Shown here piece by piece: positions 1-64,000 of a stretch of 64,000 nt of DNA. A model generated the notes under the pieces. The model was not told where the DNA came from and made no database searches. It saw only the letters and a program-made list of their open reading frames with translations. The stretch comes from Bacteroidales bacterium (GTDB lineage: Bacteria; Bacteroidota; Bacteroidia; Bacteroidales; UBA932): assembly GCA_017395045.1 (NCBI GenBank), contig JAFPWG010000011.1:62001-126000 (forward strand). The letters run 5' to 3'. Position 1 is the stretch's first letter, and the number at the start of each line of letters is the position of its first letter. A program made the position numbers and the translations under genes.

Positions 1-1
1 C

Positions 2-1303
2 ATGCTGGCCGCCAAGGTGTTCCTGAACCACGACGCCTGGCTCCGCGGTTTCGAGAAGGATGCCGCCACCAACCTCGTGATGAGCGAGCACGCCCGGAAC
101 AACCGCAACTGGGACAGCGAGTTCTTCGTGACCAATGCGCAGAACGGCAACAAGTGGTACAAGAAGGCCTACGAGTATGCCAAGATCGTCGTCGACGAAG
201 GCGGCTACACCCTCGCCGAGAACTACCTGGACAACAGCAAGTGCAACCTGAACACCGCCCAGGAGGTCATCTTCGTCCTCCCGCTGGATGGTGCGAAAGC
301 CAGCCACAACTATCTGGTGAACAAGTGCTTCGTGGGCCGTGGCGGCGCCGCCTTCGGCTACAGCGGAACCCCGTGGAACGGCTCCTGCGCCGTGCCTCAG
401 TTCATCCACAGCTATGATCCGGACGACTCCCGTCTCACCGACACCTGGGCCATCGGCCAGCAATACTACTTCAGCGACGGTTTCCCGATCTACGAGGCCG
501 AGCAGAAACGGTCCGACGACGGCCCCGACATGCTCACCGACGCCATGATCGCCGCCGAGCCCAAGCACAAGGAGCACAGCCACGCCGCCGGCAATTATCC
601 GCTGGTGTACACCGTGGAAGTCCACTCCATCAACAACCCCGGAGCCTTTGACTTCGAGGGCGCCCGCTTCAAGAAGCAGGAGATCGTGCCCGGCAACCGC
701 GGCACCTACGGCGACGACGTGTGCTTCTACCGCCTGTCCGACGCCTACTTCATCATGGCCGAGACCGTGCTCCGCGCCGGTGGCATCGACGGCAAGACCG
801 ATGCCGACGCCGCCGCCTGGGTCACCATGGTCCGCCAGCGCGCCTTCAAAAGCAATCCCGCCAAGGCTACCCGTACTGCCGCCCAGCTCCGCGGCGACAG
901 CGTGTACGACTACGGCGTGCGCGAGTGCTCCACCGCCAACTCCGCGAATCCGTATGCCGACTTCCAGTTCGACGCTTCCGGCAATCCGCTCCCGTCTTCC
1001 TTCACGGACTATTCCAAGGACAACACCGCCACCATCGAACTCGGCGGTCTCCTGGACGACCTCGCCTGGGAGTTCGTGGGCGAGCATCACCGCCGTCAGG
1101 ACCTGATCCGCTTCATGCTGTCCGACGGCCGCAACGTCTACAACGGAAAGACCTGGTTCTGCCGCAAGAACAAGATGGCCGTGGGCGACTGGCACAACAA
1201 CGTGTTCCCCATCTACACGGAATTCGTCCAGTCCAACGTCAAGCTCGTCCAGAACTACGGCTTCTCCGACAACACGGACGAGGAGAACCCTTCCGGAGAT
1301 TAA
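2..1303 (+). CDS. SusD/RagB-family nutrient-binding lipoprotein, 3' part
   Basis: This is the C-terminal 433 residues of a SusD-like outer-membrane lipoprotein, the glycan-binding partner of a SusC TonB-dependent porin. Full-length members run about 500-650 residues, so the signal peptide and first helices lie left of the window and the ATG at base 2 is probably internal. Family features near the C-terminus are the 'YRLSDAYFIMAE' helix, a 'VRQRAF' segment, and 'WEFVGEHHRRQDLIRF', which matches the conserved SusD ending (E..ELAFEGHR..DLIRW). The gene is followed closely by a lipoprotein gene, as in polysaccharide utilisation loci where susC, susD and accessory surface lipoproteins form one operon. 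The substrate cannot be read from the sequence. Confidence 0.85.
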   Translation: MLAAKVFLNHDAWLRGFEKDAATNLVMSEHARNNRNWDSEFFVTNAQNGNKWYKKAYEYAKIVVDEGGYTLAENYLDNSKCNLNTAQEVIFVLPLDGAKASHNYLVNKCFVGRGGAAFGYSGTPWNGSCAVPQFIHSYDPDDSRLTDTWAIGQQYYFSDGFPIYEAEQKRSDDGPDMLTDAMIAAEPKHKEHSHAAGNYPLVYTVEVHSINNPGAFDFEGARFKKQEIVPGNRGTYGDDVCFYRLSDAYFIMAETVLRAGGIDGKTDADAAAWVTMVRQRAFKSNPAKATRTAAQLRGDSVYDYGVRECSTANSANPYADFQFDASGNPLPSSFTDYSKDNTATIELGGLLDDLAWEFVGEHHRRQDLIRFMLSDGRNVYNGKTWFCRKNKMAVGDWHNNVFPIYTEFVQSNVKLVQNYGFSDNTDEENPSGD

Positions 1304-1337
1304 CTGATAACCAACCAACAACACAAAAACCAATACG

Positions 1338-3278
1338 ATGAAAAGAATCTTTTGGCTGCTTGCAGCCGCCGCGGTCGCCATCACGGCCTGCAACAAACCC
1401 CAGTACATCATCCCGATCGACGATGATGATGATCCTGAGAATCCCGTCGACCCGATCGACCAAGGATATAAGGAGAAGACCTTCGTGGTGAACATCACCC
1501 TCAAGGACGGTGTCAACAATACCTATGACGGCACCGTGGGCACGATGCCCGGCAACGAGATCCTGGACTTCTTCGACATGACCGCCGAAGAGTTCTACAA
1601 AGGAATGGGCACCTGCACCACCGGCTCCATGGAATCCCAGCAGTCCGACAACACGGTCCTGTTCGGCATGGCGATCAAGAACAGCACCGACGACCTCAAG
1701 TGGGTACCTTCCACCTCCAACAATTTCGGTCACTGGATCGGAAAAGACGGTGAACTGGTCACCTGGGGCGACGACGCCTACTTCTTCACCGAAAGCCTTT
1801 GCGAATGGGGCCTGGACGCTCCCGACGCCGAAACGCTCGAAGACATGTGGAAATTCACGGTGGGCTGCTTCCCCGGACGCACCTCCGCCGGCCAGACCTA
1901 CAAGGCCACGGAAGTGTTCTTCGTCACCGATGAAGACGACGTGGAACTGTATGCCTTCGTCCAGTGGAACGTGACCATCGAGGCCGCCGAAGAAGTGAAT
2001 CTCAACGTGGCAGGTACGCAGGAGATCACCTTCGACTCCCCGTTCTATAGCGACTATACGCACACTCCGCTGGTGCCTGAAATCGACCAGGCCGCGCTGG
2101 AGAGCGCCATCGGCGTCTCCCTTGCCGATGCTGCAATGTATGGCGTGAATGCCGACGGCAGTTTCAGCCTCGCCCCCGGCAAGAACTTCTGGTTCAGCAT
2201 CGCCGGCGATATCATCGGCTGGCAGAGCGCTGCCGGAGAGAACGGTATCTGCATCAACGATGACGCCGGCACCAACGACTGGGCCTGGTGCATGTATCCG
2301 TATGAAGGCCTGGGCGGCCAGTCGCTCAAGGGCGCCATCGCCTTCGTCAACCCGGCCACCCTCAACGCCTATGTGGTGAAGGTCACGGTCAACGTGGAAG
2401 GCATCGACTACCTCGCCATCGACGTGCTCGTGTCCTACGAGGACGGTGCAAGCACCTATACGCTCAATGAGAACAACCTCGCCGCCCTGGCTGCGGCGCT
2501 GGGCGTGGAGAGCGTGACTGCCGAGGAGATCGGCACCACCTATCCGCTCAAGGGCATCAACGCCGACGGCAGCGTGTATGACGGCGGCTTCACCGCCAAC
2601 AACGGCTACTGGTACACCCTGGAAGGCAATGTCACCAACTGGGCCGGTGTCGAGGCCGCCGGTTATGTGGGCGCCTTCATCGAATACCGCGGCGACTACA
2701 ACTTCGGTTGCGGCCTGTGGGAAGAGAGCGGTGTGCAGTCGACGGTCAAGTTCGGCATCGGAGACGCTGTCCTTACCTTCAACCTCACCGTGGACCAGCC
2801 CAAGGCCTTTGAGACCACGGAGGTCGGCACGATGAGCAGTGAAGCCACCCAGTCCCTCACGGCGGGATATGGCGGACCGACCCTGGTCCTCGATTACGAT
2901 GCGGTCTGCAGCATGCTCGAACTCAACGACGAGAATTTCGCCGCGAACTTCAGGATCACCGCCACGGACGGAACCGTTGAATATACCGGCGAAGCGCCGG
3001 GCGGATACTGGTTCAACGCCGAGAACGCCATCTGCGGCTGGGGCGATGTGAACAGCGCCTATTACATGAACTTCAAGTATGGCGACGCTCTTCCCGAAGG
3101 CGCCGAAGGAAAGCTCATTCTCATGCTCGGCGTCCGCAATGACAACAGTACCGACGAAGACGGCAACGTCACGCACGCTTGCCCGGCCCCCGGCACTTAC
3201 ACTGGCGTGGTTCGTCTTGCCAACATCGAGACGCTCAAACACATTACTTACACCCTTACCTTCACGGTAACTGAGTAA
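1338..3278 (+). CDS. Modular surface lipoprotein with repeated DUF4859-like domains
   Basis: The 646-residue product starts with a lipoprotein signal (MKRIFWLLAAAAVAITACN; lipobox Cys near residue 18) followed by an Asp-rich stretch (IDDDDDPENP), typical of surface-exposed Bacteroidales lipoproteins. The rest appears to be several beta-rich modules of about 130-150 residues that share 'GVNADGSFS/GINADGSVY', a 'YW/FWFS..G...GW' core and a 'GYGGPTLVLDYDAVCSMLEL' type start. The same module recurs at the C-terminus of the next gene. I associate it with DUF4859 from memory, with moderate certainty. Lying 34 bp after the SusD gene, it probably works with it as an extra binding or adhesion lipoprotein. 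No catalytic motif is visible. Confidence 0.65.
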   Translation: MKRIFWLLAAAAVAITACNKPQYIIPIDDDDDPENPVDPIDQGYKEKTFVVNITLKDGVNNTYDGTVGTMPGNEILDFFDMTAEEFYKGMGTCTTGSMESQQSDNTVLFGMAIKNSTDDLKWVPSTSNNFGHWIGKDGELVTWGDDAYFFTESLCEWGLDAPDAETLEDMWKFTVGCFPGRTSAGQTYKATEVFFVTDEDDVELYAFVQWNVTIEAAEEVNLNVAGTQEITFDSPFYSDYTHTPLVPEIDQAALESAIGVSLADAAMYGVNADGSFSLAPGKNFWFSIAGDIIGWQSAAGENGICINDDAGTNDWAWCMYPYEGLGGQSLKGAIAFVNPATLNAYVVKVTVNVEGIDYLAIDVLVSYEDGASTYTLNENNLAALAAALGVESVTAEEIGTTYPLKGINADGSVYDGGFTANNGYWYTLEGNVTNWAGVEAAGYVGAFIEYRGDYNFGCGLWEESGVQSTVKFGIGDAVLTFNLTVDQPKAFETTEVGTMSSEATQSLTAGYGGPTLVLDYDAVCSMLELNDENFAANFRITATDGTVEYTGEAPGGYWFNAENAICGWGDVNSAYYMNFKYGDALPEGAEGKLILMLGVRNDNSTDEDGNVTHACPAPGTYTGVVRLANIETLKHITYTLTFTVTE

Positions 3279-3294
3279 GGACCTTATTTCTTTC

Positions 3295-3328
3295 GCAGGA
3301 GCCGGGGACTCGGCTCCCCGGCTCCTGC
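3295..3328 (+). terminator. Rho-independent-like terminator after lipoprotein gene
   Basis: A perfect 13-bp inverted repeat (gcaggagccgggg / ccccggctcctgc) with an 8-nt loop starts 17 bp after the stop codon and is followed by a short T-containing run (ctttattatc). It should end the SusD operon before the metalloprotease-like pair. Confidence 0.75.
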
Positions 3329-3345
3329 CTTTATTATCAAAAAGC

Positions 3346-5649
3346 ATGAGAAGATTTCCGTTTATTTCCGTGATGGCCGCCATCGCGGTATTTGCCTGCA
3401 CGAAACCGGAACCCGTAGTGGTGGATCCGGATCCGAAGCCGCAGGAGGACACCTATGAGGCCACCATCACCTTTGCCTCCGACAATACCGTCACCCTGGG
3501 CGCCGAAGAGGGGGCGAAGGGAAACCTCGTCTTCTCCTGCGACCACGGATGGACACTGGAGATCCCGGAGGAGGCGCAGGAGTGGCTTTCCGCAAGCAAA
3601 ACCTCGGGCAAATCCACCAAGACGACCTCCATCACCTTCACGGCGAAAAAAAATGAAGGCGCACGCAGGTCCGTCACCTGCCGGATCATTTCCGGTGCGA
3701 CGAAGAAGAAATTCACCGTTGCGCAGAACATGGCGGTGTTCATGCTGAAGGAATCGGACGTTCCGAACATCGACAAGTACTACAAGCCCAGGGAATTCAA
3801 CTTCGACATGCTCCGATCCGACGTCCAGTGGTCCTGGTGCCGGTCGAAGCAGAGCGAGCATTTCTTCCTGTTCTGGGAGAAAGGCTACGGCGAATACGGA
3901 CTGTACGGGGCCAAGGCCGGAGCGGAGGACACCTCCCCTAAGACGCTGGATCCGTCCAACGCGATGTACGTGGACATCGACGACCTCCTGGAAAAGGCCG
4001 AAGAGTTCTACCGCGTGAACATCGAGCAGCTCAAGTTCGCCGAAACCGGGAAGGGAAAATCCAACCTGGACAAGTACAAGATGCAGATCTACCTCCACCA
4101 CACGACCGAATGGATGGCCTACGGCGGAGGCTATGACGACGTCATCGGCGGTCTCTGGATCAATCCCGCCACCTGCAAGCCCGTGGGCAGCACCATCGCC
4201 CACGAAATCGGCCACAGTTTCCAGTACCAGGTATATGCCGACGCCATCGCGAACGGCGCCCCGCGCGACTATTCCACCGGCTGGCGCTACGAAATCGGCC
4301 AGGGCTGCGGATTCTGGGAGCAGTGCGCCCAGTGGCAGTCCTACCAGAGCTATGCCGAACAGGCCTTCACGACGGTGAATTTCAGCGAGTTCGTGAACAA
4401 TTCCCACCGTCATTTCACCCACGAGCACCAGCGCTACGCCTCCTACTTCCTGATGTGGCACTGGGCTTCCAAGCACGGCGTGGAGGAGATCGGCCGGCTG
4501 TGGCGCGAATCCCATCAGCCCGAGGATCCCATTCAGACCTATCAGCGCCTGCACGGCCTCTCGATGGAGGAACTGAACGCCGACCTGTACGACTACGCCG
4601 CCCGCTGCGTTACCTGGGATTTCTCCGTGGAAGCGACCAACCTGGACGAGGGCAAGCTGACGGGCGTCACGCAGCCGGTGCGGGAGTTCGGAAAGAACTA
4701 CATCGGCAAGATCGGCTGGGCCGGAAACCTGGACGAAAAGACCGGTTTCTATACGGTCGATCCCGCCCGCGCCCCCGAAGCGACGGGATTCAACCACATC
4801 CGGCTGAACCTGCCCGGCGCCGGTTCCGCGGTTTCCGTCCGCTTCGAAGGCCTTCCGAACGCCCCCGGCTTCAACCAGGTATCCGACGCCTCCATCGCCG
4901 GATGGAACGTGGGCTTCGTGTGCCTGATGAAGGACGGTTCCCGCGTCTACTCCCTCTCCACCCGCGTGCGCGATGCGGCGGACATTTCCTGGGAGGTTCC
5001 GGAGAACGCCGCCAAGCTCTGGATGGTCGTCGCCGCGACGCCGGAAACCTACCTCCAGCACCTCTGGGACGAGGACAACACGAACGACGAGGTCTGGCCT
5101 TTCCGCGTGAAGTTCACGGGCACCGACCTGTTCGGCAACCTGAACTTTGACGGTACCGAAACCCCGCAGAGCATTACCGAGACCATCGACCTGAGCACTT
5201 CGGCCGCAGCCGGATACGGCGGCACGTCGCTCGCCCTGGACGATGACGTAATCCTGGACATCGCCCGCGCCTTCGTCCTGCAGCCGAGCGACATCCTGTC
5301 CAAACTGACGACGGACATCAACAACGTCCGCACCAGTGCGGTCAAGTTCCTGGCCGTCAAGGCCGACGGCTCCCTGGACGAATCCTACAGGGCCAAGGAC
5401 GCCGACATCTACTACTCCGCCAACGGATTCGGCTTCTGGTTCGACGCAGACGGCGCCAACAACGGCTGGAGCAGCGGCTATTCCTATCTGGAATTCGATC
5501 CCGGTTCCTGGACCTGCCAGTTCGGCGTCCATCCCGACCGGGTGAAGGACGGTTCCCTCAAGCCGGGAGACGTCCTGCACGTCGCCGTAGCCTTCGTCTA
5601 CGGCAAATACACCGCGACCCTGAAATTCAACATAACCATCACCAAATGA
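3346..5649 (+). CDS. BACON-domain lipoprotein with HExxH metalloprotease-like domain (paralog 1)
   Basis: The 767-residue protein begins with a lipoprotein signal (FISVMAAIAVFACTKPE). Residues about 35-130 form a BACON-like beta-sandwich ('WTLEIPEEAQEWLSASKTSG' followed by 'VTCRIISG'). The central domain contains 'STIAHEIGHSFQYQ', an HExxH zinc-binding motif, in a context I recall from the DUF6055-type proteins of Bacteroidetes. A C-terminal DUF4859-like module of about 150 residues starts at 'AAAGYGGTSLALDDD'. The protein is probably surface exposed and acts on peptide or glycoprotein, but catalysis is inferred only from HEIGH. It is the longer of two tandem paralogs, and the next gene lacks the C-terminal module. 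Its stop overlaps the next start (ATGA). Confidence 0.7.
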   Translation: MRRFPFISVMAAIAVFACTKPEPVVVDPDPKPQEDTYEATITFASDNTVTLGAEEGAKGNLVFSCDHGWTLEIPEEAQEWLSASKTSGKSTKTTSITFTAKKNEGARRSVTCRIISGATKKKFTVAQNMAVFMLKESDVPNIDKYYKPREFNFDMLRSDVQWSWCRSKQSEHFFLFWEKGYGEYGLYGAKAGAEDTSPKTLDPSNAMYVDIDDLLEKAEEFYRVNIEQLKFAETGKGKSNLDKYKMQIYLHHTTEWMAYGGGYDDVIGGLWINPATCKPVGSTIAHEIGHSFQYQVYADAIANGAPRDYSTGWRYEIGQGCGFWEQCAQWQSYQSYAEQAFTTVNFSEFVNNSHRHFTHEHQRYASYFLMWHWASKHGVEEIGRLWRESHQPEDPIQTYQRLHGLSMEELNADLYDYAARCVTWDFSVEATNLDEGKLTGVTQPVREFGKNYIGKIGWAGNLDEKTGFYTVDPARAPEATGFNHIRLNLPGAGSAVSVRFEGLPNAPGFNQVSDASIAGWNVGFVCLMKDGSRVYSLSTRVRDAADISWEVPENAAKLWMVVAATPETYLQHLWDEDNTNDEVWPFRVKFTGTDLFGNLNFDGTETPQSITETIDLSTSAAAGYGGTSLALDDDVILDIARAFVLQPSDILSKLTTDINNVRTSAVKFLAVKADGSLDESYRAKDADIYYSANGFGFWFDADGANNGWSSGYSYLEFDPGSWTCQFGVHPDRVKDGSLKPGDVLHVAVAFVYGKYTATLKFNITITK

Positions 5650-7454
5650 TGAAGAAAAACTTCCTGTGGGCGTCCCTGGCCGCCCTGACACTCGCCTTTG
5701 CCTGTCAGAAACAGGATCCTGTTCCCCAGCCTCAGCCCGAACCCGAGCCGGAAGTGGACAACTACGAGGCCACGATCACTTTGGTGGAATCGACCGTGAC
5801 GCTGAGCGCCGACGAAGGTTCCACCGGTAACCTGGTCTTTGCCTGCGACCACCAGTGGACCCTGGAGATCCCGGAGGATGCCGCCGGGTGGCTGTCTTCG
5901 GAAAAGATGTCGGGAAAGAGCGGCAAGACCATCCGGGTTCCGCTCGTCGCCAAGGCGAATACAGGCCCCCAGCGCAGCGCCACCTGCCGCATCATATCCG
6001 GCAGCAAGAAGAAGAAATTCACCGTGACGCAGGTCGCGGCCGTCCTCACGCTCAAGGTTTCCGAGATCCAGGACCTGGACAAGTACTACAAGCCGCTGGA
6101 GTTCGATTTCGACATGCTCCGTTCCGACAGCAAGTGGTCCTGGTGCCGCAGCAAGCAGAGCGAGCACTTCGTAGTGTTCTGGGACAGCAAATACGGGCAA
6201 TACGGCCTGTACGCCGACCGGATGGGCGAAGACATGACCTGGCCCTCCAACTGCAAGACGGCTTCGATGAAGGTGGACATCGACGACCTCCTGAAAAAGG
6301 CCGAGGAGTTCTATGAGCTGAATGTCAATAAGTTGAAGTTCGCCGAAACCGGAAAGGGCCAGTCCGTCCTGGACAAATACAAGATGGAAATCTACCTGAT
6401 CTGGCAGAGCGAATGGCTGGCCACCGGTTCCGGTTATGACAACACCATCGGCGCCCTGTGGGTGAATCCTTCCACCTGCCAGCCGGTGGGCTCCACCATC
6501 GGCCACGAAATCGGCCACTGCTTCCAGTACATGACCTTCTGCGACTATCTCGTGCGCGAAGGCAAGGGCGGCAGTGCGGCTCCCTCCGCCTCCGGCAACC
6601 AGGGGCCGGGCTGGCGATACGGTTACGGTGCCAACGGTGAAGGCGGCAACGCCTTCTGGGAGCAATGCGCCCAGTGGCAGTCCTTCCAGATCGAGAAATA
6701 CCGTCCGGAAGCCTTCACGGGCTGGTACGGAGACTTCCCGCGTTCCATCCACCTGCACGTCCTCCACGAGCGTCCCCGCTATTCCAACTACTTCATCCAG
6801 TGGTGGTGGGTCCAGCAGAACGACATCACCTTCATCGGAAAGATGTGGAACGAGGCCCGATATCCGGAGGACCCGGTGGAGACCTACATGCGCCTGATGG
6901 GATATGACGTGGCAGCCATGAATGATTCCATGTGGGAATACGCCGCCCGCATGGTCACCTACGATACCGATGAAATCCGTTCCTACGGTAAGAACCATAT
7001 CGGTGACGTGGCGACCGCAAGCGTTTCCAAGGATGCCGACGGTGCCTGGTATGTAACCTCTACCTGGGCACCCGAGACGACGGGCTCCAACATCGTCCAG
7101 ATGGATGTCCCCGCCGGAAAGGACGTCACCGTCACGCTGTCCTCCAACCTGGGCCTTGACGGCTGCGTTTCCGGCCCCGTGACCATGGCCGGCTGGCGCT
7201 TCGGCTTCGTCTCTTACAACAAGGACGGTTCCCGGACCTACAGTCCTGTCTTCAAAAAGACGGACGAGGCCTGCACCTGGACCGTTCCCGCCAACGCCTC
7301 CAAGCTCTGGTTCGTCGTGACCGGCGCCCCCACCAAGTACGAACGCCATCCCTGGGGCTCCGGCGGGACCGACCACAACGACGAAGGAGACTCCAAGGAC
7401 AACAAATGGCCCTGGAAGGCCCGCTTCGACGGAACCAAACCCTACGGAAAATAA
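5646..7454 (+). CDS. BACON-domain lipoprotein with HExxH metalloprotease-like domain (paralog 2)
   Basis: The 602-residue paralog of the preceding gene is co-translated with it through a 4-bp ATGA overlap (a second ATG at 5649 is an alternative start). The lipoprotein signal MKKNFLWASLAALTLAFACQ is followed by a Pro/Glu-rich linker, a BACON-like domain and the central domain with 'STIGHEIGHCFQYM'. Blocks such as 'KYYKPLEFDFDMLRSD' and 'WSWCRSKQSEHF' are almost identical to paralog 1, which indicates a tandem duplication. The C-terminal DUF4859-like module is absent. A zinc-peptidase function is inferred from HExxH only. A terminator hairpin follows at once. Confidence 0.7.
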   Translation: MMKKNFLWASLAALTLAFACQKQDPVPQPQPEPEPEVDNYEATITLVESTVTLSADEGSTGNLVFACDHQWTLEIPEDAAGWLSSEKMSGKSGKTIRVPLVAKANTGPQRSATCRIISGSKKKKFTVTQVAAVLTLKVSEIQDLDKYYKPLEFDFDMLRSDSKWSWCRSKQSEHFVVFWDSKYGQYGLYADRMGEDMTWPSNCKTASMKVDIDDLLKKAEEFYELNVNKLKFAETGKGQSVLDKYKMEIYLIWQSEWLATGSGYDNTIGALWVNPSTCQPVGSTIGHEIGHCFQYMTFCDYLVREGKGGSAAPSASGNQGPGWRYGYGANGEGGNAFWEQCAQWQSFQIEKYRPEAFTGWYGDFPRSIHLHVLHERPRYSNYFIQWWWVQQNDITFIGKMWNEARYPEDPVETYMRLMGYDVAAMNDSMWEYAARMVTYDTDEIRSYGKNHIGDVATASVSKDADGAWYVTSTWAPETTGSNIVQMDVPAGKDVTVTLSSNLGLDGCVSGPVTMAGWRFGFVSYNKDGSRTYSPVFKKTDEACTWTVPANASKLWFVVTGAPTKYERHPWGSGGTDHNDEGDSKDNKWPWKARFDGTKPYGK

Positions 7455-7484
7455 TGGTCCCTGCGGCTTACCGGCAGGGACCAT
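7454..7484 (+). terminator. Terminator hairpin after the paralog pair
   Basis: An 11-bp perfect inverted repeat (atggtccctgc / gcagggaccat) with a 9-nt loop begins at the stop codon of the second BACON lipoprotein. It lies between convergent gene blocks. There is no clear T-run. Confidence 0.6.
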
Positions 7485-7554
7485 CAAATACACACAACAA
7501 TAAACTATTAATCTTTGTTGCAAAGATAAGTGGTTTCCCGCACCCGGGAAATCA

Positions 7555-8787
7555 CTACTTGTTGGTATTTTTACCCTTGAACGTATATCCGGCCTTCTCC
7601 ACGGCGGCACGGATATCGGCTTCGGCGGCCGTTCCCTTGACGGTCAGGGTCTTCCGCGGGGCGCTGGCCTTGGCGGATTCAACGCCTTCGACGGATTCCA
7701 GGGCGCGGACGACCGCCGCCTCGCAGTGGCTGCAGTGCATGCCTTCGACGGTATAGACGGCCGAATCGGGGTCGGCCTCCTTATGGGTGAATCGGCTGAA
7801 GAATTTCATAGACAATGCAAAAACGATAAAGAGGGTTAAGAGAATGGTACAGACGAGTTTGAAAGGGCCGGGGACCGCCGCCTCGGAAGCGCAGCAGGCA
7901 TCCTGGCCCGCCATGGGAGCGATATTGATTCCGAAGGCGTTGACCAGCAGGCCGAACAGGATGGAAAAGCCCACGATGACCAGCAGGTAGATGACCGTAA
8001 AACGGCTTCCCAGCGACTTCCGGACCACAAGGATGGACGCCAGGTTGACGGCCGGTCCGGCCATCAGCATCACCAGGGCAGCGCCCGGGGAAAGCCCTTT
8101 CAGGATAAGCGCCGCTGCGACGGGGATGCTGCCGGTGGAGCAGATGTACATGGGGACGGCCACGATGAGGATCACCAGCATCTGCAGCAGCGGATTGGAC
8201 CCGAAATGCAGGAAGAACTCGTCCGGGACCAGGACCTGGATGAGCGCGGCCACGAGCAGGCCGATCACCAGCCGCAGCCCGATGTTCTGGATCATGTCGA
8301 AGTAAGCGTAACGCAGGACGCGCCACACCTTGTTCCCCGTTTCCACACGGCAAGAATCCTCCGTCACCTCACCGGACGCGTCGTCCCGTACGAAACGGTT
8401 CACCAGCAGGCCGCCGCATACGCCGGTGACCAGCGCAGCGACCGGCCGGATAATGGCGAAGCCCAGTCCCAGCACGGAAAAAGTGGCCAGGATGGAGTCG
8501 ATGCCCGTCTGCGGGGTGGCGATCAGGAAGGAAGCCACTGCCCCCTTCGACGCCTTTTCGTTCCGCAGGCCGATGGCCGTAGGAATCACCCCGCAGGAGC
8601 AAAGCGGAAGCGGAATGCCCAACAAGGCCGCGTACAGTACGGACAGCCTGTTGTTCCGCGAAAGATATTTGGAATAGAACCTTCCGGGAACGAAAACGTG
8701 CAGGATCCCCGCTATCAGAAAACCCAACAGCAGGTACGGGCTCATCTCCCCCGTGACCGCAAGCAACGACCGGAAAAAACCGTTCAT
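7555..8787 (-). CDS. SO_0444-type heavy-metal efflux permease with C-terminal HMA domain
   Basis: This 410-residue inner-membrane protein has about 8-10 hydrophobic segments and the permease signatures 'GIPLPLCSCGVIPTAIGLRN' and 'VPMYICSTGSIPVAAALILKG', in which the Cys-containing loops are diagnostic of the DUF318/SO_0444 metal permease family. A heavy-metal-associated domain follows at about residue 345, with 'TVEGMHCSHCEAAV' carrying the CxxC copper/zinc ligand pair. The likely job is export or handling of Cu or Zn. The start codon directly abuts the stop of the upstream glutathione peroxidase gene, so the two are translated from one message. That suggests a joint metal and peroxide stress unit. 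Confidence 0.85.
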   Translation of the reverse strand: MNGFFRSLLAVTGEMSPYLLLGFLIAGILHVFVPGRFYSKYLSRNNRLSVLYAALLGIPLPLCSCGVIPTAIGLRNEKASKGAVASFLIATPQTGIDSILATFSVLGLGFAIIRPVAALVTGVCGGLLVNRFVRDDASGEVTEDSCRVETGNKVWRVLRYAYFDMIQNIGLRLVIGLLVAALIQVLVPDEFFLHFGSNPLLQMLVILIVAVPMYICSTGSIPVAAALILKGLSPGAALVMLMAGPAVNLASILVVRKSLGSRFTVIYLLVIVGFSILFGLLVNAFGINIAPMAGQDACCASEAAVPGPFKLVCTILLTLFIVFALSMKFFSRFTHKEADPDSAVYTVEGMHCSHCEAAVVRALESVEGVESAKASAPRKTLTVKGTAAEADIRAAVEKAGYTFKGKNTNK

Positions 8788-9402
8788 TTACAGCAGTTTC
8801 AGGATTTCGGCATCGATCTCCTCCGGGGTCACCGTAGGTTCGAACCGGGCCACGACACGGCCTTTCCGGTCGAGCAGGAACTTGGTGAAGTTCCATTTGA
8901 TGTCCGGGTTGGACGCATAGTCGGGGTCCCGACCGGAGAGCATCTGGTCCATGAACTTGCCCGTATCGCTGTCGCCGAATCCCGCAAAGGGTTTCTGGGC
9001 ATAGAGCCACTTGAAAACGGGGATGGCGTTCTCGCCGTTGACATCGGCCTTCGCCATCAGCGGGAAGGTGACGCCGAAATTCAGACGGCAGAACTCGGCG
9101 ATCTCGTCGTCCGTACCGGGCTCCTGATGCCCGAACTGGTCGCACGGGAAGCCGATGATGACGAGGCCCTGGTCCTTGTACTTCTGGTAAAGGGCTTCCA
9201 GGCCGTCATACTGCGGGGTGAAACCGCACTTGGAGGCCGTATTCACCATCAGGAGCACATCGCCCTTATACTGGCTGAAACTGATTTCCTGGCCCTGGTT
9301 GTCGACGGCCGTGTAACCGTAAACCGTTTCCCCGGGCTTGCATGAGAGGAGACAAAGCGCGGCACCCAGGCCTGCCATGATCCGTAAGAATGTATTGCTC
9401 AT
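8788..9402 (-). CDS. Glutathione peroxidase-family thiol peroxidase (lipoprotein)
   Basis: I chose the ATG at 9402 because it gives a 204-residue protein with a proper lipoprotein signal (MSNTFLRIMAGLGAALCLLS, then Cys) just downstream of a recognisable promoter; a longer reading frame extends through that promoter. The glutathione peroxidase fold is shown by 'VNTASKCGFTPQY' with the peroxidatic Cys (not selenocysteine), 'GFPCDQFGHQEPG', and the conserved 'WNFTKFLLD'. Bacterial enzymes of this type reduce peroxides using thioredoxin-like donors. The lipobox suggests a periplasmic or membrane-anchored form. It is the first gene of a two-gene unit with the metal permease. Confidence 0.9.
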   Translation of the reverse strand: MSNTFLRIMAGLGAALCLLSCKPGETVYGYTAVDNQGQEISFSQYKGDVLLMVNTASKCGFTPQYDGLEALYQKYKDQGLVIIGFPCDQFGHQEPGTDDEIAEFCRLNFGVTFPLMAKADVNGENAIPVFKWLYAQKPFAGFGDSDTGKFMDQMLSGRDPDYASNPDIKWNFTKFLLDRKGRVVARFEPTVTPEEIDAEILKLL

Positions 9403-9429
9403 TTTGTTAATCATTAAAAGGTATTCATA

Positions 9430-9460
9430 CAAAGATACGGTTTTCCCGCGGAAAAACAAC
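9430..9460 (-). promoter_or_regulatory. Bacteroidetes-type promoter of the peroxidase-permease unit
   Basis: Read on the minus strand, a -33 GTTG (9457-9460), 19-bp spacer and -7 TATCTTTG (9430-9437) match the Bacteroidetes consensus TTTG/TAnnTTTG. It sits 28 bp upstream of the peroxidase ATG. Confidence 0.6.
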
Positions 9461-9466
9461 GGACCG

Positions 9467-10381
9467 CTATGGCCGGTACAGGGAGAGGATGACCAATCCC
9501 GCACCCAGCAGGACATAGAAAAGGATGGTTACCCCCAGGTAAAAGACTCCCGTTTTGAGGGTGAGTCCCAGGGACTTCCGATTCCCGACCTGAAGCCACT
9601 GCCGATAGTCGATGAACAGCAGGATTCCCATGATGAGGAAGTCCAGCTCGGAACTCCGCCCGAAAGTGACGAGCAGCGCCAGGAACATGAAGATACAGAA
9701 CTGGCACAGGACATAGGCCGATGCCGCCGCTGCCCCGGAAACGCTGACCTTGTATTTCTTCAGGAGGAGGGCCATCGCCAGCCACAGCATCAGGAAATCC
9801 CCCAGGAACAGCGGAATGCCCTTACCGCGAAGATCGGCCTCGACCGCGGCCAGCGACTCTTTCCAGGGGGTATCGACCGCCTCCGGATACAGGTCCAGGT
9901 GCGTAATGAGGATGGCATTGGACACCGTCCGGAAAAGCCTCGTAAAGAAATGCTCCGCCTTCTCCTTGCCGATCGACCTGTCCCCCAGCTCCAAATCCGA
10001 CGTTATTTCCACTTGTGCATCCTTCGTCGCTTCCAGCAGCGATTCTCCAAAGGTATTCCGGCTGGCGCCGGGCTGGACGACGGCCGTCAGGAGGGTGAAG
10101 ACCGAATAGAAGACCAGCAGCGCGGTAAAGGGAGCCAGATACTGCTCGTGCCTTCCGCGGTGGATATAGTCCCTCATCAGATAGCCGGGACGGAGGACAA
10201 GGTCGACAATCGTCCGTTTGGCATCCTTGTTCAGGAAGGGGATGATTGCCTCGCGGGTGCCCATATACACGCCCCCGCGCTCTTTCCGGGTCTTTTTCGG
10301 CTTCCGCCAGGGAATGTATCCCAATTCGAGATAGATCCGGAACAGACGTCGGCACGCCTCTCGACGCTGGAAAAGTTTCAT
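9467..10381 (-). CDS. DUF3667-type membrane protein
   Basis: The 304-residue protein has a short basic N-terminal part, then 'LRPGYLMRDYIHRGRHEQYLAPFTALL', which matches the DUF3667 signature (RPG..IR.Y..G.R..Y..P), followed by about five hydrophobic segments. The N-terminal zinc ribbon found in many family members is missing, so this is a short variant. Its function is unknown. It lies 6 bp after the PAS-domain gene and is probably the last gene of the EamA-PAS-DUF3667 unit. Confidence 0.65.
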   Translation of the reverse strand: MKLFQRREACRRLFRIYLELGYIPWRKPKKTRKERGGVYMGTREAIIPFLNKDAKRTIVDLVLRPGYLMRDYIHRGRHEQYLAPFTALLVFYSVFTLLTAVVQPGASRNTFGESLLEATKDAQVEITSDLELGDRSIGKEKAEHFFTRLFRTVSNAILITHLDLYPEAVDTPWKESLAAVEADLRGKGIPLFLGDFLMLWLAMALLLKKYKVSVSGAAAASAYVLCQFCIFMFLALLVTFGRSSELDFLIMGILLFIDYRQWLQVGNRKSLGLTLKTGVFYLGVTILFYVLLGAGLVILSLYRP

Positions 10382-10387
10382 ATCGAC

Positions 10388-10729
10388 CTAGGGTTTTCTG
10401 ACGCGGTTCGGGATGTTTTCAGGCAGGACGATGGAAAGCTCCATGAAACCGGCATATTCGTCGCCGTCGTACCAGGGAGTCTGGAAGATGAGCTTCTTCA
10501 ACCCCTCCTTCTCCACGGTATAAATGTTTGTGCGCGGGTTCTTGAGCATGTCGTCCAGCAGGGAACGCGCCGGCTCAGGATGGCAGTCCAGCACGTTCTT
10601 GCCGATAATCCCCTCCTGCCCGGGTTTCAGGAAAGTCTTCCTGGACTTTCCGTTCATGTCCAGGATGGTTCCGTCCTTGGCACATACGGTGACGGCGATG
10701 TCGGCGCCCTCGAAGTAGTCTCTTTTCAT
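10388..10729 (-). CDS. Single PAS-domain protein
   Basis: The 113-residue protein is essentially one PAS domain: 'ADIAVTVCAKDGTILDMNGK' is the typical start and 'IGKNVLDCHPEPA' the central helix, as in PAS modules of the DUF438/PAS_4 kind. It has no output domain, so it may sense a ligand or redox state for a partner. Its ATG overlaps the stop of the upstream EamA transporter gene by 4 bp, so it is translationally coupled to it. Confidence 0.7.
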   Translation of the reverse strand: MKRDYFEGADIAVTVCAKDGTILDMNGKSRKTFLKPGQEGIIGKNVLDCHPEPARSLLDDMLKNPRTNIYTVEKEGLKKLIFQTPWYDGDEYAGFMELSIVLPENIPNRVRKP

Positions 10730-11649
10730 TTTGCTTCGGTTTTACGGGGAATGAAATTCACGAGGCCGACTCCGGTGAAAACCAGCACGGTGGCCAGGAT
10801 CTTCAACGGAGTAAGCCTGTCCAGCCCCATCGCCAGCGCGATGACCATCGCGATGACGGGTTGGACATAGGTATACATGCACACCACCACCGGCCGGAGC
10901 CGCTTCTGACCGATGGGGATGAGGAAATAGGCGATGAAGGTGGCGGCCACGACCACGTAAAGGATCTGCCACATCACGTCCGCCGGCACGGCGGCGAGGT
11001 CCGAGGCCTGGAAGGCGCCGAAGGAGAAGGGCAGGGCCATCAGGGACGAGAAGAGAAACATCCACTTCATGAAGGTCACGACCGAATACTTCTGGATGAC
11101 CGGCTTGAAGATGCCCACGTACGATGCGAAGCACAGCGTGTTGGCAATCATGCCCAGGATTCCCCAGATGGAGGTGGAATCGGCCCCGGAACGGATCGAG
11201 ACGCAGTTGAAGATCAGGATCAGTACGCCCACGAGGCTCAAGACGATGCCCGCGACGCCGCTCCAGGTAATCCGCTCCCGGATGACGATGGCCGATATGA
11301 CCAGCGTCATGATGGGGCTCAGGGTGCTCATGATGGACGCGTCGATGGCCGTGGTCTTCGTGATGGCGAACAGGAAGGAAAGCTGCGTCATGAACAGGCC
11401 CAGGAACGAGGCGACGACCACTTTCCAGATGTCTTCCCGGGCGATGTGCTCGTGGGGCGCCGTAAACAGCGACCAAAGCCAGAAGAGCGCCGTCGCTCCG
11501 AACGACCGCAGGCAGAACAGCGCCATCGGCGTCACGTTTCCATCCAGGGCTATTTCCTTGCAGCTGATTATGTTGAACCCGAAGATCGCGTAGGCAGCGA
11601 AGCAGGCGAGATTGCCCACAAGGGTTCCTTTGTTGTCGTTCCTTTCCAT
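10726..11649 (-). CDS. EamA/DMT-family transporter
   Basis: Starting at the ATG at 11649 (MERNDNKGTLVGNLACF), the protein has 307 residues, about ten hydrophobic helices and two EamA halves. 'MSTLSPIMTLVISAIVIRER' is the typical end of the first EamA repeat and 'YTYVQPVIAMVIALAMG' that of the second. Members export small metabolites or amino acids. The substrate is not predictable. A longer frame to 11703 would run through the promoter -7 box and is less likely. It heads the unit that includes the PAS and DUF3667 genes. Confidence 0.85.
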   Translation of the reverse strand: MERNDNKGTLVGNLACFAAYAIFGFNIISCKEIALDGNVTPMALFCLRSFGATALFWLWSLFTAPHEHIAREDIWKVVVASFLGLFMTQLSFLFAITKTTAIDASIMSTLSPIMTLVISAIVIRERITWSGVAGIVLSLVGVLILIFNCVSIRSGADSTSIWGILGMIANTLCFASYVGIFKPVIQKYSVVTFMKWMFLFSSLMALPFSFGAFQASDLAAVPADVMWQILYVVVAATFIAYFLIPIGQKRLRPVVVCMYTYVQPVIAMVIALAMGLDRLTPLKILATVLVFTGVGLVNFIPRKTEAK

Positions 11650-11657
11650 TTGCACAT

Positions 11658-11665
11658 CAAAGATA
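11658..11665 (-). promoter_or_regulatory. Probable -7 element for the EamA unit
   Basis: TATCTTTG on the minus strand matches the Bacteroidetes -7 consensus TAnnTTTG and lies 8 bp upstream of the ATG, which would give a very short leader. No good -33 element is seen at the usual distance. Confidence 0.35.
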
Positions 11666-11693
11666 CGCGATTCCCGGCAAAAAACAGAAAAAA

Positions 11694-11718
11694 ACCGGAG
11701 CAAAAAAAACGCTCCGGT
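11694..11718 (-). terminator. Rho-independent terminator of the esterase gene
   Basis: Minus-strand hairpin with an 8-bp stem (accggagc / gctccggt) and 9-nt loop, followed in the minus direction by a T-rich run. It lies 21 bp after the esterase stop codon. Confidence 0.85.
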
Positions 11719-11739
11719 TCTCTTTCAGGCATCGGCCGC

Positions 11740-13371
11740 TTACTTCGCCGCGGGGGCGGGACGGGCCATGCGCCAGGGGTTGAAGTCGGCCATCAGCTCC
11801 AGGGCTGCACGGTCGGGGGCGTTGCGGACCTCGCTCTTCACGTCGAAGACCATGGTCGGGGCATCCTCGGGAGTGTAGGCGGGCCACTCCGGGATTTCCG
11901 GGCAGTTGGGATTGCCGGTGCGCATGAAGGCCAGGAGGGCGGCCGACATCTGGTCGGAAACGCCGCGCGGCTCGGCGCCGCCGCCGGTATGGGTGACCAT
12001 CAGGTCGGTGTTCTTGAACCAGTAGCAGATGTCAGAGCAGTGGAAAGCGCGGATGCGGCCGCCGAACAGCGGCGCGTTGTAGTCGAACCAGGCGAGGTAG
12101 ACCGGGGCGCCCTGCGCGAATTTGGCGTCGGCCGTGGCCAGGACGTTCCTGCGCTGGGCGACGGTCATGTTCACCAGCTCGATGGGTTTCTTGGCCGGGA
12201 AAGCGGCCTGATAGGCCTTGAGGATGTCTTCGGCGTTGGCCTGGCCGAACTGGTCGCGCACGAGGGCGACGGCTCCGTCGAAGTCGAGATTCTCCATCTC
12301 CAGGTTCTCCTTGCTCAGGGCGAACTCGGAAGTGGTGGTGCAGAGCATCAGCGGCATGTTCGCGGCCACGTCGTCCTTGAAGAAGCCGTCGGCCGGGAGG
12401 ACTTCGCCGTCGGCGACCGGGGAGAAGCCGCCCATGCCACCGCCGCCGAGTTCGGCAGCGACCTTGTGGGCCAGGGCATAGTACTCTTCCCAAGGCATCT
12501 GCTGAAGCTTCTTCACGTCGCCCTTCACGGTCTTGAGGATGGCCGCGCCGATGGCGGAGGAGGAAGCGGGATCCGTTGCGGACGTAGCGTTTCCGCTCAG
12601 TGCAACTCCCTTATGGACAAGGCCTTTCGCAGCAGGAACGGACATCACGTCGCATACCTTCGCACCGCCGCCGGACTGACCCATGATGGTCACGTTGCCG
12701 GGATCGCCGCCAAAGTTCGCGATGTTGTCATGGACCCACTGCAGGGAAGCGACGAGGTCCAGGATGCCCACGTTTCCAGAATTCTTGAAGGCCGGGTCGC
12801 CGCAGGAGGAAAGGTCGGAGAAACCGAAGGCGTTGAGCCGGTGGTTCACGCTGACGAACACGATGTCCCCCGCGCGGGCGAGGTTCGCGCCGTGGTAGCC
12901 GTCCTGCTCGATGCTGTTGCCTGCCGAAAAACCGCCGCCGTGCATCCACACCAGGACCGGACGCTTCTTGCCGTCCGGGGCCGGGGTCCACACGTTCAGG
13001 TTCAGGCAGTCCTCGCTCACGTCGTAGTAGTTCCAGTGGTCCGTAAAGGTACTGGAATTGTTCCGCCATCTGTCGTTCATGTTCTGGGGCGCATCGTTGC
13101 CATAGAACATCGCAGGCCGGATACCCTCCCAGGATTCGGGCTTCTGCGGAGGCAGGAAACGGTTTTCGCCGCCGGTGGGAGCGCCGTACGGAATGCCGAG
13201 ATAGGTGTAAACGCCGTCCAGGATGTAACCCTGGACCTTGCCGTACTGGGTCTGGGTGACGGCATAGTCGTCACCGACGAAAAGACGCTGTCCGTCCTGC
13301 TGGGCGGACTTGTTACCGCCGCAGCAAGATGCTGCCAGCAGTGCGGGGAGTAGGAATCTGTACAGTTTCAT
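11740..13371 (-). CDS. Type-B carboxylesterase, lipoprotein
   Basis: The start at 13371 gives 543 residues with a lipoprotein signal (MKLYRFLLPALLAASCCGG). The carboxylesterase/cholinesterase alpha/beta-hydrolase family is shown by the oxyanion-hole segment 'VWMHGGGFSAGNS', the 'EDCLNLNVWTP' signature, and the nucleophile elbow 'TIMGQSGGGAKV' (GxSGG). Near the C-terminus 'FHCSDICYWF' is the expected position of the catalytic His. It is probably a cell-envelope enzyme that hydrolyses carboxyl esters, for example acetyl groups on plant glycans. It is a single-gene unit with its own promoter element and terminator. Confidence 0.9.
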   Translation of the reverse strand: MKLYRFLLPALLAASCCGGNKSAQQDGQRLFVGDDYAVTQTQYGKVQGYILDGVYTYLGIPYGAPTGGENRFLPPQKPESWEGIRPAMFYGNDAPQNMNDRWRNNSSTFTDHWNYYDVSEDCLNLNVWTPAPDGKKRPVLVWMHGGGFSAGNSIEQDGYHGANLARAGDIVFVSVNHRLNAFGFSDLSSCGDPAFKNSGNVGILDLVASLQWVHDNIANFGGDPGNVTIMGQSGGGAKVCDVMSVPAAKGLVHKGVALSGNATSATDPASSSAIGAAILKTVKGDVKKLQQMPWEEYYALAHKVAAELGGGGMGGFSPVADGEVLPADGFFKDDVAANMPLMLCTTTSEFALSKENLEMENLDFDGAVALVRDQFGQANAEDILKAYQAAFPAKKPIELVNMTVAQRRNVLATADAKFAQGAPVYLAWFDYNAPLFGGRIRAFHCSDICYWFKNTDLMVTHTGGGAEPRGVSDQMSAALLAFMRTGNPNCPEIPEWPAYTPEDAPTMVFDVKSEVRNAPDRAALELMADFNPWRMARPAPAAK

Positions 13372-13395
13372 GGAAGGAAAGTGTTGTGTTTGGTG

Positions 13396-13403
13396 CAAAG
13401 ATA
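13396..13403 (-). promoter_or_regulatory. Probable -7 element of the esterase gene
   Basis: TATCTTTG on the minus strand, 24 bp upstream of the chosen esterase start, matches TAnnTTTG. No clear -33 box is visible. Confidence 0.4.
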
Positions 13404-13527
13404 CCCAATAATCAATAGCTTTCCTTATCCTGATGTACAATTGTTTGCAGGATTGTCGGGAGGGGTGGGATTCCGTCGCTGTGCGCTCCGGCATCCCTTC
13501 CCCTGCGGGGGGCTAATTCGCGAGCAT

Positions 13528-13649
13528 AGGATGGACGCCATGTGGCTGGAAGCCACAATGTCGTTTGCCACAGAAGGGGTGCGCTCGAGCGAGCTCGGCG
13601 CACCCCTTCTGCGACAAACGCCACGGTCTGCGACCGTGGCGTCCATCCT
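13528..13649. repeat. Cloverleaf-like palindromic intergenic element
   Basis: A 122-bp element closed by perfect 13-bp outer arms (13528-13540 with 13637-13649). Inside it are two side hairpins (13541-13557, 7-bp stem; 13621-13639, 8-bp stem), a 6-bp helix (13562-13567 with 13615-13620) and a central 14-bp perfect arm pair (13571-13584 with 13598-13611). The near-symmetric four-way structure resembles a dispersed palindromic repeat or small non-autonomous element rather than a simple terminator. Short frames across it look like artefacts of the palindrome. Confidence 0.6.
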
Positions 13650-13654
13650 TTTCG

Positions 13655-13728
13655 TGATTCCGTTGGGATTCGAACCCAAGACCCACAGCTTAGAAGGCTG
13701 TTGCTCTATCCAACTGAGCTACCGGACC
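13655..13728 (-). tRNA. tRNA-Arg(TCT) with disturbed acceptor stem; likely phage attachment region
   Basis: The minus strand shows an intact D arm (TAGCTCAGTTGGATAGAGC), anticodon arm (stem ACAGC/GCTGT, loop CTTCTAA, anticodon TCT) and T arm (TTGGG-TTCGAAT-CCCAA). The 3' acceptor strand is CGGAATC followed by A73, but the adjoining 5' strand GGTCCGG pairs poorly with it (two mismatches and one wobble). The expected partner GATTCCG occurs 16 nt further upstream (13738-13744). CCA is not encoded. Phage genes start immediately beyond the 5' end, so this is a candidate attL. Whether the tRNA still works is uncertain. Confidence 0.75.
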
Positions 13729-13781
13729 GAACCAATTCGGAATCAGAGGATTATCCTCGGTTAAACTTGTATATTTTTACG

Positions 13782-13814
13782 GAGGCTTGCACGTCTTTTG
13801 CACGTGCGGGCCTC
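13782..13814. promoter_or_regulatory. Imperfect palindrome with two TTGCACGT motifs
   Basis: gaggc (13782-13786) pairs with gcctc (13810-13814) around an inner gcacg/cgtgc pairing; TTTT follows on the plus strand. The loop region carries TTGCACGT twice (13787-13794 and 13798-13805), 11 bp apart. The same octamer occurs at both early promoters (14788, 32004), so this may be a repressor-binding site as well as a terminator-like hairpin at the end of the immunity operon. Confidence 0.4.
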
Positions 13815-13822
13815 TTTTCGTG

Positions 13823-14326
13823 TCAGTTTCCAGCGCAGTGAACGTCCAGAATGCCCTTGCATTTCTCCAGCATGGAAATTAACTCATCGAGGCGAGACCA
13901 CGGTATTTGCGTGGCTATTCCGGCGGTAGGCGCAATTTCGGACAGCTCTACATAATTTTCAGGATGGCTTCCATAAGCATATTCGCAGACTACCTGCAAT
14001 TCATCAGTTCGGAAGAAAATCCTTGTCGTTTCATCGTCACCTCTTTTTGGCGGGTTTTCCTTCGCGTAGCGCAATGTCTGGATAAGTGCCCCGAGGTCCT
14101 CGTATTGTATGGTCCCGCCGCCGGCGGAGCGCGTCGAGGTGCTGATGAATCTTACAAATCCTGTTTTGGTTCCATCAAGAATATCTGTGTCCTCAATAAT
14201 TCCAAAGCTGCAAGTAACGCCATCATTCGCCTTGATGTCTCCGCAATCCTGGGTGTGGCGCACGAATTGGGCGCTGGCGGATAAGGAGAGAATCGCCGCG
14301 AGAGCGAATAATAATACTTTCTTCAT
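13823..14326 (-). CDS. Secreted protein of unknown function in the immunity operon
   Basis: The 167-residue product has a clear Sec signal peptide ending in ASAQ (MKKVLLFALAAILSLSASAQ), the typical Bacteroidetes form. The mature part has no recognised domain. It is transcribed after the phage repressor, with the ATG 2 bp from the repressor stop, so it should be expressed in the lysogen. A periplasmic or surface lysogenic-conversion or superinfection-exclusion function is a reasonable guess from position only. Confidence 0.65.
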   Translation of the reverse strand: MKKVLLFALAAILSLSASAQFVRHTQDCGDIKANDGVTCSFGIIEDTDILDGTKTGFVRFISTSTRSAGGGTIQYEDLGALIQTLRYAKENPPKRGDDETTRIFFRTDELQVVCEYAYGSHPENYVELSEIAPTAGIATQIPWSRLDELISMLEKCKGILDVHCAGN

Positions 14327-14327
14327 T

Positions 14328-14747
14328 CTATTTGGAGGTTAATCTGTCAACTATATTCAGGAGTGTCCTGTTCTGGGACAGCAGTTCATCTATCTGGTCC
14401 TGCATCCTTTTCACGACATCTGCGCTCTCTTCCTTTGGATGGATTACAGCGCCGTCCCCATTGATGGCAGTTCCGTGGTTGTTTTCAATGACCGTCTGAT
14501 TCTTGGTTTTTTCAGTTAGCATTTCCCCTTCGCCGGTCAAGAGCCAGGCGATGTTAATTTCAGGATATTGGTTTGCAAATTTGCGAACTATCTGCTCACT
14601 CGGTTCCCTTTTCCCCGTCACAATTTGCGAGACATAGCCCTTTGAGAGGCCCAGCTGTGCAGTCAATTCCGCTTGATTGCGCAGATGCCTGCTATCAATC
14701 AAGAAATTAACAGCCTCGATAAATCGCTGACTTACATTTACATACAT
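14328..14747 (-). CDS. Phage repressor-like helix-turn-helix protein
   Basis: I start at the ATG at 14747 (MYVNVSQRFIEAVNFLI), giving 139 residues; the open frame extends further up but would run across the facing early promoter. Residues about 20-65 form an HTH_3/XRE DNA-binding domain ('QAELTAQLGLSKGYVSQIVTGKREPS', then 'INIAWLLTGEGEML', typical of Bacteroidetes phage regulators). The C-terminus is a predicted coiled coil ('DVVKRMQDQIDELLSQNRTL') for oligomerisation, and there is no LexA-like protease domain. It faces the early operon across a promoter-operator region at 14748-14880 and probably acts as the CI-type lysogeny repressor. Confidence 0.8.
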   Translation of the reverse strand: MYVNVSQRFIEAVNFLIDSRHLRNQAELTAQLGLSKGYVSQIVTGKREPSEQIVRKFANQYPEINIAWLLTGEGEMLTEKTKNQTVIENNHGTAINGDGAVIHPKEESADVVKRMQDQIDELLSQNRTLLNIVDRLTSK

Positions 14748-14786
14748 AATTGTAAAAAACTTTCTGCAAACTTTTTCAAAAAAATG

Positions 14787-14818
14787 TTTGCACGTTTGAA
14801 AACTTTTGTTTACTTTTG
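14787..14818 (+). promoter_or_regulatory. Early rightward promoter with operator-like sequences
   Basis: -33 TTTG (14787-14790), 20-bp spacer and -7 TACTTTTG (14811-14818) fit the Bacteroidetes consensus. The -33 region is part of TTTGCACGTT, which recurs at the same position in the second early promoter at 32003. An inverted repeat TGCAAAC (14765-14771) / GTTTGCA (14786-14792) overlaps the -33 box and is a good operator candidate for the adjacent repressor. Confidence 0.65.
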
Positions 14819-14880
14819 CAACAGGTTTTGAAACTCGCTTCAAAGATAGTTAAAAACAGCGACAATAAAAAATTAAGAAG

Positions 14881-15114
14881 ATGGCACACAACACCTATTT
14901 AGATGCAGTCAAAAGCGATTACAGCAAGATGCTCGAACACCTGCGTATCGCTCACGAAAACAGCAAAGGTTTTCACGCTCTTTCATTCTCTACCCTTCAA
15001 GAGGTAAAAGAAGCCTACAACAGCGAAACAGGCAAGAAGATACAGCGCAATGCGTACAAAGTCTTTTGCGCCCTTGAAAAGCTGCAAAAAGAGCTTGAAA
15101 CGATAGAAGACTAA
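14881..15114 (+). CDS. Small early protein, unknown function
   Basis: This 77-residue, probably all-helical protein (Lys/Glu-rich, ending 'ALEKLQKELETIED') has no recognised domain. It is the first gene after the early promoter, preceded by aattaagaag directly before the ATG. This AAGAAG-type leader precedes many genes of this phage. First-position early genes often modify the host or regulate, but nothing in the sequence shows which. Confidence 0.6.
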   Translation: MAHNTYLDAVKSDYSKMLEHLRIAHENSKGFHALSFSTLQEVKEAYNSETGKKIQRNAYKVFCALEKLQKELETIED

Positions 15115-15132
15115 CCCCTAAATAATAAGAAG

Positions 15133-15456
15133 ATGAAAAAGACCGATTTACGCACCATCATGACCCTCGCCTGGCAGTTTGTCAAGCGCAACGGGTTCGC
15201 CCTCGCAGAGGCCCTCAAACAAGCCTGGCAGGTCTTCAAGCTCAAAGCGAAGATGTACCGGGGCATCGTCAAGTTCTACTATCAGAAAGTCGATGGCAGC
15301 TTGCGCGAAGCCTACGGGACCCTCAACCCCGACCTTATGCCGGTGAAGCCTGACGGCAACGACAGGCGGCTGAAAAACCCCACCGTGCAGGTCTATTTTG
15401 ACACAGAGGTGCAAGATTTCAGATGCTTCAAACTCGCTAACGTCTTAAACCGATAG
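15133..15456 (+). CDS. Early protein, unknown function
   Basis: The 107-residue basic protein ('QAWQVFKLKAKMYRGIVKFY') with a C-terminal segment 'GNDRRLKNPTVQVYFDTEVQ' has no family I recognise. The leader aataataagaag precedes the ATG. It is part of the cluster of small early genes. Confidence 0.55.
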   Translation: MKKTDLRTIMTLAWQFVKRNGFALAEALKQAWQVFKLKAKMYRGIVKFYYQKVDGSLREAYGTLNPDLMPVKPDGNDRRLKNPTVQVYFDTEVQDFRCFKLANVLNR

Positions 15457-15460
15457 CCCC

Positions 15461-15652
15461 ATGAAAAATAGAAATGCAAACCCGGTCGAAAACTTCGACC
15501 AGAAATTGAACAAGGGCCTTGCCGGCTTCTGGTTCGTTCTCATGTGCGGCAGTCTGGCCGGCGTAATCATCAAAGGTGCCCACTGGCATCTGTTCACGGC
15601 TGCAATATGCTGCATTATGTGGCTCGCAATGCGTTCAGGCAATGATGAGTAA
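15461..15652 (+). CDS. Small membrane protein
   Basis: This 63-residue protein has two hydrophobic stretches ('FWFVLMCGSLAGVIIKGA' and 'LFTAAICCIMWLAM'), consistent with two membrane helices in a hairpin. It starts 5 bp after the previous stop. Function unknown; small early phage membrane proteins can act in exclusion or host takeover, but this is position-based inference. Confidence 0.55.
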   Translation: MKNRNANPVENFDQKLNKGLAGFWFVLMCGSLAGVIIKGAHWHLFTAAICCIMWLAMRSGNDE

Positions 15653-15797
15653 AGAAGCATTTGAAGAGCTCAAGCGCGACTACTTGCGTATGCGCGAAGA
15701 AATGCGGGCAAGGTACACCGGCGGCAGCACGCCGCCGATGTACACCCCGGTAAAACCCAATGAAACAGTATCGACCCATGAAACCGTGGCGAAGTAA
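15642..15797 (+). CDS. Small hydrophilic early protein
   Basis: A 51-residue frame (50 if the second ATG at 15645 is used) overlaps the end of the membrane protein gene by 11 bp. Charged N-terminal helix (EAFEELKRDYLRMREEMRAR) and a Pro/Thr-rich tail. No known domain. Confidence 0.45.
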   Translation: MMSKEAFEELKRDYLRMREEMRARYTGGSTPPMYTPVKPNETVSTHETVAK

Positions 15798-15936
15798 GAA
15801 TTTTGGCATCCATCCCCAGGACCCGGCCTTCGACGACGGCTACGACGAAGAAGCCGACTATAACGCCTATCTGGACGCTTGCGAAGAGCGGGCCGAGAGA
15901 GAGCGCGAAGAGAGACTTGAAACTGCCTGCGGTTAG
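15778..15936 (+). CDS. Very small acidic early protein
   Basis: A 52-residue frame starting at the ATG at 15778 overlaps the previous gene by 20 bp. It begins MKPWRSKNFGIHPQ and becomes strongly acidic and Tyr-rich (DDGYDEEADYNAYLDA), ending in a charged helix. Compact overlap with its neighbour and phage-like codon use support it as a gene. Its role is unknown. Confidence 0.45.
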   Translation: MKPWRSKNFGIHPQDPAFDDGYDEEADYNAYLDACEERAEREREERLETACG

Positions 15937-16024
15937 TCGCCGCCATCTTCTTCAAAACCCTACCGGGGTCGGTTTTCAGGCAAGTTTGCGGCCCCTTTTT
16001 ACGAACCTTAAAACGCATCACTAT

Positions 16025-16273
16025 ATGAGCAACATTGATTTGAGAACCCCGGCACAGCGGGCGACCGACGAGCGGCAGGACCGCATCTGTGCAGAGTTCC
16101 TTGACGCTTACCGGCAGCACCCGGACGTGGCCCCTCACCGGCTCATCGCCACCATCGCCACGTCCAACGGCTTGACCGAGGTGGGCGTGAAGGGCATCCT
16201 CATCAAGAGGGGCATCTACAAGACCAACGGGCGCAAGCCCCTCATCATCGTAGGTGGAGGGCAGGCGCTATGA
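16025..16273 (+). CDS. Small HTH-like early protein
   Basis: The ATG at 16025 gives 82 residues. The segment 'RLIATIATSNGLTEVGVKGI' looks like a helix-turn-helix, followed by 'LIKRGIY', so a DNA-binding role is likely. A longer frame upstream lacks supporting features. The 3' end overlaps the next gene by 4 bp, suggesting the two putative DNA-binding proteins are co-translated. The 88 bp before it hold no gene. Confidence 0.55.
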   Translation: MSNIDLRTPAQRATDERQDRICAEFLDAYRQHPDVAPHRLIATIATSNGLTEVGVKGILIKRGIYKTNGRKPLIIVGGGQAL

Positions 16274-16488
16274 TGGTCACTTCCTTGCCCGCAGACTTCG
16301 ACCTCTGGGGCATCTACCCCGTGACAGAGATTTGCAAGATTCTGGGTATCTGCCGCCAGACCCTCTACAACTATGAGGCGGCGGGCATGTTCACCTTTGA
16401 CCTTCGCACGGCTGGCAGAAAGCGCCCGCAGCGCGTCCTGGACGGCTTCACCATCCGCGACATCTTCCGCAACGTCAACAATTCTTAA
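16270..16488 (+). CDS. MerR-like/excisionase-type small DNA-binding protein
   Basis: This 72-residue protein has a winged-helix signature ('YPVTEICKILGICRQTLYNY' followed by 'EAAGMFTFDLRTAGRKRPQR') typical of MerR-like and excisionase/HTH_17 proteins. It could be an early transcription regulator or a recombination directionality factor. It is coupled to the previous gene by ATGA overlap. Confidence 0.6.
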   Translation: MMVTSLPADFDLWGIYPVTEICKILGICRQTLYNYEAAGMFTFDLRTAGRKRPQRVLDGFTIRDIFRNVNNS

Positions 16489-16500
16489 ACACTTTTCAAT

Positions 16501-17445
16501 ATGGAACAGGAAGTTCAAATCATCAACAGCAGCGAGGCCCTCGAAGCCCTGAACCGGTCCGACATCGACATTCAGGTCCAGACGGCCATGCGCTACCCCA
16601 AGCACTCCACGCCCGACCAGATTAACTTTGCGCTCGTCAAGGCCGAGAGCTTCGCCCTCGTCGATTCCGAGACCGCCGAGAGCTGCTTCTATCGCCTGGA
16701 GCGCGAAGACAAGAAGACGGGCCAGAAGTCCATCATCGAGGGCCCTTCCATTCGCCTTGCCGAAATCATTGCGAACAGCTGGGGCAACATCAGAATTGCC
16801 ACCCGCATCGTCGGCAACGACGGCAAGTTCATCACCGCGCAGGGCGCGTGCCACGACCTCGAAAGCAACGTCATCCAGGTGGTGGAAGTCAAGCGCTCCA
16901 TCTGCACCTCGAAGGGCTTCACCTTCTCGGCTGACATGCAGGTCGTCACCGGCAACGCCGCCGCGTCCATCGCACGCCGCAACGCCATTCTGGCCGTGAT
17001 TCCGCAGGCCATCTTCAAGAACCTGTACGCGAAAATCAAGACCAAGGCCATCGGCGACGTGCAGAACAACCTCGAAAACCGCCGGGCGAAGATGCTCAAG
17101 ACCTATGCGCTCGCTGGTGTCAATTCCGAAATGCTCTGCAAGCATCTGGGCGTGCAGGCGGTCGATGACATCACCGCTGAAATGGTCGTGAACCTCGCAA
17201 GTCTTTGGAACGCCCTGCGGGACGGCCAGACCACCATCGAAGAGACCTTCAAGAAACCCGCCGCCGAAGCTGCCGCCGCCCAGAAGGTGCGCGAGAAGAA
17301 TGCAGCGGCCAAGGACCGCATCGCCGCCAGCGCCGCCGGTGCCAGGGCGAAGACTTCCACGGCCCCCGTCCCCGCCGAAGAGGACCTGCCGCCCGCACCG
17401 GGCGAAATCGACCCCGAGACCGGCGAAGTTATCCAACAGGGGTAA
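16501..17445 (+). CDS. Candidate single-strand annealing recombination protein
   Basis: The 314-residue protein precedes a YqaJ-type exonuclease by two genes, which is the usual partner arrangement of RecT/Erf-type annealing proteins. Visible segments include 'LEREDKKTGQKSIIEGPSIR', 'NAILAVIPQAIFK' and an Ala/Lys-rich, acidic C-terminal tail ending 'DLPPAPGEIDPETGEVIQQG'. An acidic flexible tail on an Ala-rich linker is common in SSAP and SSB-like proteins, where it binds partners. The family assignment is by context and general look only; I do not recognise a specific Pfam family. The TAATG junction couples it to the next gene. Confidence 0.5.
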   Translation: MEQEVQIINSSEALEALNRSDIDIQVQTAMRYPKHSTPDQINFALVKAESFALVDSETAESCFYRLEREDKKTGQKSIIEGPSIRLAEIIANSWGNIRIATRIVGNDGKFITAQGACHDLESNVIQVVEVKRSICTSKGFTFSADMQVVTGNAAASIARRNAILAVIPQAIFKNLYAKIKTKAIGDVQNNLENRRAKMLKTYALAGVNSEMLCKHLGVQAVDDITAEMVVNLASLWNALRDGQTTIEETFKKPAAEAAAAQKVREKNAAAKDRIAASAAGARAKTSTAPVPAEEDLPPAPGEIDPETGEVIQQG

Positions 17446-17681
17446 TGGCGCGGCTTGATATCGAAAGGCAGCACCGTCTGGAGCCTGAACGGGTCGCCTA
17501 CGCGAAAAAGAAGCTCGCCGCCCTGGGCTTTACGGTCACAGAGCACAACGGCAATGAGCTGCGCTTCCAGCACAAGGGCCACGAAGTCAAATTCTACCCT
17601 TACAGCGGCTGGGCAACCGGGGCGACCATTCAGGACGGGCGCGGGCTGCGTCACCTGTTAGACCAAATCAATTCCAAATAA
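17445..17681 (+). CDS. Small protein between the recombination genes
   Basis: Start ATG at 17445 overlaps the previous stop by one base (TAATG). The 78-residue product has a charged helix (RVAYAKKKLAALGF), then a beta-rich half ('FQHKGHEVKFYPYSGW', ending 'GRGLRHLLDQINSK'). No recognised function. Similar tiny genes often sit inside phage recombination modules. Confidence 0.55.
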   Translation: MARLDIERQHRLEPERVAYAKKKLAALGFTVTEHNGNELRFQHKGHEVKFYPYSGWATGATIQDGRGLRHLLDQINSK

Positions 17682-17700
17682 CCTACAAACAAACAAGAAG

Positions 17701-18645
17701 ATGAGTGTACAAATTATTCGTTACAAGGACCGGGCAGAATGGCTCGAAGGCCGCAAGGGGGGCATAGGCTCTTCCGAAGTCGGCACCATCCTGGGGGCTA
17801 ACCCCTGGGAAACACCTTACCAACTCTGGAGGCGCAAGAAGGGCATAGACCCGCCCAAGGAAGAGAACTTCTATATGAAGGCCGGGCACTACCTCGAAGA
17901 TGCCGTGGCGCGTTTCTACGCCGATTCCACGGGCGTTGAAATCATCAAGCGCAGCGCCGAAGACTTCCTTATCGTGAACAGCCTGCGCGAGTACCTGCGT
18001 GTGTCGCCTGACCGCACCTTCTGGTTGCCCAACATGACCCGCAACGAGGCCAATAAGGGCATACTGGAATGCAAGACCACCCAGCTGCCCGTCGATGCCG
18101 ACAGCATACCGCAGCACTGGTACTGCCAGCTCCAGTGGCAGCTTGGAACCGCAGAGAAGGACACCGGGGCGCTCGCCTGGCTCACGCAGGGCCGCGACTT
18201 CGGCTTTGTCAACTACGATTTCGATTCCGATTTCTTCAAGTTCATGCTCGAAGAGGTCGATAAGTTCTGGACCGACTACATCATCGGCGACGCTGTGCCT
18301 GAAAATATGAGCGTGGAAGACGTGATGATTCGCGCACCCCGCTCCGCAAAGGGCAAGAGCATCGAGGCCACCGAAGAGATTTCTACCGTCGCCGCCCAGC
18401 TGGTCGAGGCCAAGGCCGCAGAGAAAGCCGCCAAGGACGCTTCCAGCGAGCTGGCCGACAAGCTGAAGCTCTTCATGGGTGATGCTGAGGTCTTGACCTA
18501 CAAGGGTCAGACCCTCGCCACGTGGAAGTCCAATAAGGACAAGACTTTCTTCGACCTCGACGGCTTCGCCGCCAAGCACCCGAAGATGGCTGAAGAGTTC
18601 ACCAAGACCGGCCCCGGCGACCGTCGTTTCCTCCTGAAGAATTAG
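17701..18645 (+). CDS. YqaJ-like (lambda exonuclease family) recombinase nuclease
   Basis: The 314-residue protein has the YqaJ/lambda Exo PD-(D/E)xK fold: 'GGIGSSEVGTILGANPWETP' (the conserved G.S.....G.....P.....W), 'EDAVARFYADSTG', and the catalytic core 'NKGILECKTT' (ExK) preceded by 'VSPDRTFW'. 'WYCQLQWQL' is the conserved QxQ helix. It resects linear double-stranded DNA 5' to 3' for phage recombination with the annealing protein. The C-terminal third is helical and Ala/Lys-rich. The leader aaacaaacaagaag directly precedes the ATG. Confidence 0.88.
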   Translation: MSVQIIRYKDRAEWLEGRKGGIGSSEVGTILGANPWETPYQLWRRKKGIDPPKEENFYMKAGHYLEDAVARFYADSTGVEIIKRSAEDFLIVNSLREYLRVSPDRTFWLPNMTRNEANKGILECKTTQLPVDADSIPQHWYCQLQWQLGTAEKDTGALAWLTQGRDFGFVNYDFDSDFFKFMLEEVDKFWTDYIIGDAVPENMSVEDVMIRAPRSAKGKSIEATEEISTVAAQLVEAKAAEKAAKDASSELADKLKLFMGDAEVLTYKGQTLATWKSNKDKTFFDLDGFAAKHPKMAEEFTKTGPGDRRFLLKN

Positions 18646-18650
18646 GCGCT

Positions 18651-18824
18651 ATGTACATGATAAGCAACCGGCACCGCGACGAGCTCATTTCCATGCTCAC
18701 GGCCTTCTACAGCGAGGGCCGTCCGGCTCACGAAGAGGGCTACAAGCTGCACAACCTGCGCCGCCGCGCCCGGTTACTTGCTAATGCGTTTGAGAAGAAA
18801 AAGCCAATGGAAGAAGAGAAGTAG
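18651..18824 (+). CDS. Small early protein between exonuclease and replication genes
   Basis: A 57-residue basic, helical protein (MYMISNRHRDELISMLTAFY ... ending KKKPMEEEK) begins 5 bp after the exonuclease stop and ends 2 bp before the replication gene. Tight packing supports it as real. Unknown function. Confidence 0.55.
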   Translation: MYMISNRHRDELISMLTAFYSEGRPAHEEGYKLHNLRRRARLLANAFEKKKPMEEEK

Positions 18825-18826
18825 CC

Positions 18827-19819
18827 ATGTCTGTAGGCGGTTGGATAAAGCTCTACCGGAAGTTGCGTAATTGGGAGTGGTACACCGATTCCAGAATGGT
18901 GCATCTGCTCGTCCATCTTCTGCTCTCTGCCAATATCGAAGAGCGGAAGTGGAGGGGCATAACCCTGAAACGCGGCCAGCTCGCGACCACCGTGGCAGAG
19001 CTCTCGAAAGAGACCAACATTTCCACCAAAATTGTCCGCACGGCTCTTGATAGGTTCGTAGATGGGCAGATAATAGGCAAACAACCGACAAACAAATATA
19101 CTATTATAACTATTTGTAATTTCGATAGTTACCAGTCCAAGGAAGAGGGCGAAGGGCAAACAAACGGCAATCAAAGGGCAGACAGAGGGCAAACAGATGG
19201 CAAACAAAGGGCAAACGCATCTACAGAAGAAGGGGAAGAAGGTATTAAAAGGGAAGAAGGTATTACAACAATAACAACAACTGTTCTTAATAATAATATT
19301 CCGCACGCCCCCGCGCACGCACGCGAGAAGGTTGACTTTCTGGCGCTGCCCGAAGAGCAGCAGCAGAGCGAGCGTGCCGCCTTCTTCGCCTCCTTCTACT
19401 GGGCGAATATCTGGCGACCGGCCAAAGAGGTTGAGAAGTTCATCAGGAAGAATCAGGGCAAGGGCTGGCGCTCCGGCGACGTGGTTTTCGACACCCCGGC
19501 CCAGCGGCTCGCGCTCGCTGGCATGTGGGCACAGGACGACCGCTGCCCCAAGGACCGCGACAAATACATTTCCGTTCTCCGGCAGATTTACGACGGCCTG
19601 CTGAAGCTGCGCCCCGACCTCGCCCCGCTCTGCATCGACGACCGCAACGGCATCGAGTTCCTGCAAGGTTCCGACACCGTGGTACTGCACTACCCCAAGG
19701 GCCTGGTCGCCTACTTCAAGGAAGATGAAACCGGCGCGGCCATCGTCCGCAACGCCATCAACCCAAACCTGAAGATTGAGTTTTCCGGCAAGATAATGCC
19801 CCGCACATCATTCAAATGA
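18827..19819 (+). CDS. Phage replication initiator/replisome organiser-like protein
   Basis: The N-terminal about 110 residues look like a winged-helix replication domain ('GWIKLYRKLRNWEWYTD', 'LKRGQLATTVAELSKETNIS', 'VRTALDRFVDGQII'), as in DnaD-like and other phage replication proteins. A low-complexity Gln/Asn/Lys-rich linker follows (about 105-160), then a helical C-terminal domain ('KEVEKFIRKNQGKGWRSGDV', 'DKYISVLRQIYDGLLKLRPD'). The linker DNA carries 11-bp iterons and an AT-rich tract, so the gene probably contains the replication origin, as lambda O does. It overlaps the next gene by 4 bp. Confidence 0.7.
   Translation: MSVGGWIKLYRKLRNWEWYTDSRMVHLLVHLLLSANIEERKWRGITLKRGQLATTVAELSKETNISTKIVRTALDRFVDGQIIGKQPTNKYTIITICNFDSYQSKEEGEGQTNGNQRADRGQTDGKQRANASTEEGEEGIKREEGITTITTTVLNNNIPHAPAHAREKVDFLALPEEQQQSERAAFFASFYWANIWRPAKEVEKFIRKNQGKGWRSGDVVFDTPAQRLALAGMWAQDDRCPKDRDKYISVLRQIYDGLLKLRPDLAPLCIDDRNGIEFLQGSDTVVLHYPKGLVAYFKEDETGAAIVRNAINPNLKIEFSGKIMPRTSFK
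19065..19097 (+). repeat. Iteron array 1 (three 11-bp units)
   Basis: Three contiguous 11-bp units, ggcagataata, ggcaaacaacc and gacaaacaaat, share the GGCAAACAA-type core of array 2. They sit inside the replication gene upstream of an AT-rich stretch (19093-19135). The units are degenerate, so confidence is lower than for array 2. Confidence 0.55.
19155..19220 (+). repeat. Iteron array 2 (six 11-bp units), candidate replication origin
   Basis: Six exact-period 11-bp direct repeats start at 19155, 19166, 19177, 19188, 19199 and 19210, with consensus GGCAAACAAAG. Since 11 is not a multiple of 3, the repetition is a DNA property and not a protein repeat. An AT-rich region (about 19234-19302, with TTAATAATAATATT) follows, as expected of an unwinding element. 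Together with array 1 this resembles the origin embedded in lambda gene O. Confidence 0.72.
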
Positions 19820-20088
19820 CACCGCAACAGACAGAACTGCTCCAGGCGCTTGAAGACATCAGGCGAGAGAGGACCGAAAAACGCCGCTTCCCGACGTTCG
19901 GCCTGTCCGTCTGGGTAACTCCACGCCTGAAGCCCGAAAACCGCGCCAGACTGCCCGAAACGGCCCGAGAACTGGAAAATCTGGGCCGCATCAGGACCGG
20001 CCAGACACTCAACGATATCTACTACGAACTTTTGGAAGAGCCGCAGGCCCCGGCCTCCACCCTCTTCCCTGAACAGGAAACAGATTAA
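19816..20088 (+). CDS. Small early protein, unknown function
   Basis: This 90-residue charged protein overlaps the replication gene by 4 bp and ends 14 bp before ssb. It has an N-terminal helix (QTELLQALEDIRRERTEKRR) and an acidic tail ending FPEQETD, loosely like an SSB-type acidic tip. Its placement suggests a replication role such as helicase loading or SSB interaction, but no domain is recognised. Confidence 0.55.
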   Translation: MTPQQTELLQALEDIRRERTEKRRFPTFGLSVWVTPRLKPENRARLPETARELENLGRIRTGQTLNDIYYELLEEPQAPASTLFPEQETD

Positions 20089-20102
20089 AACACACCGCAA
20101 CA

Positions 20103-20615
20103 ATGGCAAGCATCAATCAGGTAATGCTTCTCGGAAACGTCGGCAAGGAGCCGACGGTCCGCTACCTCGAAAACAACAGCAAGGTGGCGATGTTCTCCCT
20201 CGCCACCACCGAATACTACAAGGATAAGCAGGGCCAGCGTCAGGAAGTGACCGAATGGCACAGCATCGTCGCCTTCGGCACCTTCGCCACCGTCACGGAA
20301 AACTACGTCCACAAGGGTACGCAGGTCTGCATCATCGGCAAGCTGCGCACCCGCGAATACGAGCAGAACGGACAGCGGAAATGGACTACCGAGGTCGTGG
20401 TCCAGAACCTCCAGCTGTGTGGCTCCAGGCAGGAACTCCAAGCCGCCGGAATGATAAACACCGCCCGCCAGATGAGCGAGCAGCGCCAGCAGTACGGCCA
20501 ACCTACCGCCGCACCGGCACAGCCGCAGTTCACCCCGCAGAGCGTTTCCCAGATGGCCCAGCAGGCCGCGCCCGCTGGCTTCACCGACCCGCCGACAGAT
20601 GACCTCCCCTTCTGA
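20103..20615 (+). CDS. ssb: Single-stranded DNA-binding protein
   Basis: The 170-residue protein has a classic bacterial SSB OB fold: 'INQVMLLGNVGKEPTVRYLE', 'VAMFSLATTEYYKDKQGQRQ', 'TEWHSIVAFGTFATVTENYV' and 'GTQVCIIGKLRTREYEQNGQ'. A Gln/Pro/Ala-rich linker leads to the acidic tip 'DPPTDDLPF', which recruits replication and repair partners. It is the phage's own SSB, placed between the replication gene and the DGR target gene. Confidence 0.96.
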   Translation: MASINQVMLLGNVGKEPTVRYLENNSKVAMFSLATTEYYKDKQGQRQEVTEWHSIVAFGTFATVTENYVHKGTQVCIIGKLRTREYEQNGQRKWTTEVVVQNLQLCGSRQELQAAGMINTARQMSEQRQQYGQPTAAPAQPQFTPQSVSQMAQQAAPAGFTDPPTDDLPF

Positions 20616-20652
20616 TATCAACCTTTGTTCAACCCAATAAACCAAACAAGAA

Positions 20653-21225
20653 ATGGAATCTATCAAAATCACCCCCGAGAGCCTGTTTGAGGCTTTCCAG
20701 AAAGCGACCGACGGCGAAAAGGCCCGCCTCTGCGAACTCGTCGAGAAGTACAAGACTTGGAACGAGGACGAAATCAGGCAGGGCATTATCGAAGTCCTGA
20801 ACGGCAGCGAAAATGCCGCCGATATCCCTACCGCCTGGAGAAAGTGGCTCACACTCGCCACCGCCGCCCAGACCGCCCCGGCCGACCTCAAGCCTCGCTA
20901 CGTCGAAGGAAAGGGCATCTACGTGCCCGTCGTGGGCAAGTACCTCGCCATGCAGGACAGCTTCAACGGTGCGGAAGTGAACTGGGACAATGCCGTCAAA
21001 GAGGGCGCACCTTCCCGCGATGAGTGGTATATCATCCTCTTCTTCAAAGATGAAATCAACCGGCTCCTGCGCGAGAACGGCGGCGAAGAGCTCGATAATT
21101 GGTACTGGACCTCCACAGAGAACTCCGAGGACCACGCCTGGGTCGTCGTCGCTTCCAATGGCTACGTCGGCAGCTACGTCAAGTACTTCCAGTACTCTGT
21201 GCGGGCGTGGGCCGCATCTGAGTAA
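20653..21225 (+). CDS. DGR-diversified small C-type-lectin-like protein (VR1 target) in the early operon
   Basis: The 190-residue protein has a helical N-terminal part (about 1-80) and a C-terminal C-type-lectin/DUF1566-like domain: 'VNWDNAVKEGAPSRDEW', then 'WYWTSTENSEDHAW' and the end 'SVRAWAASE'. The last about 38 residues are encoded by VR1, which matches the phage template repeat except at 17 template-adenine positions. Twelve of fourteen Asn codons of the template have been changed, to Asp, His, Val, Val, Tyr, Gly, Ser, Tyr, Val, Tyr, Phe and Tyr. There is no signal peptide or membrane segment. Lying between ssb and the zinc-finger/helicase-methyltransferase genes, it is probably made early inside the cell, which is unusual for a DGR target. 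The ligand is unknown. Confidence 0.85.
   Translation: MESIKITPESLFEAFQKATDGEKARLCELVEKYKTWNEDEIRQGIIEVLNGSENAADIPTAWRKWLTLATAAQTAPADLKPRYVEGKGIYVPVVGKYLAMQDSFNGAEVNWDNAVKEGAPSRDEWYIILFFKDEINRLLRENGGEELDNWYWTSTENSEDHAWVVVASNGYVGSYVKYFQYSVRAWAASE
21109..21221 (+). repeat. DGR variable repeat 1 (VR1)
   Basis: The 113-bp region aligns without gaps to the template repeat at 58854-58966. I count 17 differences, each at a template A (changed to G, T or C); every template G, C and T is preserved. The last stretch (tctgtgcgggcgtgggccgc...) is identical and serves as the initiation-of-homing (IMH) side. It ends next to the stop codon of the target gene. Confidence 0.95.
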
Positions 21226-21238
21226 TTTTTGACATATC

Positions 21239-21262
21239 GCCGGGGTCGTCTCCGACCCCGGC
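21239..21262 (+). other. DGR hairpin downstream of VR1
   Basis: Perfect 10-bp stem GCCGGGGTCG / CGACCCCGGC with loop TCTC (GAGA on the other strand), 17 nt after VR1. The VR2 hairpin has the same loop and closing pairs, with compensatory changes at two stem positions. In known DGRs such a hairpin or cruciform 3' of the VR, absent at the TR, promotes target-primed mutagenic homing. Confidence 0.9.
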
Positions 21263-21277
21263 ACAACCCACAAGAAG

Positions 21278-21661
21278 ATGAAAACGCTAACAGGCATAAA
21301 GGTTTATCAGTGTGAGCACTGCGGAAAGGTATCGCTCAATGCCGGTGCGCTATCCAGGCATGAGCGCGTCTGCCACTCGAACCCTGAAAACAAACCGCAA
21401 TGCTGGGACTTCTGCGTGAACTATTCCGACACCGGGGAAAAGCAAGAGGTGTGGCTGGACGACTACCGCTCAAGCAAGGTCCCGAAGCGCAAGTGCGAGG
21501 CGAGGAAATGCTTGCTATTTACCCCGCTCTGTGCCGAATGGAAGAAAGAGCATTTGCGAAACATCGACGACGAAGACTGGCAGAAGATGCCCTCGATAGT
21601 CGAAGGATGCGAGCAGTTCAAGAATCCGGATGCAGACAAGCCTTTCCCTTGGGAAATTTAA
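21278..21661 (+). CDS. C2H2-type zinc-finger early protein
   Basis: The 127-residue protein starts with a zinc finger 'YQCEHCGKVSLNAGALSRHE' then 'RVCH' (C-x2-C-x12-H-x4-H spacing). Further Cys residues (CWDFC; CEARKC) suggest a second metal site. The rest is unrecognised. It follows the VR1 hairpin, with ACAAGAAG just before the ATG, and precedes the helicase-methyltransferase. A nucleic-acid-binding role is inferred. Confidence 0.65.
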   Translation: MKTLTGIKVYQCEHCGKVSLNAGALSRHERVCHSNPENKPQCWDFCVNYSDTGEKQEVWLDDYRSSKVPKRKCEARKCLLFTPLCAEWKKEHLRNIDDEDWQKMPSIVEGCEQFKNPDADKPFPWEI

Positions 21662-21671
21662 CACAACCGAA

Positions 21672-24272
21672 ATGAAGAAAAGAGACAAATACATTGAGTT
21701 CCTCGAAAACAAGATGGCCATCAGCTCGCAGAGCGGCTTCGAGGTCGCAGACGAAGAGCTGACACCTTCGCTGTTCCCGCACGTGAAGGACACCGTGAAA
21801 TGGGCCGTTAGGGGGGGGCGACGGGCTATATTCAGTTCCTTCGGAATGCAGAAGACCGTCACCCAGCTGGAGATTCTGCGCATCATCCTTGCCCACGAGG
21901 GCGGCTACGGGCTGATTGTCTGCCCCAAGCGCGTGGTGGTCGAGTTCATAGAGCAGTCGAAACGCTGGCTTGATATGGAAGTCCACTACGTCAGGACGAT
22001 GCAGGAAGTGAAAGCCTGCCCCACGCCTATCATGGTGACAAACTATGAGCGCGTCCGGGACGGGGAGGATGGCGTGCGCATTGACCCGGACTATTTCACT
22101 GCCACGTCCCTTGACGAGGCTTCAGTGCTCCGTGGTTATGGCACCAAGACCTTCCAAGAGTTCCTTCCCCTGTTCGCAGGCGTGAAGTACCGCTTTGTCG
22201 CCACGGCCACCCCGTCACCGAACCGCCTGAAAGAGCTAATCCACTACAGCGGCTATCTGGGCGTGATGGACACCGGGCAGGCGCTCACCCGCTTCTTCAA
22301 GCGCGACAGCACCAAGGCCAACAACCTGACCCTGTACCCCAACAAAGAACAGGAGTTCTGGCTGTGGGTCGCCACGTGGGCGCTCTTCCTCACCAAGCCC
22401 TCCGACCTCGGATATCCAGATGACGGCTACCAGCTCCCGGAGCTGCGCGTGCATGAAGAGGTCGTGAGCGTGGACCACCTTTCCGCAGGCGTGGACCAGG
22501 ACGGCCAGATGAAGATGTTTCGTGATGCCGCCCTGGGCCTCAACGCAGCCGCGAAGGAACGCCGCGATAGTATGCCGGAGAAGATTGCCCGCGTGGTCGA
22601 AATCATCAACCGGCCCGAGAACAAAGACGACCATTTCCTCCTTTGGCACGACCTCGAAGATGAGCGCCACGCCCTCTGCAAGGCCATACCCGGCTGCAAG
22701 GCCGTCTATGGCTCCCAGGACGAAGACGAAGCCGACCAGATAGTGCTGGACTTCAAGGAAGGACGGCTCAAGTACCTTGCGGCCAAGCCCGAAATGCTGG
22801 GCGAGGGCCTGAACTTCCAGTACCACTGCCACAAGGCCATCATGTTCATCGACTACCGCTTCAATGACAAGTTCCAGGCGGTCGCCCGCATCCACCGCTT
22901 CATGCAGCAGTACCCCGTGGACCTGTACCTCGTCTATGCCGAGAGCGAGCAGGAAATCTACAAGAGTTTCATGGAGAAGTGGCGGCGGCACAACGAGACC
23001 GTGGAGAAGATGGCCGGCATCGTGCGGGAATACGGCCTTTTCGGCCTCGACGTGAAGCAGAAGCTGATGCGCTACATGTTCTCCCAGAGGGAAGAGCAGA
23101 AGGGCGAGCTCTACCGGGCCATCAACAATGACAACGTACTGGAGTGCCGGAATATGGAGCCTGATTCGGTGGACCTCATCGTGACCTCGGTTCCGTTTTC
23201 CAATCACTACGAGTACACGGCCAGTTACAACGATTTCGGCTTCAACACCGACAACGACGAATTTTTCAAGCAGATGGACTTCCTGACCCCGGAGCTGATG
23301 CGCGTGCTGCGCCCGGGCCGGTTGCTCTGCGTTCATGTCAAGGACCGCGTGCTGTTCGGGAACGCCACCGGCGACGGAATGCCGACCATCGACCCCTTCA
23401 GCGATATGTGCGTGTTCCACTATATCCGTCACGGCTTCCGCTACATGGGGCGCATCACCGTTGACACCGACGTGGTGAGGGAAAACAACCAGACCTACAG
23501 GCTGGGCTATACCGAAATGCGCAAGGACGGCACCAAGATGGGCATCGGCTGTCCTGAATATGTCCTGCTGTTCCGCAAGCTGCCCACGGACACCTCCCGG
23601 GCCTACGCCGACGTTCCCGTAACCAAGCGCAAGGAAGACTACAGCCTCGCCCGCTGGCAGATTGACGCGCACGCCGACTGGAAGAGCAGCGGCAACCGGC
23701 TTCTGTCCTTCGACGATGTGCGGGGCATGGATATCGACGGCATCCGTCGCATCTTCCGCAAGTTCAGCGCCGAGCACCTGTACAGCTACGAGGACCATGT
23801 GGCCTTTGCGGAAGAGCTGGAGGCTTACGGTCGCCTGCCGAAGACGTTCATGGCCGTGGACCCGGCCAGCCATAAGGACTACATCTGGGACGACATTCTG
23901 CGCTTCCGCACCCTCAACTCGCGCCAGAGCCAGAAGGCCCTCCAGATGCACGTCTGCCCCCTTCAACTGGACCTCGTGGAGCGGCTGATTGAGCGCTACT
24001 CCAACAAGGGCGACCTCGTTTTCGACCCGTTCGGCGGCATCGCCACCGTGCCATACTGCGCCGTCAAGATGGGCCGCAGGGGCCTCTCTACGGAACTGAA
24101 TCACGACTACTGGAGGGACGGCCTCGAATACCTGCGCGAAGCAGAACAGGCGCAGCTCTCGCCGACCCTGTTCGACCTTCTGGACGATGAGCGCCAGAAC
24201 CCGCCGGAGGAAGAGCCTATCGAAATCGAGCTGGACCCGGACACCTTGGATATCATCAACAAAACCAAATAG
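21672..24272 (+). CDS. SNF2-like helicase fused to a DNA (N6/N4) methyltransferase
   Basis: The start at 21672 gives 866 residues. The N-terminal about 480 residues form an SF2/SNF2-type motor: a variant Walker A 'SSFGMQKTVTQLEIL', a DEAS box in 'TSLDEASVL', motif III 'VATATPSPN', and motif VI 'QAVARIHRFMQ'. The C-terminal half is a methyltransferase: motif IV variant 'TSVPFSNHYEY' (S-V-P-F where S-P-P-F/Y is usual) and AdoMet-binding 'VFDPFGGIATVPY', with IV before I as in beta-class enzymes. This fusion recurs in phages and may protect or mark DNA during translocation. There is no restriction endonuclease. A G8 tract (21811-21818) near the start is a potential slippage site. Confidence 0.82.
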   Translation: MKKRDKYIEFLENKMAISSQSGFEVADEELTPSLFPHVKDTVKWAVRGGRRAIFSSFGMQKTVTQLEILRIILAHEGGYGLIVCPKRVVVEFIEQSKRWLDMEVHYVRTMQEVKACPTPIMVTNYERVRDGEDGVRIDPDYFTATSLDEASVLRGYGTKTFQEFLPLFAGVKYRFVATATPSPNRLKELIHYSGYLGVMDTGQALTRFFKRDSTKANNLTLYPNKEQEFWLWVATWALFLTKPSDLGYPDDGYQLPELRVHEEVVSVDHLSAGVDQDGQMKMFRDAALGLNAAAKERRDSMPEKIARVVEIINRPENKDDHFLLWHDLEDERHALCKAIPGCKAVYGSQDEDEADQIVLDFKEGRLKYLAAKPEMLGEGLNFQYHCHKAIMFIDYRFNDKFQAVARIHRFMQQYPVDLYLVYAESEQEIYKSFMEKWRRHNETVEKMAGIVREYGLFGLDVKQKLMRYMFSQREEQKGELYRAINNDNVLECRNMEPDSVDLIVTSVPFSNHYEYTASYNDFGFNTDNDEFFKQMDFLTPELMRVLRPGRLLCVHVKDRVLFGNATGDGMPTIDPFSDMCVFHYIRHGFRYMGRITVDTDVVRENNQTYRLGYTEMRKDGTKMGIGCPEYVLLFRKLPTDTSRAYADVPVTKRKEDYSLARWQIDAHADWKSSGNRLLSFDDVRGMDIDGIRRIFRKFSAEHLYSYEDHVAFAEELEAYGRLPKTFMAVDPASHKDYIWDDILRFRTLNSRQSQKALQMHVCPLQLDLVERLIERYSNKGDLVFDPFGGIATVPYCAVKMGRRGLSTELNHDYWRDGLEYLREAEQAQLSPTLFDLLDDERQNPPEEEPIEIELDPDTLDIINKTK

Positions 24273-24274
24273 CA

Positions 24275-25207
24275 ATGGAAACCCTAAAAGTACAGACCAG
24301 AAAGAACGAGAACATCATCACGACCAATGTTCCTGAACAGATGTTCGGCAAATACCTTGTCGAGAACCTGAAACGCAAGTGGAAAGAGAAGTTCCTTGAC
24401 AAAGACACCGGCGAGGTCATAGAGGTGGAGCGCACGGAGTTTGTTCTGGAGCGCGGGACCTACCTGCAAGCCGACCAGCTGGCCGTCATTCAGTTCCACA
24501 TGCAGGCCGGTGACATCGACGGCGAGCTGAAGGTCAGCGACCAGAAGCGGCTCGCGGTCTTCTCGACGGGCTGGGGCCTCGTGCCTTGGTGCGTCACCTG
24601 CCGCATCAGCGAGAAGAATCACAACTTTATCCTGCTTGCGAGAAACATCTTCCAGGCGCTCGACATCGTGACCGACTATGTGGAGCTCCACTACGACAAA
24701 TCCTTCTCCATCACCACCGCCAGAGGCTTCAAGAGCCATATCTTCCTGCAAGACGATACGACCCGCCTACAGGAAGAAGACGGCACCGAGAAGACGGAAG
24801 ATGAGACCGAAGAGGGCAAGAAAGCCGTGTATGTCTTCTATTCCATCGAGGCGACCGTCAACTTCGGCCAGAAGAGCGAAATCGAGCGCGATTACAAGTT
24901 CCTCGTGTACGCGAAGGACGTGGAAGATGCCAAGAGCCGCATCGAGAAATACATTTCCGACACCGTGCTTCGCGGTGAGAAGTACACCGACCTGGGCTAT
25001 TTCGATAAGCTCATAGCTCTGGAGGAAATCAAGGTCAACATCAAGACCGCCGGGACGGTCAACTGCACGGCCGTCATCTGCCGCGAGTTCTCCATGCAGT
25101 ACAATCCGAAGGAAGAGAATGAGGACGCGGCCCCGGCTCCGGCCCCAGCTGAGGCATCGCAGGACGGCGGGCTGTTCCCAGAGGAAGAATCACCCCAAAA
25201 CGAATAA
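24275..25207 (+). CDS. Early protein of unknown function with acidic C-terminus
   Basis: The 310-residue protein starts 3 bp after the helicase-methyltransferase. It is mixed alpha/beta with 'RNIFQALDIVTDYVELHYDK' and 'SIEATVNFGQKSEIERDYKF' blocks, and ends in a long Ala/Pro/Glu-rich tail (PAPAPAEASQDGGLFPEEES) reminiscent of SSB-like or scaffold tails. I do not recognise a family. Context suggests a DNA-metabolism accessory protein. Confidence 0.6.
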   Translation: METLKVQTRKNENIITTNVPEQMFGKYLVENLKRKWKEKFLDKDTGEVIEVERTEFVLERGTYLQADQLAVIQFHMQAGDIDGELKVSDQKRLAVFSTGWGLVPWCVTCRISEKNHNFILLARNIFQALDIVTDYVELHYDKSFSITTARGFKSHIFLQDDTTRLQEEDGTEKTEDETEEGKKAVYVFYSIEATVNFGQKSEIERDYKFLVYAKDVEDAKSRIEKYISDTVLRGEKYTDLGYFDKLIALEEIKVNIKTAGTVNCTAVICREFSMQYNPKEENEDAAPAPAPAEASQDGGLFPEEESPQNE

Positions 25208-25211
25208 TCCT

Positions 25212-25466
25212 ATGGCAAAGAAAAAGAAGCAAATCACCATTGAGCAGGCCGTCAGCGACTGCCGCGCCCTGTTCAATATCCCGGGAAGCGCCCACTCCAA
25301 GGAGGAAAAGGGGCATTTCCTGATTGACAAGCGCGAGTTCGAGCGCTTCGAGGTGGTAAACAAGCTCATGGACTATTTCCGCGATAAGGCCATCATCGGC
25401 GGCGGCTGTTTCATCGAGCCCATCACCCTGCTCTGGACCGCGTTCACCATCAAACCGCTAAAGTAA
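25212..25466 (+). CDS. Small early protein, unknown function
   Basis: The ATG at 25212 gives 84 residues with a Lys-rich start (MAKKKKQITIEQAVSDCRAL) and a hydrophobic C-terminal segment (IIGGGCFIEPITLLWTAFTI) that might form one membrane helix. No known family. Confidence 0.5.
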   Translation: MAKKKKQITIEQAVSDCRALFNIPGSAHSKEEKGHFLIDKREFERFEVVNKLMDYFRDKAIIGGGCFIEPITLLWTAFTIKPLK

Positions 25467-25473
25467 GACCGCA

Positions 25474-25728
25474 ATGGAAAACGTGAAATTTGAAGGCTGT
25501 AACACCGTATATGGGGCGGACCAGCCGGAATACAAACCCCTTCACGCCCAGAGGACCGGCAACGTGACGATAACCTGCTACCGGCTTTCCTTCAAGGAGC
25601 GTGTAAAGCTGCTCTTCACCGGCCTGCTGTGGCTGGGCCAGATGAACTTCGGCCAGCCCTTGCAGCCGCAACTCCCCTCGCTGAACAAAGACGACCTGCT
25701 GGACGGGCAAGGAGGAGAGGATGAGTAA
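25474..25728 (+). CDS. Small early protein, unknown function
   Basis: The 84-residue protein contains 'TITCYRLSFKERVKLLFTGL' (amphipathic/hydrophobic), then a Gln/Pro-rich stretch and an acidic end (DDLLDGQGGEDE). It overlaps the next tiny gene by 8 bp. Function unknown. Confidence 0.5.
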   Translation: MENVKFEGCNTVYGADQPEYKPLHAQRTGNVTITCYRLSFKERVKLLFTGLLWLGQMNFGQPLQPQLPSLNKDDLLDGQGGEDE

Positions 25729-25831
25729 GCCGAAAAACCTGTGCCTCTGCTGCCGCTGGTACAACCGTGGGGGGGGGTACTGCTCTAAACCAATCGAATA
25801 TGGCTATTGCCTGATAACAAGGAGTGTATGA
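25721..25831 (+). CDS. 36-residue Cys-rich mini-protein with a G9 tract
   Basis: MSKPKNLCLCCRWYNRGG... carries a CxCC and two later Cys (YCSKPIEYGYC), which looks like a tiny zinc knuckle related in style to the Cys-rich products at 27411 and 33836. The ATG overlaps the previous gene and the stop overlaps the methyltransferase ATG (ATGA). A run of nine G (25769-25777) encodes its GGG. A slip there would shift the frame and uncouple it from the methyltransferase start. Confidence 0.45.
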   Translation: MSKPKNLCLCCRWYNRGGGYCSKPIEYGYCLITRSV

Positions 25832-27411
25832 AAAAGCTGCTTTACATAGACCTTTTTTGCGGGGCTGGTGGTACTTCAACCGGCGTAGAATCTGCGACGC
25901 TCGACGGCCAGAAATGCGCCCACGTCATCGCCTGCGTGAACCACGACCCGCACGCCATAGCCTCCCATCTTGCGAACCATCCGGAGGCCAAGCACTACAC
26001 CGAAGATATCCGCACGCTGGACCTGACTACCCTTGTGGAGCACACGGCCAGAAAGAGGGCAGAGAACCCCGGTGCGCTCCTGGTACTTTGGGCCTCGCTG
26101 GAATGTACAAATTTCAGCCGGGCAAAAGGTGGCCAGCCCCGGGACGCTGACAGCCGGACCCTCGCCGAGCATCTTTTCCGTTACATTGACGCGCTTAAGC
26201 CCGACTATATCCAGATTGAGAACGTCCGCGAGTTTATGATGTGGGGCGACCTCGATGCGAACGGCAAGCCGGTGAGCAAGGATGCCGGGCGGCTGTATCT
26301 CCGCTGGGTGCGAAACGTCTGCCAGCGCGGCTACGACTTCCAGCGCCGAATCCTGAATGCCGCCGACTATGGCGCTTACACCTCCCGAGAGCGGTTCTTT
26401 GGCATCTTCGCCCGCAAGGGCCTGCCCATCGTATTCCCAGAGCCTACGCACAGCAAGACCGCAGGAAGCGACCTCTTCGGCGGGGTGGATTCATGGAAGC
26501 CCGTGCGCGAAGTCCTGGACCTTGACGACTGCGGCAACAGCATCTTCCGCGACAAGCCGCTGTCCGAAAAGACCCTCCAGCGCATTTATGCCGGCCTGGT
26601 GAAGTTTGTCGCCGGTGGCAAAGATGCTTTCCTTATCAAGTGGAACTCTATGAGCCGCAAGGGTGTGTACCATGCGCCCAGCATTGATGCGCCCTGCCCG
26701 GTGGTCGCCGCCCAGAACCGCCTCGGCCTTGCCAAGGTCAGCTTCCTGTCGAAGCAGTATTCAGGCTCCACCTACGACAAGAATATCACCGTGGACGGCC
26801 CTGCCGGAGCCATCACCACACGCGACCATCACGCCTTTATCACCGCCTACTATGGGAACGGACATAATCACTCAATCGAGGCACCAGCCCCAACCGTCAC
26901 CACGAAGGACCGGCTCGGGTATGTAAATGCACAGTTCCTTGATAAGCAGTACGGGACCGGCACGTCAGCTTCTCTGGACCGGCCGGCCGGAACGGTCACG
27001 ACCAACCCGAAGCTGAATCTCGTTTCTGCGAAGTTCCTGATGAACCCGCAGTTTGAATCCGCTGGCGCGTCGATTGACAAGCCTTGCTTCACCCTCATCG
27101 CCCGCATGGACAAGCGCCCGCCGTACCTGGTCAGTACCACGGACGGGGAGCCTTGCATCGTTATCTATGAGACCGACAGCCCGATGACCGTCAAGATAAA
27201 GGAGTTCATGGCCCTGTATGGTATCAGCGACATCTGTATGCGTATGCTCAAAATCCAAGAGCTGAAGCGCATCATGGGCTTCCCGGACACCTACGTTCTG
27301 GTGGGCACGCAGACCGAGCAGAAGAAATATATCGGAAACGCCGTTGAGACGCACGTCGCCTGCGCCCTGTGCGCCTCGCTGGCTTATGAAATCAACCGCA
27401 TAGCTTCGTAA
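25828..27411 (+). CDS. C5-cytosine DNA methyltransferase (Dcm-like)
   Basis: I start at the ATG at 25828 (MKKLLYIDLFCGAGGTSTGV; motif I), giving 527 residues. Motif IV reads 'WASLECTNFSRAKGG', keeping the catalytic Cys but with Glu in place of the usual Pro of PCQ. Motif VI 'QIENVREFM', motif VIII 'FQRRILNAADYGAYTSRERF' and motif X 'YIGNAVETHVA' are present. The target-recognition region holds three imperfect repeats ('VDGPAGAITT', 'IEAPAPTVTT', 'LDRPAGTVTT'). It methylates phage or host DNA, probably against restriction, with no cognate endonuclease visible. Translation is coupled to the Cys-rich mini-protein by ATGA. Confidence 0.88.
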   Translation: MKKLLYIDLFCGAGGTSTGVESATLDGQKCAHVIACVNHDPHAIASHLANHPEAKHYTEDIRTLDLTTLVEHTARKRAENPGALLVLWASLECTNFSRAKGGQPRDADSRTLAEHLFRYIDALKPDYIQIENVREFMMWGDLDANGKPVSKDAGRLYLRWVRNVCQRGYDFQRRILNAADYGAYTSRERFFGIFARKGLPIVFPEPTHSKTAGSDLFGGVDSWKPVREVLDLDDCGNSIFRDKPLSEKTLQRIYAGLVKFVAGGKDAFLIKWNSMSRKGVYHAPSIDAPCPVVAAQNRLGLAKVSFLSKQYSGSTYDKNITVDGPAGAITTRDHHAFITAYYGNGHNHSIEAPAPTVTTKDRLGYVNAQFLDKQYGTGTSASLDRPAGTVTTNPKLNLVSAKFLMNPQFESAGASIDKPCFTLIARMDKRPPYLVSTTDGEPCIVIYETDSPMTVKIKEFMALYGISDICMRMLKIQELKRIMGFPDTYVLVGTQTEQKKYIGNAVETHVACALCASLAYEINRIAS

Positions 27412-27662
27412 TGATGGGTGTATATGTAATGGACCATTGCGCGAACTGCGCGAACGCCTGGAACTGCGACCAGAGTATGAAAGGACGATTCTGCCCGGGA
27501 TTCATTCAGGACCAGACATTGAGGGCCATCAAATTGAGACCTGCAACACCGGAAGATATTGAGATAAGAAAGAAAATGAGGTTCTCTGCCAGTTTTGCAA
27601 AGATGATGAAAAGAATTGACGACGAGCCTAAAGAGGTTAAAAATGTTTTTAGAAATGGATAA
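27411..27662 (+). CDS. Small Cys-rich protein
   Basis: The 83-residue protein shares the last base of the methyltransferase stop. It has 'HCANCANAWNCDQSMKGRFC' (CxxC...C...C), a likely zinc site similar to that in the 33836 product, and a helical basic end. Function unknown. Confidence 0.5.
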   Translation: MMGVYVMDHCANCANAWNCDQSMKGRFCPGFIQDQTLRAIKLRPATPEDIEIRKKMRFSASFAKMMKRIDDEPKEVKNVFRNG

Positions 27663-27996
27663 AGTCACTTGCATATATCACGGCATAAAAGACGGAAAGA
27701 TGGACGTGACAATCGGAGGGGTGAGGCAGCTTGTCGAGCTCCCGGAGGCTGTCATCCTCCCTGTGCCACTGGAGTTACAAGTCGCCGATTCTGTCCTGAA
27801 AGAGTTCGAGGATAAGATGGTGGAGTTCTACGATGTCAGGCTGAAAATGCACCGTCCTACCACGGAGCAACTGGCCGAACATCTTCACAAGTATTCCAAC
27901 GAACTGATTGGAATCATTATCAAGGCGAGCACCCAGACAGAGGAATGGAGAAAGCTGCCTGCTGACAAGTCGTTATTTCATAAACCAGAGGAATGA
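27643..27996 (+). CDS. Early protein, unknown function
   Basis: The ATG at 27643, preceded by AAGAGG, gives 117 residues and overlaps the previous gene by 20 bp. An N-terminal beta-rich segment (MDVTIGGVRQLVELPEAVIL) is followed by helices. No family recognised. Confidence 0.5.
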   Translation: MFLEMDKVTCIYHGIKDGKMDVTIGGVRQLVELPEAVILPVPLELQVADSVLKEFEDKMVEFYDVRLKMHRPTTEQLAEHLHKYSNELIGIIIKASTQTEEWRKLPADKSLFHKPEE

Positions 27997-28319
27997 AAGA
28001 CATCTATTGCGAGCAATGCGGCCTGTATCTGTTCTCTACAGACAAGCCGGACGGCGCGGACGGTGCCGAAGCTGTAAGTAAGGGATATGTCTATAAGATG
28101 CCGTTTTTCTTCGGTATCGAGGGCGGTCACTTCTTCTGCTGCAAGGAGCACTGGAACCGCTGGCTGAACGACCATACGACCCCAGAACAGCGCGAGAGAG
28201 GCAACAAAGAGGTGGCCGAAATGAAGGAGAAGATGGAAGCCTCGAAGCCGGGACTTCTGGCCGGTCTGCAAAGAATCCAGAATGCGCACAAAGAATTACT
28301 TAAAATGGCTGACAAATGA
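27993..28319 (+). CDS. Small putative zinc-binding protein
   Basis: The 108-residue protein has 'YCEQCGLYLFST' (CxxC) and 'HFFCCKEHWNRWL' (CC...H), consistent with a treble-clef or zinc-ribbon site, and a charged helical C-terminus. ATGA overlaps on both sides place it in a tightly coupled gene string (27993-30693). Function unknown. Confidence 0.5.
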   Translation: MKDIYCEQCGLYLFSTDKPDGADGAEAVSKGYVYKMPFFFGIEGGHFFCCKEHWNRWLNDHTTPEQRERGNKEVAEMKEKMEASKPGLLAGLQRIQNAHKELLKMADK

Positions 28320-28549
28320 AGAAATCAAAACGGCTTTCTTTCAGGGTAGATGTCGATATCGACTTCCAATTCTGGCACCTCGTGCCGTCTATCAACATCA
28401 ATCTCCACTCTCACGAGCTGGAGTTTGAATGGCTCTGCCTGGGCATCTACGCCGGGCGGCAATACGAGCCGAAATACCCGCAGGGCCTTATTGATGCGCT
28501 GTGTAAAGATGTGAAATACTGCCAAGACCATATCCTCGACAAACAATGA
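28316..28549 (+). CDS. Small early protein, unknown function
   Basis: This 77-residue, probably beta-rich protein ('SFRVDVDIDFQFWHLVPSIN') is coupled by ATGA overlaps to both neighbours. No known domain. Confidence 0.45.
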   Translation: MKKSKRLSFRVDVDIDFQFWHLVPSININLHSHELEFEWLCLGIYAGRQYEPKYPQGLIDALCKDVKYCQDHILDKQ

Positions 28550-28803
28550 TGCGCCTTATTGTTTACATTCTTGTTGGATTCTTGAACGTGTTTTTACACA
28601 CAGGAAAGAATATCGTGATTATCAAGCACCCGTCCAAGTTGGTCGGTAGCCTGGCAAACTGCATCTGTTACACCTTTTCTGCCGTTGTTATCAAGTTTAT
28701 AGCCGAATACGACCTTCTTACAGCCCTTTTGGTTCAAGCGGCTACGAATTTCCTTGGATGCTATACGGCCATGTATTTCACTGAAAAATTATTGAAAAAA
28801 TGA
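28546..28803 (+). CDS. Small membrane protein
   Basis: The 85-residue protein has two to three hydrophobic segments ('LIVYILVGFLNVFLHTG', 'LANCICYTFSAVVIKF', 'LLTALLVQAATNFLGCYTAM'). Coupled by 4-bp overlaps to the neighbours. Function unknown. Confidence 0.5.
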   Translation: MMRLIVYILVGFLNVFLHTGKNIVIIKHPSKLVGSLANCICYTFSAVVIKFIAEYDLLTALLVQAATNFLGCYTAMYFTEKLLKK

Positions 28804-29597
28804 GCAAAGCAATATACAAACCCAAAGGCAAGGCCGGGGAATATGCGGAATGGGCCTGCAATCTCTATGTCGGGTGCAGTAACAACTGCTCCTACTGCTA
28901 TTGCAAGCGCGGCGTTCTGGGGCACGCGATGGGCGGGCCGGTCGCCACTCTCAAAAAGTGCTTCAAGGACTGGCAGGATGCACTGCGCGTCTTCAAGAAA
29001 GAGCTGGATATGAACATACTCGAACTCCAGCGCTCCAGCCTGTTCTTCACCTTCTCCAGTGACCCGATGATAGGCGAGACCGCCGCCCTCCATTGGATGT
29101 GCATTATCGAGGCTGTCAAGCATGGTGTGCGGTGCCAGGTACTGACGAAAAACGGCGATTTCCCTATGGACCCGAAGATGGGCGAGCTGTTCAATGAGGT
29201 TGGGAGCAAGAAGGCTCTCGATATGGTCGCCTGGGGCTTCACTCTGACGGGGTGCGACGAGCTGGAGCCCGGCGCTTCCCCCACCTCGCGGCGCATCGAG
29301 GCGATGGCGCAGCTTCACCGGGCTGGGTTCAGGACCTTCGCCTCGCTGGAGCCTATCGTGGTTCCGGCCAAGACGGCGACCGTCGCGGCAGCTGCGGCAG
29401 AGCATTGCGACCTGTTCAAGCTGGGCCTCCAGAGCGGCGTGCCCAAAGACTACTATCAGGAGGAAGATATCTTTGAAATGTGCGAGCGCATCCGTCTTCT
29501 GGAGGTTCCGACCTACTACAAGAACAGCCTCACAGACTACCTGCGGCAAGAGCAGCAGCAGCCGATAGATATCTTCAGCATCAGGAGGGAGGAATAA
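28800..29597 (+). CDS. Radical SAM protein (photoproduct-lyase-like)
   Basis: The 265-residue protein has the radical SAM cluster motif CSNNCSYC (CX3CX2C) in 'LYVGCSNNCSYCYCKRGVLG', followed by 'FFTFSSDPM' and 'ASLEPIVVPAKT', the layout of the spore-photoproduct-lyase-like/phage radical SAM family. It would use an iron-sulphur cluster and AdoMet. The substrate may be a nucleic acid or a modified base, given its neighbours (nuclease-like and RuvC-like genes, two methyltransferases). It is coupled to the next gene by TAATG. Confidence 0.8.
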   Translation: MSKAIYKPKGKAGEYAEWACNLYVGCSNNCSYCYCKRGVLGHAMGGPVATLKKCFKDWQDALRVFKKELDMNILELQRSSLFFTFSSDPMIGETAALHWMCIIEAVKHGVRCQVLTKNGDFPMDPKMGELFNEVGSKKALDMVAWGFTLTGCDELEPGASPTSRRIEAMAQLHRAGFRTFASLEPIVVPAKTATVAAAAAEHCDLFKLGLQSGVPKDYYQEEDIFEMCERIRLLEVPTYYKNSLTDYLRQEQQQPIDIFSIRREE

Positions 29598-30172
29598 TGG
29601 GAGTATTGAGAAAGGGGAATTTCGCCTTTACCGAGCAGAGCATCCTTGAGCGCCTGCGGTACGGCTATATGAGCAATCCAACCTACGCGATTGCAAACCT
29701 GTTCGTCTTCAGCTGGGAGAGCGACTTCCTGCTGAAGACCAAGGCGGGGTACTGGTATGAGGTTGAGGTGAAGATATCCCGCGCCGACTTCAAGAACGAC
29801 CGCAGGCACAAGCCCGAGAAATACGATATCCTCGAAGGTCGCAAAGATGGGCTGCGGCCCAACTACTTCTCCTATTGCGTGCCGGCGCACCTGCTGGAGA
29901 AGGTGGCCGACCTGATACCGCCCTACGCCGGAATCGCGACCGTGGACGATTGGGGCAACGTCCGGCTGGTGAGAATGCCGCAGGCGCTCCACTCGCGGAA
30001 GATGTCGGACGAAGAGCTGAAGCTGCTGGAGAAGTTCTACTACAATTACACCAACCTCCGCTGGCGGCACGACCACTACCAGGACACCATCCAGCAGCTC
30101 CGGGGCGAGATTCGCTTCCTTCGGGAAGAGTATAAGGCGGCTACGGGAGGGCCCATCGAGGACGTGCTATGA
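29597..30172 (+). CDS. Putative PD-(D/E)xK-like nuclease or DNA-repair protein
   Basis: The ATG at 29597 gives 191 residues. 'WESDFLLKTKAGYWYEVEVK' followed by 'ISRADFKNDRRHKPEKYD' matches the Asp...ExK arrangement of PD-(D/E)xK nucleases (D, then E-V-K), as in MmcB-like proteins. The C-terminal 60 residues are a coiled-coil-like helix. The gene overlaps radical SAM and RuvC genes on either side, so the three are co-translated. Nuclease activity is inference from the motif. Confidence 0.5.
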   Translation: MGVLRKGNFAFTEQSILERLRYGYMSNPTYAIANLFVFSWESDFLLKTKAGYWYEVEVKISRADFKNDRRHKPEKYDILEGRKDGLRPNYFSYCVPAHLLEKVADLIPPYAGIATVDDWGNVRLVRMPQALHSRKMSDEELKLLEKFYYNYTNLRWRHDHYQDTIQQLRGEIRFLREEYKAATGGPIEDVL

Positions 30173-30693
30173 GCAGGGCTGACTACATCATCGGAATAGA
30201 CCCCGACACCGCGAAGAGCGGCGTGGCGGTACTGGAGACCCAGACCTTCCATCTGGAGCTGTCATGCCTGACCTTCCCCGAGCTTGTGGACCGGCTCATC
30301 TATCTGCGCGACAAATCCCACTTCGAGGGGAAGAGCGTGCAGGCTGTCGTTGAGGCTGGCTGGCAGAACAGCAAGAGCAACTTCCACGGCTACTACGGCC
30401 GTCGTGGCGAGAAGATAGCGAAGAACGTAGGAGCCAACCACGAGACCGGCAAGAAGCTCATCGAGCTGTGCGTGCATTGGGGCATCCCCGTCGCCGAAAT
30501 GGCCCCTCTGCCGCTCAAAATCGGTGGCATGTACATGTGGAGCGGCCCGGATGGCAAGATAACCCACGAGGAGCTGGTGGCCGTCACCGGCCTGAAAAAG
30601 TCCCGGAGCAATCAGGAAGAGCGGGACGCGGCCCTGCTGGCGTGGCGGCTGGCGGGCCTCCCTTTGAGAATCAATAAACGCAAAAAGATATGA
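30169..30693 (+). CDS. RuvC-like Holliday-junction resolvase
   Basis: The 174-residue protein has the RNase H-fold resolvase signature: 'YIIGIDPDTAKSGVAVLE' (first catalytic Asp), 'VQAVVEAGWQNSK' (Glu), and 'SNQEERDAALLAWRLAGL' (late Asp pair), matching RuvC. It probably resolves branched DNA before packaging or during recombination. Confidence 0.85.
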   Translation: MSRADYIIGIDPDTAKSGVAVLETQTFHLELSCLTFPELVDRLIYLRDKSHFEGKSVQAVVEAGWQNSKSNFHGYYGRRGEKIAKNVGANHETGKKLIELCVHWGIPVAEMAPLPLKIGGMYMWSGPDGKITHEELVAVTGLKKSRSNQEERDAALLAWRLAGLPLRINKRKKI

Positions 30694-31130
30694 ACGTACT
30701 GGATAAATACACAAAGGCCATCGACGGCCTGAAAGAGGCCAACAGGAGCGTGGCCGAGGCTCACCTTCAGTTCAGCGCCGTATTCCGCGCCCGCCTGGAG
30801 GACCTGTCGCTCATCGAGAAGATTCACGGCTGGTACATCGAGACCGCCCGGGAACATGCTTTCAGCGGCGACGGGACCACCAATAACAAGCAGTTCGTGT
30901 TCCTCATCCTGAACCTCTATTCTCCCGCCTCGCTGGTGGGCGGCGGCATCAACAAGAACCTGCGCCGGGCCATCGCCTCAGCGCTGGGAATCAAGGCCAA
31001 TACGGCCATCTACAAGATGCGGTCCTGCGCCGTCAACTGGTACGACATCTATCCTAAGTTCCGGGGCGAGTGCAACACGGCCATTTCAGAGGTGGACCGC
31101 ACGCTGATTGCGAAGGGCCTCCTTTCCTGA
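30690..31130 (+). CDS. Last gene of the early operon, unknown function
   Basis: The 146-residue protein overlaps the resolvase gene by 4 bp. Its second half ('LILNLYSPASLVGGGINKNL', 'LRRAIASALGIKANTAIYKM') looks helical and possibly DNA-binding. A late-gene regulator at the operon end would fit phage logic, but this is a guess. A terminator follows. Confidence 0.55.
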   Translation: MNVLDKYTKAIDGLKEANRSVAEAHLQFSAVFRARLEDLSLIEKIHGWYIETAREHAFSGDGTTNNKQFVFLILNLYSPASLVGGGINKNLRRAIASALGIKANTAIYKMRSCAVNWYDIYPKFRGECNTAISEVDRTLIAKGLLS

Positions 31131-31153
31131 CCCGGAACCCCTGGGCAGAAGAA

Positions 31154-31183
31154 AGCCGGGCAGCTGTTGAGGCTGGCCCGGCT
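31154..31183. terminator. Terminator between convergent operons
   Basis: 8-bp inverted repeat agccgggc / gcccggct with a 14-nt loop, located between the rightward early operon (ends 31130) and the leftward ASCH-repressor operon (ends 31205). It probably works for both strands. Confidence 0.6.
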
Positions 31184-31204
31184 TCTCTTGTGTCGTTCGC
31201 AGGT

Positions 31205-31630
31205 TTATTTGCGGTGTACCTCGATAACTCGCCCGAGGTGGTAGGCGATGGTCCAGAACGCAAAGCGCGGCACGCCGTCGCGGTCTTCGCGTATCATGTC
31301 AGGGGTGAAGCTGTAGCCGGTGACTTCGACCAGGGCCGTATCTCGCTCTTTGTTGTAGCCGACGGCCAGATACAGATACCTGTACGGGCGCGGCAGGAAC
31401 GGGAATCCTCCGTTGATGTAGTCATCGACGTAGTAGCGGCGCGTCGGGTCGGTGGCGACAGCTGGGTTCAGCCTGTAGCCGGTGGCCGGGTCCTTGATGA
31501 GGTATTTGTTGGCGGTCAAGCCTTCCTTCACCTCGCGGTACTCGGCTTTCTTGGTCCCGGCGATGATGGCATCGAAATAGACCTGCTTGATAGGTAGGTA
31601 GAGGGTGTTCTGCTTATTTGGTTTCTCCAT
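31205..31630 (-). CDS. ASCH-domain protein (paralog 1)
   Basis: The start ATG at 31630 has GGAGG 8 bp upstream and gives 141 residues. The N-terminus 'LYLPIKQVYFDAIIAGTKKA', then 'EYREV', is the ASCH-domain signature (I....F..I..G.K..E.R), a PUA-like fold that binds modified nucleotides or RNA. The gene overlaps the end of the second repressor gene by 17 bp and is expressed with it. A related ASCH protein is encoded at 34742. Its partner could be RNA, including the nearby phage tRNA. Confidence 0.7.
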   Translation of the reverse strand: MEKPNKQNTLYLPIKQVYFDAIIAGTKKAEYREVKEGLTANKYLIKDPATGYRLNPAVATDPTRRYYVDDYINGGFPFLPRPYRYLYLAVGYNKERDTALVEVTGYSFTPDMIREDRDGVPRFAFWTIAYHLGRVIEVHRK

Positions 31631-31901
31631 CCTCTGCACCTCCTTCTGCGGTCCTGATGCTCACCGGGAAGGTCTGGCCGCAGTGCGGGCAGCGCACCTT
31701 GGCCTTGACTTCGCCGTCAGCCAGGATTTCAGATACAGGCACGTCGAGCGCTTCAGCTATGGCCGTCAACTTCGACAGGGTGGGGTTGCCTCTCATAATC
31801 TGGGACAGGGACGAAGCCGGTACGCCGATTTTGGCGGCGACCTCTGCCAGCGATAGCCCGCGAGCCTTGCAAATCTGTTTTACTGTGTTTGTAATGTTCA
31901 T
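31614..31901 (-). CDS. Second phage repressor, XRE-type HTH with C-terminal zinc motif
   Basis: From the ATG at 31901 the protein has 95 residues: an XRE helix-turn-helix ('LSLAEVAAKIGVPASSLSQI', then 'MRGNPTLSKLTAIAEALDVP') and a C-terminal CxxC tail ('VRCPHCGQTFPVSIRT') that could bind zinc. It faces the 32086 gene cluster across two divergent promoters, mirroring the repressor/early-operon layout at 14.7 kb. It probably controls the second rightward operon and, given shared operator-like sequences, perhaps the first. Confidence 0.75.
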   Translation of the reverse strand: MNITNTVKQICKARGLSLAEVAAKIGVPASSLSQIMRGNPTLSKLTAIAEALDVPVSEILADGEVKAKVRCPHCGQTFPVSIRTAEGGAEDGETK

Positions 31902-31927
31902 ATATCTACACGTTTGCAAATACGCTG

Positions 31928-31958
31928 CAAAGATATACATTTTATTTTAATCTGCAAA
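31928..31958 (-). promoter_or_regulatory. Leftward promoter of second repressor operon
   Basis: On the minus strand: -33 TTTG (31955-31958), 19-bp spacer and -7 TATCTTTG (31928-31935), a full match to the Bacteroidetes consensus, 27 bp upstream of the repressor ATG. Confidence 0.7.
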
Positions 31959-32002
31959 TAACAAGGTAAATTTATTTTTATCGAAAAAATTTTGCAGAAA
32001 AA

Positions 32003-32034
32003 TTTGCACGTTAATTTATTTTTAACTACATTTG
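32003..32034 (+). promoter_or_regulatory. Second rightward promoter, twin of the 14.8-kb promoter
   Basis: -33 TTTG (32003-32006), 20-bp spacer and -7 TACATTTG (32027-32034). The -33 region reads TTTGCACGTT and the -7 region TACATTTGCAA, nearly the same as the early promoter at 14787-14820 (TTTGCACGTT ... TACTTTTGCAA) with the same spacing. Confidence 0.7.
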
Positions 32035-32085
32035 CAAAAAGAAATGAAGATAGAAATAAAGTTGAACCTATAAAATAAGAAGAAG

Positions 32086-32502
32086 ATGAACAACACTGCA
32101 TTAGTAAACGAGCTCTCTGCTGCCTACGTGAACGAGGTTGCAAAGACTATCAACGCGCAAATGTTCGCAAGCGTTGAAAACAAATTCGTCGTTTGGTCCT
32201 GGGGCCTTTCTCGCAGGTTTGCAACGGTCTATAACAATATGCCTGCTTTAGGTCTTCGCGTCTCTGGGCTGCTTCACAAAGGCTATGTTTATATCTGCTA
32301 TAATGAAGGGCGCGACGTTTACGAGGTCTATTGCACGAACCTGAAAGGTGCTGTCAAAAAGTCTAACAATGAGGTCTATTGCGATAACCTGGGCTTTGTT
32401 CTCGATGGCATGATAGAAAGAGACTACGGCATGAGCGACGAAACCTACAAGGGCAAGGCCCTGCGCGACAGCGCCAAAAAGATGGGTATGAAGGTAATCT
32501 AA
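32086..32502 (+). CDS. First gene of second early cluster, unknown function
   Basis: The 138-residue protein begins after a leader aaataagaagaag and the 32-kb promoter. It contains 'RVSGLLHKGYVYICYNEGRD' and 'YGMSDETYKGKALRDSAKKM'. No recognised domain. Its expression should be set by the second repressor. Confidence 0.6.
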   Translation: MNNTALVNELSAAYVNEVAKTINAQMFASVENKFVVWSWGLSRRFATVYNNMPALGLRVSGLLHKGYVYICYNEGRDVYEVYCTNLKGAVKKSNNEVYCDNLGFVLDGMIERDYGMSDETYKGKALRDSAKKMGMKVI

Positions 32503-32513
32503 AATATAAGGCC

Positions 32514-32750
32514 ATGTCAAAAACTACTCTCTACCTGATTATGAAAGAATCAAAGCGGCAAATGCAGAAGAGCGGCGACAAAACAACGTCGCTCTACCTG
32601 CAAGCCGATTTCAATTATACGTGGGCTGTCTTCGCGCTGAAAGGCAAGGCGCAAGCGCACCGCGATATTTTGCAGGGCAAATTTGACCTGTACAAAGCCG
32701 CTTGCCTGAAAGAGGGGCGGCGCGTCGTAAGTCTCAAAAATTTTCAATAA
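32514..32750 (+). CDS. Small basic protein, unknown function
   Basis: The 78-residue Lys-rich protein ('MKESKRQMQKSGDKTTSLYL', 'AQAHRDILQGKFDLYKAACL') is helical in the second half. No domain recognised. Located 11 bp after the previous gene. Confidence 0.5.
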   Translation: MSKTTLYLIMKESKRQMQKSGDKTTSLYLQADFNYTWAVFALKGKAQAHRDILQGKFDLYKAACLKEGRRVVSLKNFQ

Positions 32751-32757
32751 TACAGCT

Positions 32758-33285
32758 ATGGCAAACACTATCACCAAAGAAGTAAGAAGCGCCTTTGTGA
32801 AGGGCGGCGGGGTCCATAACGCCACGGTCCGCGTGCAAGTGTCGGACGGTATCGGCTACCACATCATCGGCCTGCCTGACAACGTGGTAAAAGAAAGCCT
32901 TTTGCGCGTTATCACAGCGCTGCAAAGCATCGGGGCGAGGGTCCCGGGCAAAAAGGTTGTTATAAGCGTCGAGCCGGTCGAAGAGATAAAGGCAAATTTC
33001 AGCTGCTTCGATTTGCCTATAGCCGTGGGCATTCTGCTTGCGAGCGGGCAAACGTCTTTCGAGCACGCCGGCGCAATCATTTACGGCGCTGTGGCTATTG
33101 ATGGCAGCTTGCGGGCCGCTGGCTGCGAGGCTTCGGTAATTGACCGCGCCAGATTTGAAAAGGGGCTGTTTGTCGGCTCTTGCGACGGTTGCCGGGGCGT
33201 TTATTCAAACCGCAACCTTATAGGCTTTGAAAGCCTTCGCCACCTTGTCAGCTATGCCGAAACCTGCAACCTCTTACCGCTATGA
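32758..33285 (+). CDS. Stand-alone ChlI/ComM N-terminal-like domain protein
   Basis: The 175-residue protein matches the N-terminal S5-fold domain of ComM/YifB: 'YHIIGLPDNVVKESLLRVIT' (family: IVGLPD.AVKES..RV..A), 'GKKVVISVEPVEEIKANF' and 'FDLPIAVGILLASGQTSF'. The AAA+ ATPase part of ComM, the branch-migration helicase used in recombination, is completely absent. A free-standing domain could act as an inhibitor or adaptor of the host ComM, or have been reused. That is inference from homology only. Confidence 0.7.
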   Translation: MANTITKEVRSAFVKGGGVHNATVRVQVSDGIGYHIIGLPDNVVKESLLRVITALQSIGARVPGKKVVISVEPVEEIKANFSCFDLPIAVGILLASGQTSFEHAGAIIYGAVAIDGSLRAAGCEASVIDRARFEKGLFVGSCDGCRGVYSNRNLIGFESLRHLVSYAETCNLLPL

Positions 33286-33839
33286 GACAGACAGCAAACC
33301 GCGTGCGCTCTTTCACCATTGAAGGGTATTTCAACGAAGACCAGTGCAAAGCCCTGAAAGCGGCCCTTGAAGGGCGCACATATCACAACTACAAGATTTC
33401 GTACTCCCGCTCTGCGTGCAACTGCACGCTGATTGTCGAGACAGACTACCCCCACGGGCGGCTGTCTGATATCAAAAAGAGCTTTTTCTGGCTGGCCCTT
33501 TCAGAGCTGGCCGAGCGACCCACGGCCCCGGCCCTGACCCTCGAAGAGGTGCAGCTCGTCTTGCGCACCCTGACCGACGGCGAACCGGCGCAAGGCTTTG
33601 AAATCAAACCCCAAGAGAGCAAGGGCGCACCGCTTTTCAGGGCCCGGGCTTTCGTCACCTATGGCGACAACAACAAGCGCCTGAATGAGCTGTATTTCAG
33701 GCTCGCGACTTGGCCGGGCAAGAGCGACTATTTCGACGGCTGCACGCGCCTGCGCTTTGGCTGTTCTTCATCTGCACCCCTGTACCATGTAGGCGGGCGG
33801 CAATACGTGGACCAACAAAACAACCCTTACACGATATGA
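33282..33839 (+). CDS. Phage protein, unknown function
   Basis: The 185-residue protein overlaps the ChlI-like gene by 4 bp. It contains 'TIEGYFNEDQCKALKAALEG' and 'ATWPGKSDYFDGCTRLRFGC', mixed alpha/beta with scattered Cys. No family recognised. It ends with ATGA overlap into the next small gene. Confidence 0.5.
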   Translation: MRQTANRVRSFTIEGYFNEDQCKALKAALEGRTYHNYKISYSRSACNCTLIVETDYPHGRLSDIKKSFFWLALSELAERPTAPALTLEEVQLVLRTLTDGEPAQGFEIKPQESKGAPLFRARAFVTYGDNNKRLNELYFRLATWPGKSDYFDGCTRLRFGCSSSAPLYHVGGRQYVDQQNNPYTI

Positions 33840-33994
33840 AACCCCAAGAAAACGAACCCTGCGCAAACTGCCAACACTGGCACGACGCGACCGGCTGCAA
33901 AGAAAACCGCTACCAGAGCGCGGCCCTCGTGATTTTCGGCTACTGCGGTTTTCAGAAACCAAAGACAGAAACAGAAACCCCCGAAACGATATGA
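33836..33994 (+). CDS. Small Cys-rich protein
   Basis: The ATG at 33836 overlaps the previous stop, giving 52 residues: MKPQENEPCANCQHWHDATG... with CxxC, two His and two further Cys (CKENRY; YCGFQKP). It probably forms a zinc knuckle and resembles the 25721 and 27411 products. Function unknown. Confidence 0.5.
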   Translation: MKPQENEPCANCQHWHDATGCKENRYQSAALVIFGYCGFQKPKTETETPETI

Positions 33995-34350
33995 AACGAA
34001 TTGAGAAATACTGCGCCGACGCTCAACAGCTGGCGCAAGTCATCTGCGACCTGTATGCACGCTATTCCCATGTGAACATCTTATCGACCCCGGCGCTCGA
34101 AGTCGCCGGGGTTTACGGCTTCGGCGTAAGTGTCGATGATGAAGAGCGGCAGAACGCCATCTACATGGGCGGCTATTGCTACGTGCTGAAAGAGACCGAC
34201 GACCGCGACCGCTGCGAGGCGTGCGCCCTTCGCTACGTCTGCGGCGGCACGCACAAGCCCTGCGACCTGTTCGAGGCTGGCGCAACGGCCTTTGAAGACA
34301 GCGACATGCACACGGTAAACGGCCACTTTGAGAAAGTAAAAACCTACTAA
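33991..34350 (+). CDS. Small protein with Cys cluster, unknown function
   Basis: The 119-residue protein has a C-terminal 'DRCEACALRYVCGGTHKPCD' four-Cys cluster that resembles a metal site (possibly Fe-S or Zn). It is coupled to the preceding gene by ATGA. Unknown role. Confidence 0.5.
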   Translation: MKRIEKYCADAQQLAQVICDLYARYSHVNILSTPALEVAGVYGFGVSVDDEERQNAIYMGGYCYVLKETDDRDRCEACALRYVCGGTHKPCDLFEAGATAFEDSDMHTVNGHFEKVKTY

Positions 34351-34362
34351 CCCCGAAACGAT

Positions 34363-34560
34363 ATGAAGACAGACGTACAAGGTTGCAGCACCTGCAAGGC
34401 AGGCGGCGAGCAATACGAATGGTTCAGGCTCCGGCTGGGCCGCAAGACGGTCAAGCGCCTGCAATACGACTACAGACACACGGACGGCGAGCTGTTCACC
34501 TGCGTAGCTGGGTCCCTCGAAGAGGCACGCGCAAAGCGTGATGCCTGGCTAAATCGGTGA
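34363..34560 (+). CDS. Small protein, unknown function
   Basis: This 65-residue protein has an N-terminal 'GCSTCKAGG' and a basic body ('RLRLGRKTVKRLQYDYRHTD'), ending in a charged helix. The ATG follows ccgaaacgat, the same leader that precedes the 33991 gene. No known domain. Confidence 0.5.
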   Translation: MKTDVQGCSTCKAGGEQYEWFRLRLGRKTVKRLQYDYRHTDGELFTCVAGSLEEARAKRDAWLNR

Positions 34561-34586
34561 ATCGTACCCCGTTATTCACGAAAAAG

Positions 34587-34616
34587 GCCGCGCCCTGTCC
34601 TTCACCGGGGTGCGGC
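34587..34616 (+). terminator. Stem-loop ending the second early cluster
   Basis: gccgcgccc (34587-34595) pairs with gggtgcggc (34608-34616) through a 9-bp stem with one wobble. It lies 26 bp after the previous stop and just before the tRNA gene. There is no T-run. Confidence 0.45.
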
Positions 34617-34640
34617 TTCGGTTAAATTTGCCGTACCCTT

Positions 34641-34712
34641 TGCGGGGTGGAGCAGCGGTAGCTCGTCGGGCCCATATTCCGGAGGTCGCAGGTTCGAGCC
34701 CTGCCCCCGCAA
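34641..34712 (+). tRNA. Phage tRNA(CAT), initiator-like
   Basis: A complete cloverleaf: acceptor TGCGGGG/CCCCGCA with A73, D arm GAGC-AGCGGTA-GCTC, anticodon stem TCGGG/TCCGG with loop CCCATAT (anticodon CAT), T arm GCAGG-TTCGAGC-CCTGC. The body (GGGGTGGAGCAGC...GGTAGCTCGTCGGG) is very close to bacterial initiator tRNA-fMet, including the G-rich anticodon stem. Oddities are C at position 33 instead of U, a G-U in place of the third G-C, and a T1-A72 pair in place of the initiator's mismatch. CCA is not encoded. TAAATTTG (34623-34630) could be its -7 element. Confidence 0.85.
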
Positions 34713-34741
34713 CTACAAACACCCGTTAAACAAACAAGGAA

Positions 34742-35131
34742 ATGAAAATCTTAACGCTCATCATCAAGCAGAAGTATTTCGACGAGATACTCTCTGGAGA
34801 CAAGAAGACGGAGACGCGGGAGATTCGCCCGAACACCGCCAGCCGTTATGTCGAATTTTTCAACACCGAGACCGGGGCCGTCTATCCGAAGCCTGACGAC
34901 GTGCCGCAGGATGCGCCGGTCGATGCCCGCTGCATCCAGTACGATGCCATCCGTTTCTTCGTCGGCTATGCCCCGGACCGCCCCAGCGCCCTCGTGAAGG
35001 TGACGGGTGCCGAGTATTTCATCCTCACGGACGACGAGGGGCAGGACATCATCTACACCCACAAGGGAAGGGAATATGTTGCAGCCCAGATTGACTACAG
35101 CCTGGGCGACATCATAGAGTCCAATGTTTAA
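34742..35131 (+). CDS. ASCH-domain protein (paralog 2)
   Basis: The 129-residue protein starts 'MKILTLIIKQKYFDEILSGD', then 'KKTETREI', the same ASCH signature as the 31205-31630 product. 'YAPDRPSALVKVTGAEYFIL' corresponds to paralog 1 'VGYNKERDTALVEVTGYSF'. The fold is PUA-like and may bind RNA or modified nucleotides. It lies 29 bp after the tRNA gene. Confidence 0.7.
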   Translation: MKILTLIIKQKYFDEILSGDKKTETREIRPNTASRYVEFFNTETGAVYPKPDDVPQDAPVDARCIQYDAIRFFVGYAPDRPSALVKVTGAEYFILTDDEGQDIIYTHKGREYVAAQIDYSLGDIIESNV

Positions 35132-35151
35132 CCCCGTAATTCTTTACAGCT

Positions 35152-35286
35152 ATGCCGAGAACTACCTTTTCCACCAGCAACTACCGTGGTGGCCGTCGCG
35201 GCCTCTCCGGTGACAACGGCCAGTTCCGCTCGCGGAACCAGGTGTACCGTCAGGTGCGTGCCGGTCTGGGCCTCTCCACTGGTTAG
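35152..35286 (+). CDS. Very small basic protein
   Basis: A 44-residue frame (MPRTTFSTSNYRGGRRGLSG...) is rich in Arg, Gly and Ser and ends 2 bp before the PAPS-reductase-like gene. Compact spacing and an ATG after ttacagct support it. It could bind nucleic acid. Function unknown. Confidence 0.45.
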   Translation: MPRTTFSTSNYRGGRRGLSGDNGQFRSRNQVYRQVRAGLGLSTG

Positions 35287-35288
35287 CC

Positions 35289-35978
35289 ATGACTAACAGG
35301 GAGCACACCCAAGAAGTGATTGACTGGGTCCGTTCCAAGACGGATTCAGTCATTCTCTTCTACAGCGCGGGCAAGGACGGCATCGCGCTGCTGGACCTCG
35401 TGGCCCCCCATTTCCGCCGCGTGGTCTGCGTTTTCATGTACTTCGTCCCCGACATGGAGCACATACAGAAGTACATCGACTATTCGGAGTTGAGATATCC
35501 CAACGTGGAGTTCCACCAGGTCCCGCACTGGAGCCTGACCTACGTCCTGAAATCGGGCCTGTACTGCCAGCCGGACCCCGACGTGAAGCTGATGAAGTTC
35601 TCCGACGTGGCCGACAACTGCCGCCTGCGGTTCGGCATCGACTGGTGCCTGTACGGGATGAAGCAGAGCGACAACATGACGCGGGGCATCATGCTCAGGG
35701 GCAAGGATTACGTGCTGGAGGCGATTCAGCCCAAGACCAAGAACGTCTATCCCCTGTCGAAGTGGGGCAACAACGAGGTACTGGCCTACATCAGGCAGCG
35801 CCGCCTCCCCGAGCCGGTCCGCTATTCCGAGCGCCAGAAGTCCCAGGGCCTGACCTTCAGCGAGGACTGCTTCCTGTACCTGAAGAAGCATTGGCCGGGC
35901 GACCTGCAAAAGATTCTGGAAGCGTTCCCCCTATCCGAAGTCATCCTCTACCGGGCCGAGCACCGGGGCGACATGTAG
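35289..35978 (+). CDS. PAPS reductase/DndC-like PP-loop protein (IbrA-like)
   Basis: The 229-residue protein has an N-type PP-loop 'VILFYSAGKDGIALLDLV' (SxGKD) and the adenylyl-sulphate reductase-family layout ('RLRFGIDWCLYGMKQSDNM', 'VYPLSKWGNNEVLAYI'). In phages such proteins sit next to ParB-like proteins, as here, matching the ibrA/ibrB pair described in E. coli. It may carry out ATP-dependent activation in nucleic-acid modification or be regulatory. The exact reaction cannot be predicted. Confidence 0.75.
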   Translation: MTNREHTQEVIDWVRSKTDSVILFYSAGKDGIALLDLVAPHFRRVVCVFMYFVPDMEHIQKYIDYSELRYPNVEFHQVPHWSLTYVLKSGLYCQPDPDVKLMKFSDVADNCRLRFGIDWCLYGMKQSDNMTRGIMLRGKDYVLEAIQPKTKNVYPLSKWGNNEVLAYIRQRRLPEPVRYSERQKSQGLTFSEDCFLYLKKHWPGDLQKILEAFPLSEVILYRAEHRGDM

Positions 35979-36052
35979 AAGTACGATATCTATGCTTCTA
36001 TAGCCTATTACAGGATATATCTATAGTTATTAAATATACTACAAGCAAGAAC

Positions 36053-36802
36053 ATGGCAAAGAAATCGAAACCCGCAGCCGAGAACGGAGGCATCCCCGAA
36101 TGGCTGCAAAAGATACTGACCGCCTCCGAGACCGTCACCCTGATGCGCTCGCAGATTCACCCGGCGGACTATAACCCCCGCGAGATTGGGGAGAACGAGC
36201 GCAACACCCTCAAGAGGGGCCTCAAGTCCTTCGGCCTGCTGGGCGGCATCCTCGTGAACAAACAGACCGGCTACACCATCGTATCGGGCCACCAGAAGGT
36301 CAGCCTGTTGGACGAGATGGCCGGTTATCCCGAGCACGACTACGAGCTGAAGGTCGAGCTCATCGACGTGGACCAGAAGACGGAAATCGAAATCAACTTC
36401 TTTATGAACAACCCTTCTGCCCAGGGCCGCTGGAACGAGGGTAAGGTGAAGGTCCTGATACCGCAGATTGACCCCAAGCGGGCCGGTTTCAGCAATCTGG
36501 ACCTTGCCGCGTTCGGAATCAAGATAGAGGTCCCCAAGGCTAACGACATCAAGAAGGCCATAGAAGAGACCCAGAAGCCCGTGGAAGAGCTGAAAGCCGC
36601 CCGGAAAGAGGCCGTGAAGCAGGTGAAGCAGCAGGTAGCGGAGAAAGCCGCCGCCAAGGCCGCAGAGGCCGACACGTTCATAACGCTGTCCTTCACCACA
36701 GCCAAGGCCAAGGCGGAGTTCTGCGAGCGCTTCGGCTACGCGCCCGATGAGAAGTTCATCAACGGGGACGTGTTCGTGGATAGAATCGAGCTGGTGGACT
36801 AA
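36053..36802 (+). CDS. ParB/Srx-fold nuclease-like protein (IbrB-like)
   Basis: The ATG at 36053 gives 249 residues. Residues about 30-110 form a ParB N-terminal domain: 'IHPADYNPREIGENERNTLK', 'GLLGGILVNKQTGYTIVSGH' then 'QKVSLL'. The middle has a long Lys/Ala/Glu coiled coil ('KEAVKQVKQQVAEKAAAKAA') and the end is a small alpha/beta unit. It follows the PAPS-reductase-like gene by 74 bp of AT-rich DNA, so they may form an IbrA/IbrB-like pair. DNA binding or nuclease activity is inferred. Confidence 0.7.
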   Translation: MAKKSKPAAENGGIPEWLQKILTASETVTLMRSQIHPADYNPREIGENERNTLKRGLKSFGLLGGILVNKQTGYTIVSGHQKVSLLDEMAGYPEHDYELKVELIDVDQKTEIEINFFMNNPSAQGRWNEGKVKVLIPQIDPKRAGFSNLDLAAFGIKIEVPKANDIKKAIEETQKPVEELKAARKEAVKQVKQQVAEKAAAKAAEADTFITLSFTTAKAKAEFCERFGYAPDEKFINGDVFVDRIELVD

Positions 36803-36912
36803 CGCGCCCGCGCCCGCACGTATATGCACGCACCCGCGCCCTCGCGCATAAGTATTTATAACACCAGACAGGTGTATGTAAAGGGAATAATACCGGTAGT
36901 AATTGAAATAGA
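36803..36912 (+). other. Low-complexity GC-rich leader before terminase genes; possible packaging site
   Basis: The 110-bp gap begins with alternating CGCGCCC/CGCAC units (36803-36850) and turns AT-rich with a small hairpin (acacc/ggtgt, 36861-36875). No gene fits. Its position just before the small terminase gene is where cos or pac sites often lie, but I see no specific cos motif. Confidence 0.3.
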
Positions 36913-37749
36913 ATGGAAGTAGAACCCAAGAAGAGAAGGAGGAAAGCATCTGAATCTCCATCATCGTCTGCGTCGGCATCTTCAAAAAAAAAGAAGACCG
37001 CCGATGTCGCTGCTTCTGCTCCCACGTCTGTTCCTGAACCTTCTGCCAGTACCACGGCCGCAGTCCCTCAAAAGGCGACGAAGAAAAAAAAGAGCGGGCC
37101 GGGTCCAAAGGAGAAATTCGACTACGAGGACCCGGTTTTCTATGAGACCATTCAGGAGCTTGCTTCTGCCGGTTATTCTGATGCTTCTATAGCCTACGGC
37201 CTCGCTGATAAATTCGGGAAAAGCCTTACTCCAGAATCATTTAGCCGGTTCAAAAACGAAACAAATGACAATGGAGAGCCCACGCAGCGCAACATTTTAA
37301 TAAATCAAGCCCTCACACGCGGGCGGTCAGGCATCTTGCAGGCGGCACGTTCCACGTACTACCAGATGGCCCTCGGCCAGCGCAAGACTTCCATCGTCAG
37401 GCGCAACGCAGTGCAGAAGCGCTGCCCCTGTTGCTTCGAGAACGACATGACCCCGAAAGAGGATTGCACCCGCTGCGGTGGTACTGGCTGGTACTATCTC
37501 ACGGACAAGGTGATTACCGAAGAATCCGAAATGGAGATAGCGCCCAACATGCAGGCCCTTGCGACGTTCTTGTACAACAATGACCCCGAATGGCGCGAGA
37601 ATATCCTGCGCAAGAAGCGTGAAGAGGCCGAGGCCGCAGCTGCCGGTGGCGATAGCTCCGGCCTGCCTACGGCGGTGAATATCCGCATCACCTACAACCA
37701 GAAGGAGGACCTGGCTCTTCAGGAGAAGTTCAAGAAACCGAAGGAATAG
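36913..37749 (+). CDS. Terminase small subunit-like protein
   Basis: The 278-residue protein starts with a low-complexity Lys/Ser/Pro/Ala tail, then an HTH-like region ('IQELASAGYSDASIAYGLAD', 'KFGKSLTPESFSRFKNE') and a DnaJ-type zinc module 'CPCCFENDMTPKEDCTRCGG'. It ends 2 bp before the large terminase gene. Small terminases bind the packaging site and load the motor. The zinc module is an addition not usual in the family. Confidence 0.75.
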   Translation: MEVEPKKRRRKASESPSSSASASSKKKKTADVAASAPTSVPEPSASTTAAVPQKATKKKKSGPGPKEKFDYEDPVFYETIQELASAGYSDASIAYGLADKFGKSLTPESFSRFKNETNDNGEPTQRNILINQALTRGRSGILQAARSTYYQMALGQRKTSIVRRNAVQKRCPCCFENDMTPKEDCTRCGGTGWYYLTDKVITEESEMEIAPNMQALATFLYNNDPEWRENILRKKREEAEAAAAGGDSSGLPTAVNIRITYNQKEDLALQEKFKKPKE

Positions 37750-37751
37750 AC

Positions 37752-38987
37752 GTGAACAACAGGGAGCTGAACATAGATGGGACCCCGATTCTGTCCCGCA
37801 TAATCTCCGCCGTAGCGATGGGGATTTATCATGTGTTCGTGTTCGAGGGCGGCTCCCGTAGCTCGAAGACCTATTCCATCATCCAGTTTTTCATCCAGTA
37901 CGCCCTGACGAATCAGGATAAGCCTAACCGCGTCGTCATCGCCCGTAAGCGTGCGACGTGGTTGCAGTCAACCGTCTGGAACGACTTCAAGACCATCCTC
38001 ATGTCGCTGGGCCTACTCAGGTACTGCCGCATCAACAACACGTTGAAGATTATCCGGCTCGGGACCACGACATTTGAGTTCATCGGCCTTGACGAGGTGC
38101 AGAAGCTCCACGGTCTCACCACCGATATCGTCTGGATAAACGAGGCGATGGAGGCGACCAAGGATGACTTCGACCAGCTGGAGCAGCGTACCACCCGCTT
38201 CTCCATCCTGGACTACAACCCCAGCGCGGAAGAGCACTGGATTTACGATACCGTCTGCCCGCGTCCTGACTGCTACTTCGACCACAGCACGATGTTGGAC
38301 AATCCTTTCATCCCGGAAAACAGCCGCCGCAAGATTCTCTCCTACGAGCCGACCGAAGAGAACTACGCCAACGGGACGGTGGATATCCGCAAGTGGAAGA
38401 TATACGGCCTCGGCCTGCGTGCGACCATCGAGGGCCTTGTGTTCTCGAATTGGGAGATTATCGACAGCATCCCGCCGTGGGTCACGAAGCGCTGGAACTG
38501 CCTGGATTTCGGCTTCACCACCGACCCGACAGCCGCCGCCGAAGTGGGATTCTACAAGAATTGCCTCTACATCGACGAGCGCTTTTACCAGACGGATATG
38601 CTCACCCGGGACATCATCAAGGCTGGCAAGACCAGGTGCAAGCCGCTGGAGTTCATCTGCGAATCCGCTGACCCCCGCCTCGAAAAGGAGCTCCGGCAGG
38701 GTGGGCTCAAGACGCACAAGGTCAAGAAGTATCAGGGCTCCGTGGAGGCCGGCATCGACTTTATGAAGTCCTGCCAGAAGATATACATAACCGCCCAATC
38801 CCTGAACGCTATCAAGGAGTTCAAGAATTACACTTACCAGCAGGACGCGGACGGCAAGTGGCTCAACGAGCCGGTGGATGATTATAACCACATCATCGAC
38901 GGCGTGCGCTACGTCTGCCTTGAGCGCCTGATGGGTAAGCCCAGGACTGCAAAGCGGAAGACCGTGCCGAAGGGCACATTCAGATAG
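37752..38987 (+). CDS. Terminase large subunit
   Basis: The 411-residue packaging ATPase/nuclease of the PBSX/Terminase_3 type has a Walker A-like 'VFEGGSRSSKTYSIIQFF', Walker B 'DIVWINEAMEATKDDFDQLE' and nuclease-domain segments 'NCLDFGFTTDPTAAAEVGFY' and 'EFICESADPRLEKELRQGG' with acidic catalytic residues. It cuts and pumps DNA into the procapsid through the portal encoded next. Confidence 0.93.
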   Translation: MNNRELNIDGTPILSRIISAVAMGIYHVFVFEGGSRSSKTYSIIQFFIQYALTNQDKPNRVVIARKRATWLQSTVWNDFKTILMSLGLLRYCRINNTLKIIRLGTTTFEFIGLDEVQKLHGLTTDIVWINEAMEATKDDFDQLEQRTTRFSILDYNPSAEEHWIYDTVCPRPDCYFDHSTMLDNPFIPENSRRKILSYEPTEENYANGTVDIRKWKIYGLGLRATIEGLVFSNWEIIDSIPPWVTKRWNCLDFGFTTDPTAAAEVGFYKNCLYIDERFYQTDMLTRDIIKAGKTRCKPLEFICESADPRLEKELRQGGLKTHKVKKYQGSVEAGIDFMKSCQKIYITAQSLNAIKEFKNYTYQQDADGKWLNEPVDDYNHIIDGVRYVCLERLMGKPRTAKRKTVPKGTFR

Positions 38988-39010
38988 TTCATTCTTAAAT
39001 ACATACAGCC

Positions 39011-40543
39011 ATGACACTTGAAGAAATCCTTGCAGTGGAAGATATCTCGAAGAAGATACAACTGCTCAAAGCCTACCGAAAGACCCCGCTCCCGAAGGTC
39101 AAGGAGCTGCGGGATGAGTGGGACCCCGACCAGCACGACGTTATGAACCCGTCCATCCGCAAGAAGCGGAAGGTACTGGTGAAGGAGGCCGAATACGGCG
39201 AAGATGACAACATCATCAAGCCCGCCATCTATCAGGAAGAGGACGTGAACCGCGTCGCCCTGCCCATCGAGCAGGAGATTGTGAACATTCACACGGCCTT
39301 CACCGTCGGCAAGGACCCGCTGCTCTCCTACAAGTCCAACGGAAAGAAGGAGGATGACCTGTATGCCGTAATCCAGACCATCAACCGTGACAACAAAATC
39401 CGCTACCAGAACAAGCGCGTCACCCGTACCTGGTTCTCGGAGCAGGATGTCGTGGAGTATTGGTACGAGAAGACCGACACCGGCTTCTGGGCGAAGGTCG
39501 CGGCCAAAATCAAGCAGCTGTTCGGCTCCGTCAAGCCCGCCAACAAGCTGCGCTGCACCATCTGGTCCCCGTTCCGTGGCGACACCCTTTATCCGTTCTT
39601 CGATGAGACCGGCGACTATGTAGCCCAGAGCCGCTCCTACACCATCACGGAGCACACCCTGTTCGGCCGTCGCCGCGTCGAGTTTTTCCAGACGGTCACG
39701 GCAACTAACGTCTTTGTCTGGAAGAAGGTCAGCGGCGTGTGGTCCCTGGACGAGCGCAAGAGCTTCGAGCATCACTTCCCGAAGCTCCCCTGCATCTACG
39801 GCTACCGCGACCGCACCCTGTGCCACAACATCAAGCCCCAGAGGGCCCGTCTGGAGAAGGTGCTGTCCGACTATGCCGACTGCATAGATTACCACTTCTT
39901 CCCGTACCTCATCCTGAAGGGCGAGCTGGCCGGTGAAGCTGGCCTCGGCAATCAGGACGAGCGGCGCAGGATGATTAAGATTGAGGAAGAGGGCGATGCG
40001 TTCTACCTGACTTGGGACCAGACCCCGGAGGCCATCAAGCTGGAGATAACCACCCTGCTGGAGAACATCTACGGCCTGACCTCTACGCCACGCATCACGT
40101 TCGAGAATATGAAGAACCTCGGGCAGGCTGTCTCCGGCGTGGCGTTCAAGTATATGTTCATGCAGATTCTCCTTGCCGTTGACAATCACGCTGAGGTGCT
40201 GGGTGAGTTCCTTCAGCGCCGTTACAACTTCCTCGTTGCGGCCATCGGCTCCTTGTGCCCTGGCCTGAAAGAAGCTGCCGACACCATCGACATCACCGTG
40301 GAGATTCAGCCCTACAGCATCGACAACCTGAAGGAGAAGCTGGAGATTGCCACCGGCGCGAAGGATGCCAAGTTTATGAGCCGCAAGAGCGGTATCATGT
40401 TCCTTGGTATGACGGACCAGGTGGAGGAAGAAATCGCCCAGATTGACGAAGAGGACAAGGAGCAGGCCCAGAAGGATGCCCAGAACGGCCAAGGCGCGGC
40501 GAAGACCGGCGAGAAGCCCGCAGCCAGCGCCCCGGCCAAATAG
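39011..40543 (+). CDS. Portal protein (SPP1 gp6-like)
   Basis: The 510-residue protein follows the terminase and has the SPP1-type portal layout: 'NRVALPIEQEIVNIHTAFTV', 'HHFPKLPCIYGYRDRTLCHN', 'ILKGELAGEAGLGNQDERRR', 'FENMKNLGQAVSGVAFKYMF'. It forms the ring for DNA entry and the neck. The C-terminus is Lys/Ala/Pro-rich and disordered. Confidence 0.88.
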   Translation: MTLEEILAVEDISKKIQLLKAYRKTPLPKVKELRDEWDPDQHDVMNPSIRKKRKVLVKEAEYGEDDNIIKPAIYQEEDVNRVALPIEQEIVNIHTAFTVGKDPLLSYKSNGKKEDDLYAVIQTINRDNKIRYQNKRVTRTWFSEQDVVEYWYEKTDTGFWAKVAAKIKQLFGSVKPANKLRCTIWSPFRGDTLYPFFDETGDYVAQSRSYTITEHTLFGRRRVEFFQTVTATNVFVWKKVSGVWSLDERKSFEHHFPKLPCIYGYRDRTLCHNIKPQRARLEKVLSDYADCIDYHFFPYLILKGELAGEAGLGNQDERRRMIKIEEEGDAFYLTWDQTPEAIKLEITTLLENIYGLTSTPRITFENMKNLGQAVSGVAFKYMFMQILLAVDNHAEVLGEFLQRRYNFLVAAIGSLCPGLKEAADTIDITVEIQPYSIDNLKEKLEIATGAKDAKFMSRKSGIMFLGMTDQVEEEIAQIDEEDKEQAQKDAQNGQGAAKTGEKPAASAPAK

Positions 40544-40601
40544 ACCCATCCGCCACAAGGCGGGTATTTCATCTTCTTGTTTGTAGTCCCCGAAAGGGGC
40601 G

Positions 40602-40629
40602 GTGGCCGTGCCCTGACAGGTACGGCCAC
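40602..40629 (+). terminator. Stem-loop after the portal gene
   Basis: 8-bp stem gtggccgt / acggccac, followed by TTGCGTTTTTG. It lies in the 217-bp gap between portal and scaffold and may attenuate transcription into the capsid genes. TAATTTTG at 40717-40724 matches a -7 box and could restart transcription, but I see no proper -33 element. Confidence 0.5.
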
Positions 40630-40760
40630 TTGCGTTTTTGAAATTATTTGGTGAACGCACCCGGTGACATTCACGGATGAATCCCCGGAAACGTGGTCTT
40701 GCGTGCGCGTCCCGGGTAATTTTGCGACATCGAATTTATAGTAACCAAAAAGCGCTTTTT

Positions 40761-41462
40761 ATGTTCAAACAAATTCTTGCGGCCTTGCAACAGAAATTCC
40801 CTGGGGTAGAGGCCAGCTGGCTGGAGCCTATGGCGAGGAAACTCGCAAAGGAGACGACCAAAGCAGAGGACGTTCAGGCGGCAGTCGATGCCGTTACGAC
40901 CTCACAGGTGATGGAGACCTATTCGGATTTCAGGGTTAATCAGGCTGTCGCCACGGCCTCGACCAAGGCGGTGACTGATTATGAGACCAAGCACAACCTG
41001 AAAGACGGAAAGCCGGTCGAAGCAGGGGGCACATCTGGAAACCAAACGCAACCTGCGCAACAGCAGCCCAACAACCAAGAGGAACCCGCGTGGGCAAAGA
41101 AGCTCGCCGAGCGCCTGGACGCAATCGAAGAGCGGGAGACCGCAAAGGCGAACGCGGCCAAGCAGCAGGGCTTCGGCTCCACTCTGGTAGCCATCCTCAA
41201 GGAAAAAGGGGTCCGCGAATCATTCTACGCGCCCATCATCAACGGGCGTGAGTTCAAGGATGAGGACGAGGTGAAAGCATTTGCCGAAACCGTGGAGCAG
41301 TCCTTCAAGGATGACGAGCAGGCTGTGGCTAACGCCAATCATTCCGGTAATCGTCAGCCCGACCAGTCCGGCGCGGGCCAACAGGGCGATGAAGACCCCC
41401 TCCTGAAAGCCGCACAGGAGAAAACCGACCAGCTCGCGGCAGAGAAAAACAAAAAATCCTAA
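40761..41462 (+). CDS. Putative capsid scaffolding protein
   Basis: The ATG at 40761 gives 233 residues. The protein is helical and charged, Gln/Ala/Lys-rich, with a long low-complexity middle (NQTQPAQQQPNNQEEPAWAK), a heptad-like 'KKLAERLDAIEERETAKANA' and an acidic-then-basic end. Composition and position between portal and capsid genes are typical of scaffolding proteins. No protease domain is visible. Confidence 0.7.
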   Translation: MFKQILAALQQKFPGVEASWLEPMARKLAKETTKAEDVQAAVDAVTTSQVMETYSDFRVNQAVATASTKAVTDYETKHNLKDGKPVEAGGTSGNQTQPAQQQPNNQEEPAWAKKLAERLDAIEERETAKANAAKQQGFGSTLVAILKEKGVRESFYAPIINGREFKDEDEVKAFAETVEQSFKDDEQAVANANHSGNRQPDQSGAGQQGDEDPLLKAAQEKTDQLAAEKNKKS

Positions 41463-41478
41463 TTAACCCCAATCAATT

Positions 41479-42279
41479 ATGGCAGCAGGAGTTATTTACG
41501 ACGACAATGCTTTTGAGGTCGAGAGGGAGCTTTATGCGGTAGATTCCGGCTATCGTTCTCAGGGTGGTTTCAACCTTGACACCGAGGGCCTTCCCGCTGG
41601 TGCTCACGTCCCCGTCCTCTGCCCTCTCCTGATTGACTTCGCGAACCGCAAGGCTTACGTGGTCAACAACCTGAAGGTGGTGGAGGCCGCTGCGGCCGCT
41701 GCAACGTCCGTCAAAATCCAGAAGGGCAGCTTCGCCAAGGCTGGCAAGTTTGTCCTGCCCAACGGTGTCGTGGTTACGGTGTCCGCCGTCGATAAGTCCG
41801 AAGAGGCTTACGACGAGCTGACGGTTTCCGCTCTGTCCGAGGCCATCGCAGCCGGTGCGGTCCTCTCCGAGGCCGAGGCTGTGAAGCTCACCGCGAAGGT
41901 GTTTGCCAACGCGGCGGCTGCGGCTACCTCCGTCAAGATTGCGAAGGGCTCCGGCATCACCGGCGCTTGCACGCTCTCCGACGGCACCAACGACATCGCC
42001 GTTTCCGCTATCGACACCTCCCGTGCCGATTACGACACCCTGACCGTCACCGCCCTCACCGCCAAGCTCGACGCTGGCGCAGTCATCGAGGAAAAGACGG
42101 CCAGCTCCTACAAGGCCGCCCGCGTGGCGACCGCTCTCAACTATGCACGCACCAAGGTGGAGACCGGCGCGACCGTCACCGCCCTCTTCCGTGCTTACGA
42201 AATCAAGGAGGCCGAGCTTTACGTCCCTGTGACCGAGGCTGACAAGGCTTCCCTCACGTCCCGTTTCATGTTCGTATAA
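41479..42279 (+). CDS. Head decoration/head fibre-like protein with internal duplication
   Basis: The 266-residue protein has an N-terminal capsid-associated part, then two tandem repeats of about 75 residues (each beginning 'AAAAATSVKI.KGS' and containing 'TVSAVDKSEEAYDELTVSAL' or 'AVSAIDTSRADYDTLTVTAL'). Such beta modules occur in head fibre/decoration proteins. The gene lies directly before the major capsid gene. The duplication probably extends a surface spike. Confidence 0.65.
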   Translation: MAAGVIYDDNAFEVERELYAVDSGYRSQGGFNLDTEGLPAGAHVPVLCPLLIDFANRKAYVVNNLKVVEAAAAAATSVKIQKGSFAKAGKFVLPNGVVVTVSAVDKSEEAYDELTVSALSEAIAAGAVLSEAEAVKLTAKVFANAAAAATSVKIAKGSGITGACTLSDGTNDIAVSAIDTSRADYDTLTVTALTAKLDAGAVIEEKTASSYKAARVATALNYARTKVETGATVTALFRAYEIKEAELYVPVTEADKASLTSRFMFV

Positions 42280-42294
42280 AAAGGATTACAAGCT

Positions 42295-43386
42295 ATGATT
42301 TACACTATTGACAACATTCTTGCGAATCCCGTCTTTATGAACGTGGTCATCAACAGGGCGCTGGTAACTCTCACCGACCAGGACCGCATCGACTGGCCGG
42401 ATTACCTCGACCCTCTGCCCACCAACCCTGACGGGACGTTCAAGACCTTCTCCGGCAACCAGACCGCCGTCATCATCGGTTCCTTCATCGACAAGAATGC
42501 CAACAAGCCCGTCCGCAAGCGTCACGCGATGGCCAAGGGCCAGGGCGAAGTCGGCTCCCTCGGTGAAGCCTACCAGATGGATAACGACCGCCTCGACCGT
42601 CTCCAGGAGCTCGTCGAGACCCTGAACCGTCTGGGCCGTCAGGAGGATATGGAGGCTGTCGTCAACTTCCTCGTTGACGATTTCCGCCAGTGCGCCCTCG
42701 CGCCCCACAAGCGCATGGACCTGATGCTCAACGACCTCAAGTTCAGCGGCCAGGCTTCTGTCCGCAGCAAGGCCGACGAGAACGGTGTAAAAATCAACAC
42801 CATCACCCTTCCCTTCAAGACCGGGAAGAACAAGCTCGTCCCCGTCGCCGGCAACAAGAGCACCTTCATTTCCTACCTCATCAATGCCATCCCGACCCTG
42901 CGTCTGGCCGGTTGCGATGCGACCATCATGGAAATGAACCGCTTCACCTTCACCAAGTGCATCCTCGGGTGCCAGGAGTTCAAGGATAACTTCCTGACGA
43001 AGGTGGCGAACTTCGAGGTGGGCCACAGCATCTCCCTTATTTCCCCGAACATCGTCAACGACGTGTTCGCGTCTCTCCAGATTCCCTACCGCATCAAGCT
43101 CAAGGAGGTCTATATCAACATGCAGGACGGCTCGGCCATCAACGCCGTGCCCAACTACAAGATTTCCCTCCTGCCGGGCGAGAAAATCGGCAACCTCCGT
43201 CACCACACCCCGTATGAGCTCAAGGACCGTATTCCCGGCAAGGCTTATACCGAGCAGGACTACGGCATGTTCATCGCGACGGAGCGCACCAAGGAAGGGC
43301 GTTTCATGGAGTACGGTTGCGACTGGATTGTCGATATCAACCGTTCCAACAGGATGGGTCTCATCGACTGCTCCGCTTTCGAGTAG
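42295..43386 (+). CDS. Major capsid protein
   Basis: This 363-residue protein has the size and location of an HK97-fold major capsid protein. Conserved-looking elements are 'HAMAKGQGEVGSLGEAYQMD', 'NDRLDRLQELVETLNRLGRQ', an extended beta part and C-terminal 'RTKEGRFMEYGCDWIVDINR'. Homology class is inferred from order (scaffold, decoration, capsid, connectors) and from the many related Bacteroidetes prophage proteins I recall. Confidence 0.85.
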   Translation: MIYTIDNILANPVFMNVVINRALVTLTDQDRIDWPDYLDPLPTNPDGTFKTFSGNQTAVIIGSFIDKNANKPVRKRHAMAKGQGEVGSLGEAYQMDNDRLDRLQELVETLNRLGRQEDMEAVVNFLVDDFRQCALAPHKRMDLMLNDLKFSGQASVRSKADENGVKINTITLPFKTGKNKLVPVAGNKSTFISYLINAIPTLRLAGCDATIMEMNRFTFTKCILGCQEFKDNFLTKVANFEVGHSISLISPNIVNDVFASLQIPYRIKLKEVYINMQDGSAINAVPNYKISLLPGEKIGNLRHHTPYELKDRIPGKAYTEQDYGMFIATERTKEGRFMEYGCDWIVDINRSNRMGLIDCSAFE

Positions 43387-43394
43387 TAGCTGCG

Positions 43395-43712
43395 ATGACG
43401 ATATCCGAGTTCATAGTGAAGCAGTTCGAGGACTTCGGCGTGAGGTTGTCGGATGCCACCGTTCTTGACATCGTGCTCAAGAACAAGCTGACCGCCAACG
43501 CCGAAGTCACGGCTTCCAACCACAGGGAGGCGAGCATCGCCATGATAAAGTCGGTGCCCAAGCTGCTCATTATGCCGCAGGCCGTCTCCGAGGGCGGCGT
43601 TAGCATATCCAAGGCCAGCCGGGAAGCGATTCTCGATTGGTACAGATTACAATGCAAGGAATATGGGATTAAGGATGAGCTGACGAAAAAGCCAAGGGTC
43701 ACGTTCTTATGA
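43395..43712 (+). CDS. Head-tail connector (adaptor-like)
   Basis: The ATG at 43395 gives 105 residues. The protein is helical ('MTISEFIVKQFEDFGVRLSD', 'AILDWYRLQCKEYGIKDELT'), right after the capsid gene where gp6/gp15-type adaptor proteins lie. It overlaps the next gene by 4 bp. Confidence 0.65.
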   Translation: MTISEFIVKQFEDFGVRLSDATVLDIVLKNKLTANAEVTASNHREASIAMIKSVPKLLIMPQAVSEGGVSISKASREAILDWYRLQCKEYGIKDELTKKPRVTFL

Positions 43713-44029
43713 TTTACTTCCCGAATGGTTTCATAAAGGTGGTCCAGAAGACCGGCGGCGGCTTCCAGAACGGAAAGCCGGTTGCTGTCACTGAAACCCG
43801 TGGCGAGGCAATCCCCTGCCATTATGAGACCGTCCAGAAGGACATAAGGGGCCAGGCTGATGACAGCTACTTCACGAGGGAATCCTATCGGGTCCGAATC
43901 GACCTCCAGAGCTTCGATGCCAAGACCATAGAGCTTTTCCGGAAGGACGGAACTTCGTCTGTCGGGACGTTCGAGGTTCAGAGCATCGAGCAGCTGGAGA
44001 AGGTCGGGCAGGTTCTGATTAAGGTCTGA
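43709..44029 (+). CDS. Head closure/connector protein
   Basis: The 106-residue, beta-rich protein ('TETRGEAIPCHYETVQKDIR', 'SYFTRESYRVRIDLQSFDAK') has the size and order of head-closure (gp16/FII-like) proteins. Function is assigned by synteny. Confidence 0.6.
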   Translation: MIYFPNGFIKVVQKTGGGFQNGKPVAVTETRGEAIPCHYETVQKDIRGQADDSYFTRESYRVRIDLQSFDAKTIELFRKDGTSSVGTFEVQSIEQLEKVGQVLIKV

Positions 44030-44033
44030 CACC

Positions 44034-44471
44034 ATGCCAATCCGACGGCTCACACCCCAAAGCAAAGAGACGGCGTTTGTCCGTCAAGGCGTTGAGAGGA
44101 CCATCGAAAGGCTCGTTGAGGCTCTATCCGAAATCGGCGAGAGCGTCTGCCAGACCGCCAGCCGGAGCCACCGCTACGAGGACCAGACAGGCAACCTTTC
44201 CAGTTCCATAGGCTATTGCATTATACGTGATGGCGAAATCGTCCGCGAGGGCGGTTTTACGGTAGTAAAAAGTGGCGCAGAGGGGGCGGCGAAAGGAAGG
44301 GAATACCTTCACCAGCTCGCGCCGGAGCACTCAAGGGGCTTGGTACTGCTTGTGGTCGCTGGCATGGAGTATTCGGGATATATCGAGGCGATGGGCCTTG
44401 ACGTTCTGGATTCCGCAGAAATCAAAGCACGTGAACTGACCCGCCAGCTGCTCTCGTCCCTGGGATATTAG
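44034..44471 (+). CDS. HK97 gp10-like tail completion protein
   Basis: The 145-residue protein has 'VSKSGAEGAAKGREYLHQLA'-type features (residues V-K-S-G-A-E-G-A) and 'YEDQTGNLSSSIGYCIIRDG', a pattern common to HK97 gp10/minor-tail proteins ('TGNLRRSI'). It completes the head-tail junction. Assigned by motif plus order. Confidence 0.65.
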   Translation: MPIRRLTPQSKETAFVRQGVERTIERLVEALSEIGESVCQTASRSHRYEDQTGNLSSSIGYCIIRDGEIVREGGFTVVKSGAEGAAKGREYLHQLAPEHSRGLVLLVVAGMEYSGYIEAMGLDVLDSAEIKARELTRQLLSSLGY

Positions 44472-44475
44472 GACA

Positions 44476-44889
44476 ATGGCAACGAAAGGCACACCTGAAA
44501 TCGAACAGGATATTTACGATGCGCTGGAGACATTCTTCAGCACCAGTATCGGCGGCTCTCTCTACGAAGAGGACTGCCGCCCGCTCGATTCCAAGGCCGA
44601 GGATGCCGTGATAATCGTCTCTGCCGCCGGAGCCGAACAGATTCAGGAAGGCAAGGCGAAAATCAACATCTATGTGCCCGATATCGACAACGGCTCCGGC
44701 CATCCCGTCCCGAATAAGGACAGGGCGCAGGAGATATCCAAGCTCGAAGATGCCCTCGTCCAGACCCTCAACGATGCTGACACCGGCTACCTCTTCGGAA
44801 TCGACAAAGCGGCCCAGGTCTTCGTCAATCGCGATAACAAACAGCATTTTGTAAGCATTGGTCTTACCTTTCAACGAATCACTTTCTAA
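44476..44889 (+). CDS. Tail terminator-like protein
   Basis: The 137-residue alpha/beta protein ('EIEQDIYDALETFFSTSIGG', 'KINIYVPDIDNGSGHPVPNK') lies immediately before the tail tube gene, the usual place of the tail terminator (gpU-like). Synteny-based call. Confidence 0.6.
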   Translation: MATKGTPEIEQDIYDALETFFSTSIGGSLYEEDCRPLDSKAEDAVIIVSAAGAEQIQEGKAKINIYVPDIDNGSGHPVPNKDRAQEISKLEDALVQTLNDADTGYLFGIDKAAQVFVNRDNKQHFVSIGLTFQRITF

Positions 44890-44903
44890 ATCCTTTACGC
44901 ATT

Positions 44904-45443
44904 ATGGCAAGAAAAATAATGGCTTGGAGCAAGTGTAAGGTCGAAATCGGCGTAGCAACCGGGACCTTCTCTATGCCCTCTTCCGCGCTGACTGATGTCG
45001 GCGTTATCAAGGACAAGTCTGCCGTTCTGGAGGCTTTGGATGGCGACGAGCTCTCTGCCCGTGGTACTGGCGGCGAGGAAGTCGGCCACGAGGACCTCGA
45101 AGGGGGCTTGCAGCTCACCGTCCGCGTCATCGAGCCTGAGAACGAACTGCTGACCGCACTCGGTCTCGGGGAGGTGGCGAACACCACAGACTTCAACGTC
45201 AAGACCCACATTCCCTCCGACAACTACGCGGTGAAGGTCACTCCGAAGAACGTCGGCGCTATGGGCATCCAGTGCCCTCTGTCCTCCATCAAGTACAAGC
45301 CCGGCTGGAGCGACGCGGACGGCAACTATGCCGACCTCGTTTTCCGCTTCATCAAGATTGACGAATCTTCCAACTGGTACACCCGGTTCAAGAAGCCTGC
45401 GCCAGTCTCCAGTGGCGGCGGTAGCGGCACGGGTACCAGCTAA
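44904..45443 (+). CDS. Major tail tube protein
   Basis: The 179-residue, beta-rich protein ('WSKCKVEIGVATGTFSMPSS', 'GEEVGHEDLEGGLQLTVRVI', 'YAVKVTPKNVGAMGIQCPLS') ends in a Gly/Ser tail (GGGSGTGTS). Size and position between terminator and tail-chaperone genes indicate the tube subunit. A strong stem-loop follows. Confidence 0.75.
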   Translation: MARKIMAWSKCKVEIGVATGTFSMPSSALTDVGVIKDKSAVLEALDGDELSARGTGGEEVGHEDLEGGLQLTVRVIEPENELLTALGLGEVANTTDFNVKTHIPSDNYAVKVTPKNVGAMGIQCPLSSIKYKPGWSDADGNYADLVFRFIKIDESSNWYTRFKKPAPVSSGGGSGTGTS

Positions 45444-45468
45444 TCGCGATGGCCGGAAATCTGAATGC

Positions 45469-45496
45469 ACAGGCCGGGTGTTAGGGCCCGGCCTGT
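45469..45496 (+). terminator. Stem-loop after the tail tube gene
   Basis: 10-bp perfect stem acaggccggg / cccggcctgt with an 8-nt loop, 26 bp after the tube gene stop. It probably terminates or protects the abundant tube message. No T-run. Confidence 0.6.
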
Positions 45497-45517
45497 ATTG
45501 CTAACAAAAGAATCCGA

Positions 45518-45979
45518 ATGAAGAAAAGACTTGAATCATTAGCCGCCGACATCGTTTTCAACAGGCCGGTTGAGCTGGTTGTCAAAGGCCGCACGTTCAC
45601 CTTCCCGCGTCCGACGATGGCAACCCTCATCGCCGCGTCAGAGGTGATTGCGGAGCTGCCTGCGCGGAAGATGAACACAAAGAAGATGACCACCGAATCT
45701 ATGGCGATAGCGCCGTACACCAAGCCCGTGGGCAAGGTGGCGGCTATTCTCCTTCTCGGTGTCAGCAACAGCAAATCAACGTTCAAGAAAGCTGCCTGGC
45801 GGCGCAAGGTCCGCCGGTATGGCGACGAGCTGATGCGGACCCTCACCCCGGAAGAAATGCAGGACCTTATTTTCAAGGTCCTCGAAGAGGCGAAAGTGGG
45901 GCATTTTTTCGGGCTTACCACTTCCCTGCTCGAAGTAAACCTGCTTCGCAGAACGGTAGCGGAGGAAGTGGAAAAATAG
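45518..45979 (+). CDS. Tail assembly chaperone (G-like)
   Basis: The 153-residue protein lies between tube and tape-measure genes, with typical short alpha-rich composition ('RPTMATLIAASEVIAELPAR', 'LTPEEMQDLIFKVLEEAKVG'). Its end overlaps the -1 frame of a downstream open frame, and a G GAA AAA slippery sequence directly precedes the stop codon, so a longer G-T type product is expected. Confidence 0.75.
   Translation: MKKRLESLAADIVFNRPVELVVKGRTFTFPRPTMATLIAASEVIAELPARKMNTKKMTTESMAIAPYTKPVGKVAAILLLGVSNSKSTFKKAAWRRKVRRYGDELMRTLTPEEMQDLIFKVLEEAKVGHFFGLTTSLLEVNLLRRTVAEEVEK
45970..45976 (+). promoter_or_regulatory. Programmed -1 frameshift site
   Basis: The sequence G GAA AAA followed by the zero-frame stop TAG (45977-45979). 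Slipping back one base continues as ATA GAC AAT and stays open to 46188. The heptamer is not perfect at the P site (GAA to GGA), but AAA can re-pair fully. Position at the chaperone stop matches lambda G/GT logic. Confidence 0.65.
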
Positions 45980-46188
45980 ACAATGATAGCATCTGGGCGA
46001 TAATTCTCGGCATGTCGAAGGGCCTTGATATCCCGATTGAAGACGTGCTTTATAAATACAGCTATGCGAGCCTTTGCCTGTTGAGCGCGACGCTCCCAAG
46101 CAATGAGCCGATGACAGAAGAGGAAAAGAAGGAAGCGGAATGGGATGACCGTCTCGATGCCAATATACCCGGTAATTTCGATTTGTAA
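45976..46188 (+). CDS. Tail assembly chaperone frameshift extension (T-like)
   Basis: About 70 residues in the -1 frame (I-D-N-D-S-I-W-A-I-I-L-G...), reached by frameshifting from the chaperone. If translated alone it could begin at the ATG at 46012 (MSKGLDIPIEDVLYKYSYAS; 58 residues). The segment ends in an acidic 'MTEEEKKEAEWDDRLDANIP'. It stops 3 bp before the tape-measure ATG, as the T part does in many siphoviruses. Confidence 0.65.
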   Translation: MDNDSIWAIILGMSKGLDIPIEDVLYKYSYASLCLLSATLPSNEPMTEEEKKEAEWDDRLDANIPGNFDL

Positions 46189-46191
46189 GGA

Positions 46192-49100
46192 ATGGCGAAC
46201 GAAGGTACATACTATGGCGTAGGTCTGGATATTTCCGGCGTACAGAAAGACGGTCAGGTCGTAATCGAAGAGTTCAACAAGATTGACCGCGCCGCCGCTG
46301 CCGCCGGCAAGTCCATAGATTCATCCTCGAAGAAGATGAGCGCCAGCATCACGACGCTGGATGGTGCTTACAAGAGCGCCCGGGATAACTTTGACGGTAC
46401 GGTGGACGACCTGAAGAAGGGCATCGAGCTGACGAAGCAGTACCTTACCGAGCTGAAGCTCCAGTACCGGGACACGCTCGCCGCCGTGAACAAGACGGGC
46501 GACCCCAAGATGGCGGCAGCGCTCCGCCAGATTAAGGCGGAGATTGACCTTGAAGAAGCCGCCTTGCAGGGACTTGAAGACCGTTACAAGTCCATAGCAG
46601 GAGAGGCTGCGCCGCGCTTCACCACGCAGGTGCGGCAGCTGGCAAATGAAATGATGGCCCTCCGTGCAGAGGGTCGCCAGAACTCCGAAGAATACCGCGA
46701 CCTCGAAGAGAAGATGCGCAAGCTCGTTGAGGTACAGCGCCAGTTCAGCATCGAGCGGGCCAATATGACCGCCGGGGCCAGCAACATGTTTAACGGGATG
46801 GTTAACGGCGTGCAGGGCCTCATGGGCGCTTATACCGCCGCTTCCGGCGTAGCCGGTGCCTTTACTAAGGACCAGGAGAAGCTGATGGCAATCCAGACCA
46901 AGTTGCAATCATCCATGTCTATCCTGATGGGCTTGCAGCAGCTCTCCAACACCTTGAGCTCCACGTCCGCCTTCCGCGTCACGGTCCTCACCAAGGCGAC
47001 GCAGCTCTGGCACGCCTGGAACCTCCGCACCGCTACCGGCCTTATGACTATGGGCACGTCGGCGCAGTTCGCCCGCGCCGCCACCATCGGCCTGCATTCA
47101 GCGCTCCTTCTCCTTGGAGGGGCCGCAGTCATCGCCGCGATAGCCGTCATATCCAAGCTCACCGAGCAGCAGAAGAAAGCCCGGGAAGAGCAGAAGAAAT
47201 GGCAGGATGAGGTCGGGCAGAACGTCAGTTCGCAGCTGGCCGAGTACCGCCGCCTGCAAGCCGAATGGGAGAAGTGCAACGGCTCCCTGGAGCAGCAGAA
47301 GGCCGTCGTAGAGAAGAACCGCGAGGCTTGGGAGAAGCTGGGCTTTGAGGTTAACGACACGACCACCTACGAGAAGGTGGCCGTCGAGAACTCCGAGGCT
47401 GTCGTGAACGCCCTCATCGCCCGGGCGAAAGCCGCCGCTTACGCCAGCCTTGCGGAAACCAAATATGCCAAGGCCATACAGCTGCGCCTCGCCGCCGAGA
47501 ACGTCGGCACGAAGTGGTGGCAGGAGCTTGCAATCGGCCTTGCTGGAAGCGGTGATGAATACGGTAACGGCGGGGTCAGTCAGGAGGTGCAGGATGCCAT
47601 GCGCTCCGACTTCATCGAGAACAACCGCCAGAAGTTGCTCGCCGAAGCCGCCCAGCTGGAGAAAGAGGCCGATTCCCTCATCCAGAACGGGATTGCGCAG
47701 ACGGATATCGCAACCACCCTCTTGCAGGGCCTGCCGACCGTCGTCCACAATACGACCGGGGCTACCGCCAGGACTTATGAAGAGGCCCTGGCCGAAATCC
47801 TCAAGCAGACCGACAACTTCAAGAAGCAGCTCACCTCCGCGCAGCGCGAGGGAATCCGCGACGCTTTCAGTGCCGAAATGGACGTGGCGAAGAGCTCCGA
47901 TAACTGGGAAACCTACTACCGCGCCAAGCGCGACCTTGCCAAGTTCAACTACGAACAGGAGAAAGCCGATGCCCTCGCCGCTTATGAGGCCACGGAAAGG
48001 GAGGTCGCGGAAAAGCGCCTTGAATGGCAGAAAAAAGGCTGGGACACCTCCGCGCTTGACCAGCAGCTCCAGACTGCCGCCGACCTGTACAACCAAACCG
48101 CCCAGAACATCGAGGCTTCCTACGCCGCGTCCCTTTCCGGCATTGAGAGGGAAGAAAAGGAGACCAACGACAGGATAACCGCCGACGAGCAGGCCGCGCT
48201 GAGGAAGCGCGAGCAGAACCGCATCGACTTCCTCCGTCAGTATGGTACCTTCGAGCAGAAGCTGGCCGCGACCATCGAAGATTTCGACCGCAAGATTGCG
48301 GAAGCCGAGGATGAGTTTGAGAAGAAAACCCTTGGGGCGAAGAAGGCTGATGCCATCATGGAGCTATACCGCCAGTATAGCAACATCTATAAGCTGATTT
48401 TCGCCAACGTCAAATCCCTTACTGGCTCCCTTCTGGGCGATGCCATCAAGGCGACGCAGGACCAAATCAACGAGGCCGAGAAGAACAAGGCTTCGACCGA
48501 ATCCCTTATCAAGCTCTACGAGCGCCTGCACACCCTTCAGAACGAGCAGGCGGACCGCAACCGTGGATGGGGATTTGTCGGCCTTGCTGGCAATATTGCG
48601 GCCCTTGATGCCGAGGTGGCGAAGGGTAAGGATGCGGACCTTGAAAAGGTCGCGGTGCTCCAGGACGGTATCGAAAAGTCCTTCAAGGAGATTGGCGCTG
48701 CTTTCTCCGAGCTGGGCAAGGAGCTGGAGCAGTTCGACGGCGCTCTGGGTGATATCGGCAAGACCTTCTCCGCAATCGGCGACAATGCCGATACCATCGG
48801 CAAGGCGTTCTCTGGCGGCTTCGCAGAAAACACCGCCGGCGCGATATCCACGGCCGTCTCCGGCAGCATCCAACTTCTCGGTATGGTCCTGACCTCCATC
48901 GAGAAGAATAAGAAAGCGCAGGAGGAATGGAACCTGACGATTGAGGCGGCGGAGATGAAGTACAAGATGCTTCAGCTGGACGCGCTCGACTACAAGCAGA
49001 AGAACATCTTCGGCGTTGAGAATCCCTACAAGCGTGCCATTGACGGGGCCTTGCAGTATGGCTCCGCTATGGAGGCGCTGAATGAGCAGGTCGGCAAGCT

Positions 49101-50130
49101 CGCGGGCGGTCAGGTGCAGACCGGCACGAAGAAGGTCGTGGACTGGGGCAACGTCGGCAAGGGCGCTGCCATCGGCACAGCGGCTGGCGCTGCCGTGGGC
49201 TCCATCATCCCAGGTATAGGCACGGCCATAGGCGCTGCCGTGGGTGCGGCCATCGGCCTGGTGACAGGTGCGATTGCTGGCCTTGCTTCAACGAAGATAG
49301 TTCCCGTCTTCGAGAGCCTCTCCCAGCACTACGGCCAGATATTCAACCCCGAGACCTACGAGCTGGACGAGCGCATTCTGGCGGATTATGACAAACTGGA
49401 CGATGCAACCAAGCAGATTGTCGATAACTGGCAGGATATCGCCGACAAGGCGAAGGAGGCCGAGCAGCAGATGCGCGACAACTTCTCCGACCTGTCCGGC
49501 GACCTGGGCGACAAGCTGAAGAGCTCGCTCGTGGCGGCTTTCAAGAACGGAGAGCTTTACGGTGCCATCGACGATTTCCACGGGAAGATGACTTCCACGA
49601 TTGAGGATATCGTAAGTTCTTTGGTCTTCTCTGCCGTCTTCTCCGACATGTTCACCGACCTGGAGAGCGACTTCATGGCCTCCTTCAAGGGCCCGAACGC
49701 GGATAACAATATCGTCGATGACCTGATGCGCTTCTCTGAAGCATACCAGCAGGGCCTCGCCGACTACGACGAACAGATGAAGGCCGCGCAAGCCTACCTC
49801 CGCAGTCAGGGTTACGATGTCTGGCAATCGGACCAGCGCACCGCCCAGACGCGCACGGGCATCACCGCCACGCAGGATTCCGTCAATGAGGGCAACGCCC
49901 GTCTTACCACCATACAGAGCCATACCTTCGAGCTGAAGGAGGACGTGCGGGAAATCAAGGGCCAGCACGCGGCCGTCGTGCAGAACACCGCCGCCATCCT
50001 TGAGCACGTGCAGGGCATTCATTCGGACACCAACGACATGCGCCAGACGCTCTCCGAGGTCAAGACCTTGGCAGGACACATCAAGAGCGGCGTGGGTACA
50101 ATCATAGACAGCGGAGTGAAGATAAAATGA
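46192..50130 (+). CDS. Tail tape measure protein
   Basis: This 1312-residue protein has long coiled coils in the first third, a hydrophobic segment near residue 300 ('LLLLGGAAVIAAIAVISKL'), Lys/Glu-rich helical middle parts and a Gly/Ala-rich hydrophobic segment near residue 1000 ('GTAAGAAVGSIIPGIGTAIG' and on). By the usual relation of about 1.5 angstrom per residue the tail would be roughly 190-200 nm. It sets tail length and helps DNA entry. The stop overlaps the next ATG. Confidence 0.93.
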   Translation: MANEGTYYGVGLDISGVQKDGQVVIEEFNKIDRAAAAAGKSIDSSSKKMSASITTLDGAYKSARDNFDGTVDDLKKGIELTKQYLTELKLQYRDTLAAVNKTGDPKMAAALRQIKAEIDLEEAALQGLEDRYKSIAGEAAPRFTTQVRQLANEMMALRAEGRQNSEEYRDLEEKMRKLVEVQRQFSIERANMTAGASNMFNGMVNGVQGLMGAYTAASGVAGAFTKDQEKLMAIQTKLQSSMSILMGLQQLSNTLSSTSAFRVTVLTKATQLWHAWNLRTATGLMTMGTSAQFARAATIGLHSALLLLGGAAVIAAIAVISKLTEQQKKAREEQKKWQDEVGQNVSSQLAEYRRLQAEWEKCNGSLEQQKAVVEKNREAWEKLGFEVNDTTTYEKVAVENSEAVVNALIARAKAAAYASLAETKYAKAIQLRLAAENVGTKWWQELAIGLAGSGDEYGNGGVSQEVQDAMRSDFIENNRQKLLAEAAQLEKEADSLIQNGIAQTDIATTLLQGLPTVVHNTTGATARTYEEALAEILKQTDNFKKQLTSAQREGIRDAFSAEMDVAKSSDNWETYYRAKRDLAKFNYEQEKADALAAYEATEREVAEKRLEWQKKGWDTSALDQQLQTAADLYNQTAQNIEASYAASLSGIEREEKETNDRITADEQAALRKREQNRIDFLRQYGTFEQKLAATIEDFDRKIAEAEDEFEKKTLGAKKADAIMELYRQYSNIYKLIFANVKSLTGSLLGDAIKATQDQINEAEKNKASTESLIKLYERLHTLQNEQADRNRGWGFVGLAGNIAALDAEVAKGKDADLEKVAVLQDGIEKSFKEIGAAFSELGKELEQFDGALGDIGKTFSAIGDNADTIGKAFSGGFAENTAGAISTAVSGSIQLLGMVLTSIEKNKKAQEEWNLTIEAAEMKYKMLQLDALDYKQKNIFGVENPYKRAIDGALQYGSAMEALNEQVGKLAGGQVQTGTKKVVDWGNVGKGAAIGTAAGAAVGSIIPGIGTAIGAAVGAAIGLVTGAIAGLASTKIVPVFESLSQHYGQIFNPETYELDERILADYDKLDDATKQIVDNWQDIADKAKEAEQQMRDNFSDLSGDLGDKLKSSLVAAFKNGELYGAIDDFHGKMTSTIEDIVSSLVFSAVFSDMFTDLESDFMASFKGPNADNNIVDDLMRFSEAYQQGLADYDEQMKAAQAYLRSQGYDVWQSDQRTAQTRTGITATQDSVNEGNARLTTIQSHTFELKEDVREIKGQHAAVVQNTAAILEHVQGIHSDTNDMRQTLSEVKTLAGHIKSGVGTIIDSGVKIK

Positions 50131-51179
50131 TTACCAAGCTATACATAGACGGGGTTAATATCCTCACAACATACAACGTCACGCTCGCCAAAGATGCGTA
50201 CAAGACACTGGTGCAGTGGCCCGAAATGAAGGCCGTCGGCGGCAACGACTGGCAGGAAATGAACGGCTATGAGCCGGACCTTTCCAACCCCCTGCTTGAA
50301 TCCCGGACCGTCACCCTGAAGTTCATCCTGAAGGGGACCATCGCGGATATCGACGGCTTCTATGCCTTTCTGGGCGGCAAGCCGGTGCGCTCCTTCACCT
50401 TTCAGGAGATTGGACGCAGCTGCACCCTGCGCCTCGAATCCATGCCGAGCATCCAGTATGCCCGAACCTTCCACATCATGCAGGTGCAGTTCGCCGCCGA
50501 CAAGCCTCTTGAAGGTTACTCCTATGTCGCGCCGTCCTCCAGTCTGCCCGAGAAGCGCGATTATGTCATTGATGAGGTCCCGCTCTCCGGATACGGAGTG
50601 CGCGTCCTGCAAGGCACAATCAGCTCCGTTATCAAGGGCGCGGAAGTCAAGCCGCTGCTTATCCGCAAATCCTCTGTCATCAGCGGGGCGACCTACGACG
50701 AAAACCCCCTGCTGAATGATGCTGAAGATACCTTCGACAGCGAGGAATACGAGACCATCGGCGGCTCTGTGGAGGGCGTTTCTGCCAACTGGAAACGCAG
50801 CAAAGCCCAGGGAACCGTCACCTATAAGGGCCGCGACATCACCCTCAATTGCCTGATGCGGGGCGCTGCCTCCGGCGTATGGCAGAATTACGATGCGCTC
50901 CTGTACAACCTTTCCAAGTCTGTAGTGAGCGCGGACCCGACCCTCGCCGGGGCGCGGTCCATCTTTATCCGGGCACTCGGCAAGACCTTCAAGAGCTTCT
51001 ACAAGAGCCAGAGGGTCGAAGAGTTCCTTTACCGTGACGGGCGCATCTGGCTCAAGTTCAACTTAACTCTTACGCTGTTCGAGGAGGAAGGCAGCGCCAG
51101 TTTTTTTCTCGCAACTGAGGATGGCGGCTTCGTCATCACCGAGGACGGGAAACTGATACCGATTATTCCTGCATTCTAA
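50127..51179 (+). CDS. Distal tail protein-like
   Basis: The 350-residue protein follows the tape measure with a 4-bp overlap. Beta-rich, with 'ESRTVTLKFILKGTIADIDG', 'FYAFLGGKPVRSFTFQEIGR' and 'SCTLRLESMPSIQYARTFHI', which resembles Dit N-terminal domains that form the ring at the tail tip. Call by context and fold impression. Confidence 0.65.
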   Translation: MITKLYIDGVNILTTYNVTLAKDAYKTLVQWPEMKAVGGNDWQEMNGYEPDLSNPLLESRTVTLKFILKGTIADIDGFYAFLGGKPVRSFTFQEIGRSCTLRLESMPSIQYARTFHIMQVQFAADKPLEGYSYVAPSSSLPEKRDYVIDEVPLSGYGVRVLQGTISSVIKGAEVKPLLIRKSSVISGATYDENPLLNDAEDTFDSEEYETIGGSVEGVSANWKRSKAQGTVTYKGRDITLNCLMRGAASGVWQNYDALLYNLSKSVVSADPTLAGARSIFIRALGKTFKSFYKSQRVEEFLYRDGRIWLKFNLTLTLFEEEGSASFFLATEDGGFVITEDGKLIPIIPAF

Positions 51180-51191
51180 AATTGAAGTGCT

Positions 51192-51860
51192 ATGGCTATT
51201 GATGTTGAGAACGCTGAATTACAACCGATAAGCGGATTGCCCGCCGCAACGACCTTCGAGGGCCTCTATACCATCGCCACGGATGCCAACAACCGCTCCG
51301 TGAAGGTCCCGCTGCACGCCATCGTAAGACCTCCCTATATCGGCCAGAACGGCCATTGGTATATCTGGAGCATGAGCGGCAACGCCTACGTGGATTCCGG
51401 CGCTGAATCCCGTGGCGCAACCGGCGCGGCGTTCACATATCAGGACTTTACGGAAGAGCAGCTTGCGGCCCTGAAGGGAGCGGATGGCTCCAATGGTATC
51501 GGTGTCAGCTCTTCCGTCGTCAGCTACGGCCTGAGCGATGCCCAGGCGACCGCCCCCGCGTCGTGGTCCGAGAATATCCCCACGCTGGAGGCTGGCAAAT
51601 GGCTCTGGTCCCGCACGGTCATATCCTACACCAACAACACGTCTTCCACCATCTACACCAAGATATACCTTCCGACCGACGGCAAGAGCGCCTATGAGCT
51701 GGCCCAGGAGGGAGGATATCAGGGGACGGAAGAGCAGTTTGCCGCGATGCTCGCCAGCCTTGGCTCCGATGAAGTCTGGCTGACGGAAAACGAGTGGGAA
51801 GCCCTCACCACCAAGGACCCCAACAAGACGTACAACATCTATGAGGTTGTCAGCCAATGA
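51192..51860 (+). CDS. Tail tip/fibre protein with collagen-like linker
   Basis: The 222-residue protein has 'PPYIGQNGHWYIWSMSGNAY', a type of carbohydrate-binding/baseplate module common in Bacteroidetes phages, and 'SRGATGAAFTYQDFTEEQLA', 'LKGADGSNGIG', 'SAYELAQEGGYQGTEEQFAA', which are familiar from tail-fibre linkers. It probably forms part of the tip. Overlaps the next gene by 4 bp. Confidence 0.6.
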   Translation: MAIDVENAELQPISGLPAATTFEGLYTIATDANNRSVKVPLHAIVRPPYIGQNGHWYIWSMSGNAYVDSGAESRGATGAAFTYQDFTEEQLAALKGADGSNGIGVSSSVVSYGLSDAQATAPASWSENIPTLEAGKWLWSRTVISYTNNTSSTIYTKIYLPTDGKSAYELAQEGGYQGTEEQFAAMLASLGSDEVWLTENEWEALTTKDPNKTYNIYEVVSQ

Positions 51861-52048
51861 GGTTCCGTGGTGCAAATAAGGAAATGACGGCCCGCTACAA
51901 GGTCCGTCCGAACGGCGAAATCTGGTCCGTTCAGGAGATGTATCGCGGTGCCAGTCTCGTATGGCAGGCGATACGTTCCTGTTTCGGCTCCGGAGCATGG
52001 ATAGGCGAGCGCCCCTGGCTGGGCGATGACCCTTGGAAAGGAATTTAG
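51857..52048 (+). CDS. Small tail-region protein
   Basis: The 63-residue protein is Trp-rich at the end ('GSGAWIGERPWLGDDPWKGI'). It lies between tail-tip genes and probably is a structural or assembly factor. No known family. Confidence 0.5.
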   Translation: MRFRGANKEMTARYKVRPNGEIWSVQEMYRGASLVWQAIRSCFGSGAWIGERPWLGDDPWKGI

Positions 52049-52070
52049 AACCCTACTAAATCACAACTAT

Positions 52071-55000
52071 ATGGCAAGAACAAGCCCCAACAGCATCACA
52101 TCAATGTCCCAGAGCTGGAAGAATGACCCGGCCAACAACCTGCCTTTCTCCGGCGACGCGGTAGAGGCGTTCATCAAGGCGACCTTCGGCACCAAGTTCG
52201 GATATATCACCATCCCGCAGGCCAAACAGCAGGATGGGTTTTATCATATCTGGTGCTTCGCCACGGAAGCGGATTATGACAGCTACGTCGAGAACCCAAC
52301 GACCCACGCCAGCAAGCTGCTCCAGGACATCGCCATCCCCATCAGCACGGAACACGGCGTTACCTATTCGGCCCGCCTCGTGTGCTCGGAGACCGTCTCT
52401 AACCAGATTGTCTCTGTCGAGAAGCGCCACCTCACCGGCCTGCGTTTCTCTTCCATCCAGAACGACAACGGCACGCTCATCAACGCCGGTATATCCGGCA
52501 TCCTGACCTTCCAGCGCTCCGTTGACGGCGGCTCCACCTGGGAGACCGTGGGCACGGATTCCATCACGTCCCGCGAGACCAACGACACGGTGTATGATAC
52601 CTTCGACATCGGAAAGTATTTCTCCAACACCAACCCGCAGCAGATTCGCGTCCGGGCCAGCTTCGCCGTCACCGACGAAGAGGGCAATATCCTTTCCACC
52701 GCGACGAGCGCCTGGATTACGTGGAGCAACATCATCTACACGACCCTGACGCTGGAGTTCGCCTACGACTATTCGCAGGCTATTGACGCATCGCAGGTGA
52801 CGGCCCTGCCGCTCGCCTATATCCTCACCGGCTCCGTCGCCCGCCAGCTGCATGTCAGTATCATCGGCAGCAAGGGAACCTATACGCACGTTTTCAACAT
52901 TGGCGCAAATGAGTACACCAGCGAGCTTCAGACGTGGAGAGGCCAGGCTGACGATGACAGCAATCTGTACGGCCTCCTTACCAGCGGCGTTAAGACCATC
53001 GAAGCGTGGCTTACCTGCTCGGCTGGAGGGTCAGGCGGCACCATCGAGAGCGAGCATGTGGTGAATCAGGTCGTTGTAGATGCTGGGGAGACCATCGACC
53101 CGGTTGTTCTTATCGAGGACCTGCGCACCACCGTCCAGAACTACGTCCCTGTCGAGTTCTTCCGTTGGTCCGTATATGCTCCGGGCCACGAGACCGTCTC
53201 CGTGCGCTTCAAGCTCACCGACTACAACGGGAATGAGACGTACCTCGATGAAACCATCCTCGCCATCCCGGGCCAGTCCTACATCCAGAACGCAACCGTG
53301 GAGATTGAGGACAGCGTGAACGATACCCTATATGCCTACCTGTCAATCATCATCGACGGTGTGCAGAGCGGAAGTCGCACGGCCATCACCGTTGACAACA
53401 GCGACAAGTTCGCTCCCACATCTGGGGCCGATTGGGTGATGAACCCCAAGACCCGCAATAACTCCGCAAAGAATGCGGGCGGTACCGACAACGTGGAGAC
53501 AATCGACGGCGTGACCGCCACCTTCGAGGGCATGTCTTGGCTCACCGACGGCTGGCTGGAGGCAGAGGACGGACAGCGCGTGCTCCGTCTTCTGGCCGGG
53601 CAGCGCGTGACGTTCGGGTATGACTGGCTGGATTCGTTCGCCAATAACGCAAACTCCAATGTCACCCTTGAGCTGGACCTGAAGGTGCGCAACATCACCG
53701 ACGAAGATACTCCCTGCCTGACGGCCCTTGAGACCTTCGCCAGCGCCGCCGGTTATATCGGCCTGAAGATGAAGCCGCTCGTGGGAGCTGTTATGACAGC
53801 GACCAAGGTCACGGAGGAATCGCAGGATTTCCGTTGGCAGGAAGATGAGCGCGTCCGCATCGCAATTAACATCGTTTCCCAGCTCCGCGCCGGAGTGGCC
53901 GGTGGCAGCGCGATGCCTCTGTGCCGTGTCTTTGTGAACGGGGTTATCAACAGGGAGTTTCAGTTTGAGACCGAATCCGGCCAGTGGTGGCGAAGCGGCA
54001 GTAGCATCGTCGTTGGACAGCACGCCGCCGATATCGACATCTACGGCATCCGCGTGTACAAGGGCAACAACGGTGCCCTTACCAGCGCCGATATCCTGAA
54101 CGACTATGTGGCGACCCTTCCCACGTCGGAAGAAAAGAACACCTTCAGGAATGCCAATGCTATCCTTGGGCCTAACGGCCTTGTGAGTGCCGACCTGTGC
54201 AAGCAGAAGGGCGTGAACGTCCTTATCTGGCACGGCATCCAGCCTTACCACGAGCTGACCGCCAAGCAAAAGGGCTGGTGGGAGGTCCACGTGTACGATG
54301 CCAGCGGCCACGAGATACCCGAATACTCCGGGACCATCTGCCAGGAGAGCAAGAGCCTCGAAGCGAAGAGGCAGGGCACGACGGCAAACACCTACTACTA
54401 CTCCAATATCCAGACGAAGCTCAAGGACGTGACCGATACCATCCTTGTGAAGGTTGAGGATATCCACCCCGATTTTACAGATTGGGAGGAAAGTCAGGAG
54501 CACCCGGGCTATGCCGAGGTCGTGGACGGCTGGATTGACGGGAACGGCAAATATCGCGGTGCGCAGTACCAGAGCGCTGCGGGCGTGCCCTACGCTACAA
54601 AGCTCGTCGGCAAAATCAACTACGCATCATCCATGCAGTCGCACCTGATGGCCTCCTGCCGCCTGTACAACGACCTCCACAAGGCCATCGTGGGCCTTAC
54701 GTCGCTCCAGCAACAGAGCGCTGGGGCGAGAGTGGCGAAGTATCAGGAAATGTTTCTGTACTTCACGCAGGCCGACAACGACCCCGCGCCGGTATTCCAA
54801 GGCCCTATCACGTGGGGAGCCGGAAAGATGGACGACCCTACCTGGGGCTATAAGAAATCCAGTCATGCGATGTTCTGCATGATTGAGGGGGCTGACAACA
54901 ACCTTCCCCTGACGGACATGCGCGTCCCGTGGCAGTCCAACCGCATCACCGTTACCGAAGATGACGGTGAGGTGGCAGGATGGGTGTACAACGGTGCGGT

Positions 55001-58000
55001 GAACCTGAACCTTGACCGCTGCAAGACCGTAACCCGGGATTTTGCCGTGCTCGATGCTAACAACCAGCGCACCACCAAGTCCCTGAAGGGGCCGTCCGTG
55101 GATGTCGAGAACAAAATCAAGCAGTTCGTCAACTTCTTCTACCGCCACAATCCCCGTATCAAGGTCTGGGTTGGCCCGTGGTCTGGTACAGGTGGCTTCA
55201 TGGCTTCGGACCAGCAGGCTTCCGCCCGTGATTGGATGTGGTGGTGCACCGCTGGAGACGATGCTTACAAGCTGCGCCGCTTCGACTACGTGGAGCAGGT
55301 CTGGGTTGAGGCAGGATGGGACGAGACTAACGAGGCCGTGGAGGTGCGCAACCTCTCGACGGAGTTCCCTACCGCCGTTTCCGAGAATGCCGGTGAGTGG
55401 GAGGACATGAACGCTGCCTTTATCGCGGCCATCGCCGCCCACGCCCGCGCCAACGTCGGCGACATCGTGGTGACGGATTCCCTGAAGTTCCATTACGCAT
55501 TTGTCCACCAGCTGCTCGCCGGTTCGGATAACTGCTCCAAGAATACCTACTACACCCTTGACCCGGTGACGCTCAAGTGGTTCTTCTCGCAGGACGACAT
55601 GGACACCATCCTTGCCACCGATAACTCCGGCTTCCAGACGAAGCCCTACTACATCGACCGCCAGAACCCGTGCGCGGAGGGGTCCGACGTGGCCCTGTAC
55701 GAGGGTGGAGCAAATGCCCTGTTCAACTGCTGCGAGGCTATGTACGAAGGCACCGGCGAAATCCGGGAAATGCTCAAGAGCATCTTCACGGCCATGTCGT
55801 CGCTCGTGTCATCCACCGAAAATATCCCTTGGGTTGACAGCGCCGACCGTCCTACGCCTTGGGGCTGCATGTGGAAATACTTCTTCTCAGTCCAGAAGAG
55901 AATCCCGGCGGTGGCCTACAACGAGACCGCCCGCATCCGCTACGAGGGACCCGAAAGCATCGGCTTTGTCTCTGACCGTGGCGTGCGCCCTATCTCGCAG
56001 TCTATGGGCGACCAGCTCCAGAGCGAACTCCAGTATATGAAGCGCCGTCTGGTGATGCTCGCCAGCTATGCCGAGTGGGGCAACTTCTCCGTGTCCTCTG
56101 GCAGCTCCGGCAACATCGGACTGCCTGACGCATCGGCCCTGCTGGGTATCGAGGCGACCACCGACGTGGCTGGTAATGCCGCCGAAATCGTCTTTACCGG
56201 CCTCATTCCCCATCAGTACCTGTGGCCCGGTGGACGTGTCGGCCAGACGAACAAGGCCCTGCGTAAGCGTTGCAAGCCGGGCGTGCCGGTGAACTTCGAC
56301 CTGACCGGAGGAACCGCCGTGCAGGGCGACACCGCCTGCGCCCTGTATGGGACGAACTACTATCGTTCCCTTGGCAACCTCGGCAATATCAGCGTGAAGG
56401 ACAGCCGCGAATGCCAGATTACGGCCAAGCGCCTGACGAACCTCCTGATATCCCCGACGGACCCGGATAAGCCGAATTTCCGGCCTACGTCGCTGGTCCT
56501 GAACGCCCCGCTTCTGGAGACTATCAACCTCAACGGGAGTAACCGTATCGGCGGCACGCTGCGCCTTGTCGAGTGCGTGCGCCTCGCATCAGTCGATTTG
56601 CGGGGCTGCTCGTCCATCAATGCCATCGCCCTGCCGGAGAACCGCCTGCTTACGAGCGTGCAGCTTGGGTCTGGCCTGACTGACCTTTCCATCGGAAACC
56701 AGCCTTGTCTCAACACGCTCACCCTCGAAGGGGCCACCCTCCTGCAATCCCTCCGCATTGTCGCGCCGGCAGCGAACAATATCAGCTCGCTGGCCATCAT
56801 TCAGCAGTGCTATGAGGATGACGCGCCGCTGTCCCACGGCATCAGGATTGATAACGTGAACTGGTCCCTGAACGGAGCTGGGCTTGTGACGTGGCTCGCC
56901 AACCTGTCCGCCGACCTCCGGGGGCAAATCGACATTGCCGGAAACAACCGCGTGACGTTCACCACGAAGCAGCTGTACCTCGACACGTGGGGGGATATCG
57001 ACGATTCGCAGAACCCCCTATACATCACATACGTCCCCATCAACCTTGCCAGCGTCAAGATTTACGGGAAGCATTACCTCGATGCCGTCGGCAACTACCA
57101 GCTGAATATCATCCCGAACAGCCAGTATGCGAATAACTTCAGCTCTATCGTCTGGTCTATATCCGCCAATGCCTATGCGACCATCAACGCAAGGACCGGC
57201 CTTGTGACGGTCCAGAACGTCAGCACGGAGGATATCGGCCCGACGGCCACCGTCACCGTCCAGGCGACCCTCACGAACGGAACCGTCCGCACCGCGACGC
57301 TGGAGCTGGCCTTCTATGAGCACATGCCGCAGGTGGGAGACCTCGTATATGCGAACGGGGAAGTCCTCGACTACTACGACGATGCTATGACCCCTGTTTT
57401 GCTGGTTACATGGGTGAATCCCAGCGACCGCAGGCACGGTGTCGGCGCGTCGCTTACCGTCCTCGCATCCCATTATTGGGGCCTGTATAACAACGCATCG
57501 AGTGGTGTTGCTGGCGTGACGCTGGAGGATTCCGACTACTCCGCCTATAACAACCCGTTCCTGACGAACAAGACGACGCGAGGCGTAAACTACACCACCG
57601 ATGCGGGATATCTGGACGACGGCCAGCCTGACGGCTTCGCTGTGTTCACCGGCAACGACGTTCTGGCGGAAATCGGCAATACGCAGGTGACACAGGCGCT
57701 CTACGAGCAGCATTCGCAGTATTTCGATGACCTCGGGATAGAGGTTGGCGATTCGATACCTTGGGGCCTGATGAACACCATCAAGATTATCCACCACAGG
57801 GATATCGTGATGTCCGACAGCGCCGTGGACATGGCCGCGCTGATACCCCAGCGAACCGGCAACTACTCCGAAATGGAGATGCTGCTGGCGAACATGGCTG
57901 ACGTGGCCGCTGAATCCGGCAACGTGTACCGGCAGTTCTTCTTCCCGGCTGCGAGCCTCTGCCACGCCTACGAGCCTACGGTCAAGGCCGGTGAGGTCCT

Positions 58001-58253
58001 GGCCGACAAGTTCAAGGCGCATCATTGGTTCCTCCCCGCCGAGGGTGAGCTGGCCCGCTTTGTTTGGCACAACATGAACGGCTCCTTCCAGATGGCTGTC
58101 AACGCTGGCATATACACAGTACCGACCGCCTACCACTGGTCCTCCACAGAGTACTCCGAGGGCAACGCCTGGCTCGTCTACGCTTCCGGTGGCAACGTCG
58201 GCTACGGCACCAAGGCCAGCCAGAACTCTGTGCGGGCGTGGGCCGCATTCTGA
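52071..58253 (+). CDS. Giant tail tip protein (2060 residues), DGR VR2 target
   Basis: The ATG at 52071 (MARTSPNSITSMSQSW) is used. From N to C I see beta-sandwich repeats, a LamG/concanavalin-like part near residues 460-660 ('DGWLEAEDGQRVLRLLAGQR' and 'IVVGQHAADIDIYGIRVYKG'), a long middle, leucine-rich-like repeats near 1480-1590 ('LLETINLNGSNRIGG', 'LASVDLRGCSSINAIALPEN'), a BIG2-like domain ('VWSISANAYATINARTGLVT'), and a terminal C-type-lectin/DUF1566-like domain ('HHWFLPAEGELARFVWHNMN', 'YHWSSTEYSEGNAW'). The last about 36 residues are VR2. Such a protein is most likely the receptor-binding tail tip that the DGR adapts to changing host surfaces. Confidence 0.82.
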   Translation: MARTSPNSITSMSQSWKNDPANNLPFSGDAVEAFIKATFGTKFGYITIPQAKQQDGFYHIWCFATEADYDSYVENPTTHASKLLQDIAIPISTEHGVTYSARLVCSETVSNQIVSVEKRHLTGLRFSSIQNDNGTLINAGISGILTFQRSVDGGSTWETVGTDSITSRETNDTVYDTFDIGKYFSNTNPQQIRVRASFAVTDEEGNILSTATSAWITWSNIIYTTLTLEFAYDYSQAIDASQVTALPLAYILTGSVARQLHVSIIGSKGTYTHVFNIGANEYTSELQTWRGQADDDSNLYGLLTSGVKTIEAWLTCSAGGSGGTIESEHVVNQVVVDAGETIDPVVLIEDLRTTVQNYVPVEFFRWSVYAPGHETVSVRFKLTDYNGNETYLDETILAIPGQSYIQNATVEIEDSVNDTLYAYLSIIIDGVQSGSRTAITVDNSDKFAPTSGADWVMNPKTRNNSAKNAGGTDNVETIDGVTATFEGMSWLTDGWLEAEDGQRVLRLLAGQRVTFGYDWLDSFANNANSNVTLELDLKVRNITDEDTPCLTALETFASAAGYIGLKMKPLVGAVMTATKVTEESQDFRWQEDERVRIAINIVSQLRAGVAGGSAMPLCRVFVNGVINREFQFETESGQWWRSGSSIVVGQHAADIDIYGIRVYKGNNGALTSADILNDYVATLPTSEEKNTFRNANAILGPNGLVSADLCKQKGVNVLIWHGIQPYHELTAKQKGWWEVHVYDASGHEIPEYSGTICQESKSLEAKRQGTTANTYYYSNIQTKLKDVTDTILVKVEDIHPDFTDWEESQEHPGYAEVVDGWIDGNGKYRGAQYQSAAGVPYATKLVGKINYASSMQSHLMASCRLYNDLHKAIVGLTSLQQQSAGARVAKYQEMFLYFTQADNDPAPVFQGPITWGAGKMDDPTWGYKKSSHAMFCMIEGADNNLPLTDMRVPWQSNRITVTEDDGEVAGWVYNGAVNLNLDRCKTVTRDFAVLDANNQRTTKSLKGPSVDVENKIKQFVNFFYRHNPRIKVWVGPWSGTGGFMASDQQASARDWMWWCTAGDDAYKLRRFDYVEQVWVEAGWDETNEAVEVRNLSTEFPTAVSENAGEWEDMNAAFIAAIAAHARANVGDIVVTDSLKFHYAFVHQLLAGSDNCSKNTYYTLDPVTLKWFFSQDDMDTILATDNSGFQTKPYYIDRQNPCAEGSDVALYEGGANALFNCCEAMYEGTGEIREMLKSIFTAMSSLVSSTENIPWVDSADRPTPWGCMWKYFFSVQKRIPAVAYNETARIRYEGPESIGFVSDRGVRPISQSMGDQLQSELQYMKRRLVMLASYAEWGNFSVSSGSSGNIGLPDASALLGIEATTDVAGNAAEIVFTGLIPHQYLWPGGRVGQTNKALRKRCKPGVPVNFDLTGGTAVQGDTACALYGTNYYRSLGNLGNISVKDSRECQITAKRLTNLLISPTDPDKPNFRPTSLVLNAPLLETINLNGSNRIGGTLRLVECVRLASVDLRGCSSINAIALPENRLLTSVQLGSGLTDLSIGNQPCLNTLTLEGATLLQSLRIVAPAANNISSLAIIQQCYEDDAPLSHGIRIDNVNWSLNGAGLVTWLANLSADLRGQIDIAGNNRVTFTTKQLYLDTWGDIDDSQNPLYITYVPINLASVKIYGKHYLDAVGNYQLNIIPNSQYANNFSSIVWSISANAYATINARTGLVTVQNVSTEDIGPTATVTVQATLTNGTVRTATLELAFYEHMPQVGDLVYANGEVLDYYDDAMTPVLLVTWVNPSDRRHGVGASLTVLASHYWGLYNNASSGVAGVTLEDSDYSAYNNPFLTNKTTRGVNYTTDAGYLDDGQPDGFAVFTGNDVLAEIGNTQVTQALYEQHSQYFDDLGIEVGDSIPWGLMNTIKIIHHRDIVMSDSAVDMAALIPQRTGNYSEMEMLLANMADVAAESGNVYRQFFFPAASLCHAYEPTVKAGEVLADKFKAHHWFLPAEGELARFVWHNMNGSFQMAVNAGIYTVPTAYHWSSTEYSEGNAWLVYASGGNVGYGTKASQNSVRAWAAF
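58141..58248 (+). repeat. DGR variable repeat 2 (VR2)
   Basis: VR2 aligns to the template from base 58855 on without gaps, with 17 differences, all at template A. Eleven of fourteen template Asn codons have been altered, including AAT to GGT. After GCCGCAT, VR2 has one extra T compared with the template, which makes TTCTGA and ends the gene; this marks the 3' limit of homology. Confidence 0.95.
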
Positions 58254-58266
58254 TATCTTGGCCGTC

Positions 58267-58290
58267 GCCCGCGTCGTCTCCGACGCGGGC
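58267..58290 (+). other. DGR hairpin downstream of VR2
   Basis: Perfect 10-bp stem GCCCGCGTCG / CGACGCGGGC with loop TCTC, 13 nt after the stop codon. Compared with the VR1 hairpin, stem positions 4 and 6 differ and their partners change to keep pairing. It may also end transcription of the tail operon. Confidence 0.9.
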
Positions 58291-58354
58291 AGATGTGCGA
58301 GAGCAAGAGAAGTTATATGAATAATCCTAAAAACAATTAAAAAGTTTCAAGTGT

Positions 58355-58750
58355 ATGCAACCGGCGCAGGCACCCATTTACAGGAAGACGGAAGAACTGC
58401 TCGAACTGACCTTTGAGCTGGTCGAACGTATCCCGAAGTCCCTGCCAAACCGCATTTCTGGCGAGAAGGTTATGGATGCGCTCTACGACGCGCTCGATTT
58501 CCTGTATCTCGCACTTAAAAAGGAGCAAAAAGGTGCGCATGAGCTTCAATGTATGGAGGCTTTCGCGCTGAAGATGTCGAAAGTCAAGACCATTTACCGT
58601 GTCTTCCTTCGTCGTAAGGTCGTGTCAAAGAAGCAGTACGCCCGCGCCCTGAAGCTCTTCCATGATATCGCCTCGCAGGCGGGATTCATTATGAAGGGTA
58701 TTCAGTGCGTCAATGCCGCAGAAGGGTCCACTAATGTTCATAATGATTAA
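58355..58750 (+). CDS. avd: DGR accessory variability determinant (Avd)
   Basis: This 131-residue basic four-helix-bundle protein ('YRKTEELLELTFELVERIPK', 'KVMDALYDALDFLYLALKKE', 'KTIYRVFLRRKVVSKKQYAR') has the length, charge and position of Avd, the pentameric partner that binds the reverse transcriptase and template RNA and is required for mutagenic homing. The template repeat follows 104 bp after its end. It carries no catalytic motif, as expected. Confidence 0.88.
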   Translation: MQPAQAPIYRKTEELLELTFELVERIPKSLPNRISGEKVMDALYDALDFLYLALKKEQKGAHELQCMEAFALKMSKVKTIYRVFLRRKVVSKKQYARALKLFHDIASQAGFIMKGIQCVNAAEGSTNVHND

Positions 58751-60215
58751 GGTTGTTATGATTAGTCTATCCTCATTGATATCAGATGGTCGCACCACTG
58801 CGCTGCTCGGGCTCACCCCGGACAACGTAGTTATGTCACGAGTGTGCGAAGCTACCTCCACAGAGAACTCCGAGAACAACGCCTGGAACGTCAACGCTTC
58901 CAATGGCAACGTCAACAACAACAACAAGAACAACCAGAACTCTGTGCGGGCGTGGGCCGCATCTGATTATGAGGATGTGGCGGGATGGGTGGATGCCTAC
59001 CTCGATTGCATACACAAGAAACTTTCCTCTACCCAGTGCGGGGAGTACCGCATCGACTATGAAGAGGACCTGTACAACCTTATCGGGGAGGTCTATTCGC
59101 AGACCTACGAGCCGTCCACGAGCACCTGCTTCGTGGTGAAGCGCCCCCGGCTCCGCGAGATATTCGCGGCGGCGTTCCGTGACCGCATCGTCCAGCATTG
59201 GATTGCCATACGGATAAACCCGCTTCTGGAGGCGCGTTTCATCGCCCAGGGCAATGTCTCCTACAACTGCCGCAAGGGCTACGGGACCCTGCTGGCCATC
59301 GAGACCATGCAGGATAAGATTGCCCGGGTGAGCGCCGACTACAGGCGCATGGCCTACCTTGCGAAGTACGACGTGCAGGCGTTCTTTATGAGCATCGACA
59401 AGCGCATCCTCTGGGCAAAGCTGGAGCCTTTCATCCGTGAGAACTACACCGGCGACGATATCGAGACGCTGCTGTACCTGACGCGGATAACGGTCTTCCA
59501 CTGCCCCCAGAACAACTGCGTCCGCACCGGCGACCTCTCGCTCTGGGAGAAGCTGCCCAAGGGCAAGAGCCTCTTCGATTCGGACCCCAACGTGGGAATG
59601 CCGATAGGGAACCTCACCAGCCAGCTGCTCGCCAACTTCTATATGTCTTTCTTCGATGATATGGCGATAGCCTACTTCGCGGAGAGCGGCGGCGAGTATG
59701 AGCGGTTCGTCGATGACTTCCCGGCTGCGGACCAGAGCAAGGAGCGCCTGCTGGCGTTCAGGGCCATTGCGCGGGATTTCCTCTGGCGGGAGCTTCGCCT
59801 GCGCCTGCACGAAAAGAAGTTTTACATTCAGGAGGCCCGCAAGGGGATGAACTACGTGGGCATGTCCCTGCGGCCCGGGCGCAAGTACATATCGAACACC
59901 ACACGCGGCCACTACCTTGAGACCCTGCACCGGGCCGAGAAGATTTGCAGGCAGATTGCGGAGAAGGGCATGGACCTGGAGCTGTCCCGCGACCTTGAGC
60001 ACGCGGTGAACGGCATCAACTCCTATCTGGGGCTGATGAGCCACGCCTACAGCTACAACGTCAGGACGAAACCGCTCGCCTCCCTGCATTACTTCTACCG
60101 CTATTGCTCCGTCACCCGGCGGGCGCTGGTGGTCCACGTCAAACCCCAACACAGATACGATAACGTCATTTTCAAACACTACGAATATGAATTGGAATTA
60201 CGGAGAGCAGCCTGA
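58713..60215 (+). CDS. DGR reverse transcriptase
   Basis: The reverse transcriptase has 'YDVQAFFMSIDKRI' (RT motif A), 'GMPIGNLTSQLLANFY' (the DGR-type IGNLTSQ instead of QG in motif 4) and 'RFVDDF' (catalytic YVDD variant FVDD). No maturase or endonuclease domain is present. The open frame starts at 58713 within avd and passes through the template repeat in frame (residues about 45-85). I cannot tell whether the protein starts there or at a GTG after the template (58977 or 58989), which would give about 410 residues. The first clear RT homology is 'TSTCFVVKRPRLREIFAAAF'. It overlaps the next gene by 29 bp. Confidence 0.95.
   Translation: MPQKGPLMFIMIKVVMISLSSLISDGRTTALLGLTPDNVVMSRVCEATSTENSENNAWNVNASNGNVNNNNKNNQNSVRAWAASDYEDVAGWVDAYLDCIHKKLSSTQCGEYRIDYEEDLYNLIGEVYSQTYEPSTSTCFVVKRPRLREIFAAAFRDRIVQHWIAIRINPLLEARFIAQGNVSYNCRKGYGTLLAIETMQDKIARVSADYRRMAYLAKYDVQAFFMSIDKRILWAKLEPFIRENYTGDDIETLLYLTRITVFHCPQNNCVRTGDLSLWEKLPKGKSLFDSDPNVGMPIGNLTSQLLANFYMSFFDDMAIAYFAESGGEYERFVDDFPAADQSKERLLAFRAIARDFLWRELRLRLHEKKFYIQEARKGMNYVGMSLRPGRKYISNTTRGHYLETLHRAEKICRQIAEKGMDLELSRDLEHAVNGINSYLGLMSHAYSYNVRTKPLASLHYFYRYCSVTRRALVVHVKPQHRYDNVIFKHYEYELELRRAA
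58854..58966 (+). repeat. DGR template repeat (TR)
   Basis: The invariant 113-bp template has 13 AAC and one AAT codon when read in the VR frame; A-to-N changes at AAC can give about 15 amino acids and never a stop. It lies in frame inside the 5' part of the RT reading frame and lacks the downstream hairpin found at VR1 and VR2. Its 3' part (tctgtgcgggcgtgggccgc...) is identical to both VRs. Confidence 0.96.
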
Positions 60216-61023
60216 CCCTGTCACCATAGTGACGAAATACGGGCAGAAAATAGCGACGGTGAACGTCCTGATAGCTAAAAACGACACGGATAACGAGGGC
60301 GAGTACCGCTGGTTGAGCATCACCCTTCCCCCTGCGGAGTGGAACCGCTCGATTCTGGTGAACGAGATTATCCGGCTCTACTACCCCGCAGACAAGGTGG
60401 AGGCCCTGATTAACAACTACCTCGACAACCCCGCCGGAAAGCAGGAGGTCGCCGAGTTCGAGACGTTCCAGGAGTGGCGCAAGTACGCCAAGAGCCTTGC
60501 GGATTCTCTTCTGGAGTACGCCCGCACCCATATCGTCAAGCTACAGGAGAGCATCGCCGCCGGTGGCACGCCCGAGGACCTGGAGCCGACCCCGAAGACC
60601 GCCCCGGCCATCCACGACGTGATGTCGCAGGTGCGTGAGTTCGTCGGCGAATCTGCCGAGGACCTGCCGGACGAAGAAGCGGCCCAGACACCGGCGCTCT
60701 TCCCCGCGTGGGGCAACCTCATCGGCCAGCAGGTCGCCGAGGGCCTTCGCCTCTGGTACGACGGCGACCTGTACAAGGTCCGCCAGCCCCACACCGTGCA
60801 GAAGGATTGGACCCCGGACACCGCCGCCAGCCTGTACGTCAAGGTAGCGGCCAGCGCCGAAGAGGGGACCATCGACAACCCTATCCAGTATTCCGTGGGC
60901 ATGGAGCTGGTGCAGGGCAAATACTACTCTGAAAACGGCGTGACGTACCTCTGCATCCGCGACCTCGCAGCTTCCTACTGGAACCTGTCTTCGCTCGTGG
61001 GCAACTACGTCACCGAAGTATAA
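60187..61023 (+). CDS. Tail-associated protein with chitin-binding-like module
   Basis: The 278-residue protein overlaps the RT gene. It is mostly helical in the middle; a C-terminal module 'GLRLWYDGDLYKVRQPHTVQ', then 'KDWTPD', resembles the ChtBD3/CBM5-12 carbohydrate-binding fold (W.....Y......W.P). It may be another tip component or a glycan-binding decoration. Assigned from the motif only. Confidence 0.6.
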   Translation: MNWNYGEQPDPVTIVTKYGQKIATVNVLIAKNDTDNEGEYRWLSITLPPAEWNRSILVNEIIRLYYPADKVEALINNYLDNPAGKQEVAEFETFQEWRKYAKSLADSLLEYARTHIVKLQESIAAGGTPEDLEPTPKTAPAIHDVMSQVREFVGESAEDLPDEEAAQTPALFPAWGNLIGQQVAEGLRLWYDGDLYKVRQPHTVQKDWTPDTAASLYVKVAASAEEGTIDNPIQYSVGMELVQGKYYSENGVTYLCIRDLAASYWNLSSLVGNYVTEV

Positions 61024-61053
61024 TCCATCAACCTTTTCAAAAACCAACACATT

Positions 61054-61554
61054 ATGAAAGCATTGCTTATTTTCTCCCTCGTGCTGATGGTCGCGTTCGT
61101 GGCCCTCTCCTGCATCTACGTCGGCGTTCCCGAGAAGTATTCCGACTGGCTCAAGGGCTGGAAGGAGAAGCTGCCGGGATTCCCGCTGTACCTGAGCGGC
61201 ATCGTCACCATCATCGCCCTGTTCGCCGCCCTTCCCTCGATTCTCGAAGTGACGAAGGGAAGCCCGTGGCAGTTCCTCGGATTTCTGGCCGGTTTCGTGG
61301 TCGTGTTCACACAGCTTTCCAACCGATTTGCAAGCGGCGGATTCTCCAAGGGCGTGTATGTGTTCCTTGACCTCCTTTTCGCGGTACTGGCAATCCTCTG
61401 GGTGATTCTCGCCTGCAAGCTGTGGCCGTTCATCCTGGGCTCCATCGTCGTCTTCTACATCGTCGCCGGGGTCACGAAAACCATAAGCCGGAGCTGGCTC
61501 TTCTGGCTTGAAATCTCGGCCATAGGAGCCGCCTACGTCGCCATGCTGATTTAA
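61054..61554 (+). CDS. Phage membrane protein
   Basis: The 166-residue protein has five or six hydrophobic helices ('LIFSLVLMVAFVALSCIYVG', 'YLSGIVTIIALFAALPSILE', 'FLGFLAGFVVVFTQLS' and others). Placed before the holin gene, it may be part of the lysis module (antiholin or second holin) or an exclusion protein. No family recognised. Confidence 0.55.
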   Translation: MKALLIFSLVLMVAFVALSCIYVGVPEKYSDWLKGWKEKLPGFPLYLSGIVTIIALFAALPSILEVTKGSPWQFLGFLAGFVVVFTQLSNRFASGGFSKGVYVFLDLLFAVLAILWVILACKLWPFILGSIVVFYIVAGVTKTISRSWLFWLEISAIGAAYVAMLI

Positions 61555-61611
61555 TTACCCGTCTAACCGCCCCTCTTGAATGGGCAGGAGGGGCATAATC
61601 CTTCTACTACT

Positions 61612-62184
61612 ATGCTTTTTCAGTCGCACCTGTTACCCCATATCTCGCAGAAGCTCCTTGAAGCCCTGCGCTACCCCGCCAGCTGGCTGGCCGGTCTCGG
61701 CCTGTTCATCGCGGATGCCGTCTCCGGCGGCGTGTTCATCGTCTATGTCGTCATCATTGCCACAACCATCGACCTGATTTGCGGCATTGCCGTCTCCATC
61801 AAGCGGAAGAACTTCGCCAAGAGCGAGCTCGCCCGCCTGACGGTCGAGAAGGTGGTCGTTTATGGAACCGCCCTTCTGGTGCTCCTGTGCATCGACAAGG
61901 CGATAGCTGCGGAAACCAGCTGGGAGTTCGCCCTTACCTCCGGCGTTGTGGGGGTCGTCATCGCGTTGACGGAAACGTGGTCGTTCCTCGCTTCGCTGCT
62001 CATCCTCTTCCCGACAAACCCCTTCCTGCGAATGTTCCAGAAGGCCCTCATAGGGGAGATTGCGAGCAAGCTCAAGTGCGACGAGGCTGAAGTGGAGAAG
62101 ATACTGAAGGAATCGGTCCGGCGCAAGAAAGCAAAGAAGCAGCCCAGGGACCCGAAAGGTCAGTTTACACCCAAAAAGAAGTAA
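61612..62184 (+). CDS. Phage holin (toxin secretion/phage lysis holin-like)
   Basis: The ATG at 61612 gives 190 residues (a TTG 36 bp upstream is an alternative). 'FIVYVVIIATTIDLICGIAV', then 'SIKRKNFAKSELARLTVEKV' is the typical phage_holin_4 pattern (D..TG/CG......K...S.K...G...K). Several membrane helices are followed by a basic tail 'RRKKAKKQPRDPKGQFTPKK'. It should form membrane holes for lysis. The endolysin is not in the window. Confidence 0.8.
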   Translation: MLFQSHLLPHISQKLLEALRYPASWLAGLGLFIADAVSGGVFIVYVVIIATTIDLICGIAVSIKRKNFAKSELARLTVEKVVVYGTALLVLLCIDKAIAAETSWEFALTSGVVGVVIALTETWSFLASLLILFPTNPFLRMFQKALIGEIASKLKCDEAEVEKILKESVRRKKAKKQPRDPKGQFTPKKK

Positions 62185-62187
62185 GCC

Positions 62188-64000
62188 ATGATAATTTACG
62201 ACTATCAGGGAACGCCCATCATCCATATCGAAGCGGATGATACTTCGTACCGTTACCGGGAGATAATGGGCGACAGCCGCGTCTATCTGGAGTTCTCGCT
62301 CACGCAGCACGTGGAGTTTGGGATAGGCTGCTACGTGGATTTTCAGGGCGAGCGCTACGAGCTGATGTCGAAGCCCGACGTTACCATCCAGCACAACCGC
62401 GATTACTTCTACAAGCTGACCTTCGAGGGCCAGCAGTCCAGGTTCACGAAATACGTCGTCCATAATCCCGTGGACGGCCGTCTCGTGTTCCCTATGATGG
62501 CGACCCCTGCGGAGCATCTTGCGCTCATCGTCGCCAACCTCACGGAGCGCGAGGGGCAGGTGCAGAACCCGTGGACCGTCGGCACCTGCATCGACGGCCC
62601 GCAGAAGGAGATGCAGTACAACCATACCAAGCTCTCCGATGCGCTGACGGCCCTTGCAACCCTCTATGATACGGAGTGGGAGGTCGTGGGCAAGGCCATA
62701 CACCTGCGCAAGGTCGAATACAACACCGAAGACCCGCTGGCGCTGGGATATGGCCGTAACACCGGCTTCAAGGCTGGCGTGGGCAGCGCCAACTACGGCG
62801 AGACCGGCCAGATTCAGCGCCTCTATATCCAAGGCTCCGACCGCAATATCTCGCTGAAGGAGTATGGCAACAGCACCCTGCTGCTTCCCAAGGATTTCCA
62901 CTTCCAGTTTGACGGCGAGCATTTCCGCTATCTTAACGGGCAGGCGTATGTTCAGGAGGATGGTTTCAATTCGTCCAAGGCCGTCCAGATGAAGACCGAT
63001 GCCAAGGGCCAGTCCGTCATGCTGGAGGATGCGCCGCCCGCCTGCAACGAGGAATCGCTGGACGTGACGAACGTCTATCCCAAGCGCGTGGGGACGGTGA
63101 CGGGGGTCCGCTACCTGTACAATCACCAGTACCTCACCTATGCGGAGCTGATGGCCCTTGACGAGCCGCCGACCGGCGATGATTGGCTGAATGTGCAGGT
63201 CGATATCATCGACGCGGATATCCCTGCAAGCCTCGACTATGCTGCTTGCCTGCTGGAGAACGGCGACCCGCTGACGGTCATCTTCCAGACGGGTATGCTC
63301 GCGGGCAAGGAGTTCGATGCCACCTTCAGGAAAGCGGCCGTCACCCAGGCGAACGCCAACAGCCAGAACGAAGAGCGCCCGGCCAACCGCTTCGAGCTGG
63401 TCCGGGCGACCTTCAACGACATCGACATGCCGAACGCCACCTACAGGCCCAATGCGGATTCGGACCCGACCGTGAAGGACACCTACATCGTCGTGAACTG
63501 CTACCTTCCTGATTCCTATATCGTGAACATGGCAGATGCGAGCGGAGCGGAGTTCGATGCCCTCCGGCAGGCGGCAAAGTACCTGTTCCAGCATAAGGAC
63601 GTGCAGGTGACGTTCAAGGGAACGATTGACGACCTCTTCTCGAAGCGCAACTGGCTCAACGTCGGCGGCAAGCTGAAGCTCGGCGGCTCGATATCCTTCC
63701 AGAACGACAGCATCCAGCCGGAGCCTCTGGTGACGCGCATCGTGGCGGTCAAGGACTATATCAACGACCCCTATTCCCCGGAAGTCACCCTGAGCAACGA
63801 ATCGGTGAAGGGCGGGCTGTCTTCGAGGATAGCGCAGGCCGGTGCAGAGACCGCCCGGGTCCTGAACCAGACCTACGCCCTCGAACGCTACGCCCGCCGG
63901 TCCTTCCGTGACGCGAAGGAGACGATGGAAATGCTGGAGAAGGCGATGCTGGAGGGGTTCACGGAGCGCATCAGCCCCATAGCCGTGCAGACCATGCAGC
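62188..64000 (+). CDS. Large tail/baseplate protein, runs off the window
   Basis: An open frame of 604 codons from the ATG at 62188 continues past the last base. Beta-rich start ('MIIYDYQGTPIIHIEADDTS', 'EFSLTQHVEFGIGCYVDFQG'), a 'LALIVANLTEREGQVQNPWT' region and an acidic helix near the end ('AKETMEMLEKAMLEGFTERI') resemble tail-associated lysin/Tal or baseplate hub proteins of Bacteroidetes siphoviruses. Location after the holin is unusual for such a protein, so the call is moderate. Confidence 0.6.
   Translation, partial: MIIYDYQGTPIIHIEADDTSYRYREIMGDSRVYLEFSLTQHVEFGIGCYVDFQGERYELMSKPDVTIQHNRDYFYKLTFEGQQSRFTKYVVHNPVDGRLVFPMMATPAEHLALIVANLTEREGQVQNPWTVGTCIDGPQKEMQYNHTKLSDALTALATLYDTEWEVVGKAIHLRKVEYNTEDPLALGYGRNTGFKAGVGSANYGETGQIQRLYIQGSDRNISLKEYGNSTLLLPKDFHFQFDGEHFRYLNGQAYVQEDGFNSSKAVQMKTDAKGQSVMLEDAPPACNEESLDVTNVYPKRVGTVTGVRYLYNHQYLTYAELMALDEPPTGDDWLNVQVDIIDADIPASLDYAACLLENGDPLTVIFQTGMLAGKEFDATFRKAAVTQANANSQNEERPANRFELVRATFNDIDMPNATYRPNADSDPTVKDTYIVVNCYLPDSYIVNMADASGAEFDALRQAAKYLFQHKDVQVTFKGTIDDLFSKRNWLNVGGKLKLGGSISFQNDSIQPEPLVTRIVAVKDYINDPYSPEVTLSNESVKGGLSSRIAQAGAETARVLNQTYALERYARRSFRDAKETMEMLEKAMLEGFTERISPIAVQTMQ

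Follow-up and report, generated by a model that had tools for sequence, protein, structure and literature searches.

A second, replication-region target of a diversity-generating retroelement in a Bacteroidales phage and its possible intracellular role

We propose that one diversity-generating retroelement (DGR) made adenine-only changes in two genes of a Bacteroidales prophage, and that the product of the second gene, a 190-aa protein, is an early cytoplasmic binder of variable host defence proteins; taken as a whole, this reading is given a little under an even chance. The phage was found in a window of 64,000 nucleotides (the whole stretch of DNA that was analysed; GCA_017395045.1, contig JAFPWG010000011.1). 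It is of the temperate type and runs from a repressor-like gene through replication genes and structural genes to a fibre and the DGR reverse transcriptase (RT). The terminase, portal, major head protein, tape-measure match and tail protein are found at 36.9-51.2 kb of the window, and the gene of the 2075-aa fibre is placed after the predicted tail protein. The features are as follows, with TR for the template repeat and VR for the variable repeats.

14328-14843, minus strand: repressor-like gene (match to PHROG transcriptional regulators)
17701..18645, plus strand: YqaJ-like recombinase
18827..19819, plus strand: DnaD-like helicase loader, in the same gene run as ssb
20103..20615, plus strand: SSB (Pfam E 2e-30), gene directly 5' of the 190-aa target
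20653..21225, plus strand: second DGR target, 190 aa, with a helical N-terminal part and a C-terminal Lcl_C-like domain
21109..21221, plus strand: VR1, 113 nt, 17 changes, all at template A
21239..21262, plus strand: hairpin after VR1, 10-bp stem, loop TCTC
21278..21661, plus strand: 127-aa ORF, C2H2 zinc-finger matches all below the Pfam cut-off
21630..24272, plus strand: fusion of an SNF2-like helicase and an N6/N4 DNA methyltransferase
25807-27411: C5 methyltransferase
52026..58253, plus strand: first DGR target, 2075-aa predicted tail fibre with a C-terminal Lcl_C-like domain
58140..58248, plus strand: VR2 at the end of the fibre, 109 nt, 18 changes, all at template A
58267..58290, plus strand: hairpin after VR2, 10-bp stem, loop TCTC
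58355..58750, plus strand: bAvd-like accessory ORF (E 1e-4, 23.0 bits; Pfam cut-off 40)
58713..60215, plus strand: open frame of the DGR RT, 500 aa as listed (RVT_1 E 2e-8)
58854..58966, plus strand: TR, within the 5' part of the RT open frame

Membership of the DGRs is indicated by an RT matching RVT_1, with the TR in the same open frame, and by a VR at the end of a C-type-lectin (CLec) domain. Two VRs match the one TR: VR2 at the end of the fibre and VR1 at the end of the 190-aa ORF, 37.7 kb from the TR. VR1 differs from the TR at 17 of 113 nt, and all 17 mismatches fall on the 38 template adenines of the stretch (chance about 3e-10); the 18 differences of VR2 over 109 nt are likewise all at template A. 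Read in the frame of VR1, the template contains 13 AAC codons and one AAT, at which changes at A yield no stops, and one AAG codon, which could become a stop. Because one template feeds both targets, they are offered an identical substitution set at each variable codon, and only selection differs between these otherwise unrelated proteins. A hairpin with a 10-bp stem and a TCTC loop follows both VRs; on the sense strand this loop does not fit the 5'GRNA consensus, whereas GAGA on the complementary strand does. The inner hairpin sequence GTCTCCGAC is found in exactly two copies in the window, which is weak evidence alone, because 12 of 100 shuffles had two or more. A sequence-only reading of this DNA had described the 17 adenine-only changes from a shared template, a hairpin belonging to VR1 and a distance of about 37 kb to the RT, and these points were all reproduced. 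Its interval for the target, 20653..21262, has the correct start; the gene ends at 21225, and 21262 is the end of the hairpin.

Concerning the RT open frame, the TR is translated as its N-terminal part, and the region 58713-58990 alone matches Lcl_C weakly; a TR translated within the RT frame is also described in Pseudoalteromonas phages (PMC10612066). Three further observations come from the rest of the window. To the left of the identified phage genes, two tandem paralogues of 767 and 602 aa (3346-7454) share DNA stretches that are 70-87% identical, and the first of them is without a PHROG match. A radical-SAM-like gene is located in the early region (28800-29597; Pfam E 4e-6, just below cut-off), and phage BS-TP1 has an annotated radical-SAM gene about 11 kb past its early target. 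Before the terminase there is a gene resembling phosphoadenosine-phosphosulfate reductase (35289-35978, phrog_424), with no PADLOC match.

The gene carrying VR1 is found outside the tail module, among replication genes; the terminase follows 16 kb and the fibre gene 31 kb downstream. Upstream of it are SSB, a 90-aa ORF and the DnaD-like helicase loader, and the helicase/methyltransferase is two genes past it. The A-only VR1 and the position of its gene thus agree with the earlier proposal of a second, distal, diversified, non-tail target in a replication operon. The neighbours named at that time were ssb and a zinc-finger/helicase-methyltransferase pair; ssb and the helicase-methyltransferase are confirmed, while the zinc-finger assignment falls below the Pfam cut-off.

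The 190-aa protein matches Lcl_C with E 0.0012, which is below cut-off. In a simple scan it contains no lipobox and no hydrophobic N-terminus (highest 19-residue hydropathy -0.13), in line with the previous statement that it lacks a signal peptide. No export signal was seen in any of the 10 early targets scanned, and one distant relative, P0020, has a hydrophobic N-terminus by eye; the lack of such an N-terminus does not prove that a protein stays in the cytoplasm. A C-terminal CLec domain is predicted to display the rewritten residues on the helical N-terminal part, which may oligomerise or dock. A second structure model, made with 26 sequences, brought no gain over the first (mean pLDDT 65.5 against 67.2). 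No named structural match was obtained for the N-terminal helices, which the VIA-align rows barely cover. PADLOC gave no match for the protein and no defence-related family was matched; a STAND/NACHT NTPase domain is absent by Pfam and PADLOC, and no Ig-like domain was matched. Back-translated patterns retrieved no close IMG/VR relatives of the window target or of the distal target of contig G241, described below, and one of the corresponding Bacuni target.

The layout is common to four related phages, namely that of the window and three relatives (G558, G048 and the IMG/VR record L155). G558 contains a near-identical phage, with ssb 99.4% and the helicase/methyltransferase 99.9% identical at the protein level. 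Over 113 nt its VR1 has 15 differences from that of the window, 14 on template adenines; its VR2 has 17, all on template adenines. The aligned stretch of 3,338 nt that includes VR1 has 48 mismatches, 33 of which are outside VR1 (about 1%), so that the divergence of VR1 is well above that of the neighbouring sequence; the 3.0 kb upstream of the target gene are 94% identical. In P0001 the differences from the window protein are confined to the VR.

In G048 the gene order is the same, on a single contig of 57.5 kb, with ssb, the target and the helicase/methyltransferase near one end and the fibre and RT towards the opposite end. Identity to the window is 79-87% for the terminase, portal, head protein and helicase/methyltransferase and 54% for ssb; the RT (42-43%), the target (35%), the fibre (28%) and the genes past the RT (about 30%) have diverged. 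Compared with its own TR, the VR1 of G048 has 15 changes in 117 nt, all at A, and its VR2 has 13 at A over stretches of 56 and 62 nt, which are separated by a short non-A mismatch. The L155 record (58.7 kb) contains an RT 47% identical to that of the window and a target directly 5' of the helicase/methyltransferase; relative to its TR, the proximal VR has 17 and the distal VR 15 changes, all at A. Judged from these comparisons, VR1 is kept and appears to be active. Viral loci with a related helicase/methyltransferase numbered 181, of which 80 were kept, several of them with short flanks. Among the 80, L155 has an adjoining target, and weaker lectin-like ORFs are found some 3 kb from the helicase/methyltransferase of L214. 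A search of six of these records for an RT was positive for L155 and negative for five without a target, which may be fragments.

The first 80 residues of the target differ between the window and G558, whereas the lectin domain outside the VR and the neighbouring genes are nearly identical; the display domain is therefore set on different helical bases. At the DNA level, 20653-20890 of the window and L055:9992-10230 encode different N-terminal modules, as if exchanged by recombination, though the neighbouring genes are about 99% identical.

For a wider survey, RTs were searched in genomes of the same genus (38 places in 36 of 400) and of the same order (37 places in 27 of 393), with the genome of the window included in both. 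We scanned 35 contigs, comprising 17 of the 38 places, 15 others of the 37, the RT of G558 and two phage records; they were picked by RT similarity and contig size and not at random. At least one A-only VR was present in 28 of the 35, and none at all in the other seven (G318, G199, G688, G641, G542, G591 and G758). A VR more than 10 kb from its TR was found in 8 of 35 (G000, G048, G558, G032, G357:C15, G241, G256 and Bacuni F1), which is a lower bound because many contigs are shorter than 40 kb. In G241 the distal VR alone was found.

All eight distal VRs are located among early-type genes, that is, genes of replication, transposition or methylation. The distal targets of G000, G048 and G558 are beside ssb and the helicase/methyltransferase; that of G032 is two genes past a primase-like protein with a DnaG zinc ribbon, that of G256 follows a primase and an N6/N4 methyltransferase, and that of Bacuni F1 is flanked by a C5 methyltransferase and by a small ORF adjoining DNA polymerase A. 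In G241 and G357 a MuA-like transposase follows the target, either immediately or two genes on, and a small regulator-like ORF is close by. The G241 transposase is 24% identical to the MuA-like protein of the hankyphage (E 2e-30) and is followed by AAA/TniB- and GemA-like genes; the G357 transposase is 62% identical to it, in a region split across several ORFs. No hairpin comparable to that of the window was seen after the distal VR of G241 or G357, and no distal VR was found in hankyphage p00 or in MT835523. Two small ORFs past the G032 target resemble HicA and HicB by eye. An N-terminal docking module common to the window family and the G241 and G357 targets looked likely by eye and was dropped; it is not claimed because a profile built without G241 and G357 missed both in a search of 11,245 ORFs that allowed E values up to 10. 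Residues 1-46 of P0014, used as a query, matched P0014 to P0017 only.

Further cases are found outside this count. In G328 the TR and VR are on different contigs (114 nt matched, 16 changes at A), and the VR belongs to a lectin-like ORF of 126 aa that is flanked by a phage integrase and a DnaG-type primase. The VR of BS-TP1 gp76 (112 nt, 11 at A) is on the opposite strand, with a Lar-like gene about 7 kb away. Two genes past gp76, gp79 (L060:14352-15614) is a second RT-like gene, around which no A-only repeat was found. Phage Lagaffe gp40 contains a VR of 105 nt with 11 changes at A; the gene is preceded by a transposase and two small genes and followed by an exonuclease, Gam, ERF and SSB, and this second VR is already published (PMC11792537). 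Only 48 nt with 8 changes at A are available for Dulem virus 37, where the protein is near a methyltransferase subunit and a Lar gene. Phage Magia has an RT and three VRs (gp46, gp47 and gp57), all in a region with RecT and an exonuclease, and no VR was found in its tail genes; its authors named gp47 and gp57 as targets (PMC7883833), and the third repeat, in gp46 (L153 32336-32426), is VR-like, 91 nt long and has 11 changes at template A. A decayed retroelement is seen in G298 (L008 / G298:C11), with three stops in the RT frame and length changes in the VR copy of its early target, which is near an N6/N4 methyltransferase gene. A methyltransferase is not a constant neighbour, as none adjoins the target in G032, G241, G357, G328 or Magia.

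The Bacuni phages permit the two targets to be compared with the host. According to PMC8143477 (Table 1), one strain served for the isolation of F1 and F2 and another for that of F4. The early targets of F1 and F4 are identical (675/675 nt), but 18 nt separate their tail VRs, 17 of these at template A. Between F1 and F2, the 421 nt compared in the tail target show a single difference, and the early VRs show 16, 15 of which fall on template A (that paper counts 15 in the secondary VR), the rest of the early gene being identical. The early target thus varies without a change of isolation host, and from the two comparisons the host follows the tail VR and not the early VR. This dissociation, in three phages from one donor, speaks against an attachment role of the early target. 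As in the window, these phages have a tail-side target next to the RT and a distal target, with A-only VR changes; the target sequence is related in the lectin domain only.

In the reading that we favour, the 190-aa protein would be expressed together with the replication genes and would act within the cell at an early stage of infection or upon induction. Its variable face would be tried against a changing set of intracellular partners, of which host defence proteins are the most likely, and variants that bind and block such a partner would be selected. The sequence-only reading had likewise put forward an intracellular ligand, as an inference. The position of the gene, its neighbours, the absence of an export signal and the Bacuni result point in this direction, and a host defence protein is preferred as the ligand because the recurring neighbours are DNA methyltransferases and genes of replication, recombination or transposition. 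Several points count against it: a methyltransferase does not adjoin the target in every case, the protein itself matched no defence-related family, its fold is shared with adhesins, the Bacuni comparison covers three phages, and template supply alone could keep a second target. The broader proposal, that unrelated phages keep an intracellular, antibody-like, hypermutable arm of lectin fold, made with their replication or transposition genes and screened anew in each host against defence proteins, is held with more doubt than confidence; such an arm would correspond, on the side of the phage, to the hypermutated antigen sensors that have been proposed for bacteria.

Three other explanations were weighed. 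The early protein may instead serve the lysogen by binding competing phages or components of the phage's own regulatory circuit, which covers superinfection exclusion and control of induction. Competing phages vary as much as host defences, the G241 and G357 targets are near a MuA-like transposase and a small regulator-like ORF, and a toxin-type YafQ gene is found directly 3' of the early target of G256 (L092:3737-4012). We consider this unlikely, as the window gene is in the replication run and does not adjoin the repressor-like gene at 14328-14843, and the Bacuni phages, a lytically isolated set, retain the early target. That the protein is an adhesin, secreted or made early and assembled into or onto the particle, so that both targets serve attachment, is judged distinctly unlikely. 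Elsewhere the lectin fold typically belongs to surface adhesins, the Bacuni authors read both targets as host-adhesion proteins, fimbrial-tip-like (PMC8143477), and the Faecalibacterium authors proposed a host-range role for the second target of Lagaffe, with a doubled effect (PMC11792537); however, every distal-VR case examined is away from the structural module, no export signal was seen in the targets scanned, and early targets and hosts are dissociated in F1, F2 and F4.

It is improbable that VR1 is a by-product, of little use to the phage, of a process that rewrites any gene with a template-like end and a hairpin. Homing does need little beyond VR homology and a downstream hairpin (PMC3240598), but relatives with a diverged retroelement still have a template that matches both VRs, the target retains its frame and lectin core, and the arrangement recurs in phages whose early genes differ.

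Early cytoplasmic binding, the preferred reading, can be set beside published systems. The BPP-1 DGR of the Mtd type, with TR, VR, RT, Avd, a hairpin and mutagenesis at A (PMC3240598, PMC8144416), corresponds to the fibre target of the window and is described with one tail target only. DGRs with tail targets are also reported in PMC10612066 and PMC12386605, and two-target phage DGRs in PMC10743442 and PMC11792537. The sequence-only reading had taken phage DGRs to be known for tail receptor-binding proteins; two published accounts do not support a restriction to these. Quimbyvirus (PMC8008677, 2021) has a CLec target downstream of its tail fibre genes and another that is distal, judged non-structural and less than 7 kb from methyltransferases. 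In four inducible gut prophage species (PMC12629997, 2025) a second VR is located far from the RT, close to counter-defence genes, for example a DNA methyltransferase. Both papers suggest a role of the distal targets in phage-host conflict. Like the window, Quimbyvirus has its second CLec target far from the RT (37.7 kb in the window), outside the structural genes and near methyltransferases; unlike in the window, that target is on the opposite strand in a defence-related island, the RT is split over three frames, and the account does not place the target in a replication run beside ssb. The likeness to Quimbyvirus given here is one of description; the four prophages, compared in the same way, share the distal VR near a methyltransferase, and kinship may or may not exist. 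Lagaffe (NC_047911) resembles the window in having its second VR among early recombination and replication genes, whereas its protein is of the FGE/SUMF1 lectin type, with 420 aa, and its host belongs to a different phylum. In multicellular bacteria, CLec DGR targets are proposed to act in conflict systems and not in attachment (PMC10907252); those sensors are bacterial and tied to STAND/NACHT NTPases, unlike the 190-aa protein. Tentaclins (PMC10743442) have an N-terminal CLec followed by Ig-like domains, whereas the lectin domain of the window target is C-terminal.

A distal second VR near methyltransferases is thus a published kind of arrangement, as far as these sources describe it, and the phage of the window is a further case. 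Added here are the ssb setting, the co-divergence of the template with both VRs, the exchange of N-terminal parts, the dissociation of the early VR from the host in the Bacuni phages (the variation numbers themselves are already in PMC8143477, Table 1), and the recurrence of distal targets beside primase, PolA and MuA-like transposase genes. No DGR target beside ssb was recognised in the literature searched, supplements and most subscription papers aside, and the co-divergence, the N-terminal exchange and the early-VR/host dissociation were not met there.

A survey of more than 30,000 DGRs required repeats within 20 kb of the RT (PMC8144416), and the default of DGRScan is a 10-kb RT-centred window (stated in PMC8008677). 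A target at 37.7 kb escapes both and therefore falls in their blind spot; if the broader proposal is true, many such targets would go unnoticed in surveys limited to the 10-20 kb that surround the RT. The recurrence beside ssb, primase, PolA, MuA-like transposase and methyltransferase genes makes the prediction testable, with Bacuni F1, F2 and F4 as cultured examples. According to the cited papers, attachment is the only function of a phage DGR that has been demonstrated by experiment; if early targets act intracellularly, phages would own a self-mutating counter-defence (or immunity) protein.
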